NCBI GenBank assembly: GCA_035656635.1
Contig: DASRSD010000003.1
Span: forward strand, 1 to 39,001
DNA length: 39,001 bases
From: Pirellulales bacterium
GTDB taxonomy: Bacteria; Planctomycetota; Planctomycetia; Pirellulales; JADZDJ01
Reading direction: 5' to 3'
Position 1 is the first letter of the stretch, and each line of letters starts with the position of its first letter. Shown here piece after piece: positions 1 through 39,001 of the stretch. Below the pieces are notes generated by a model, which was not told where the DNA came from, ran no database searches, and saw nothing but the letters and a program-made list of their open reading frames with translations. Both the position numbers and the translations under genes were made by a program.

Positions 1-2182
1 CGCCGACGAAGTGGTGGGAGCGTATCGCGATTTTGAATTCAACATTTCGTCTGCGGTGAATCGGTCGGATTCCAATTTGTTGCAAGTAGAAGTATTCCCG
101 CCAGAAAAAAACGACTTGGCCATCACCTTCGTCGATTGGGCGCCCAAACCGCCGGATCAAAACATGGGCCTATGGCAGGAAGTTGAGCTGCGCACCAGCG
201 GCCCGGCGGCATTGCGTTACCCATGCGTCTTGACCGATTTAGATGTGCCGTCGTTGAAAACCGCTCGGCTCACGGTGCGAGCCGATATCGCGAATCCTAC
301 CGATCACCCTGTGACTGTCGAACTGCGCGGCAGCATCGAACGAATTCGATTTTCGCAGCAAGTGAAACTGGCGCCTCAAGAAATCAAAACGGTTAGCTTT
401 TTGCCGGACGATTTTCCGCAGCTGGTGATCGACAAGCCGCGTATTTGGTGGCCTTGGCAATTGGGCCGGCCGGAAATGTACACGTTGGAATTGGAAGCGG
501 CGGTCGAAGGCACAGTTTCCGATCTAGTTTCGGTCGACTTCGGCATTCGTCAAGTGAATTCGCGCCTGGAAAACGGGGCGCGGCTGTTTACCGTCAATGG
601 CGTTGACTTGCTCATTTTAGGTGGCGGGTATGCACCCGATTTGCTGCAACGCCGGACGCTGGCGGACCAACCCGATTGGCAGGCCGATCAAATTCGTTAC
701 CTGCGCGACATGAATCTCAACACCGTCCGCCTGGAAGGCAAGCTGGAAGATGACGCGTTTTACGATTTGTGCGATCGGCATGGGATTTTGGTCATGGCCG
801 GTTGGTGCTGCTGCTCGCCCTGGGAGCAATGGAAGAATTGGAAGCAGGAACAATCGACCGTGGCCACGGAATCGCTGAAATATCAGATTCGTCGGGCGCG
901 CAACCATCCCTCCCTGCTGGCTTGGCTCAACGGCAGCGATAATCCGCCGCCGGAAAAAATCGAGCAGCAGTATTTAGCCATTGAAGAGCAATTGAAATGG
1001 CCTTGTCCCACTATTTCTAGTGCGACAGATAAAAAATCCGCCGCCTCGGAGCCCACGGGCGTGAAAATGCTGGGGCCTTATAAATGGGTGCCGCCCATTT
1101 TTTGGCTCACCGACAAAAAGACAGGCGGCGCTTGGGGGTTCAATACCGAAGTTGGGCCTGGGGCAGTTCCCCCGCCGCTGGAAAGCTTGGAAGCCATGCT
1201 GCCTGCGGAGCATCGCTGGCCGATGGATAAAGTTTGGGACTTTCATTGTGGCGGCAGCGAATTTAAAAGCATTCGCGATTTTACTCACGCACTGGATGAA
1301 CGCTTCGGCAAATCGACCGGCCTGGCCGATTTCGCTTGGAAAGCACAGGCCCAGGCGTATGAAACTATCCGCGCGATGTACGAAGGCTTCCGTGCAAACA
1401 AGTTTGCCGCAACCGGCGAAATTCAGTGGATGCTCAATAACGCGTGGCCATCGATGATTTGGCATTTGTATGACTACTACCTGCGGCCCGGCGCTGCATA
1501 CTTTGCCACCAAGGTCGCTTGCGAGCCATTGCATGTGCTGTATCGCTACGATAACCACGCGATTGTGCTGGCGAACGATTCGCTTACGCCATTCAAAAAC
1601 TTGACGGTGGCGGCGGAAATTTATGATATTGCCAGCCAACGGCAATCTCGGCACGAAGCAACATGCACGGTTGCAGCGAACGCCGCCACGACCGCCTTTA
1701 CCCTGCCGCAGCCGGAAAGCATTTCGACGACGTATTTTTTGCGGCTGTTGGTCACAGATGCAGCGGGCAAAGTTCTTAGCGTGAATTCTTATTGGCTTTC
1801 GACGAAGCCCGACGTGCTGGATTTTAAGAAATCGACCTGGAACATCACTCCCTGCACGTCGTTCGCTGATTACGCGCAATTGGCAAATTTGCCGCCGGCG
1901 CAGCTGAATTTGGAATCCATCGGCATAGACCAGCGTGACCAGGAAAGCGTGGCAAATTTCCGCGTAACAAACGCTTCCGATGCCATCGCGCTTTTGGTTC
2001 GATTGAAAATCAACAAGCAGGCCCACGGAACGGAATTGCTGCCGATCCGGTGGCAAGACAATTACTTCATGTTGTTGCCTGGAGAAAAACGTGAGATTGC
2101 GGCGCGGTATCGCACTTCCGATTTAGCCGGCGCGGAATCGGTTCCTTCCGTCGATTGCTTTAACAACGGTCGCAAATCGTAA
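1..2182 (+). CDS. GH2 exo-beta-D-glucosaminidase-like glycoside hydrolase (5' end outside window)
   Basis: The reading frame is open to the left edge, so the N-terminus lies outside the window; a GTG at 11 is unlikely to be the true start. The visible ~726 residues cover the Ig-like and TIM-barrel domains of glycoside hydrolase family 2, then a C-terminal beta-sandwich. Counting from the GTG at 11, the usual GH2 'NE' acid/base site reads NGSDNPP (Asp310), and the nucleophile Glu380 sits in FNTEVGPG. An Asp acid/base with a Glu about 70 residues later is the known arrangement of CsxA-type exo-beta-D-glucosaminidases (Asp469/Glu541). The stretches VRLEGKLEDD, GWCCCSPWEQW and WMLNNAWPSMIWHLYDYY also fit that subfamily. 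The likely role is trimming glucosamine or related residues from the non-reducing end of chitosan-like or other glycans. A beta-mannosidase or another GH2 activity is the main alternative. Confidence 0.8.
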   Translation, partial: ADEVVGAYRDFEFNISSAVNRSDSNLLQVEVFPPEKNDLAITFVDWAPKPPDQNMGLWQEVELRTSGPAALRYPCVLTDLDVPSLKTARLTVRADIANPTDHPVTVELRGSIERIRFSQQVKLAPQEIKTVSFLPDDFPQLVIDKPRIWWPWQLGRPEMYTLELEAAVEGTVSDLVSVDFGIRQVNSRLENGARLFTVNGVDLLILGGGYAPDLLQRRTLADQPDWQADQIRYLRDMNLNTVRLEGKLEDDAFYDLCDRHGILVMAGWCCCSPWEQWKNWKQEQSTVATESLKYQIRRARNHPSLLAWLNGSDNPPPEKIEQQYLAIEEQLKWPCPTISSATDKKSAASEPTGVKMLGPYKWVPPIFWLTDKKTGGAWGFNTEVGPGAVPPPLESLEAMLPAEHRWPMDKVWDFHCGGSEFKSIRDFTHALDERFGKSTGLADFAWKAQAQAYETIRAMYEGFRANKFAATGEIQWMLNNAWPSMIWHLYDYYLRPGAAYFATKVACEPLHVLYRYDNHAIVLANDSLTPFKNLTVAAEIYDIASQRQSRHEATCTVAANAATTAFTLPQPESISTTYFLRLLVTDAAGKVLSVNSYWLSTKPDVLDFKKSTWNITPCTSFADYAQLANLPPAQLNLESIGIDQRDQESVANFRVTNASDAIALLVRLKINKQAHGTELLPIRWQDNYFMLLPGEKREIAARYRTSDLAGAESVPSVDCFNNGRKS

Positions 2183-2223
2183 GCGATTGCGACGAAACTC
2201 GAAGCATTTCCGGCAAAAAAGAA

Positions 2224-2253
2224 AGCCGCTGGAACTGCCCGATTCCAGCGGCT
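2224..2253 (-). terminator. Perfect 11-bp stem hairpin, terminator-like when read on the minus strand
   Basis: AGCCGCTGGAA (2224-2234) pairs perfectly with TTCCAGCGGCT (2243-2253) around an 8-nt loop. The plus strand has an A-rich tract just before it (about 2214-2224) and no T-run after it. The hairpin-plus-U-tract form therefore appears only on the minus strand. It may still help end the GH2 transcript, but by sequence it would stop antisense transcription from the right. Confidence 0.55.
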
Positions 2254-2479
2254 CTTGGAACCCGTCCGGCTAAAGAAGAGTCCCATGCACGCAGAATCGG
2301 TCGCTTAATCTGGCGCAGTTGATGGAAACTTCTCCGGCGATCGAACGATGCGGAAGGCCGCACGGCAGAACATCCTTATTCCCGCGCGCAGAGAGGAATT
2401 CCTCCGCACTTGCAAATTTTGGCCAAGCTCATCCGCTTACGTGTGCTCTAATTTTCGCTCGCAAATTGCGTTTAAGCGA

Positions 2480-2485
2480 TATAAT
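2480..2485 (+). promoter_or_regulatory. Candidate -10 element for the RND efflux operon
   Basis: A consensus TATAAT lies about 120 bp before the adaptor start. No good -35 hexamer is seen at 16-19 bp spacing, so the promoter would need an activator, another sigma factor, or may be a chance match. Confidence 0.3.
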
Positions 2486-2603
2486 CGGAACTGATGTCGA
2501 CGGCGAGCATCGCGTGATGGCAATTCGCAACCTATATCCATAGGTAGGTTTACCGTGTTAAGCCTGGTATTTACGACGTCTTGTGCTGCCTCAAGAACCT
2601 GCT

Positions 2604-3920
2604 ATGTCTGGAACTATTGGCAATTACCCGTTTGCGCCGCCGTTACGTGCAGCCGTCGCTGTTTTTCTCTACAGCGCGCTGGCGTGCTTCGCGCTGCTGG
2701 TGAGCGGTTGCGAAGAAGAGCACACAGCCGCATCGACCGCAGAAAAGCCGGCGCTGGTGCGAGTGCAGCAGCCGGTGACGAAATCCGTCACCGATTACGA
2801 GTATTTTACCGGCCGCAGCCAAGCCCCCTATTCGCTTGACGTGCGCTGCAAAGTGAATGGTTATTTGGTCCGCTGGAACTACGATGCCAAGAGCGATCAG
2901 CTCCCGCTGAAGGATTTTAATTTCGTCGTTGGCCAGGAAGTGAAGCGCGACCAAGTGCTGTTCAAAATCGATCCCCGCCCTTACCAGGCAACTTACGATC
3001 AGGCGGTCGCTCAAGTGAATTTGGCTAAGGCCCAATTGCAATTGGCCCAGGCTGATTATTCCAGGGCGTTAGTTGTTTCCAAAACGCCCGGCGCCATTAG
3101 CGCGCAAGATGTCGATAAATACTTAGCCGCCCAATCTAAAGCGGAAGCCGAAGTGGCGGCGCAACAAGCCAGTGCTGAATCCGCCCTGTTGAATTTGCAA
3201 TTCACCGACGTGAAAACCGACATCGAGGGCATCGTCAGCCGGAACTTGCTGTCGGTGGGCAACCTGGTCGAAGCGAACACGCTGCTGACAACCGTCGTCT
3301 CGCAAGACCCGATGTATGCCTACTTCGACGTCGACGAAATCACGCGGGAGCGAATCGCCACGCTGATGCGCGAAGGAAAGCTGGAATCGGCTCGTGAAGG
3401 GAATAAGTATGCCAAATACCCTGTCGATTTGGGACTGACCGGCGGCGAAACTTATCCGTACACGGCGTATATCGATTTTGTCAACAATCAAATCGATCCC
3501 ACCACAGGCACGCTGCAAGTGCGCGGCATGATTGATAATCCCAAGCCACCGGTCGGTCCACGCGTGTTTGTGCCTGGCATGTTTTTACGGGTGCGGCTGC
3601 CCATTGGCGATGCGCATCCGGCGCTCTTGGTGCCGCAAGCCGCCGTTGGGACGGACCAATCGCAAAAATACGTGTTTGTGGCGAATCAGGAAAATATTGT
3701 CGAATACCGGCCAATTAAAGTCGGCGAGGTGCAAGCCGACAATTTGCAAATAGCTCTCCCGGAACAAATTATGCGCGAAGCCAATGGCATTCGCATCGCC
3801 AAGCCCGATGAAAAGGGCGCCGAACCCAGCCTCACGTCCAGCGACCGCGTAATCGTTGGCGGCCTGCAACGAATTCGTCCAGGAATGAAGGTCGAAATTC
3901 AGCCGCCAGAAGCAAAGTAA
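2604..3920 (+). CDS. RND efflux periplasmic adaptor (membrane fusion lipoprotein, AcrA/MexA-like)
   Basis: This is the periplasmic adaptor that bridges the RND permease encoded next to an outer-membrane channel. From ATG 2604 (438 aa) there is a lipoprotein signal with lipobox V-S-G-C and Cys36 as the lipidation site. Next come a split lipoyl/barrel-sandwich domain, an alpha-helical coiled-coil hairpin at about residues 127-205 (Ala/Gln-rich heptads such as LAKAQLQLAQADYSRA), a beta-barrel domain around 'VVSQDPMYAYFDVDE', and a C-terminal membrane-proximal domain. A GTG at 2583 in the same frame would add seven residues; ATG 2604 gives a more typical signal peptide, though neither has a strong Shine-Dalgarno. 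The permease starts 46 bp downstream, so the two are very likely co-transcribed. Confidence 0.93.
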   Translation: MSGTIGNYPFAPPLRAAVAVFLYSALACFALLVSGCEEEHTAASTAEKPALVRVQQPVTKSVTDYEYFTGRSQAPYSLDVRCKVNGYLVRWNYDAKSDQLPLKDFNFVVGQEVKRDQVLFKIDPRPYQATYDQAVAQVNLAKAQLQLAQADYSRALVVSKTPGAISAQDVDKYLAAQSKAEAEVAAQQASAESALLNLQFTDVKTDIEGIVSRNLLSVGNLVEANTLLTTVVSQDPMYAYFDVDEITRERIATLMREGKLESAREGNKYAKYPVDLGLTGGETYPYTAYIDFVNNQIDPTTGTLQVRGMIDNPKPPVGPRVFVPGMFLRVRLPIGDAHPALLVPQAAVGTDQSQKYVFVANQENIVEYRPIKVGEVQADNLQIALPEQIMREANGIRIAKPDEKGAEPSLTSSDRVIVGGLQRIRPGMKVEIQPPEAK

Positions 3921-3966
3921 TTGCCACGGATTGAACTTCTAAACTCACGGCCCGCATTGCCCGTCC

Positions 3967-6900
3967 ATGTTCGCCAAATTCTTCATCGAGCGCCCGATTT
4001 TCGCGTGGGTGATTTCGATTGTCATTATTTTGCTGGGGCTGGTTGCGGCGATTTCGCTGCCGATTGCTCAGTATCCCAACATCACGCCTCCCAGCGTGCA
4101 AGTGACCGCCAGCTATCCGGGCGCGAATGCGCAAGTGGTGGCCGACAGCGTGGCCGCCCCCATTGAACAGCAGGTGAACGGTGTCGAACGAATGCTGTAC
4201 ATGTCGTCGCAATGCACCAACGACGGCAGTTACACGCTCACCGTCACGTTCGAGCTGGGCACCGATTTGAACATTGCGCAAGTACTCGTGCAAAACCGCG
4301 TGGCCTTGGCCATGGCGCAATTGCCCGAGCAGGTGCAACTGCAGGGCGTGAACACCAATAAGCAATCGCCGGCCATTCTGCTGGCAGTGAATTTGATCTC
4401 GCCTGACGGCCGCTATGACAATTTGTATTTGAGCAACTACGCCACGATTCAAATCAAGGACGAGCTGTTGCGAATCAACGGCGTTGGCAACATCAATTAT
4501 TTGGGCGAGCGCGATTACAGCATGCGCGTATGGCTCAACCCCGATAAAATGGCCGACCGCAACATCGCCACGGAAGATGTCATCAATGCGGTAAAAAATC
4601 AAAACGTGCAAGTGGCCGCCGGCACCATCGGGCAAGACCCGGTTCCTAAGGGACAGCAATTTCAGTTGACCATGTCCACGCTCGGCCGGCTGATGGATGT
4701 CAACGAATTCGGCAACATCATCATCAAAACCAATCAGGGAGACAATCTTCAAGGGCGCTCCTCGGCAGCCGTGGTTCGGCTCAAAGATGTAGCCCGCATT
4801 CAACTCGATTCGCAGCAATACACGCAGCAGTGTCGTTTAGATCAGCAGCCTTCCGTGGCGCTGGCGGTGTTTCAACTACCCGGCTCCAACGCGCTGGACG
4901 TGGGCAACAGCGTGAAGCGCAAAATGCGCGAGCTGAAGAAGCGTTTTCCGCCGGGGTTGGATTACAAAATCGTTTACGACACCACGCCGTTTATCACGGA
5001 ATCGATGTGGGAAGTTGTTAAGACGCTGTTCGAAGCCTTGATTTTGGTGGCGATTGTCGTGCTGTTTTTCCTGCAGGATTGGAAAGCAATGATCCTGCCG
5101 ATGATCGACGTGCCCGTTTCGCTGATCGGGACGCTGGCCGTGATGGCCGTCATGGGGTTCAGCCTGAACAATATTTCGCTGTTCGGGTTGGTGCTGGCGA
5201 TTGGCATTGTGGTCGACGACGCCATTGTGGTGCTGGAAAACGTGGAGCGCTGGATCGCCAAAGGCTACGATCCAAAAACGGCCACCATCAACGCGATGAA
5301 CGAAATCACCGGTTCGATTGTGGCCATTACGCTGGTGCTGACGAGCGTCTTTTTGCCCAGCGCATTTCTGCCGGGCATTGTCGGACAGTTTTACAAGCAG
5401 TTCGCGCTAACGATTTCGGCAGCCATGATTATTTCCGCCATCAACGCCATGACGCTAACCCCCTCACGGGCCGTGTCGGTATTCAAAACGGAGAAGAAAG
5501 AAGAAGGCGGCCACGAACACGTGCGCGAAGCGCTACCGTGGTGGATTTTTGTGCTGCTTGGGTTTGTGAGCCTTCATTACCTACAACCTATCGTGGCAGA
5601 TTATTTACACGTGCCAGTAGGTGACGCCGCTGCTGATTCAGATGTATCCATGTCCCAACTTGCACAAGTCGACTTTCTGTCGTTCTTACCAGGAGCAATT
5701 GGCGGATTGATCTTCGGTTGGTTCCTGATTCGGCCCATCAATTATGTGCTGGGCAAAATTTTCCGTGGCTTCAACGTCGTGTTCGATAAAATTACCGTCG
5801 CCTACGGCTGGACCATTGGCCGCGGGCTGCGAATCTGCTTGCTTGTGTTGTGCGCGTACGGCGCATTGCTGTATGCCACGTACTGGAGCATGGGGCACGC
5901 ACCGACTGGATTTTTGCCCGAACAGGATCAGGGTTATTTGCTGGTCAACGTGATGCTGCCCGATTCGGCGTCGCTGGAACGCACGCAGGCCGTGATGAGT
6001 AAGCTCGATAAACTGGCACTAGGGGGCGATTTCGACGGCAAGCATTTCGACGCAATTCCCGGCGTCGATCACACGCTGAGCGTGGCCGGCCAATCGATTT
6101 TGCTGAGCGCCAACGGCTCCAACTGGGGTTCCATATTCGTCATTCTCTCGCCGTTCGACAAGCGAAAAACACACGCCGAATATGACGCCGTCATTGCCGA
6201 AAAGCTTCGCAAGCTGTGTGCTGACGAAATTGACGAAGCTGTGATCAGCGTGTTCCGCGCACCGCCCATTCAAGGCTTAGGCAACGCCGGCGGGTTCCAA
6301 ATGCAGGTCGAGCAGCGCGGCTTTGTCGATTTGATGGCATTGCAAAACGCCACCCTGGAGTTATGCCGCCAAGCCAACGCTGACGCGCTGCATCGGTTGA
6401 TTGACGTGTTCACCATGTTTCGAGCCAACACGCCGCAAATATTTGTCGATATCAACCGCACTAAGTGCGAATCGCTGATGGTGCCCGTGCAAGATGTGTT
6501 CAACGCGATGCAAACCTACATGGGCGGTTATTACGTCAACCTGTTCAATTTATTCGGCCGCACATGGCAGGTGAATTTGATGGCCGAGGGAGATTTTCGC
6601 ACCGCCGCCCGACAAGTCGGCCAACTTAAGGTGCGCAACAAACTCGGACAAATGGTGCCCTTGGCCACGCTAGCCACCGTGCGCGACCAAGGGGGCCCGG
6701 CCATGTACATGCGCTACAACATGTATCCGACGGCCGCCGTGAATGGAAACCCCGCGCCGGGAGTCAGCTCGGGCCAAGCCATTGGCCTGATGCAAAGCTT
6801 GTGCGACAAGCTGGGCCTGCCGTACGAGTGGACCACCATCACCTTCATGCAACTGCTGCCGGCGAAAATTGGCATGTTGCTGGTGCCGGCGGCGCTGTTG

Positions 6901-7521
6901 GGGTTGTTCGTCTTCGGCTTTGGAGCCGTGCTGGTATTTTTGGTGCTGGCTGCCAAGTACGAAAGCTGGGCGCTCCCGTTGTCAGTGATTTTAGTTGTGC
7001 CCATGTGCTTGCTCTGCTCTGTCGTGGGCATGATGATTGCGAAGCTGCCGGTTGATATTTTCGTGCAAATTGGTTACCTGGTGCTGGTGGGCATGGCGGC
7101 GAAAAACGCGATTTTAATTGTCGAATTCGCGCAGCAGCAACGGGCGATGGGCAAGAACTTGTACGACGCTGCCGTGGAAGCTTGCCGCTTGCGATTGCGG
7201 CCCATCATTATGACCAGCTTCGCGTTCATCTTGGGTGTTGTACCGTTGATTTTGGCTCACGGCGCCGGCGCCGAAATGCGCATTTCGCTTGGCACCGCTG
7301 TGTTTTCCGGCATGATTGGCGTGACGACGTTCGGGCTGTTGCTCACGCCGGTGTTCTACTATTCGCTGATGTATCGCCAAGCCCGAAAAGAGACTGCTGC
7401 TGCCAAGCAGACTACTGTCATCACGGTGGGTGCAACTGCGCCGCCGCCGACAGCACATGACGGCATTATTCCAGCGGGAGCCGTTACCAAGACCGACCGT
7501 GGTTCCTCCACCGGCGCATAG
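3967..7521 (+). CDS. RND efflux permease, HAE1 family (AcrB/MexB-like), with an extra membrane segment
   Basis: This is the proton-driven inner-membrane pump of the tripartite system. The start MFAKFFIERPIFAWV is classic for HAE1 permeases. The proton-relay residues are present: Asp417-Asp418 in GIVVDDAIVVLENVER (AcrB D407/D408) and Lys1046 in GMAAKNAILIVEF (AcrB K940). At 1184 aa it is about 135 residues longer than AcrB. Much of the excess is at about residues 508-595, after the sixth membrane segment (LTPSRAVSVF). There a charged, His-containing stretch is followed by two hydrophobic segments (around LPWWIFVLLGFVSL and GAIGGLIFGWFLI), so the insert should cross the membrane twice and keep the topology. 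The C-terminus also has a Thr/Ala/Pro-rich tail. No outer-membrane gene follows on the same strand; the converging NodT gene is the likely partner. Confidence 0.95.
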   Translation: MFAKFFIERPIFAWVISIVIILLGLVAAISLPIAQYPNITPPSVQVTASYPGANAQVVADSVAAPIEQQVNGVERMLYMSSQCTNDGSYTLTVTFELGTDLNIAQVLVQNRVALAMAQLPEQVQLQGVNTNKQSPAILLAVNLISPDGRYDNLYLSNYATIQIKDELLRINGVGNINYLGERDYSMRVWLNPDKMADRNIATEDVINAVKNQNVQVAAGTIGQDPVPKGQQFQLTMSTLGRLMDVNEFGNIIIKTNQGDNLQGRSSAAVVRLKDVARIQLDSQQYTQQCRLDQQPSVALAVFQLPGSNALDVGNSVKRKMRELKKRFPPGLDYKIVYDTTPFITESMWEVVKTLFEALILVAIVVLFFLQDWKAMILPMIDVPVSLIGTLAVMAVMGFSLNNISLFGLVLAIGIVVDDAIVVLENVERWIAKGYDPKTATINAMNEITGSIVAITLVLTSVFLPSAFLPGIVGQFYKQFALTISAAMIISAINAMTLTPSRAVSVFKTEKKEEGGHEHVREALPWWIFVLLGFVSLHYLQPIVADYLHVPVGDAAADSDVSMSQLAQVDFLSFLPGAIGGLIFGWFLIRPINYVLGKIFRGFNVVFDKITVAYGWTIGRGLRICLLVLCAYGALLYATYWSMGHAPTGFLPEQDQGYLLVNVMLPDSASLERTQAVMSKLDKLALGGDFDGKHFDAIPGVDHTLSVAGQSILLSANGSNWGSIFVILSPFDKRKTHAEYDAVIAEKLRKLCADEIDEAVISVFRAPPIQGLGNAGGFQMQVEQRGFVDLMALQNATLELCRQANADALHRLIDVFTMFRANTPQIFVDINRTKCESLMVPVQDVFNAMQTYMGGYYVNLFNLFGRTWQVNLMAEGDFRTAARQVGQLKVRNKLGQMVPLATLATVRDQGGPAMYMRYNMYPTAAVNGNPAPGVSSGQAIGLMQSLCDKLGLPYEWTTITFMQLLPAKIGMLLVPAALLGLFVFGFGAVLVFLVLAAKYESWALPLSVILVVPMCLLCSVVGMMIAKLPVDIFVQIGYLVLVGMAAKNAILIVEFAQQQRAMGKNLYDAAVEACRLRLRPIIMTSFAFILGVVPLILAHGAGAEMRISLGTAVFSGMIGVTTFGLLLTPVFYYSLMYRQARKETAAAKQTTVITVGATAPPPTAHDGIIPAGAVTKTDRGSSTGA

Positions 7522-7553
7522 CTGACGGCTTAAGATGCGGTCCTAAAAGCGCC

Positions 7554-7568
7554 GCGCTAAATTAGCGC
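7554..7568. terminator. Short inverted repeat between convergent efflux genes
   Basis: GCGCTAA and TTAGCGC flank a single A, overlapping the TAA stop of the minus-strand outer-membrane gene. It could form a compact bidirectional hairpin in the 40-bp convergent gap, but no T-tract follows on either strand, so its role is uncertain. Confidence 0.25.
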
Positions 7569-9658
7569 CGCAACCGAAGCTGGCTGCAATCGCCCTGAAT
7601 CAGCCCGGCGTGTAGGATCGGCGGCGAAGCGTTCTCGGCGATGCTCGACTCTGCCGAAGTTTCCGCTTCAATGGGGAAGTTTTCGGCTACTTCATGCTTT
7701 TGGGCCTGCGCGGAATTGATGTTTGTCGCCGGAGGCGTCAGCGTTGGCTTCGGCAAAGACGATTTTGCCACTGGCGAATTCAAAAACCGCAAGGGCAGCA
7801 AGCCGTCGTCTTTGGTCCAATCGAAATCGTCATCGCTGTGACGTATTTGCGCTGGCTTTTGGTCGACCGCGAATCGCCTCACGACCGAACGTGCCTGCGG
7901 TCCGTTCGATCGAGAACCGGGCACCGGTGGCGGCGGCATTGTATTGGACGGTCCCGGAAGTTGCAGCGGCGACGAATTGCCGCCCGGCGGTTGCTGGTAC
8001 GGCGGTATCGGATTCGATTTTGTATCCGGACTGGGTGTGGATTTCATGTCAGGTCCCGGGGTTGCGCCAAATCCGGGGGTTCGGGGGCTGCCATTACCCT
8101 GAGGCAACTCTTCGCTGCTGGCCGGCGGGTTCCCCTCGACCGTTGGCGGTTGTGCTAATCCCGCTGCCTCATCGGGACAGCTGTAATCCCAGCCGCCGCC
8201 CAAGGCGCGATATAAATGCACCAGGCCTGTGTCGATATCTCCTTCCGCCTCGGCCAATAAGTTTTGCTGCTGCACAAGGTCCTGTTCCAACAGAGCCACG
8301 CGGTTGAAATCGACCAGGCCGCCTTGATATTGCGTGATCGCCAATTTCACGGCTTTATCGGCCGCCGTGACGCTGCGCGCCAGCTCTTTCTCTTGCAGTT
8401 GCGATTGCAAAAACTCCACAATGCCGTCTTCTGCTTCCGCATTCGCCTGCAGAATCGTTTGCCGATAGGCATTCACCAGTTCGCAGAACTTTGCCGCGTT
8501 GAGCTGCACGTTGTTGATCAACCGGCCATAATTCAACACATTCCATTGAAAGCCCGGACCAATGCTCGATTGAAAGGAACGATCTTTGAACAGGCCCGTG
8601 AAGCGTTGGGCATCGAAGCCAACCGTCCCGGTAACGGCGATCGCGGGATATAACTGTGCCTCGGCAACGCCAATTTGTGCGCTTTGAGAAGCCGCCAGTT
8701 GCTCTGCCCGGCGCACATCGGGGCGACGGCAAAGCAAATCGCAGGGAATGCCCACCACCACGTCGGCGGCCACCGGCGGAATGGGCTTGTCGCCCAAATC
8801 GGGCACTAAATCTTTCGTCGGAATCCCCTCCAATACGCACAGTCGATCGTTGGCGGCCCGCAATTGCTTTTCGTATTGGGGAATGAGCGCTTGGGTTTGC
8901 GCCAACTGGCTGATGGCTTGTTCGGTATCGAGTTCGCTTGTAAGGCCCCCGTTGAACCGCGCCTGGGCGATGTCCAGCGCCTCCTTTTGAATTTTGATGT
9001 TTTCTTTCACATAGGCAATTTGCTGCTGCAGCGTGCGAATTTGGATGTAGGTGGTGCCCACGTCCCCCAACAGCGTGACCAGCACGTCGTCGTAGTCGAA
9101 CACCGAGGCGTTCAAATCGGCCTGGGCGGATTCAATTGCCCGGCGGAATCGTCCCCAAAAATCCAACTCCCAAGACAGATTGAAGCCCAAATTCCAGTTG
9201 TTGAAAAATCGATCGGGCAGCAATTGCTGATTCGCCGCCAAAGTGCTGATGGAATTTCGCGAATAGCTGCCGACGGCCTGTTGTGTTTGTGGGAGCAAAT
9301 TGCCCACGGCGATCGCCAATGCTGATCGTTCCTGCAAAATCCGGAAGCACGCTTCTTTAAGCGTCAGGTTTTGATTGGCGGCGCACTCGATCAGATCGGT
9401 CAACTGCGGATCGTTGAAAGCCGTCCACCAATGGCTCAAATCAGGCTCTTCGGTGGACATTCGCTTATCGGCGGCGTCGATCCATTGATCTGCTACGTCG
9501 GCGTGCGGCTTACAATAATTCGGGCCGACTTTGAAGCCGTTGGCTTTGTATTCATCCCACGGCGTGCAGCCAGAGACCATGATTGCCAGGATCCACGCCA
9601 CAAATGGCAATAGCGCCCGACAGCGCACACCAATAATTGTTGACCAGGCCCCCCGCAT
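7562..9658 (-). CDS. Outer-membrane efflux lipoprotein, NodT/OprM (TolC-like) family, with long Pro-rich tail
   Basis: This is the outer-membrane channel of a tripartite exporter. The signal peptide ends in lipobox V-S-G-C (Cys31), followed by the NodT hallmark FKVGPNY. Two TolC-type repeats follow: the first around LSWELDFWGRFRRAIESA, the second around GPGFQWNVLNYGRLINNV, with the family motif LLCRRPDVRRAE between them. The core ends near GGGWDYSCPDEAA at about residue 505. The remaining ~190 residues are Pro/Ser/Gly/Asn-rich then charged, and are absent from standard OprM proteins. ATG 9658 is supported by a GGGAGG ribosome site about 6 nt upstream. The gene converges on the RND adaptor-permease pair, its probable partner, and is a diverged paralogue of the gene at 15543. 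Confidence 0.92.
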   Translation of the reverse strand: MRGAWSTIIGVRCRALLPFVAWILAIMVSGCTPWDEYKANGFKVGPNYCKPHADVADQWIDAADKRMSTEEPDLSHWWTAFNDPQLTDLIECAANQNLTLKEACFRILQERSALAIAVGNLLPQTQQAVGSYSRNSISTLAANQQLLPDRFFNNWNLGFNLSWELDFWGRFRRAIESAQADLNASVFDYDDVLVTLLGDVGTTYIQIRTLQQQIAYVKENIKIQKEALDIAQARFNGGLTSELDTEQAISQLAQTQALIPQYEKQLRAANDRLCVLEGIPTKDLVPDLGDKPIPPVAADVVVGIPCDLLCRRPDVRRAEQLAASQSAQIGVAEAQLYPAIAVTGTVGFDAQRFTGLFKDRSFQSSIGPGFQWNVLNYGRLINNVQLNAAKFCELVNAYRQTILQANAEAEDGIVEFLQSQLQEKELARSVTAADKAVKLAITQYQGGLVDFNRVALLEQDLVQQQNLLAEAEGDIDTGLVHLYRALGGGWDYSCPDEAAGLAQPPTVEGNPPASSEELPQGNGSPRTPGFGATPGPDMKSTPSPDTKSNPIPPYQQPPGGNSSPLQLPGPSNTMPPPPVPGSRSNGPQARSVVRRFAVDQKPAQIRHSDDDFDWTKDDGLLPLRFLNSPVAKSSLPKPTLTPPATNINSAQAQKHEVAENFPIEAETSAESSIAENASPPILHAGLIQGDCSQLRLRR

Positions 9659-9679
9659 TCATTCCTCCCTGAATTTACG

Positions 9680-9699
9680 GCTTTTGCTGCAACAAAAGC
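9680..9699 (-). promoter_or_regulatory. Hairpin in the leader of the minus-strand outer-membrane efflux gene
   Basis: GCTTTTG and CAAAAGC (7 bp) flank a CTGCAA loop, 22 nt upstream of the NodT start, within the 197-bp divergent gap shared with ndh. It could affect expression as an operator or mRNA structure, but nothing else identifies it. Confidence 0.25.
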
Positions 9700-9855
9700 T
9701 TCAACCGGCGCGCAGCCGCGCGGCGGTTCCTTCTGCGTTATCGGAGAACTTTACGCCACAGGAACAGTCAAACTGTTAAGAAATTCCGGCGTAGTTTGCC
9801 TAAGCTGCCTGCTCGCGGCTTCCCAAGCAGCAATGCGGGGAGATAATAGCCCGGC

Positions 9856-11169
9856 ATGGATGCAACACATCAAGTGGTGGTGATCGGCGGCGGGTTCGGC
9901 GGGTTCAACGTGGTCCACAGGCTTCGCAAAGCGCCTGTGCAAATCACGTTGATTGACCGTCGCAATTTCCACCTCTTTCAGCCGCTGCTATATCAAGTGG
10001 CCACCGGCGGGTTATCGCCGGCCAATATTGCCGCGCCGCTGCGCGATCTGTTTCGCAAGCAGGTCAACGCTGAAGTGCTGCTGGGCGAAGTGGTGGAAAT
10101 TGACGCTGCTGCAAAGAAAATCATCCTCCGAGACGGTGCTTTGCCCTACGACACACTCGTCGTGGCCACCGGTGTCAGCCACCAATATTTCGGCCACGAC
10201 AATTGGGAACCGTTTGCGCCGGGCTTGAAAACGATCGAGGATGCTACCGCCATCCGCCGTCGAGTGCTTACGGCGTTTGAAGAAGCCGAGCGAGAGACCG
10301 ATCCGGCCCGAGTTCGCGCTTGGCTTACATTTGTAATTGTTGGCGGCGGAGCAACTGGGGTGGAATTGGCCGGCACGCTGCGCGAGTTGGCCTGCGAAAC
10401 ACTGCGCGGCAATTTTCGGCGAATTAACCCGGCCGATGCCGAAGTAATTTTAGTCGAAGCCACCGATCGGGTATTGCCCACATTTGCGCCGCAGTTGTCG
10501 ACTAAGGCGCTGGCATCGTTGGAAAAGTTGGGAGCAATTGTGAAATTGAATCACCGGGTCACTCATGTGCAAGCTGACGGCGTCACGGTGGAAAGTGGCT
10601 CAGCCAACGCGGTTCAAACGGAACACATCGCCACGCGCACAGTGCTATGGGCAGCCGGCGTGCAAGCATCGCCGCTAGGAAAAGCTGTGGCAAAGGCGAC
10701 AGGAGCGCCACTCGATCGGGCCGGCCGGGTAATCGTTCAGCCCGACTGCACCGTGCCGGGCCACCCGGAAATTTTCGTGATCGGCGATTTAGCAAACTTC
10801 ACTGGCGCCGACGGAAAACCTCTTCCAGGCGTGGCCCAAACGGCGATTCAGCAGGGGCGTTATGTGGCAAAATTAATCCGCGCACGGCTGCGGGGCAAAT
10901 GCACGCCGCCGTTTGTGTACCACGATCGCGGCAGTCTGGCCACGATCGGACGACACGCTGCCGTGGCTGATCTGGGTTGGTGCAAGCTCTCTGGCTGGCT
11001 GGCGTGGTGGATTTGGCTGGTTATTCACTTGATGAACATCGTCCAGCATCAAAGCCGGATTCTCGTGCTGATTCAATGGGGCTGGACGTACTTCACACGC
11101 AACCGGGCTGCCCGACTCATTACTGGCGGAGACAAAGGCGCAGATGACCGCCAGTCAAAACAGGGGTGA
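9856..11169 (+). CDS. ndh: Type II NADH:quinone oxidoreductase (NDH-2 family flavoprotein)
   Basis: This is a single-subunit, non-proton-pumping NADH dehydrogenase that passes electrons to quinone at the inner face of the cytoplasmic membrane. The N-terminal FAD-binding Rossmann motif is VVIGGGFGG (glycines 11-16). A second dinucleotide fold for NADH is FVIVGGGATGVELAG near residues 158-172. The C-terminal FAD contact is IFVIGDLANF, followed by the NDH-2 pattern GVAQTAIQQGRYVAK. The Trp-rich amphipathic segment WLAWWIWLVIHLMN at about 380-393 is the expected membrane anchor. Length (437 aa) fits the family. The start follows a GGGGAG tract at a slightly long spacing. It is divergent from the NodT gene and the two need not be functionally linked. 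Confidence 0.9.
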   Translation: MDATHQVVVIGGGFGGFNVVHRLRKAPVQITLIDRRNFHLFQPLLYQVATGGLSPANIAAPLRDLFRKQVNAEVLLGEVVEIDAAAKKIILRDGALPYDTLVVATGVSHQYFGHDNWEPFAPGLKTIEDATAIRRRVLTAFEEAERETDPARVRAWLTFVIVGGGATGVELAGTLRELACETLRGNFRRINPADAEVILVEATDRVLPTFAPQLSTKALASLEKLGAIVKLNHRVTHVQADGVTVESGSANAVQTEHIATRTVLWAAGVQASPLGKAVAKATGAPLDRAGRVIVQPDCTVPGHPEIFVIGDLANFTGADGKPLPGVAQTAIQQGRYVAKLIRARLRGKCTPPFVYHDRGSLATIGRHAAVADLGWCKLSGWLAWWIWLVIHLMNIVQHQSRILVLIQWGWTYFTRNRAARLITGGDKGADDRQSKQG

Positions 11170-11338
11170 TGGCGTACGAGCGGCGGAGGCGCCAGCGGGG
11201 ATGGCACCGTTTTTTGAAATCACCAACTCCGAATTTGTGGTCGCGCCAGAACCGGCAAGTTGGATTCTCGCCATGCTATCGCTTTGCTGCATGCTGGCAT
11301 GCTTTCTCGGATTCAACGTTCGGTCATCTTTACGCTAG
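11144..11338 (+). CDS. Short ORF with PEP-CTERM-like C-terminus (possible gene remnant)
   Basis: This 64-codon frame starts 26 bp inside the ndh 3' end, with a weak AAAGG before its ATG. Its second half reads VVAPEPASWILAML, then a Cys-rich hydrophobic run (LSLCCMLACFLGF) and a basic end. That is the PEP motif, membrane helix and Arg layout of an exosortase (PEP-CTERM) sorting signal. There is no N-terminal signal peptide and no room for a folded domain. It is therefore either the 3' remnant of a lost PEP-CTERM gene or a tiny coupled protein. The remnant reading seems more likely. Confidence 0.35.
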   Translation: MTASQNRGDGVRAAEAPAGMAPFFEITNSEFVVAPEPASWILAMLSLCCMLACFLGFNVRSSLR

Positions 11339-11474
11339 CGTTAGAAACGGTAGAACCGGAAGAATCGTTAAACTCTACCTGCTTTTCCTGACGAGAATTT
11401 TCTAGCAGCACTTCCGGGGCTTTGCGCGCGAATTGTTCCCGCGCTATGCCCGAGTGCGCTTGGGAGATTCGAAT
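11170..11474. other. Region between ndh and the autotransporter
   Basis: Apart from the short PEP-CTERM-like frame, this 305-bp region shows no gene. No convincing -35/-10 pair for the autotransporter was found. A GGGAG ribosome site lies at 11462-11466. Confidence 0.5.
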
Positions 11475-14400
11475 ATGAGCGGGAAACGATTTCGGGTGGG
11501 GCGTATTTTCGGCCTCGTGGCGTCCATGCTGGCGCTTACCACGACCATTCTCAGCAGCGCGGCAGCCCGCGCGGCCACAGATACGTGGACGGGCGGAGGC
11601 GGAAATGCGCCAAATAACGTTTGGTCCAACGCAACCAATTGGACCGGTGGTGTACCGGCCAACGACGGCAGCGAAGACATTCACTTTGCCGGCGTGCTGC
11701 CATCTTCCCTCACTTCCGACGTGGACTCTGCCTACAACATTAACTCGCTCAATTTTGACAGCGGGGCCGGTGCGTTCGCGCTTATAGACAACCCTTTAAC
11801 TATCCAGGGCGGCGGAGTTGTAAACAACAGCTCGAATACGCAAACCATCAATAATTCTATAGTACTGGGTACTCCACAAACTTGGAATGCAGCGAGCGGC
11901 AACTTAGTTTTCGGCGGCACTACAATTACTGCCGGAGGCAATTTACTGACCATCGATGGCGCGCAGAACACCAACATCAGCGGAGCCATTACAGGAACCG
12001 CAGGAATTACTAAAAATGGGACCGGCACATTACTTCTGAGCGGCAACAATAGCGGCGAGTCAGGACCCGTGATCATTACCGCGGGTACGATTCAGGCAGG
12101 AAGCAATACTTCTTTGCCCGATGTCAACTATACCTTGAGCGGCGGCTCGCTCGATCTGAACAATTTTAACGCTACCATTACTTCGCTAAGCGGGGCCAGC
12201 GCTAGTTCCACTGTCAATTTGGAATCGACCAGTACATTGACCGACACCACCAGTGGCTCCGACACCTATGCTGGCACCATTACCAGCAGCGGCGGCACGT
12301 TTGTATTGAACGGCACCGGCACGCTCACTTTGGGCAATGCCAACAACCAAAATACATTCGGCAGCGGAAACATCGATGTTTTGCAGGGCACATTACAATC
12401 TGGAGCGACCGGTTCGTTACCGACGGCCAATTATGAGGTCAATGGCATACTTGCCGTAAATAACGGATCCGTCACTGCGCTTGCCCTGACGGGGTCGAAC
12501 AGCGGTCAAATTACCTTGGGCACCGGCTCGCTGACGATCGCTAACCCGGGAACTTCAACATACAGTGGAACGGTTAACGGCGGCGCAGGATCGGCCATTA
12601 ACATGTTTTCCGGAAACCAAGAGCTCGCCGGCGCCATTTCAGGCGCAACGGCCGTGAATGCCAATGGCGGCACGTTGATCTTGAGTGGAACAAACACGTT
12701 CACGGGCGGCACCAACTTGAACACCGGCGGCACGGTTTCGGTCTCAACCGACGCCAACCTCGGCAACAATGGCAGCGCCGTCAACTTCCTCGGCGGCACG
12801 CTGGAAGTTACCGGTACCACGCTGACGAATTTGGACAACCATACGATCAACGCTACGGCATTCAACGGCGGTTTCCAAATCGACGACGCTAGCAACAATT
12901 TCACCGTCAACCAAAGCCTTAGTGGGTCGGGAGCGCTTTCAAAATCGGGCGATGGCACATTAGTTCTCACGGGAACCAACACGTATAGCGGTGGTACGAA
13001 CGTGTCCGACGGTACGCTGAAAGGCACTACGGACAGCATCCAAGGGAACATTAACGCCGCCGGCACTGGCATCGTCGCTTTCACGAACACCACCAACGGA
13101 ACTTATTCAGGTGCGATCAGCGGCACGGGGGGCAACGTGGAGATGGACGGCTCCGCCACGGTTACATTCACTGGCAATAACAGCTACACCGGCACGACGA
13201 CTATCAACACGGGAACATTGCAGGTTGGCAATGGTGGAACCACGGGCTCGATTGGGACCGGCGCGGTCATCAATGAAGGCGCCTTGATTTACGACCGCAG
13301 TGATCCGGTCACCGTTGCCAATGCGATTTCCGGCGTTGGTAGCTTCACGCAGAACGGCACCGGCTTATTGAGCCTCGGCGGCACGGACACCTACACCGGC
13401 CCAAGCACTGTGAATGCCGGGCAATTGAACGTTGACGGCAGCACGACCAGCAATAACACAACCGTGGCTTCTGGCGCCACTTTGGGCGGCATTGGCACGA
13501 TCAACGGCAATGTTAGCAACAGTGGAACAATCAGCCCTGGCAACTCCGGCAGCACTGCAAACACCACCGGCACCCTGACCGTCACTGGCGATGTCACCAA
13601 TGCCGTATCAGGCACAAAGATGAATGTGGTTGTGAACGACGCCAATGCTCAAAACGTCAGTAAGCTCGTTGCTAGCGGCAATGTGAGCGTGAATAACGCC
13701 ACGGTGCACGTCGATTTGAGCTCCGGAAATTTCGATAAATCGGGCACCACCGTGTACACGTTCTTAACCGACGGCACAAGAACGGGTTCCTTTGCCAGCG
13801 CCGTCACCACTTCGCAATTTGTGACTGCCACGTTGGATCAAAGCAGTCCGACGGATGTCAGTTTCACATTGACCGCGAACTTCAGCCCGGCAGCTACAAC
13901 GTTCAATCAAACCCAAGTGGCCAATTATCTGAATACGAACGTGGGCAATGTAAACGCTGATTTTCAGGCGCTCATTAACACGCTTTCCGGACTGACCACG
14001 GCGCAGGTTGCCAATGCCCTGACTCAGATCAGCGGCGACATTCATCCGACGATGGCCCAATTGAACGTCAACGGAACATCATTGGTCATCGGCCAGGTAG
14101 CCGCACGCTTGCGGGCCGCCCCATTTGCACCGGGTGGACCACTGGCGGTGGCAGACAACGGCTCGGTAGGCCGCGCCGTGGGAGCTCCCATTGCCTTAGT
14201 TAGCGAAGGGCCGGATGGTGAACCGGAAATGCAAAGTTGCCCTAGCGGGTGCGGCCCACAAGGAACGGCCTGGGGCATGGGCTTCGGGATGGGCGGCAGC
14301 GCCGAATCCGATGGCAATGCCACGGCCGCAAGTTTTGGCATGGGCGGCGTCGTGGCTGGGATGGAACGCTGGGCAGATGATTGCCACCTGTTGGGCTTTT

Positions 14401-15095
14401 ACGGGGCCTACGTGGGCGCTGACCTCAATGCGGTCAACGGTCAAACAGCCAATATCAACGGCGGCCAATTCGGCGGTTATATGTTCGCCGACGACGGCTT
14501 CAATTACTACACCGTTTTGGGCGGCTTTGAATTCGACGGCGATAGCACCACCCGGAATTTGTCGATTGATACCATCGTCACTCAAAACACTTCGAATTAC
14601 GGAGATTGGCAATCGTTCTTATATGCTGAACGGGGTGTGAGCTTTGAGCGTTGTAATTATGTGTTGCAACCCTTTGTCGCCGTGCAATACATTTTCGTGC
14701 GGCAAAACAGCTTCACCGAATCTGGCGCATCCAATACGGCATTGGATTTACAAGGCGGCGGCGACACCACCAATTCGCTACGCAGCATGGTGGGCGCTCG
14801 GTTGCAATATGCCTTAACCAATCGCAACGGCCGGCGCACGCTGCCGGAAATTCATGCCATGTGGCTACACGAATACTTGGACGCCGACAGCTCGGTGACT
14901 GCCACGATGGTACCGGTGGGCGGCTCGCCATTTATTGTGCGCGGGTTAGACATGGGCCGCGATTGGGGTGTTGTGGGCGCCAATCTCACGTGGGAAATGG
15001 TCGATGGTTGGAGCATGTTCGTGAATTACGATCTGCAAACCAACACGAAAATGACGTTGAACGCCGGCTCCGGCGGCCTGGGGTACCGCTGGTAA
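11475..15095 (+). CDS. Autotransporter with beta-strand repeat passenger and C-terminal outer-membrane barrel
   Basis: This is a predicted type V secreted surface protein of 1206 aa. ATG 11475 is preferred over upstream frame starts because it follows GGGAG by 8 nt and gives a clean signal peptide (MSGKRFRVGRIFGLVASMLA, cleavage near residue 33). Residues ~35-850 are many autotransporter-associated beta-strand repeats, for example GTGTLLLSGNNSG, GTLILSGTNTFTGGTN, GTLVLTGTNTYSGGTN and TGNNSYTGTTTINTGTLQVG, which should form a beta-helix. A helical linker follows (FNQTQVANYLNTN, then ALTQISGDIHPTMAQLN). The beta-barrel begins near residue 930 (GTAWGMGFGMGG) and the protein ends in GLGYRW, with the terminal aromatic typical of Bam-recognised barrels. 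The cargo function is unknown. Four Cys near the barrel (CPSGC, DDCHL, ERCNY) are unusual for autotransporters. Confidence 0.88.
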   Translation: MSGKRFRVGRIFGLVASMLALTTTILSSAAARAATDTWTGGGGNAPNNVWSNATNWTGGVPANDGSEDIHFAGVLPSSLTSDVDSAYNINSLNFDSGAGAFALIDNPLTIQGGGVVNNSSNTQTINNSIVLGTPQTWNAASGNLVFGGTTITAGGNLLTIDGAQNTNISGAITGTAGITKNGTGTLLLSGNNSGESGPVIITAGTIQAGSNTSLPDVNYTLSGGSLDLNNFNATITSLSGASASSTVNLESTSTLTDTTSGSDTYAGTITSSGGTFVLNGTGTLTLGNANNQNTFGSGNIDVLQGTLQSGATGSLPTANYEVNGILAVNNGSVTALALTGSNSGQITLGTGSLTIANPGTSTYSGTVNGGAGSAINMFSGNQELAGAISGATAVNANGGTLILSGTNTFTGGTNLNTGGTVSVSTDANLGNNGSAVNFLGGTLEVTGTTLTNLDNHTINATAFNGGFQIDDASNNFTVNQSLSGSGALSKSGDGTLVLTGTNTYSGGTNVSDGTLKGTTDSIQGNINAAGTGIVAFTNTTNGTYSGAISGTGGNVEMDGSATVTFTGNNSYTGTTTINTGTLQVGNGGTTGSIGTGAVINEGALIYDRSDPVTVANAISGVGSFTQNGTGLLSLGGTDTYTGPSTVNAGQLNVDGSTTSNNTTVASGATLGGIGTINGNVSNSGTISPGNSGSTANTTGTLTVTGDVTNAVSGTKMNVVVNDANAQNVSKLVASGNVSVNNATVHVDLSSGNFDKSGTTVYTFLTDGTRTGSFASAVTTSQFVTATLDQSSPTDVSFTLTANFSPAATTFNQTQVANYLNTNVGNVNADFQALINTLSGLTTAQVANALTQISGDIHPTMAQLNVNGTSLVIGQVAARLRAAPFAPGGPLAVADNGSVGRAVGAPIALVSEGPDGEPEMQSCPSGCGPQGTAWGMGFGMGGSAESDGNATAASFGMGGVVAGMERWADDCHLLGFYGAYVGADLNAVNGQTANINGGQFGGYMFADDGFNYYTVLGGFEFDGDSTTRNLSIDTIVTQNTSNYGDWQSFLYAERGVSFERCNYVLQPFVAVQYIFVRQNSFTESGASNTALDLQGGGDTTNSLRSMVGARLQYALTNRNGRRTLPEIHAMWLHEYLDADSSVTATMVPVGGSPFIVRGLDMGRDWGVVGANLTWEMVDGWSMFVNYDLQTNTKMTLNAGSGGLGYRW

Positions 15096-15542
15096 CTTCC
15101 GACAAAAAGCTGTTCGCCGACGGCCAATTGGTAGCTGCCTACCGAGGGCCGGGAAATTCAGGATGACTTTGCGGGCAGTGTCGGTTGGACAGTATTTCGT
15201 TGCTGGCAGCGATCAGCACGCCGCTTTGGCGTCCTCTTCAATCTCTAACATCTTCCGGCCGCTAATCTTCCGTCGGCATCCGCCGTTGTGGTAAATGGCG
15301 GAAGGTTTACGCCTTTTAACGTTGCTGCGGGCAAAATTGCTGCGCAAGATTCGGTTAAACCGATTCTGTCGATAGCAACACAGAAGCCATCTGTCACAGT
15401 TCTAACGGCTTTTGGTCCCAAGATCGAATATCCCGGTTCTGCCGCCGTTGGATTGTTGTCGAGAGCGTCACGTGTATCAGGACAACTCGAGGGTGGCATC
15501 CATTGCCTGATGTTCCACTCCAGCGTTAACCAGGAGAGAAGA
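15096..15542. other. Leader and intergenic region before the second NodT gene
   Basis: The downstream frame is open from 15288, but the lipoprotein signal and ribosome site place its start at 15543. This 447-bp stretch is therefore probably non-coding. It contains a 13-bp palindrome at 15351-15363; no standard promoter is clear. Confidence 0.5.
15351..15363. promoter_or_regulatory. 13-bp palindrome upstream of NodT gene (operator candidate)
   Basis: TCGGTT-A-AACCGA is a perfect inverted repeat about 180 bp before the NodT start. Its size and position suit a dimeric repressor site, but its half-sites differ from the repeats near marR, so a shared regulator is not evident. Confidence 0.25.
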
Positions 15543-17363
15543 ATGCTCTGTTTTCTGCGGCGATGCATAGCGCCGGCAGCGGCATTTCTAGTGCTCCTCA
15601 GCGGATGCACGAGTTTCCGCGATTACGTTCACAATGGATTGAAGGTCGGGCCAAACTACAAGCGGCTACCGGCTTTAGTGGCCGATCACTGGATAGACGA
15701 AGGCGACCAGCGAGTTCGCAGCGAATCTGACGACCTGGCCTCTTGGTGGACCGTGTTCAACGATCCGCTGCTGAATCAGTTGATGATCAATGCTTATCAG
15801 CAAGACCTGACGCTCCGCGAAGCCGGTTTCCGCGTATTGGAAGCCCGCGCTCAATTAGGAATTGCCCGGGGTGAATTCTTCCCGCAAATCCAGACGGCCA
15901 ACGGCAGTTATACTCGCTTTGCCCGCGGACTGAATTATTCCAGCCAATGGAACTTCAATTTCAATTTGGCTTGGGAACTGGATTTTTGGGGCCAGTTTCG
16001 TCGCGCCATTATCTCCGCCGAAGATACTTTGGACGCATCGGTTTACAGCTACGACGATGCCCTGGTCACGCTGCTCGGCGACATGGCCACGGCCTACGTG
16101 CAAATTCGCACCGACCAAGAGCGCATTCGGCTGTTGGAAAACACCGTCAAAGTGCAAGAAAACGTGTTGACATTTATCGATACGCAACTGAAGTCCGGCT
16201 TTCATGGCATCACCGATTTGGACAAAGCGCAAGCGGTCAGCAATTTGAAGCAAAGCCAAGCCCAAATTGCTGAATTACAAATCGATATGCGGCTGAACGA
16301 AAACAGCCTGTGCACCTTGTTGGGAATTCCACCGGTTGACGTTGAACCCCTGCTGAACTCAGCCGAGAAACGTAATATTCCCACCACGCCGGAATCGGTG
16401 GTTGTGGGAATTCCGGCCGACTTATTGCGCCGCCGCCCCGATGTGCGTGCCGCCGAGCGCGCTGCCGCCTCGCAGGCCGAGCAAATCGGCATTGCAGAAG
16501 CCGCGTTATATCCGGCGTTCACAATTAATGGCACGCTCGGTTGGCAGGCGGCCCGCTTGGGCAAATTGTTTACGCCCGAAGCATTCAACAGCAGCGTGGG
16601 GCCATCGTTCCAATGGAACATTTTGAACTACGGACGGTTGGTAAATAATATCGCGCTGCAAGATGCTACGTTCAAGGAAGATGTCGCCTTTTACCAGCAA
16701 GCAGTGCTTACTGCCGATCAAGAAGTCGAAAACGGCATTGTTACGTTCGTCAAAGCACAAGAACGAACCAAGCTGCTGCGCGACAGCGTCGATGCCGCTT
16801 ACCTGGCGCTGGAAGTGGTCATTGCGCAATACGAAAATCCCACCACCATTACAGGCGCCGGGGCCGATTTCAATCGGTATGCGGTCATTCTGCAAAACTT
16901 AATCCAGCAACAAGACTTGTGGGCCCAATCGCGCGGGGAAATCGCGCTGGGACTCATCGACACCTACCGCGCGTTAGGCGGCGGTTGGCAAATTCGCTGC
17001 TCTCCAGCAATCGCTGGAACTGGCACGGCCCCCGGTTCATTGAATGGCGCGGCGGTAGCTCCGGAGCAACTGCCACCACAGGTCGAGCAATTGCCGACGT
17101 TCCCCACCCAAGGTCAAAATCCAATCGTCGCGCCTCCGAATTCCGCCTTGCCGATAACTCCATTACCACCCGTGCCGCAAGGAACAATACCGACTCCTGC
17201 GCCTGTGGAAATGCCAAAATCTTCCTCACCCGCCACGGCTCCCATGTCGGCGGCGCCCACCGTAGCGCCATCTAATGCGCCGCTAACCGTGCCCTCCGCG
17301 CCACTGCTTCCCGCCCCGATGCCGGTTGTTTCTCCGGCACCTTCGTCGCCGGAATCTAAATAA
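15543..17363 (+). CDS. Outer-membrane efflux lipoprotein, NodT/OprM (TolC-like) family, second paralogue
   Basis: This is the outer-membrane channel likely serving the adjacent MacAB-type exporter. ATG 15543 is chosen because AGGAGAG (15532-15538) lies just upstream and the product then begins with a lipoprotein signal ending LLSGC (Cys22); the open frame from 15288 would bury that signal. The family core follows: LKVGPNY, WWTVFNDPLLNQL, LAWELDFWGQFRRAI, LLRRRPDVRAAERAA, GPSFQWNILNYGRLVNN and TYRALGGGWQ. It matches the gene at 7562-9658 motif for motif. After the core, the last ~115 residues are almost entirely Pro, Ala, Ser, Thr and Val (for example ITPLPPVPQGTIPTPAP). The marR-macAB operon begins 185 bp downstream behind its own promoter. 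Confidence 0.92.
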   Translation: MLCFLRRCIAPAAAFLVLLSGCTSFRDYVHNGLKVGPNYKRLPALVADHWIDEGDQRVRSESDDLASWWTVFNDPLLNQLMINAYQQDLTLREAGFRVLEARAQLGIARGEFFPQIQTANGSYTRFARGLNYSSQWNFNFNLAWELDFWGQFRRAIISAEDTLDASVYSYDDALVTLLGDMATAYVQIRTDQERIRLLENTVKVQENVLTFIDTQLKSGFHGITDLDKAQAVSNLKQSQAQIAELQIDMRLNENSLCTLLGIPPVDVEPLLNSAEKRNIPTTPESVVVGIPADLLRRRPDVRAAERAAASQAEQIGIAEAALYPAFTINGTLGWQAARLGKLFTPEAFNSSVGPSFQWNILNYGRLVNNIALQDATFKEDVAFYQQAVLTADQEVENGIVTFVKAQERTKLLRDSVDAAYLALEVVIAQYENPTTITGAGADFNRYAVILQNLIQQQDLWAQSRGEIALGLIDTYRALGGGWQIRCSPAIAGTGTAPGSLNGAAVAPEQLPPQVEQLPTFPTQGQNPIVAPPNSALPITPLPPVPQGTIPTPAPVEMPKSSSPATAPMSAAPTVAPSNAPLTVPSAPLLPAPMPVVSPAPSSPESK

Positions 17364-17435
17364 AATCCGTCAAAACCGGCCCGGCAAGCGAATTGCTCGA
17401 AGATTTTTCGCGTCGACTCGTGCAATCGTAAATGC

Positions 17436-17453
17436 CAACTCTTAAAAGAGTTG
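17436..17453. promoter_or_regulatory. 18-bp palindrome upstream of marR (operator or hairpin)
   Basis: CAACTCTT and AAGAGTTG flank AA, a perfect 8-bp inverted repeat lying 73 bp after the NodT stop and 96 bp before the first marR ATG. The size fits a MarR-family operator. It could instead be a NodT terminator, but no T-run follows on the plus strand. Confidence 0.35.
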
Positions 17454-17513
17454 CGGTATTTGTTGACGTCGTCCTCCTGATTCAGATTGCAAATCGGCCG
17501 GTCCGTGCGGAAC

Positions 17514-17542
17514 TTGACTTAGTTAATGTGTGTTAATAGTAT
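17514..17542 (+). promoter_or_regulatory. Sigma-70-type promoter of the marR-macAB operon with GTTAAT repeats in the spacer
   Basis: A -35 TTGACT (17514-17519) and -10 TAGTAT (17537-17542) are separated by exactly 17 bp. Two direct GTTAAT repeats (17522-17527 and 17532-17537) lie in the spacer, one helical turn apart, where a bound regulator would block RNA polymerase. Autoregulation by the MarR protein is a reasonable inference. Transcription would begin at about 17549, right at the first ATG. Confidence 0.55.
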
Positions 17543-17548
17543 AGCGGC

Positions 17549-18169
17549 ATGAAACAAGGGAAGCCGACCAGCATACTAGATAAAGACCGGCGGCTAAAGC
17601 ACCGTCCATCGGCCGCGAAGCGTGACGGCAATGATCTTTCGACGTGGAACTTGCACGATCAGAAAATGAATTCCGAGCAAATCGCCCAAGATGTTACCAC
17701 ACTGCTGATGTCGCTGATGCGCGATTTGTTCGCAGTCGAGGACGATCAAGCATCGGAATTGCCGCTGCGGCAATTGCGGGTTTGCGCCATGCTTTATGAG
17801 GGCGCGCGCTCCATGTCTTCTTTGAGTCGAGAACTAGACGTATCGTTGCCTGCCATGACGCAAATTGCCGATCGGCTGGAACGGGCTGGACTGGTCAAGC
17901 GATCGCTGGCTGGGACAGACCGGCGTGTGCGCTCGCTTCAATTGACTGCGCGGGCCCAGCGCATCATGCGGCTGCGCGAAAGCGGTCGAGTAGATCGTGC
18001 ATCGGCCGCACTACAACAGTTATCACCTCCGGAGCAGGTTAAAGTGCTATCCACCTTGCAATTATTGTTGACTGCCTGCGCTGCATCCAAGACAAATGGA
18101 AATGGTGTCCATCCAAGCAGCGTCAACGGCAGCGTAAACGACAAGGGGAATGGCGCGGACATCGGATAA
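17549..18169 (+). CDS. MarR-family transcriptional regulator
   Basis: This is a winged-helix DNA-binding regulator, probably controlling the efflux genes behind it. The core is an N-terminal dimerisation helix (SEQIAQDVTTLLMSLMRDLF), then the winged helix: LRQLRVCAMLYEG, recognition region SSLSRELDVSLPAMTQIADRL, and the wing ERAGLVKRSLAGTDRRVRSL with its conserved DxR. The C-terminal tail is Asn/Gly/Ser-rich (TNGNG, VNGSVNDKGNG). The start is uncertain. ATG 17549 (206 aa) coincides with the predicted transcription start, implying a leaderless mRNA. ATG 17666 (167 aa) fits usual MarR length better and removes a basic 39-residue extension without family resemblance. The macA-like gene overlaps or follows directly. 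Confidence 0.88.
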   Translation: MKQGKPTSILDKDRRLKHRPSAAKRDGNDLSTWNLHDQKMNSEQIAQDVTTLLMSLMRDLFAVEDDQASELPLRQLRVCAMLYEGARSMSSLSRELDVSLPAMTQIADRLERAGLVKRSLAGTDRRVRSLQLTARAQRIMRLRESGRVDRASAALQQLSPPEQVKVLSTLQLLLTACAASKTNGNGVHPSSVNGSVNDKGNGADIG

Positions 18170-18236
18170 GGATTTAATCACGGCCATCGACGGCAGCTTT
18201 ACAGACACACACGAACTGAATTCGACCCACACAACT

Positions 18237-19904
18237 ATGAGAATTATCGCAAGCATTTTGGTATTGGTTGGCCTAATCGCCGGTGGAGCAGCAATCTACA
18301 GCAAATTCATCGGCAGCGAGCCGACGGCCAATTTTCGCACCGCCGAAATCACGCGCGGAAACTTGATCATCACCGTCAACGCCACCGGCACGTTGGAGCC
18401 CGAAGAAGTGGTAGACGTGGGCGCACAAATTGTGGGCCCTGTATTGACATTAGGGGACGATCCGCGCGGAATCAGCGACGCGACCCTTCGGCCCAAAAGC
18501 ATCGATTACGATCCCGCCTTCAAGGGCAAGCACATCGATTATGGCTCCCCGGTCGATCAGGGCACCGTGTTGGCGCTAATCGATCCCGCCGTTTACGAGG
18601 CGCAATACCAACAGGCCGACGCAAATCTACTGCGTTCGCAGGCCGATTTGGGCGAACTCAAAGCCAAGCTCAACCAGGCCGAAGCAGATTGGAAGCGGGC
18701 GCAAGTGCTCAAGAATATCAAACTCCCGAATTTGTCGCCCACCGGCAGTAAGCTTGACGCCGCTGGCGCTGAGCCCATCAAGGCCATTTCCGACAGCGAT
18801 TACGATCTGGCGAAAGCCAATTACGAAGTTGCCAAGTCCAACGTCGATGTGGGAGAAGCCACCATCAAGCAAGCTTCCGAAGCCAAAAAGCTGGCCGAGG
18901 TCAATTTGGGTTACACCAAAATTGCCTCGCCGGTAAAAGGCACCATTGTGGCCCGCCGCGTCGATATTGGCCAGACGGTCGTCGCCACTTTTAGTGCTCA
19001 AAGCTTGTTCCTTATCGCCAAAGACCTTAGCAAGCTGCAAATTTGGTCCAGTGTGAACGAAGCCGATATCGGCCGCATCCATTTGGGCATGCCGGTTTCG
19101 TTCCAGGTGGAAGCATTTCCTGACGAGCCATTTCATGGCACCGTCTCACAAATTCGGTTGAACGCGCAATCGAACCAAAACGTGGTCACATATACCGTCG
19201 TGATCGATGCCGATAATTCGAATCTGAAATTGCTTCCATATCTCACGACCGATCCGGTTAAGTTCGAAGTAGAACGGCACGACGACGCGCTGTTGGTTCC
19301 CAATGCCGCACTCCGCTGGAATCCGCGGCTTGAGCAAATTGCCCCCGAGTTTCGCGATTCCTTCAAAACAGCGGGGGGCGGCAAAGACACGGATCAGCCC
19401 GGAAATGAAAGCAGCGAGAAAGGCGAAAAATCGGGCGCGGCAACAGCGGATAAATCGCTCGGTGCCGCCGCCCCTGTGGCAAAAGACGAGGCCAAACCCG
19501 GCGACGAAGCCGCAAAAACGGATGACGCGGCTCCATCCGACGACTCAACTCCAAAATCCGGTGGCGCGATTCCCGCCGAAAAGAACACTGCCAAAGCCGA
19601 TTCCAGTAGCAAAAAAGGGGCGGGGCATGGCCACCACGGCAAAGCACATACTGAACATGGTATTCTGTGGGTAAAAGATGGAAACTATGTCCGACCAATC
19701 GAAGTACACAAGGGAGACAGCGACGATCAAGACACGGAAGTCAGCGGCGATGGCGTGCAAGCTGGATTGGAAGTCGTTGTTGGCGAAATCCACGCTCAGG
19801 ACCAGACCGGCGAGACCAATCCGTTCGCTCCGCAATTCTTCCGTGGCAATCGTGGTGGACAAAAGGGTGGTGGCGCTCAGGGTGGTGGAAAGGGAGCCAA
19901 GTAA
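18237..19904 (+). CDS. MacA-like periplasmic adaptor (HlyD/RND-MFP family) with acidic, His-rich insert
   Basis: This adaptor links the MacB-type ABC transporter encoded next to a TolC-type channel. From ATG 18237 (555 aa) there is one N-terminal membrane anchor (MRIIASILVLVGLIAGGAAI). Then come the half-lipoyl segment (GNLIITVNATGTLEPEEVVDV), a long coiled-coil hairpin at about 120-230, the second lipoyl half (YTKIASPVKGTIVARRVDIG) and a beta-barrel region. E. coli MacA is about 370 aa. The excess is mainly residues ~380-474, a Lys/Glu/Asp/Ala/Ser-rich low-complexity stretch ending in the His cluster GHGHHGKAHTEHG, plus a Gly-rich C-terminus (GGQKGGGAQGGGKG). An ATG at 18150, overlapping marR by 20 bp, is an alternative start. 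The stop shares one base with the macB start. Confidence 0.9.
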   Translation: MRIIASILVLVGLIAGGAAIYSKFIGSEPTANFRTAEITRGNLIITVNATGTLEPEEVVDVGAQIVGPVLTLGDDPRGISDATLRPKSIDYDPAFKGKHIDYGSPVDQGTVLALIDPAVYEAQYQQADANLLRSQADLGELKAKLNQAEADWKRAQVLKNIKLPNLSPTGSKLDAAGAEPIKAISDSDYDLAKANYEVAKSNVDVGEATIKQASEAKKLAEVNLGYTKIASPVKGTIVARRVDIGQTVVATFSAQSLFLIAKDLSKLQIWSSVNEADIGRIHLGMPVSFQVEAFPDEPFHGTVSQIRLNAQSNQNVVTYTVVIDADNSNLKLLPYLTTDPVKFEVERHDDALLVPNAALRWNPRLEQIAPEFRDSFKTAGGGKDTDQPGNESSEKGEKSGAATADKSLGAAAPVAKDEAKPGDEAAKTDDAAPSDDSTPKSGGAIPAEKNTAKADSSSKKGAGHGHHGKAHTEHGILWVKDGNYVRPIEVHKGDSDDQDTEVSGDGVQAGLEVVVGEIHAQDQTGETNPFAPQFFRGNRGGQKGGGAQGGGKGAK

Positions 19905-22408
19905 TGAGGTCTCCAATGCCAGACCAGCAACATGCAGCCGGCACGGAGCTCATCCGCGTCGTCAACCTGCACAAAACCTATCATCTTGGCGAAATCGACG
20001 TGCCCGTCCTCAGGGGCGTATCGTTCACCGTCAATCGGGGCGAAATGGTCGCTTTGATGGGCGCCAGCGGTTCGGGTAAAACGACGCTGATGAACATCTT
20101 GGGCTGCCTCGACCGGCCCAGTTCCGGCGAATACTGGCTAGATGGCGATGAAATGAGCAACCTCACGTCTGACCAACGGGCACTAGTGCGCACGGCCAAA
20201 CTGGGCTTTGTGTTTCAAAGTTTCAACTTGCTACCGCGCACTACAGCCATCAACAACGTGCTGATGCCGCTCGATTATTCAACCAGCCGACTCGGCCATA
20301 GCGAAGCCAAACGCCGCGCCTTGGAGTTGCTGGATCGCGTCGGCCTGGGGCAGCGGTTGGATCACGAACCATCGCAAATGTCCGGCGGACAGCAACAGCG
20401 TGTGGCGATTGCTCGGTCGCTTGTCAATCAGCCGGCGCTCGTGCTGGCCGATGAGCCCACCGGCAATTTGGATTCGCATACCAGCGTGGAAATGCTGCAA
20501 TTATTCCAGCGTTTGAACACCGCGGGAATTACCGTCATCATTGTTACCCACGATCCAAAAGTGGCGGCATACGCCCATCGCACCATTCGCATTGCTGACG
20601 GCTTGATTGAAAGTGACGGGGCCTCTGATCCGCTTCCTTCAACTTCGTCGCACAGCGTAACCGAAGCGGCGTCAGAAAATGGCCATTCAACCGTTGCCGG
20701 CTCGACCAATGGCAACGGTTACGCGGATCATGAAAATGGCCGCTCTGCGCTGACTCCATCCGGGGCCCACGCGCATTTCGGCCCTGTTGCCGCCAGTCCA
20801 GAGTTAGCCGGCAGTGGTTCTGCTTCCCAAAGCACCACCTTCGCCTCGGTGACCGCGACACTCCCGCAAACTGTTCCCTCTCGGTTGTCAGCGGCAACGG
20901 GAACTGCTCCGGCCGCAGACAGTGGGCAACCTGCGATTCGCACTTTTTCGGCCGAAAGTTCCGAGCCGGCAACCGATCCGGAAAAGCACATTCATCACGG
21001 CAAACTGGCCGCCATGATGCCGCCAACCCTGCGCACGGCGCTGAATGCTTTGCGCCGCAATAAGATGCGGGCCATTTTGACCACGCTGGGCATTATTATC
21101 GGCGTGTGCGCCGTGATTGCGATGATCGAAATTGGCCAAGGCGCCAAAACCGCCATTGAAGCCTCGATTGCCAGCATGGGCGCCAACAGCTTGTACGTAC
21201 AATCTGGCGCTGCCGCCAGCGCAGGCGTCAGTTTTGGCAGTGGCACCGTACTGACGCTCACTCCCCAAGACGCCGATGAAATCGGCCTCCAATGTTCGGC
21301 GGTCAAGTCGGTCGCACCGCTCGTCCGTGTTCGCGCGCAGGTGATCTACGGCAATCGCAATTGGGTACCCAACACCATGTTTGGCACAACGCCGGAATAT
21401 TTCGAGGTGCGCGATTGGAAAGATATGGACGCTGGCGAAATGTTTACCGATCACGACGTACTGAATAGCAGCCGAGTGTGCGTCATCGGGGAGACCGTCG
21501 CTGGCGCCCTCTTCGAAAACGAATCGCCCGTCGGAAAGTCCATCCGGGTTCAAAACGTTTCCTTACGAGTAGTCGGCGTGCTCAGCCGAAAAGGCTCGAA
21601 CACATTTGGTCAGGACCAAGACGATATTGTGATCGCACCATGGAGCACCATCAAATACCGCGTCGCCGGCAGCAGTGCTCAGAACGTCAATCAAAGCTCC
21701 GCCGCGTCTACGACAACTACCAGCGCCCCGGGGGCTGCAGCGACTCAACAAGTCAATACTCTCAGCAACGTCTATCCAGGAGCCGAGGCGCTATACCCGG
21801 CCCTTTCGCCCACTGAACAGGCCGATCGTCCCCAGCCGATTCGATTCACCAATGTCGACACCATCGTCGCTGTCGCCCAAAGTGCCCAGGAAATTCCGGA
21901 AGCTACCGATGAGATTAAAGCCCTGTTGCGCGAGCGGCACCGCCTACGCCCCGATGAGCCCGATGATTTTAACACTCGCGACATGACCGAGCTCAGCAAA
22001 ACCATGACGCAGCAATCGAGCTTGATGAGCGGTCTTCTGCTCATCGTGGCCATGATCTCGCTGCTCGTAGGCGGTGTGGGAATTATGAATATTATGTTGG
22101 TTTCGGTCACGGAGCGTACGCGGGAAATCGGCCTCCGCATGGCCGTTGGCGCGCGAGGGTATCAAATTTTGCGGCAGTTCTTGATCGAAGCCGTCGTGTT
22201 GTGTCTTTTCGGCGGCGCCACGGGAATCATTTTAGGCCGCTGTGCTTCGATGATGGTGAAGCACTTCATGCACTGGCCCACGCAAATTTCTATCCCCGCC
22301 ATTGTCGCCGCGTTTGCGGTTTCGGTCACCGTGGGAGTTGTCTTCGGATTCTATCCAGCCTGGAAAGCCTCGCGCTTGGATCCCATCGAAGCGCTGCGGT
22401 ACGAGTAA
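19904..22408 (+). CDS. macB: MacB-like ABC transporter, fused ATPase and permease, with long linker
   Basis: This is a type VII (mechanotransmission) ABC exporter working with the MacA-like adaptor. ATG 19904 overlaps the adaptor's TAA as TAATG and follows GGGAG; the frame upstream is a shadow. The ATPase has Walker A GASGSGKT (53-60), Q-loop FVFQSFNLLPRT, signature MSGGQQQR (159-166), Walker B LVLADEPTGNLDS and the H-loop THDP. A Ser/Thr/Asn/Gly/His-rich linker of ~125 residues (about 237-364) separates it from the permease. The permease has the first membrane helix (RAILTTLGIIIGVCAVIAMI), a periplasmic domain with its own Ser/Thr/Ala-rich insert (~590-622), three C-terminal helices and the closing motif ASRLDPIEALRYE. 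At 834 aa it is well above the ~650 of E. coli MacB. Confidence 0.93.
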   Translation: MRSPMPDQQHAAGTELIRVVNLHKTYHLGEIDVPVLRGVSFTVNRGEMVALMGASGSGKTTLMNILGCLDRPSSGEYWLDGDEMSNLTSDQRALVRTAKLGFVFQSFNLLPRTTAINNVLMPLDYSTSRLGHSEAKRRALELLDRVGLGQRLDHEPSQMSGGQQQRVAIARSLVNQPALVLADEPTGNLDSHTSVEMLQLFQRLNTAGITVIIVTHDPKVAAYAHRTIRIADGLIESDGASDPLPSTSSHSVTEAASENGHSTVAGSTNGNGYADHENGRSALTPSGAHAHFGPVAASPELAGSGSASQSTTFASVTATLPQTVPSRLSAATGTAPAADSGQPAIRTFSAESSEPATDPEKHIHHGKLAAMMPPTLRTALNALRRNKMRAILTTLGIIIGVCAVIAMIEIGQGAKTAIEASIASMGANSLYVQSGAAASAGVSFGSGTVLTLTPQDADEIGLQCSAVKSVAPLVRVRAQVIYGNRNWVPNTMFGTTPEYFEVRDWKDMDAGEMFTDHDVLNSSRVCVIGETVAGALFENESPVGKSIRVQNVSLRVVGVLSRKGSNTFGQDQDDIVIAPWSTIKYRVAGSSAQNVNQSSAASTTTTSAPGAAATQQVNTLSNVYPGAEALYPALSPTEQADRPQPIRFTNVDTIVAVAQSAQEIPEATDEIKALLRERHRLRPDEPDDFNTRDMTELSKTMTQQSSLMSGLLLIVAMISLLVGGVGIMNIMLVSVTERTREIGLRMAVGARGYQILRQFLIEAVVLCLFGGATGIILGRCASMMVKHFMHWPTQISIPAIVAAFAVSVTVGVVFGFYPAWKASRLDPIEALRYE

Positions 22409-22498
22409 AACTCGGTCCACCGCTCTTCCAAAAACTAGAGTAAATTCGTGCCGGGCGCTGCAGGCTCGTTATTGTCGCTGCGATATTTCCTGCAGAAT

Positions 22499-24559
22499 TC
22501 AACACGGACCTGGCGAGCCACCGGCGGGTTGGCTCGCGGATGTTTGGCTTCCGGCCGGTTGGCCATTTCCCGAATGCTTTTCCGCCTGGCCGTTGGCGCT
22601 GGAGCGGGGGTACGGCGAAGGGCCAATAATTTGCTCCACTTCCGATTCATCGAGCATCTCGCGCTGCTCTAGCGCAGCAGACAAAGCTTCGAGCTTTTGC
22701 CGATGCTCTTGGAGCAAGTCCATTGCTTTGCGATCCGCCTCGTGCAAGATGCGCGACACTTCTTCATCAATGACTCGCGCGCTATGCTCGCTGAATTCGC
22801 GCTGCTCGACAATTTCACGGCCCAGGAACGGATGCTCTTCGCTGGTGCGGAACGCCACCGGGCCAACCCGGTCGCTCATGCCCCAATGGGCCACCATTTT
22901 GCGGGCCAACTTGGTGACGTGGGTTAAATCACTTTCGGCCCCGGCGCTAAATTCGTTGAAGATCAATTTTTCCGCCGCCCGGCCGCCCAACCCCAGAATC
23001 AGTCGGCTCACAAGTTCGCTTTGGCCGATGTTGAACCGGTCTTCCTCGGGCAAAAGTTGCGTCACGCCCAGTGCCCGGCCGCGAGGAATAATGGTCACCT
23101 TGTGCAGCCGATCGACGCCGGGCAAAATCCACGCCAACAACGCATGGCCGGCTTCGTGATAGGCGGTCATTTTTTTCTCTTTGCCGCTGAGCAATTCGTC
23201 CCGCTTGGGGCCCATCAAGATTTTGTCGCGGGCAAATTCAAAATCGTCCATATCGACTTTGTCTTTGCCGTTGCGTGTGGCCCACAAGGCGGCTTCATTC
23301 ACCAGGTTGCGAATGTCCGCGCCGGTTAGCCCCACGGTGCCGGCGGCCAAACGCTCCAAGCTAACGTCATCCGCCAGCGGCACATCGCGCGTGTGAACCT
23401 TGAAAATGGCCATGCGGGCTCTTTGATTGGGACGATCGACCGTAATGTGCCGATCGAACCGGCCGGGCCGCAACAGCGCTGGATCCAGCACATCGGGCCG
23501 ATTGGTGGCCGCCAGCACAATGACCGCTTCGGTCTGGCTGAAGCCGTCCATTTCGCTGAGGATTTGATTCAGGGTTTGCTCGCGCTCATCATGACCGCCG
23601 CCCAAGCCGGCGCCGCGAATTCGGCCGACGGCATCAATTTCGTCGATGAACAAAATGCACGGCGAGGCTTCCTTGGCCGTCTTGAACATATCGCGCACAC
23701 GGCTGGCGCCTACGCCGACAAACATTTGAATGAATTCGGACCCGCTGATGGAAAAAAACGGCACACCGGCTTCGCCCGCCACGGCCCGCGCTAGCAGCGT
23801 TTTGCCGGTCCCCGGCGGACCCATCAGCAATACGCCCTTGGGCACACGTCCACCCAGGCGTGTGAATTTTTCCGGGGCTTTCAAAAACTCGACGATTTCC
23901 TGGAGATCGTTTTTCACCCCTTCCAAGCCGGCCACGTCCTTAAACGTAATCGGCTTGTTCGATTCCTCGTAGCGCTTGGCCGGACTTTTTGAAAAGCCCG
24001 ACAAAATGCCGCCGCCTAGGAACTGATCGCGCGTGCGGCGGAGCATCAGCCACAGCCCAAACAACAAGAGCAGCGGCACAAAACAATACAGCAACAGGGG
24101 AATCAGCGTGTTGTCGGAAGGCTGTTGAGCGTTAATCTTCAGCCCTTTCTTTTCGCTCATTTCTGTTAGCGTGCTCATTAACTCCGGATTGTCGGCCGGC
24201 GGCAGCGTTACGCTGAAATTCTGCTTCAGCGGTTCGCGCTTGGACTCCGAAAACCAACTTTCGAACTTCGATTCGCTGCTCGGACCAGCAGGCTTCGGAG
24301 GTGCGTCGGGAGTCTTACGGAACCGGCCCAGCAAAAGCGATTGGCTATCGAAATCGACCTCGGAAACATTATTGGCTTTTAATTGCTGCCAAAAGAAATC
24401 GTACGTGATTTCGGAACGATCACCGTTGCCGCGACTAAATACCAGTATCGTCAACAATACCAAGCCGGCAATGATTAGCCACAGCGTGGACTGTTTAATC
24501 CGCGGACGCATCGGTTGTCCCGGGACGGGGGTAGGCGGTAACGGCTGATTTTTTTCCAT
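22499..24559 (-). CDS. ftsH: ATP-dependent zinc metalloprotease FtsH
   Basis: This is a membrane-anchored AAA+ protease that removes misfolded or regulated membrane and cytoplasmic proteins, acting as a hexamer. Two membrane helices (about 25-41 and 155-176) flank a periplasmic domain that is larger than usual and Pro/Ser/Glu-rich. The AAA domain has Walker A GPPGTGKT (247-254), pore motif [13 protein letters not shown], Walker [12 protein letters not shown] and second region of homology [20 protein letters not shown]. The zinc site HEAGH has His468, Glu469 and His472. ATG 24559 follows AAGGA by 6 nt. The last ~35 residues are Asn/Gly/Ser/Gln-rich and end in Cys. It converges on macB with a 90-bp gap. 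Confidence 0.97.
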
Positions 24560-24736
24560 TCGGATCCTTCATGTCTGACGGGCTAAGCGGACCGGACTGT
24601 GAGAATTCTATCCCGAAGGCATGAATAATTCGACGCCCATTTTCCAACTTCGGGTCCGCTAAATTTTGAACTAAACGACGGCTAAGGAGGGGCGGGTGCA
24701 AACGGACGCCCAAATTGCCAAGCTCAGTCGCAGGAT

Positions 24737-25624
24737 TTAACCCCCTTTGGCAGCCGGTTGCTTAACTGGTTTACCGTCAGCAAAATCCTGTTCCTGCAGT
24801 TTTTCTCCTTTATCGTTCCATTGAATGGCCTTGCCATTTAGCTTGCCACCTTTGAATTCCTTCTGCACCTGCAATTGGCCATTAGGAAACCATTGCTGCT
24901 GCACGCCATCGAGTTGGCCATGAGCAAAATGAACTTCACTGATTTTCTTTCCATCTGCGTTCCAAGCAACGCTGGCGCCATCCGGCTTGCCCTCATGATA
25001 ATCGGTTTGTTCCTTAAGCTGTTTCCCATCGGCCGCGTAAGTGACCCACCGGCCATCACGCTTACCAGCTTTGAAGCTCACATCGCTGTCTTTCAGGCCT
25101 TGTGGGGTGTACACCGTCCACTGCCCGTCAAGCTGGCCGGCCACGTAGTTTTCCACCTTGGCCTCCTGCCCGTTGTCCCACCACATATGCCAAGCCCCAT
25201 CCTTCTTGCCATCGATGTAATTTCCTTCCAGCAGTTTCTGGCCGTTGGGATAGTACTCCGTGTAAAGGCCGTCATCGATGAATGAATCGTCGCTATACCG
25301 TTTGACGGTGCGATGGACCTTCACTTTTTTGTCGGGATAAAAAGTTTCGTAGGGCATGACCCCGACGAACGTTGGCGGCGGCACCTTCTTTTCTGTGCTG
25401 GCGGCCATCGCTGGTGTGCTTGCGCCCGGCGATGACGTTGACTGGCTGTCGGTCTTCGCACTAGTTATATTAGCGGGCTGCGAAGCATCGTCCCCCTTGC
25501 CAGCCGAAGTTTTGTCGGCCGCAGGGTTGCCTTTGTCGCCGCTACATCCGACCAGCGCGAACAGCAACCAAGCGCCGGCAAGCCCAATCCACAAGAGTTT
25601 TAATTCGGAAACTGCCGTTTTCAT
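24737..25624 (-). CDS. MORN/YwqK-type repeat lipoprotein
   Basis: This is a predicted secreted lipoprotein (295 aa from the second ATG) with signal MKTAVSELKLLWIGLAGAWL and lipobox V-G-C. ATG 25624 is preferred over ATG 25642 because GGGGGA lies about 9 nt before it. A Ser/Ala/Asp-rich spacer follows, then about seven ~23-residue repeats of the type NGQKLLEGNYIDGKKDGAW and NGQLQVQKEFKGGKLNGKA. These match the MORN-related repeats found in proteins annotated as YwqK-family antitoxins. Such repeats form elongated beta-hairpin stacks; no toxin gene is next to it, so the antitoxin label should not be read as a function. It may act in the envelope. It lies 177 bp upstream of ftsH on the same strand. 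Confidence 0.75.
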   Translation of the reverse strand: MKTAVSELKLLWIGLAGAWLLFALVGCSGDKGNPAADKTSAGKGDDASQPANITSAKTDSQSTSSPGASTPAMAASTEKKVPPPTFVGVMPYETFYPDKKVKVHRTVKRYSDDSFIDDGLYTEYYPNGQKLLEGNYIDGKKDGAWHMWWDNGQEAKVENYVAGQLDGQWTVYTPQGLKDSDVSFKAGKRDGRWVTYAADGKQLKEQTDYHEGKPDGASVAWNADGKKISEVHFAHGQLDGVQQQWFPNGQLQVQKEFKGGKLNGKAIQWNDKGEKLQEQDFADGKPVKQPAAKGG

Positions 25625-25841
25625 CGCCGCATTCCCCCGCATTTATGTCAAATAACCAATAATCATCGCCCCGCCGGGCCGGACCGAAAGTTCAATTTCA
25701 TTAAGCAATTGTAGCTTTCCGGGCCAAGCTCTCCATCTCTCAATATGACATGCCGGAAGCCCTTCGTCCACCAAATGTTGCGAAGATGACCGTGTCGAGA
25801 TATTAAGCACCTTCGCTCCAGAAAAACAGCCGCGATGGCGT

Positions 25842-26282
25842 ATGTCACACGATCCGCATAATCAGGAATCCGCCATTGTTCGTCATGGTGCGGTGGCGGT
25901 GATTGTGCGTGACGATCGGCTGCTTTTAATTCGCCGCTCGCAGCAAGTCATTGCGCCCGGCATGTATTGCTTTCCCGGCGGCGGCATCGAACCGGGCGAA
26001 ACCGAACAGCAGGCTGTGATCCGCGAATTACAGGAAGAACTAAATTGCGTTATCCGGCCGCGGCGTCGAATTTGGGAAAGCGTTTCTCCATGGCGGGTAC
26101 ACTTAGCTTGGTGGCTGGCCGATCTGGACGATTCCCCTGCGCCGCAAGCCAATCCGGCGGAAGTGGAATCGATCCATTGGTTCACGCTGGCGGAAATGGC
26201 GACACTGCCAAATCAGTTGGACAGTAATTACCGTTTTTTGGAAGCGATTTCGTGCGGCGAGGCGCGGTTAGAAATGACGTGA
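25842..26282 (+). CDS. NUDIX hydrolase
   Basis: This 146-aa cytoplasmic pyrophosphohydrolase of the NUDIX superfamily is of MutT/ADP-ribose pyrophosphatase size. The Nudix box reads GGIEPGETEQQAVIRELQEE, giving the G-x5-E-x7-REL-x-EE metal-binding pattern; the usual Gly near its end is replaced by Asn (EELNC). The strand VAVIVRDDRLLLIRRS and the box-preceding GMYCFPGGG are typical. The substrate cannot be told from sequence. The gene is divergent from the MORN lipoprotein and its stop lies 15 bp from the end of the converging gene at 26298. Confidence 0.9.
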   Translation: MSHDPHNQESAIVRHGAVAVIVRDDRLLLIRRSQQVIAPGMYCFPGGGIEPGETEQQAVIRELQEELNCVIRPRRRIWESVSPWRVHLAWWLADLDDSPAPQANPAEVESIHWFTLAEMATLPNQLDSNYRFLEAISCGEARLEMT

Positions 26283-26297
26283 AGCCAACCGGCATCA

Positions 26298-27536
26298 TTA
26301 CTGGCCGTCGCGGGGGGGAAGCGCAGTCTGTGCCGCCGAGGACCCCAGGGTGGGGTCTGCAGCCGGTGTTCTCAGGGGCACGTTAGCATTTGCACCCGCG
26401 GTTGCTGCCCCTTTGGGAACAGCCGCGCTGTTGCCTGGCGCTGTATTGGGCGCGCGGCGGATTTTCGAGATGCCGTTTCGTTGGGGTACTCCCATATCGG
26501 GCATGCCTGTTTGCGTTGGAAATCCGAACGATTGTTGTGCCCCGGCTCCCGGCGACAAACCCAATGCTGGCGGCAAGCCTCCTGGCGGCATGAGCGTGGC
26601 GGTCGGCGAGGGGGAAGCCAAAACAGGCGGCTCTCCCAGGGGCCATCCGGGACCAGGCATGGTCGCGGGCAATCTCGGTTGTAACCTGGCATTGCCGGTG
26701 GGGGACGAGCGCAGGACCCAGTTCATCAATTCCTGGTATTTGGTCGTGCCCACTCCGGTGGCGCCGGACGCTTGGTTTGGACCGTGAGGCTCCCGGGCGG
26801 CGGATAGTAATTTACTGTCGAGTGGCTCTTGGCGGTCGATCCACTGCATGGTGTTGTACAAATTTCGCTCCGTCAAATGTCGAGTGGCGATCTTTTCATA
26901 GGGAGAGCGAACCAACGTGAACGACGACGGTGAACTCGGCCCGTGGCAGCCGGCCGTGGCGCAATAATTCAGCAGCATGGGCTGAATCGTGGACGTAAAC
27001 GTTTCGACAGTCGTCGGCGGGAGTGATCGCACCATGCGTTCCAATTCGTCGGCGGAAACAGGTGGCTGCTTGTTGGTCGAATCGCTTGCTGTGACGGCTT
27101 TTGGCACATCGGGCTGCAGCTCTCTCTGGATGCGCGTATCGAGCACCGCCACGCGTGGGTTTTTTGCATCGATTTCCATGGCCGCGGCAATTTCGCGCGC
27201 GGCATATCCCAACAATTTCTGTCGCAGGCACCACTCGGCCAAATTCAGACGGTCGTCAATGCGACCCGCCAGTTCGCGGTTGTGCTGCACCTGATACGCT
27301 TCGTCGAGCGTTTCGCACAAAAAATCGACATCGCGGCTGGCCAGACGGATTTCAGTTCCTGCACTGGCGATTATGTAACGATCGCCTTGTCGCGATACTG
27401 CACCCGACAAAACTTCGCCATTGCGCAGCACTACCAACTGTTGCGCGCTGGCAGGCGGATCGGCAGCCGAAGCGGCGCCCACCGGAATTGCAAGCAAAGC
27501 CAGAAGTGAGAAGAGAAGAGTAAATCGACAAAGCAT
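26298..27536 (-). CDS. Secreted protein with planctomycete-type CX4CH haem-like motif
   Basis: This 412-aa exported protein has a signal peptide (MLCRFTLLFSLLALLAIPVG, cleavage near AASA). The N-terminal third resembles small beta-rich domains seen in planctomycete proteins (VVLRNGEVLSGAVSRQGDRY). The central region contains YCATAGCHG, with Cys192, Cys197 and His198, so the spacing is CX4CH rather than the usual CX2CH of c-type cytochromes. The surrounding TIQPMLLNYC and a downstream Trp (LMNWVL) match planctomycete cytochrome-C-like modules. The last ~130 residues are Pro/Gly/Ala-rich and probably disordered. Whether haem is attached is not shown. It converges on the NUDIX gene. Confidence 0.65.
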   Translation of the reverse strand: MLCRFTLLFSLLALLAIPVGAASAADPPASAQQLVVLRNGEVLSGAVSRQGDRYIIASAGTEIRLASRDVDFLCETLDEAYQVQHNRELAGRIDDRLNLAEWCLRQKLLGYAAREIAAAMEIDAKNPRVAVLDTRIQRELQPDVPKAVTASDSTNKQPPVSADELERMVRSLPPTTVETFTSTIQPMLLNYCATAGCHGPSSPSSFTLVRSPYEKIATRHLTERNLYNTMQWIDRQEPLDSKLLSAAREPHGPNQASGATGVGTTKYQELMNWVLRSSPTGNARLQPRLPATMPGPGWPLGEPPVLASPSPTATLMPPGGLPPALGLSPGAGAQQSFGFPTQTGMPDMGVPQRNGISKIRRAPNTAPGNSAAVPKGAATAGANANVPLRTPAADPTLGSSAAQTALPPRDGQ

Positions 27537-27637
27537 GGCGGCGGAAGAGTAGAGGACGCCGCCTCGTAGGTCAATGTCAGTCGACTGCGGGCTTTTACGA
27601 TGCAGGGCTACATACCTGATAGGTTTAAAGCTAGCGC

Positions 27638-27666
27638 TTGTCGCCTCGCCGCGAATTCTCTAAAAT
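27638..27666 (+). promoter_or_regulatory. Candidate sigma-70 promoter of ndk
   Basis: TTGTCG (27638-27643) and TAAAAT (27661-27666) are separated by 17 bp, and the -10 ends 58 bp before the ndk start. The -35 matches 4 of 6 and the -10 matches 5 of 6 consensus bases. Confidence 0.45.
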
Positions 27667-27724
27667 CCCGGCTTTTACCGTCCACACCCGAGAATCAAAT
27701 ACACTGCGGAGAAGTTTTACCACT

Positions 27725-28186
27725 ATGGAACGCACTTTCGTCATGCTCAAGCCTGATTGTGTGCAGCGCCGTCTGGCCGGCCGAATTCTGGCACGCTTTG
27801 AAGATAAGGGGTTAAACGTCATCGCGCTGAAAATGCTGCGAATTACCCCTGAGCTTTCCAAGCAGCATTATGCCGAACACATCAGCAAGCCCTTTTATCC
27901 GGCGCTGGAAAAATTCATCACCGGCGGCCCGGTGATTGCGGCCGTGGTGGAAGGCTTGGAAGCCATCCGCGTGGTGCGTGACATGCTCGGGCCCACCAGC
28001 GGCCTGAAGGCTCCGGCCGGCACGATTCGGGGCGATTTCAGTTCCAGCCGCCAAATGAATTTGGTCCATGCGTCCGATGGCCCGGAAGCCGCTCAGCGTG
28101 AAATTGGCATCTACTTCAAAGATGCCGAACTCCACTCCTACATGCCCACCATCACTCCCTGGATGAAAGCCGGCGACGAAGGCTAA
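27725..28186 (+). CDS. ndk: Nucleoside-diphosphate kinase
   Basis: This enzyme transfers the gamma-phosphate from ATP to nucleoside diphosphates through a phospho-histidine, balancing NTP and dNTP pools in the cytoplasm. The protein is 153 aa, normal for the family. It begins MERTFVMLKPDCVQRRLAG, has the ATP-site motif GPTSGLKAPAGTIRGDF, and the active-site His is in NLVHASDGPE. ATG 27725 is chosen over upstream frame starts because it gives the standard N-terminus. It has its own candidate promoter and lies 129 bp before comM. Confidence 0.97.
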   Translation: MERTFVMLKPDCVQRRLAGRILARFEDKGLNVIALKMLRITPELSKQHYAEHISKPFYPALEKFITGGPVIAAVVEGLEAIRVVRDMLGPTSGLKAPAGTIRGDFSSSRQMNLVHASDGPEAAQREIGIYFKDAELHSYMPTITPWMKAGDEG

Positions 28187-28315
28187 GCGGCAGGCTATCT
28201 CTACGCCCCCCACTTGCAGACCGCTTTCCGCCCCGTAACAATGGCGGCTGTTCTTTGGACACCTGTTCAGTATCCAGGTTAGGCGCCTTGCGCGGCGAAT
28301 GTTCCAGGGCCTATT

Positions 28316-29854
28316 ATGCTCGCGAAGTTGCATACGTTTTCGTTGTTGGGCATCGATGCCTTGCCGGTGGAAGTGGAAGTCGATGTCTCGCCCGGCGCGC
28401 TGCCGAAAACCATTCTTGTTGGCCTGCCCGAAGCGGCCGTTAAAGAAAGCACGCATCGGGTGGAACGGGCCATGGTGAACAGCGGCTTCATGCGGCCGCA
28501 AGATAAAATAGTCATCAACTTGGCACCGGCCGAGCTGCCCAAAAATGCCGCTTCGTTCGATCTGCCCATTTCGTTGGGAATTTTGGCCGGCAGCGGGCAG
28601 TTGCAATCTGACCTTTTCAAAAAGTATGCCGTCGTCGGCGAACTGGCGTTGGATGGCGTTACGCGCGGCACGAAAGGGGCGCTTTCCATGGCGATGGCTG
28701 CTGCACAACAAAACGGCTTGCGCGGCATTGTTGTGCCCGCCGAAAGCGCGTCCGAAGCCGCCGTGGTGGAAAACATCGAAGTCATTCCCGTTTCCAGCCT
28801 GGCTCAGGCTGCGGCGTTTTTTGCCGGCTCGATTGAAATTGAACCCACTCCGCCGCGCCTGGACGAATGGTTCCAGCAATACGCTGCCTACGAGCTAGAT
28901 TTTGCCGATGTGCGCGGGCAAGAAATGGCCAAACGCGCGATGACCATTGCCGCCGCCGGCGGGCATAACCTCCTGATGCTGGGTCCGCCGGGTTCCGGCA
29001 AAACGATGCTCGCCAAGCGCGTGCCCACCATTTTGCCGCAGCTTACCGCCGCGGAATCGATCGAAACCACGCGCATTTACAGCGTCATGGGCTTATTGAA
29101 ACCGAATCAGCCGCTGTTGGCCACACGGCCGCATCGCGCGCCGCATCATACCATTAGCAACGCCGGGTTAGTCGGCGGCGGCACGGTTCCCACGCCGGGC
29201 GAAATTTCGCTCTCCCACAACGGCGTTTTGTTTCTTGACGAGTTGCCGGAATTCAATCGCCAAACGTTGGAAGTGCTGCGCCAACCGCTGGAGGATGGCA
29301 ACGTTACCATTAGCCGCGCTCTGAACAGCACCACCTTCCCGGCCAACTTCATGCTGATTGCCGCGCTGAATCCGTGCCCCTGTGGTTACCGGAACGATCC
29401 GCGCCGCGATTGTCACTGCAGCGTGCCGCAAATCGAACGCTACATGAATAAAATCTCAGGCCCATTGCTCGACCGCATTGATATTCACATTGAGGTGCCG
29501 GCCGTGGCATACAAAGAACTTTCCTCCGCCGTGCCAGGCAGCACCAGCGCCGACATGCGCCAGCAAGTAACCGCCGCTCGGCAGATGCAGCAGCGCCGCT
29601 TCAAAGGCAGCGCTACCCGCCAGAATGTCCACATGAGCCACCGCCAAATTCGCGAGCATTGCCGCCTGGACGATGCTGGCGCCAATCTGCTGCGCACCAC
29701 GATGATGGAACTTGGCCTTTCGGCTCGCGCCCACGACAAGGTGCTGCGTGTTTCCCGCACCATTGCCGATCTTGAGGGAAGCGCGCAAATCACCGCGACT
29801 CATCTTTCCGAAGCCGTCAACTATCGCATGCTAGATCGCCAATTGTGGACGTAA
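28316..29854 (+). CDS. comM: YifB/ComM family Mg-chelatase-like AAA+ ATPase
   Basis: This 512-aa AAA+ protein is of the ComM family, whose characterised members are helicases promoting branch migration when incoming DNA is integrated during natural transformation. The N-terminal Lon-like domain (LPVEVEVDVSPGALPKTILVGLPEAAVKES, abbreviated start of the family) precedes the AAA core: Walker A GPPGSGKT (223-230), HHTISNAGLVGGG, Walker B GVLFLDELPEF, and the Cys-rich loop NPCPCGYRNDPRRDCHC. The C-terminal Mg-chelatase domain includes SARAHDKVLRVSRTIADL. It appears full-length. A second, diverged copy of its last 37 codons lies 545 bp downstream. Confidence 0.95.
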   Translation: MLAKLHTFSLLGIDALPVEVEVDVSPGALPKTILVGLPEAAVKESTHRVERAMVNSGFMRPQDKIVINLAPAELPKNAASFDLPISLGILAGSGQLQSDLFKKYAVVGELALDGVTRGTKGALSMAMAAAQQNGLRGIVVPAESASEAAVVENIEVIPVSSLAQAAAFFAGSIEIEPTPPRLDEWFQQYAAYELDFADVRGQEMAKRAMTIAAAGGHNLLMLGPPGSGKTMLAKRVPTILPQLTAAESIETTRIYSVMGLLKPNQPLLATRPHRAPHHTISNAGLVGGGTVPTPGEISLSHNGVLFLDELPEFNRQTLEVLRQPLEDGNVTISRALNSTTFPANFMLIAALNPCPCGYRNDPRRDCHCSVPQIERYMNKISGPLLDRIDIHIEVPAVAYKELSSAVPGSTSADMRQQVTAARQMQQRRFKGSATRQNVHMSHRQIREHCRLDDAGANLLRTTMMELGLSARAHDKVLRVSRTIADLEGSAQITATHLSEAVNYRMLDRQLWT

Positions 29855-29986
29855 TTCGACGAATCGCGAGATGCAGCTATACTGACGCAAAGTTTTGCAT
29901 TGGCCTGGACATCCAAAGCTAGGCGTGCCATTGAGTTTTGAAGTTAGACCACCCAACAGGCAATCTATAGAACCAGGAGATCGACA

Positions 29987-30238
29987 ATGCTGTTTCACAT
30001 CACGCAAACACACTCCCCCGAGCTGTGCCCCAAAGATGACGGCGGCTCGAAAACTCTTTATAACCCGAAGGCCGAAGGCGTAAAGCTGCTGGCCATTTAC
30101 GGGGCATTTCCCGAGCACGTCATCTACTACATTGTCGAGGCGGAGAAAATTGAAGCGGTGGAAGCCTTTCTGATGCCCGGCTTCAAACGCTGCACCAGCA
30201 AAATCACGCCGGTGAGTAAATCGCCAATTGTGAATTAA
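29987..30238 (+). CDS. Small conserved-looking protein, possible ferredoxin-fold (DUF3303-like)
   Basis: This is an 83-aa protein with a good ribosome site (AGGAG about 10 nt before the ATG). It starts MLFHITQTHSPELCPKDDGG and contains AIYGAFPEHVIYYIVEAEK, then EAVEAFLMPGFKRCTSKITPV. The alternating strand-helix pattern and the 'MLF..T..H..E.CP' opening recall small ferredoxin-like-fold proteins of the DUF3303 type; that is recalled family resemblance, not a search result. It sits alone between intact comM and the comM 3' remnant, so it may be cargo of whatever rearranged this locus. Confidence 0.7.
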   Translation: MLFHITQTHSPELCPKDDGGSKTLYNPKAEGVKLLAIYGAFPEHVIYYIVEAEKIEAVEAFLMPGFKRCTSKITPVSKSPIVN

Positions 30239-30285
30239 GAACGCTCAACGAGCAGTTCGGTTCGCACGCGGGTACTCATCGCCAA

Positions 30286-30396
30286 GTGCTGCGCGTCTTC
30301 CGCACCATTGCCGATTTAGCAGGCAGCGACGCCATCACGCCCACGCACCTTTCCGAAGCAGTGAATCACCGCACGCTCGACCGCCAACCGTGGACG
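30286..30396 (+). pseudogene. Diverged second copy of the comM 3' end (37 codons)
   Basis: This stretch aligns without gaps to the last 37 sense codons of comM (29741-29851). By hand count 83 of 111 bases and 29 of 37 residues match (VLRVFRTIADLAGS against VLRVSRTIADLEGS; THLSEAVN identical). The comM stop TAA is CAA here, and the frame runs on a few codons to TGA at 30428. Similarity fades just upstream of 30286. Twelve codons differ only synonymously, so the copy diverged mostly under selection. It is better seen as a remnant of a second comM allele or homologue than a recent duplication decaying at random. Confidence 0.8.
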
Positions 30397-30418
30397 CAAT
30401 TGAGCCTTGGAGCAACCA

Positions 30419-31294
30419 ATGAAAGCAATTGATATTCATTCATTATCAATCTCGCAAATTCCTACCTTTGAAGATGAAATGTTCGAATTCAAAAGTAGCT
30501 TGATGAATCCAGATGAATTCAAGCAGGAGCTAGATCGTGCTGCGTCGGGATTCTCAAACTCAGGTGGAGGGTGCATTGTCTGGGGACTAGATAACAAAAC
30601 CGGGATGGCAGATGGCGGCGTCGGAAAGACTATTGGCCGACAGTGTGTAAAAGAATGGGTAGATCAAATAGTTCACAAGGTACAGCCCGCGCCCAAATGT
30701 AAAACACATTTGTTCACTGACGTCGAAGGAAGAGGGAGGGTAAACGATAGCAATGCAATTATCGCAGTGTCGTTTGCTGAAAGTTCTTTTCCCCCGCATA
30801 TGGCATCGGACTGCCACTATTACATTCGGGCTGGCAGGCACACAGTTCCTGCACAGCACTTCATTGTTGAAGCGTTATGGTCTAAGAGGTATACGACCGT
30901 GCCCAAAATTGTGCACGTGGTCCGCATCAATCCACATGCATTGGGTCAATTACAAATTGGATTAGTGGCGGTCACAGATTCTCCAGCACTGGATGTGGAA
31001 GTTATGATTGAGCCATTGAAGGGAATGCTCCATGGTCTGGAAACAGATTTTCCGCTACACGTTCCAGTCATTGATCAATCAAATCCATTTTACATGGATA
31101 TTAGTTATCGCTGCACCACTCCATGTGACGAGTTGACCGATGATGTTCACATTAACGTGAAGTATCACGATCTTGCCGGGAACGAATATTCTTACCGCAA
31201 TGAAGCTCCGTTAAACAAGGGCCTTCCATCCTTGTACCTTGCAGATGATCCCGCCGAAAAAATAGTTCGGGCGATAGAAGGTTTAAAACATTAA
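30419..31294 (+). CDS. AlbA_2 / Schlafen-like domain protein, AT-rich
   Basis: This 291-aa protein has an N-terminal AlbA_2 (Schlafen-like, divergent AAA_4) domain: EDEMFEFKSSLMNPDEFKQE, then LDRAASGFSNSGGGCIVWGL with its conserved Asn and Gly run, and later HYYIRAGRHTVPA. This domain occurs in putative DNA-binding regulators and in defence-associated proteins; the C-terminal half is not recognised. ATG 30419 follows GGAG by 6 nt; an in-frame TTG at 30407 is less likely. The gene is clearly AT-richer than its neighbours (the line at 30421-30480 is 30% GC by count), it follows the comM remnant directly, and it ends in its own terminator. All this suggests horizontal acquisition. Confidence 0.8.
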   Translation: MKAIDIHSLSISQIPTFEDEMFEFKSSLMNPDEFKQELDRAASGFSNSGGGCIVWGLDNKTGMADGGVGKTIGRQCVKEWVDQIVHKVQPAPKCKTHLFTDVEGRGRVNDSNAIIAVSFAESSFPPHMASDCHYYIRAGRHTVPAQHFIVEALWSKRYTTVPKIVHVVRINPHALGQLQIGLVAVTDSPALDVEVMIEPLKGMLHGLETDFPLHVPVIDQSNPFYMDISYRCTTPCDELTDDVHINVKYHDLAGNEYSYRNEAPLNKGLPSLYLADDPAEKIVRAIEGLKH

Positions 31295-31301
31295 GCCGAG
31301 T

Positions 31302-31331
31302 AAGTGACGCATTTCGTGCGTGACACTTTTT
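31302..31331 (+). terminator. Intrinsic terminator of the AlbA_2 gene
   Basis: AAGTG-ACGCA pairs with TGCGT-(GA bulge)-CACTT around a TTTCG loop, giving ten base pairs, and a run of five T ends at 31331. It starts 8 bp after the AlbA_2 stop. Confidence 0.65.
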
Positions 31332-31395
31332 GCTCGCAAGCAGCGGTTGCAAATCAAGAATGCCCAACGGCGGGAACGGCCCAATCCGTCTTTTT

Positions 31396-32433
31396 TTAGC
31401 GGCGTTTTTTCTTTACGGCCCATAAGGCAGGAATCGCCAAGACCAGTAAGGCCAGAGAAGCAGGCTCAGGCACCGGCGCCACGCTGCCGCCGCCAGAGAG
31501 CAGCTTATTGAGCAGGGCCTGAACATCGAGATTGTTGAACACGCCGTCTCCATTGACATCGCCAATTAAGCCCATGTCGGAGGTAGTGTAATTTGGGTTG
31601 CTGTTAAAGTACGTGGTCTGGTACAGCGTGGGATTGGTTAGCGCTAACTCCATGGCCGCAATATCGGTGGAATCTACGTGTCCGTCGTTGTTCATATCTC
31701 CCGGCGTATACAGGCGGGCATTGTCGAAATAGAACGTGTTGTGCAGCGAATCGGAATTGGTTGCAAAAATTAATTCTGCATAGGAATTGGAGGTAAACAG
31801 CGACAGGTAAGAACTGTAGTCCACCGCCAGCGTGTAAGTGAAGTCTGAGGTAGGGCCAGCACCGTAGAACACGTTTGTGCTTTTTCCGCCAATGCTCGAC
31901 ACCGGATTGCCTCCGATGGAAGTAAAACTGTTGTTGACAACGGTCCCCGGGCCGTTGAGCCCGATATCATAAATCTGCTGAAATCCACTGGTTTGATTTT
32001 GTGCTGCGTAAGTGACGTCGATGGCAAATGCCCGATCGTTGAAGAAATCGTTCTTGGCGTTGTTGCCGCTTAAGTCCGTGGCATACTCCAGCTTGATCGC
32101 CAGGTTTTGATCGTATCCGGAAAAAGACAATCCTAAGCTTTGAGAGCCTAATGTTGCTCCAATAGTGCTCGCGCTATACACGGGACTGCTGCCAATGGTG
32201 GGCGATCCATTCAAGCCCGGCAGCGTGGTTCCTGCTGGGCCACCAGCGTATCCGCTGTTGGAGCCCCAATCGAGCCAGGAATCTGTATTTGTGAAAGTAT
32301 TGCCACCGTCCGTGGCCTGCTCCCAATTTCCAATCACCGCTAATTGTGCCTGGACGGCTTGGGCAGAAAAAAGAAATGTTAGAACAAGAAGTAATGCGGT
32401 GGCCCCACGACAAAAGCAAGCTGAGCGTGACAT
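31396..32433 (-). CDS. Secreted PEP-CTERM protein with type I dockerin
   Basis: This is a 345-aa exported protein. A signal peptide (ATALLLVLTFLFSAQAVQA) is followed by a beta-rich, Ser/Asn/Gly-rich domain ending in DSLHNTFYFDNARLYTPG, which resembles a jelly-roll or carbohydrate-binding-like module. A type I dockerin with two calcium-loop repeats comes next (DMNNDGHVDSTDI near 246 and DVNGDGVFNNLDV near 292). The C-terminal sorting tail is VPEPASLALLVLAIPALW plus KKKRR. PEP-CTERM proteins are cut by an exosortase; none is encoded in this window. ATG 32433 follows AGAGG by 6 nt. The function of dockerins outside cellulosomes in planctomycetes is not settled. Confidence 0.9.
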   Translation of the reverse strand: MSRSACFCRGATALLLVLTFLFSAQAVQAQLAVIGNWEQATDGGNTFTNTDSWLDWGSNSGYAGGPAGTTLPGLNGSPTIGSSPVYSASTIGATLGSQSLGLSFSGYDQNLAIKLEYATDLSGNNAKNDFFNDRAFAIDVTYAAQNQTSGFQQIYDIGLNGPGTVVNNSFTSIGGNPVSSIGGKSTNVFYGAGPTSDFTYTLAVDYSSYLSLFTSNSYAELIFATNSDSLHNTFYFDNARLYTPGDMNNDGHVDSTDIAAMELALTNPTLYQTTYFNSNPNYTTSDMGLIGDVNGDGVFNNLDVQALLNKLLSGGGSVAPVPEPASLALLVLAIPALWAVKKKRR

Positions 32434-32603
32434 ACTGTTCCTCTCTTGATATGTCAGTTCCCCCTAATTCAGCAAAATACAACTTAAAACGGCGTGCGTC
32501 GTTGCGCAGCAACCCGATGGCTTTTTTACTTGCCGTTCAAAATGAACCGACTATTCCGCAGGGCATGTTGCAGTCATGCCGCTGCGAACGAATTGATTAT
32601 TCC

Positions 32604-33338
32604 TCAGGCAACATTCCGTCGCCGCTTGGCAATCAACCCGAGTGCGGCCATTCCCAGTCCGGCCAACACAATCGTGGCGGGTTCGGGAACCGCGCTCAGA
32701 GTGAAATTGTCGAAATAGATATCGGAGGGTGCACCACCTCCGTTGTTGGTCTGGAATTCTAACTGGATGAAGCCGGGACTTGCCGAGATGGCAGCCTTAT
32801 AGGCGTCGTAATTGATCGACACCGTGTTAACTTGTCCATTGTAGGGAGGGTTCTGGTTGACGGTACCGGTGACAGTCACCCCAGCGAAGGTGCCTCCGCC
32901 TGAGCCGCCGACGTTATGAAAACCTGCGCCTGGGGCATTGAAAATAATGTTAAACAACTGCGAAAATCCGCTGCCGGTAGCGCTGGGTGGGACTTCCCAG
33001 GAGAAGGTAAGGATGTCGTTGGCCAGAAACTGGGAAGCCAGACCGTTGGTCACAAAATCGTAGGCGAGGTCGGCGCCACTGCTGAGACCGCCGTTGAAAC
33101 CGGAGGCAGTTAGGTCAAGCACTTTGGTAAGGTCGCTGCCGCTGCCGGGTGTAATGACGGCGCCGGCGGTCGGGCTGGCAAAAGTGTTAGCTGTCACACC
33201 GGAGTTGGTGCCGGTGCCGAAGCCGTCCGTTAATCCGTCTTCAAAATTACCGAAGACAACTTGTGCCTGACTAACTTTGGCCAAGCCCAACGAAACCACG
33301 ACACATACAAACGCCATCAATCGGTGCTGCGTAGACAT
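32604..33338 (-). CDS. Secreted PEP-CTERM protein
   Basis: This is a 244-aa exported protein with signal RLMAFVCVVVSLGLAKVSQA, a single beta-rich domain, and the sorting tail VPEPATIVLAGLGMAALGLI followed by AKRRRNVA. The C-terminal part of the domain (YFDNFTLSAVPEP) is built like that of the neighbouring dockerin protein (YFDNARLYTPGD), and both carry SGFSQLFNI or SGFQQIYDI, so the two are probably diverged paralogues of one fold. ATG 33338 has a strong ribosome site (GGAGGA, 8 nt spacing). It lies 170 bp upstream of the dockerin gene on the same strand. Confidence 0.88.
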   Translation of the reverse strand: MSTQHRLMAFVCVVVSLGLAKVSQAQVVFGNFEDGLTDGFGTGTNSGVTANTFASPTAGAVITPGSGSDLTKVLDLTASGFNGGLSSGADLAYDFVTNGLASQFLANDILTFSWEVPPSATGSGFSQLFNIIFNAPGAGFHNVGGSGGGTFAGVTVTGTVNQNPPYNGQVNTVSINYDAYKAAISASPGFIQLEFQTNNGGGAPSDIYFDNFTLSAVPEPATIVLAGLGMAALGLIAKRRRNVA

Positions 33339-33785
33339 AAGCCTTTCCTCCAGGATAAGAATGCGGGATGTTCAGCCGCCGGAACGCTGATCACTGGTTC
33401 TCCCCCGGCGAACTCCGCTGGAACGACATCCTCAACGGCTGCGAATAGATAACTTCGCAATCGTTGGCCACTTCTTGTCCCGTAATTGCGATTATGGCAC
33501 GGCCCAAAGCCGATTGCAATCATTTTGTGATAAATATGACATTTTTTTTGAAATCCTTCACCATGCCCGATCGCTGCACGATTTGCGATTCTCCCCTGTT
33601 ATTTCCCCCAGCGCGTGGCTCCGGTTTTTGAGCCGTTTGCCTACGACCTAATTTATGGGGCATGGCGGGCCGCTGTATCCCACCAGACACCCGGCAGCCT
33701 GTGTAGCCCGTTCGCCCAACGGGATGCATCGGGCCATGCCAGAACTGGGTTTGTGAGTCCGCTTCAGCAGCGAGCCTGAGCGGGC

Positions 33786-33833
33786 TTTGGAAAAATTTTT
33801 TCCCTACTGCATGTATTTGGAAAGATTTTTCCC
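33786..33833. repeat. AT-rich direct repeat of near-palindromic units
   Basis: TTTGGAAAAATTTTTTCCC (33786-33804) recurs as TTTGGAAAGATTTTTCCC (33816-33833), a 30-bp period. Each unit is itself nearly palindromic (GGAAAAA/TTTTTTCC), so the pair may bind a protein cooperatively. It sits just after a hairpin at about 33762-33783 (CCGCTTCAG/CTGAGCGG). Confidence 0.5.
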
Positions 33834-34162
33834 CATTTTTGGGCCACCCGTTTGTTATGCTGCGCACAGTACATGAAGGATTGAATGTATGATCTCCGTG
33901 TTCGACTGCTCGATGGGTAGAAGCACGGCGAACAGCGGCTAGCGATCTGCGACCTGCCGACAAGGCCCTTGCATGCTGGTTGGCGGGTTGCCAATTGCTA
34001 GTGGCTAATTGCCGCTCTTCACGGTTAACCTAGGAACTGGCCCATGACAACAGGCTTACAAGCTGAGATGGTTGCTCAGTCACTGTTACATCGGAACGGG
34101 ACCGAAACGATGTAGCGCCTGCAGTGCGTGCCTTTGCGGAGTTGGTCCTCCGGTAAAACAGT

Positions 34163-34254
34163 AGTGGCCGGTGATCTGTGGACAGTGGTCAGTTAGCCCG
34201 GTCATTGTCCGGGAGTTTTCCACACTGCTCACTGACTACCGATCACCGACCACT
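34163..34254. repeat. Imperfect inverted repeat with 31-bp arms
   Basis: The arm 34163-34193 (begins AGTGGCCGGTGATCTG) matches the reverse complement of 34224-34254 at 25 of 31 positions. A 30-nt loop holds a CCCGG/CCGGG hairpin. As RNA it would form a long stem. The arms are built from repeated CAGTGGTCAGT-like words, and the unit may be a dispersed intergenic repeat. Confidence 0.55.
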
Positions 34255-35048
34255 GCGCAAGTTCGTCGGCCCGACAAGGGCGCCTCTGCCTGCGATTCGC
34301 CGTTGCAACGGACCGTCGCATGGAGAAAACGAGCGCCGGGGTCGTGACAGGCCGATCGGTAACACGGTCGTTTTAATGGGCGGTTAGGCATTCCGCACGC
34401 CGATCGATCGGGAGCGTGAGTCGTAGTTCGTTGTCAGTAGTTACAAGTCCGAGGTCAGAGCCGGGCTGCGTGCAGCCTGGCGTTCGCTGCTCACCGTTGG
34501 CTCGGAAAGCAGCAAACGACGGACCCCGCTGGCAATGGGCATACGCCAAACGGCTGCGCTCCACACAATTTGACCAAACCCGCACGACCCCTTGAGGGGC
34601 CGACGACACCGGAAACTTTTTTCCAAGTTTTCTCGATGCCATGCCGCGCGCTGGCGACAAGCGCGGTTATTTGTTGCGCGCTATGCTTGGGCGTCGCAAC
34701 ACAACGCAGAAATGAGCGTGTCAGCGATGAACGGTCTGGAATCACTGCGTATCGAGCTGGCCCGTACAGAAATCTCAGGTCTGCTATCAACTGTCGCGTT
34801 TCGAGCCAGGTGTGTATGCCTGTGCATCACCGTGTTCAAAGAATAAACAGCCGCATGTCATATGCGGTTTCGCTAATTTATCTGGTTAATAAAATCATTG
34901 TTTTTTATTTGTGAAATTTCTGGCCCGCAACGCGGCGGGCATTCCGATTGCGTATGGAGGCTGCTAAGGAACTAGGGGCGGTGCGGTTCCTAAAGCACAT
35001 TACAGGAACTTAGCACCCATGGACGTTTTTTGCGGAAGGAGCTTTGCT

Positions 35049-35408
35049 ATGACACGCAATTTTCTAAACACACGCATGGGATCGTTCGAGCAGTTGGAAA
35101 ATCGAAGCGTTCCAACCTCAGGATTAGTTGGCGGATTGCTGGGAACCTTAGGCAGCGTATATGCGGCCGGAAACTTGGGCGCCAGTGGTCAGGTAAATGC
35201 CGGCGCCGCCGGAGCGAATGTTGGCGCTTACACCAGCGCGGCAGCAAATGCTTCTGCTGCAGGGGCGGATATCGGAGTCAAAGTGAAGATCAACGCCACA
35301 GCCAACTTGACGCTGCCCGGCGTCAACTCGGTGCTAAGCACGGCGACCAATTTGGTCGATGCTGTGTTGGCCGATGCCAACGGCTTGCTCTCTGGAGTGA
35401 ATGTTTAG
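35049..35408 (+). CDS. Small Gly/Ala-rich secreted-type protein with LENR-VP N-terminal motif
   Basis: This 119-aa protein has a strong ribosome site (AAGGAG 7 nt before ATG 35049), so an upstream in-frame ATG at 35019 is not used. The N-terminus MTRNFLNTRMGSFEQLENRS then VP matches the planctomycete 'LExR' leader found at the start of many large extracellular proteins. Here it is followed only by ~95 residues rich in Gly, Ala, Asn and Val (GAAGANVGAYTSAAANASAAGADIG), ending in a helical segment (VLSTATNLVDAVLADANGLL). There is no adhesin or enzyme domain, so it is a miniature of that class. Export is inferred from the motif. A terminator follows at 35474. Confidence 0.7.
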   Translation: MTRNFLNTRMGSFEQLENRSVPTSGLVGGLLGTLGSVYAAGNLGASGQVNAGAAGANVGAYTSAAANASAAGADIGVKVKINATANLTLPGVNSVLSTATNLVDAVLADANGLLSGVNV

Positions 35409-35473
35409 TTTTACTCCGACACAAACGCCGACTGCATCAACTTGATTTCCGAGTAAGCGGGACAGTGATGTTA

Positions 35474-35504
35474 GACGCCGCCTATCGGACCGATGGGCGG
35501 CGTC
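35474..35504 (+). terminator. Terminator after the small secreted-protein gene
   Basis: GACGCCGCC pairs with GGCGGCGTC, and inside it ATCGG pairs with CCGAT, forming a long near-perfect stem 66 bp after the stop. CTTTCGCTTCT follows, a weak T-rich tract. The stem strength makes termination likely. Confidence 0.65.
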
Positions 35505-35655
35505 CTTTCGCTTCTGATTGCTCGGGCGGTAAAGGTTGCCTTTTTGGGCGACGTGCCACAGGTGCAAAATCGGTCTGTCCACCCAATGAGCGCGCGAATT
35601 CCGCCGCCTCAAGCCTCTCTTCAATTCCCTGCCGCCTGAATTTGGCAGGAAAAAG

Positions 35656-35677
35656 CCCTTGCAAAACTGGGCAAGGG
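35656..35677 (-). terminator. Hairpin with T-tract on the minus strand only
   Basis: CCCTTGC (35656-35662) pairs with GCAAGGG (35671-35677). An A-run precedes it on the plus strand, so it reads as hairpin plus CTTTTTCC on the minus strand. No minus-strand gene ends here; it may limit antisense transcription. Confidence 0.4.
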
Positions 35678-35773
35678 AAGTCAACTTAGCAGTTCGCAAT
35701 GGATGGCGACGGATGGTCTGTTGCCGAATGCGGTGTTCACCCACATTCCCTTAAAAACTAGAGGCTTGCGCGC

Positions 35774-38041
35774 ATGGCAGCACCAGAACAGCCTCCTCTT
35801 CGCCGGCGCCCCGACGAGCAGCGCCCGCAACCGCCGGCATCTCGGACCGACAGCGGCGATGTGAATGGAATCAAGCCATACGTTCCCGATGACGCCAAAC
35901 TGCCCGAGTTCACCTGGTCGGCGGTTTTGTTGGGAGCGGTGTTGGGAATTGTGTTCGGAGCCTCGTCGCTGTACCTCGTGTTGAAGGTCGGCATGACGGT
36001 ATCGGCTTCGATTCCAGTGGCTGTGTTGTCGATTACGGTGTTTCGCGGGTTGGCCAAAGTGTTTCGTTTCCGGCCAGCGACCATTTTGGAAAACAACATC
36101 GTTCAAACGACCGGATCGGCTGGCGAATCGATCGCCTTTGGCGTGGGAGTGACCATGCCGGCATTGATGCTGCTGGGGTTCGACATGACCATTGGCCGGG
36201 TGATGGTAGTTTCGATTCTCGGCGGGTTGCTCGGCATTCTGATGATGATTCCACTGCGGCGAGCATTCATTGTCCGCATGCACAAAGAGCTGCTGTATCC
36301 CGAAGGTACTGCTTGCGCTCAGGTTTTGATTTCCGGTGATCAAGGCGGCGCCAGCGGACGGTTGGTGTTCGTGGGCTTTTTCCTGGCGTTCGTGCAAAAG
36401 TTCTTGACAGAAGCGATGAACATCTTGCACGAAACGATAAGCGTGAGCTTCAAAAATAACTTTAATCGGGTAGCCGCGATTTCGACTGACTTGGCTCCTG
36501 AATTGCTGGGCGTGGGATACATTATTGGTATGAAAACCTCGTCGGTGATGATGGCCGGCGCGGTGATTGGCAATTTAGTGATTGTGCCTGCGATTGCTCT
36601 TTTTGGCGACAAGGTTCCCGGCCTGATTGCGCCGGCGGCGAAGCAGATTTCGCAGATGGATCTTGCGGATATTCAAGAAAATTATCTGCGTTACATTGGC
36701 GCCGGCTGCGTCACGGCAGCCGGCATTATTAGTATGTTCCGCACCATGCCCGTGATTGTGCGGTCGGCAATGGCAGGCATGCGTGGCCTCAGCGGCGCCA
36801 AGGGAGGCAGCGGACGAAAGCGGCGCACGGAAAACGATATGTCGCTGATGACGGTGGTCGTCGGCAGCCTGGTATTGTTGGTTGTGCTGGCCGGCATTTT
36901 AATGACCGAAGTGAAACCGTGGGCGGCGGTTTTAGGAGCGGCGCTGGTCTTGGGCTTTGGCTTTTTGTTTGTCACGGTGTCATCACGATTGACGGGCGAA
37001 ATTGGGTCATCGTCCAACCCCATTTCCGGTATGACAGTGGCCACGTTGGCCCTGACGTGCTTGATTTTTGCATCGCTGGGAATGCGCTCGCCCACCGAGG
37101 CGGTGTTGGCGCTTTCGATTGCAGCCGTGGTGTGCATTGCCGCATCGAACGGCGGGACGACCTCGCAAGATTTAAAAACCGGCTATTTGATCGGCGGCAC
37201 GCCCTATTGGCAACAGTGGGCAATCATCGTCGGTTCGCTCACCTCCGCGCTGGTGATTGGAGTAACATTGTTGCTGCTGAACGAACAGGGTACGGTTTAC
37301 ACCACGCAGAATTTGCCGCAGGTGCAGTTGTCGCCGCAACAGTATGATACGCTCAGCACACACGTTACCTACGACAACAAGGATTACCGTGTGTGGTGGG
37401 TCAGACCGGGCGAAAATCCGAATGTTCTGCCCGGCAAATATTACGTCGATCAATATCGTCGTCCGGCAGTGTATGTTGACCCGGCAATCACCGGGCGCCT
37501 TTCCCAACGCGACAACGGCGAAGACGTAAAGTTCAAATTCCCTGCTCCGAAAACAGAAGTGATGGGAATTATCATCAATGGCGTTTTAGGAGGAACCTTA
37601 AATTGGGGATTAGTGTTGATCGGCGTCATGTTGGCTGTTGGAATTGAATTATGCGGCGAATCGTCGCTGGCATTTGCGGTCGGCGTTTATATTCCCATGA
37701 GGTTTACATCACCTATATTTATGGGGGGGCTTTTGGCCTGGTTTACTGGGCGGTGGCGCGTCCGGGGCAAACAGAAGGCTGCTGCGGACGAAGCAACCGC
37801 TTTAGCCGAGGCCGAAACCGGCCCCGGAACGCTGCTTTCCAGCGGTTTGATCGCTGGAGGAACGCTGGCCGGCGTTACCGCGGCTTTCATGGAATTTTCC
37901 CCATGGCTTACAAAGAAACTAGACTATAAAAACTCGGTTACGGGAACCTTTGCCGGTTCGGACTGGTTTGCGGTAATCGTGTTTGCCGTATTGATTGTCG
38001 CTTTGGCAATTGTCGGCATGCGTCGCTCCGACGACGGATAG
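35774..38041 (+). CDS. OPT-family oligopeptide transporter
   Basis: This 755-aa inner-membrane permease belongs to the oligopeptide transporter (OPT) superfamily, which uses proton symport to import small peptides or metal chelates. After a hydrophilic Pro/Arg-rich N-terminus, many membrane segments follow, starting with FTWSAVLLGAVLGIVFGASS. The family motif ENNIVQTTGSAGESIAFGVG is near residue 105, and KELLYPEGTACAQVL is another conserved block. A hydrophilic loop of ~90 residues at about 502-594 (YTTQNLPQVQLSPQQYDTL onward) is larger than expected and probably periplasmic. The S46 peptidase gene begins 47 bp downstream, which supports peptides as substrate. Confidence 0.93.
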   Translation: MAAPEQPPLRRRPDEQRPQPPASRTDSGDVNGIKPYVPDDAKLPEFTWSAVLLGAVLGIVFGASSLYLVLKVGMTVSASIPVAVLSITVFRGLAKVFRFRPATILENNIVQTTGSAGESIAFGVGVTMPALMLLGFDMTIGRVMVVSILGGLLGILMMIPLRRAFIVRMHKELLYPEGTACAQVLISGDQGGASGRLVFVGFFLAFVQKFLTEAMNILHETISVSFKNNFNRVAAISTDLAPELLGVGYIIGMKTSSVMMAGAVIGNLVIVPAIALFGDKVPGLIAPAAKQISQMDLADIQENYLRYIGAGCVTAAGIISMFRTMPVIVRSAMAGMRGLSGAKGGSGRKRRTENDMSLMTVVVGSLVLLVVLAGILMTEVKPWAAVLGAALVLGFGFLFVTVSSRLTGEIGSSSNPISGMTVATLALTCLIFASLGMRSPTEAVLALSIAAVVCIAASNGGTTSQDLKTGYLIGGTPYWQQWAIIVGSLTSALVIGVTLLLLNEQGTVYTTQNLPQVQLSPQQYDTLSTHVTYDNKDYRVWWVRPGENPNVLPGKYYVDQYRRPAVYVDPAITGRLSQRDNGEDVKFKFPAPKTEVMGIIINGVLGGTLNWGLVLIGVMLAVGIELCGESSLAFAVGVYIPMRFTSPIFMGGLLAWFTGRWRVRGKQKAAADEATALAEAETGPGTLLSSGLIAGGTLAGVTAAFMEFSPWLTKKLDYKNSVTGTFAGSDWFAVIVFAVLIVALAIVGMRRSDDG

Positions 38042-38088
38042 GAAACATTCACCCGTTTTACTTACACTTTCTTACTCAGTTCGGCACC

Positions 38089-39001
38089 ATGAACTATTTA
38101 AAACTGCTCGGATTTATTTCGTTAGGTTTGGGAATCGCCATGTCGCGGACATCCACAGCTTTGCATGCTGACGAAGGAATGTGGCTGTTCAGCAATCCGC
38201 CCAAGAAGCTGCTTAAGGAAAAATACAATTTCGAGCCGAGCGAAGAATGGCTGAAAAACGTTCAACAATCTGCCGTGCGGTTCAATAGCGGCGGCAGCGG
38301 CGCGTTTGTGTCGCCCGAGGGATTGGTGATTACGAACCATCACGTCGGGGCCGATGCACTACAAAAGCTGAGCACGCCGGATCGCGATTTAGTGGCCAAA
38401 GGATTTTTAGCCAAAACCCGCGCTGATGAGCTGAAGTGCGTTGATCTGGAGTTAAATGTGTTAGTCAGCACGGAAGACATCACCAAACGGGTGAACGCCG
38501 CGGTAAAATCCGACATGAACGCCGCCGATGCGGAAAAGGCTCGCCGCGGCGTGATGAACACCATTGAAAAAGAATCGCTCGACGCCACCGGTTTGCGTAG
38601 CGATGTCATCACGCTGTATCACGGCGGCGAGTATCATTTGTATCGCTACAAAAAATATACGGACGTGCGGCTGGCATTCGCGCCGGAACAAGCAATTGCT
38701 TTCTTCGGCGGCGACCCAGATAACTTTGAATATCCGCGATTCGATTTGGATATTTGTTTGTTCCATGTGTACGAAAACGGCAAGCCTGTGAAGGTGGAGC
38801 ATTACCTGCCCTGGAGCAAATCGGGGGCTGCAGACGACGAGCTGGTGTTTGTCGCCGGAAATCCTGGCCACACCGATCGACTGGATACCGTGCGGCACTT
38901 GGAGTTTTTGCGAGATCGGAATTATCCCTCTTCGCTGCGCACCATCTATCGCCGCGAAGTTGTGCTCACCGCCTACAGCGAGCGGAGCCTGGAAAACGCT
39001 C
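38089..39001 (+). CDS. S46-family dipeptidyl-peptidase (3' end outside window)
   Basis: This is the first 304 codons of a periplasmic serine peptidase of family S46 (DPP7/DPP11 type), which removes dipeptides from peptide N-termini. A signal peptide (MNYLKLLGFISLGLGIAMS) precedes DEGMWLF, a usual start of the mature enzyme. The His of the triad lies in FVSPEGLVITNHHVG (His84/85), and the acidic member is probably Asp221 in FGGDPDNFEYPRFDLDICLF. The Ser, expected near residue 650, is outside the window. GNPGHTDRLDTV also matches the family. It lies 47 bp after the OPT gene and the two are likely co-transcribed. Confidence 0.93.
   Translation, partial: MNYLKLLGFISLGLGIAMSRTSTALHADEGMWLFSNPPKKLLKEKYNFEPSEEWLKNVQQSAVRFNSGGSGAFVSPEGLVITNHHVGADALQKLSTPDRDLVAKGFLAKTRADELKCVDLELNVLVSTEDITKRVNAAVKSDMNAADAEKARRGVMNTIEKESLDATGLRSDVITLYHGGEYHLYRYKKYTDVRLAFAPEQAIAFFGGDPDNFEYPRFDLDICLFHVYENGKPVKVEHYLPWSKSGAADDELVFVAGNPGHTDRLDTVRHLEFLRDRNYPSSLRTIYRREVVLTAYSERSLENA

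Follow-up and report, generated by a model that had tools for sequence, protein, structure and literature searches.

The comM (yifB) gene of a Pirellulales bacterium (GenBank assembly GCA_035656635.1, contig DASRSD010000003.1) is complete, and a diverged second copy of its 3′ end lies a few hundred nucleotides downstream, beside accessory genes. How did a second gene end come to stand behind an intact gene? We analysed the window, by which we mean the whole stretch of 39,001 nucleotides, together with genomes of the same order. The comM product is a clear member of the TIGR00368 YifB family, scoring 598 bits against a cut-off of 362. The position of ndk upstream of comM is common only to the window genome (G000) and its congener (G001), and we found no conserved comM neighbours beyond ndk in the congener. 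The features of the locus are collected in Table 1.

Table 1. Features of the comM locus and their positions in the window.
Feature	Position	Strand	Evidence or remark
ndk, next gene upstream of comM	27725..28186	+	Second control gene
comM/yifB, complete, 512 aa	28316..29854	+	ORF; ChlI, Mg_chelatase and Mg_chelatase_C domains; TIGR00368 YifB
Resident 3′ end that recurs downstream (last 37 codons and stop)	29741..29856	+	Repeat family D1
Segment from the comM stop to the remnant	29855..30264	+	51% GC; without likeness to the sequence after the remnant
83-aa gene, function unassigned	29987..30238	+	ORF; sub-threshold DUF3303 resemblance (E 0.014)
comM 3′ remnant, 37 codons, stop TAA to CAA	30286..30396	+	Self-comparison and protein search
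AlbA_2 (Schlafen-type) gene	30419..31294	+	SLFN_AlbA_2, PF04326, E 3.7e-11; 45% GC

A first reading of this DNA, made from the sequence only, had described the last 37 codons of comM as repeated without gaps at a spacing of 545 bp and about 75% identity, with the stop codon lost. Self-comparison of the window confirmed this description, aligning 29741–29856 with 30286–30401 over 116 nt without a gap (75% identity, start-to-start spacing 545). The repeated comM codons are 476–512 (29741–29851 versus 30286–30396). Over these 37 codons and the stop, 85 of 114 nucleotides and 29 of 38 residues are identical, the lost stop being counted in, and the differences between resident gene and remnant fall 6, 6 and 17 times on the first, second and third codon positions. 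With the 116-mer slid along the window on either strand, 87 of 116 positions matched at the copy and 50 at the next best place (mean 29.2, s.d. 4.8), which excludes a chance match. Upstream of about 30265–30285 the homology fades, a weak likeness perhaps beginning near 30265. Downstream it ends with the stop codon; beyond that point, what follows one copy is unrelated to what follows the other. A protein search of the whole genome found the remnant again at E 8e-13; the other comM-like matches were weak (E 0.28 or worse), apart from a paralogue of 41% identity on another contig. A distant ComM-like second protein, 41% identical, is encoded in the window genome at C112:13814–15256.

The accessory setting of the remnant was likewise borne out. 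The AlbA_2 gene starts 22 nt past the remnant, with an alternative TTG start at 30407, and GC content is 45% in this gene, 51% in the segment between the copies, 59% in comM and 55% in the window. Both genes are rare. For the 83-aa gene, 1 of 296 genomes of the order gave a match, its own, and a search for a plasmid match found none; the AlbA_2 gene has matches in 2 of 57 relatives, namely its own genome and one weak match. PADLOC returned nothing for either gene. Further downstream, the minus strand of the window encodes a secreted dockerin/PEP-CTERM protein (31396–32433; Pfam) and a second secreted protein with a PEP-CTERM-like tail (32604–33338; read by eye).

The ancestry of the remnant was examined in a tree of its 111 nucleotide columns. 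The resident comM, the remnant and the comM of the congener form one clade against 32 other sequences (support 100/99), and the remnant is certainly a member of this genus-level comM clade. Inside the trio, the best tree makes the resident gene and the remnant sisters, with weak support (97/66). The branching was not settled by these 111 nt: constrained alternative trees fit equally, and all groupings of the three tie at AU p about 0.5–0.6. The residues LAGSDAITPT are common to the remnant and the congener; the resident gene has LEGSAQITAT in their place.

A sister pair of this kind had been named in the sequence-only reading as a sign of plain duplication. In such a history comM, or its 3′ end with the neighbours, was doubled in tandem and the second copy mostly lost. 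The weak pairing leans towards this case without establishing it, and a near-identical 4.58-kb duplication that includes comM, in genome G143, also speaks for it. Three observations point the other way: the two copies are followed by unrelated sequence; the remnant is 75% identical to the resident comM, less than the congener's comM at 79%; and the remnant has far fewer private changes than would be expected of a partial copy evolving neutrally. By site, 13 changes are private to the resident gene, 11 to the remnant and 6 to the congener, and all three differ at 4 sites. A copy that had been neutral since its birth would be expected to carry about 2.5 times the private changes of the gene. The remnant has fewer (p 0.0076, with the rates between the resident gene and the congener as yardstick), a result that depends on the assumed rate (a neutral rate of 0.75 times that of third positions gives p 0.04, and one of half gives 0.23). 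Because its private changes are too few for neutrality since birth, the remnant probably belonged to a functional comM during much of its separate history. The claim that the copy is part of a once-functional comM allele thus gains support from this test, within the limits of its assumptions. A duplicate might also reach this state if a full second copy had worked for a long time before its deletion, and we consider duplication in either form to be unlikely.

A full comM pair, a second sign of duplication named beforehand, does exist in the order, in G143, but it is recent and belongs to a distant genus. At this locus (L085) the 4.58-kb segment with complete comM occurs twice, at 1–4578 and 9172–13748, 9.2 kb apart and 99.98% identical, and is either a recent duplication or an assembly artefact.

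To place the remnant among its relatives, we surveyed 396 genomes of the order, 366 of which have a comM match. The comM scan scored the best 3 candidate places per genome (up to 9 for ndk and 3 for pyrG), and the 85 genomes with two or more comM matches (11 within the set of 57 relatives and 74 others) were viewed in full; scars may be undercounted. At least 11 of the 366 genomes carry, on the same contig, a full comM and a 5′ or 3′ end piece of it, checked at the DNA level. A 3′ piece is present in the window genome and in G022, G227, G237, G257 and G318, and a 5′ piece in G110, G148, G212, G221 and G372. All are direct copies, 0.4–6 kb from the full gene. The count leaves out G097 and G207, where the longer copy runs off the contig or is itself cut, and G215, G217, G338 and G390, where internal comM pieces lie near a full comM. 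The control gene pyrG showed scars in 0 of 381 genomes (best 3 places per genome), and ndk in 0 of 349, with one ambiguous case, G004, whose repeated 3′ part falls within a single open frame. The difference between comM and pyrG has a Fisher p of 0.0004, uncorrected for kinship among the genomes.

The window scar has the same anatomy as the others and, among the 3′ scars, has diverged the most. Inner ends lie at about aa 353, 459, 470, 472, 472 and 493 in the 3′ scars and at aa 29, 36, 44, 72 and 224 in the 5′ scars; of the uncounted scars, that of G207 ends at aa 47 and that of G097 at aa 36, on the very nucleotide where that of G212 ends. A single site-specific breakpoint common to all scars was rejected, as the inner ends vary. 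The outer ends coincide with the start or stop codon in most scars and reach up to about 70 bp beyond it in the rest. Some scars are 95–100% identical to the resident gene and therefore arise without a diverged donor. Between the copies lie accessory genes such as an AbiE pair (G227), a DUF5615 toxin-like gene (G110), Imm50 (G097) and a vWA/PP2C/kinase set (G221). Homologues of the AbiE pair (41–46%) occur within the comM element of G260. In G212 (L076) and G097 (L079), which represent two genera, the 5′ piece breaks off at one shared nucleotide (codon 36, before LPE) and GGCA follows in each; this may be a further attachment site.

That comM is a target of mobile elements, which the sequence-only reading had noted for Acinetobacter, holds in this order too. 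In 11 genomes (G011, G042, G087, G128, G136, G149, G153, G223, G260, G311 and G364) comM is split on one contig by 9–34 kb, giving 12 inserts, two of them in G311; comM pieces at contig ends were left out of this count. A large serine recombinase ORF (Resolvase, Recombinase and Zn ribbon domains) is present in 11 of the 12, mostly at the comM junction. The 9-kb insert of G149 (L063), at the aa-72 attachment core, showed no recombinase in the four ORFs scanned. The single-contig inserts are located near aa 72, 220, 344 and 373–380 of comM. In G311 (L065, L066, L124) a single comM has been entered twice by serine-recombinase elements, near aa 220 and near aa 344, and a TIR-TM defence gene (PADLOC) of the first element adjoins comM.

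Two scars are tied to such attachment cores at the nucleotide level (2 of 11). The 5′ remnant of G372 covers aa 1–224 with an in-frame TAG and ends at the element/comM junction of its congener G311. Past it follow element-end sequence like that of G311, a decayed recombinase C-terminus that is 57% identical to the recombinase of G311, and then an intact comM. This is the only recombinase relic among the scars. In G148, the 5′ remnant ends at the attachment core (about aa 72) of the inserts in G011, G087, G128, G149 and G153. G372 thus holds the full sequence of events, and G148 the boundary. The 3′ piece of G318 starts at about aa 353, a short way from the second insert of G311 (near aa 344) without coinciding with it, and the boundary of the window scar, near aa 472, lies away from the known attachment cores of the relatives' inserts.

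The best explanation that we can offer for the window scar is that it is the debris of a comM gene that was broken or cut into and then restored by recombination, to which we assign a probability of about 0.45. In an ancestor, comM would have been broken or cut into, as elements with large serine recombinases do repeatedly in this order. Incoming DNA with a whole comM of the same genus would then have recombined with the locus and brought back a working gene. If homology was one-sided, inside comM, the other joint would have landed within the old 3′ part, which would place the new segment ahead of the old comM end and its downstream genes. Breakage and restoration in the window genome itself, the choice of the native comM copy and transformation as the route of the donor DNA are our inferences.

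What supports this reading is the excess of scars at comM over pyrG and ndk, the attachment-core ends of the G372 and G148 scars and the low count of private changes in the remnant. At the window itself, a full comM and an end piece are present and both belong to the genus clade, within which their groupings tie. Counting against this reading are the weak sister grouping of resident gene and remnant and the lack of any recombinase or element trace in the intervening or following sequence of the window. When 184 ORFs from the comM inserts were compared with 29855–39001, the sole match fell on the comM remnant itself, and none of 9 recombinases matched this region. Also against it, neither the order nor 11 viral loci with comM 3′ ends yielded an insert with a junction near aa 472, where the remnant starts. 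The ties to attachment cores cover 2 of 11 scars, the neutrality test loses strength at lower assumed neutral rates, and the scars of 95–100% identity needed no diverged donor; these points count against it as well.

Recombination could also have produced the scar with no prior break. Homology to comM on one side and an illegitimate joint on the other (or a circle and a single crossover) would add the 83-aa or the AlbA_2 gene and leave a partial comM behind. Scars that start at many comM positions, outer ends at or near the gene boundary and the small accessory genes between the copies (the AbiE pair, DUF5615, Imm50 and the vWA/PP2C/kinase set) are all consistent with such an event, and events of this type are described in PMC3240628. 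It leaves unexplained, however, the bias towards comM rather than pyrG or ndk and the attachment-core ends of G372 and G148. We regard it as rather improbable. The likeness to the homology-facilitated illegitimate recombination treated in PMC3240628 lies in the homology at one end and the illegitimate other end; here, donor and joints are what we infer.

The sequence-only reading had favoured a different course, the integration of an element or foreign segment at the 3′ end of comM, which gave the gene a replacement end. Spelled out, a site-specific element would have displaced the old end downstream and become smaller afterwards. In favour of this course, the starts of three of the six 3′ scars (G000, G022 and G227) fall within about 9 nt, at the codons ARAHDK, and accessory genes surround the copies. 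The coincidence has a probability of 0.025, computed after it was seen and assuming uniform starts. Against this course, the locus has no integrase, either between the copies or close to them, none of the surveyed genomes has a large element with a comM 3′ end on each side, and none of the 11 viral loci mentioned above is a provirus or viral contig joined at the ARAHDK codons. For the resident comM, a foreign 3′ end was also rejected. A sliding comparison with the congener shows no breakpoint: the last 111 nt of comM hold 23 differences, against a mean of 18.6 (s.d. 3.8), and 17% of windows of comparison are as high. Since the resident 3′ end shows no foreign breakpoint, a replacement end is unsupported. 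Gene order after comM, which was to be compared across relatives for empty sites, differs in the window genome, the congener and a family member, and no empty site is identifiable. The once-working allele, the accessory setting and comM as a target are thus supported, and the 3′-end element with its replacement end, which we consider highly unlikely, is not.

The reading of a comM broken and then restored may extend beyond the window. We tentatively propose, with the odds leaning against it, that comM is lost and regained repeatedly across the order, serine-recombinase elements, some with defence genes, breaking it at several conserved attachment sites and recombination with incoming alleles restoring it. 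If so, accessory and defence genes would often be gained at the joint, and datable comM scars would be left, of which the one in the window would be old. In that case the gene would serve as a switch where transformation and mobile elements contend, and the chromosome would keep the record. Taken alone, the window remnant is an ordinary gene scar.

Parts of this picture are already known. Passages of PMC10083194 report that large serine recombinases favour the comM/yifB (Mg chelatase-like) gene as an insertion target. The inserts of our relatives resemble those elements in carrying such recombinases; unlike them, the window locus has no recombinase, a whole comM and a 3′ end piece only. AbaR/Tn6022-type islands and Tsy also interrupt comM, often with defence genes, and move by Tn7-like transposition with TnsF or by tyrosine recombinases, according to parts of PMC10293859 and PMC11472951. 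Interruption of comM is common to both settings, whereas the relatives studied here carry serine recombinases and the window locus none. Tn7-like genes are absent from inside comM: the window comM is uninterrupted, and the three genes of the locus match no AbaR/Tn6022 family. Breaking comM benefits mobile elements, because transformation can remove them. PMC11472951 proposes that Acinetobacter baumannii can regain an interrupted comM by recombination with DNA of other strains, a recovery inferred from recombination tracts, with no excess over chance. The idea is the same here, and G372 keeps the broken piece, the decayed recombinase and the restored gene together. In the open-licence full-text literature that we searched, we found neither a report of comM scars nor one of comM being broken in this group. 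Scars of the G372 kind, in which broken piece and restored gene both survive, would allow direct counting and dating of comM loss and regain from genomes.

Two further observations concern the distribution of comM sequences. A comM scan of named genomes gave 4 loci, with identities of 68–74% in Planctomycetota and 52% in one MAG filed as Bacillota. Orphan comM fragments, lying off the contig of the intact gene, occur at L106 (G368), L110 (G272) and L111 (G318).
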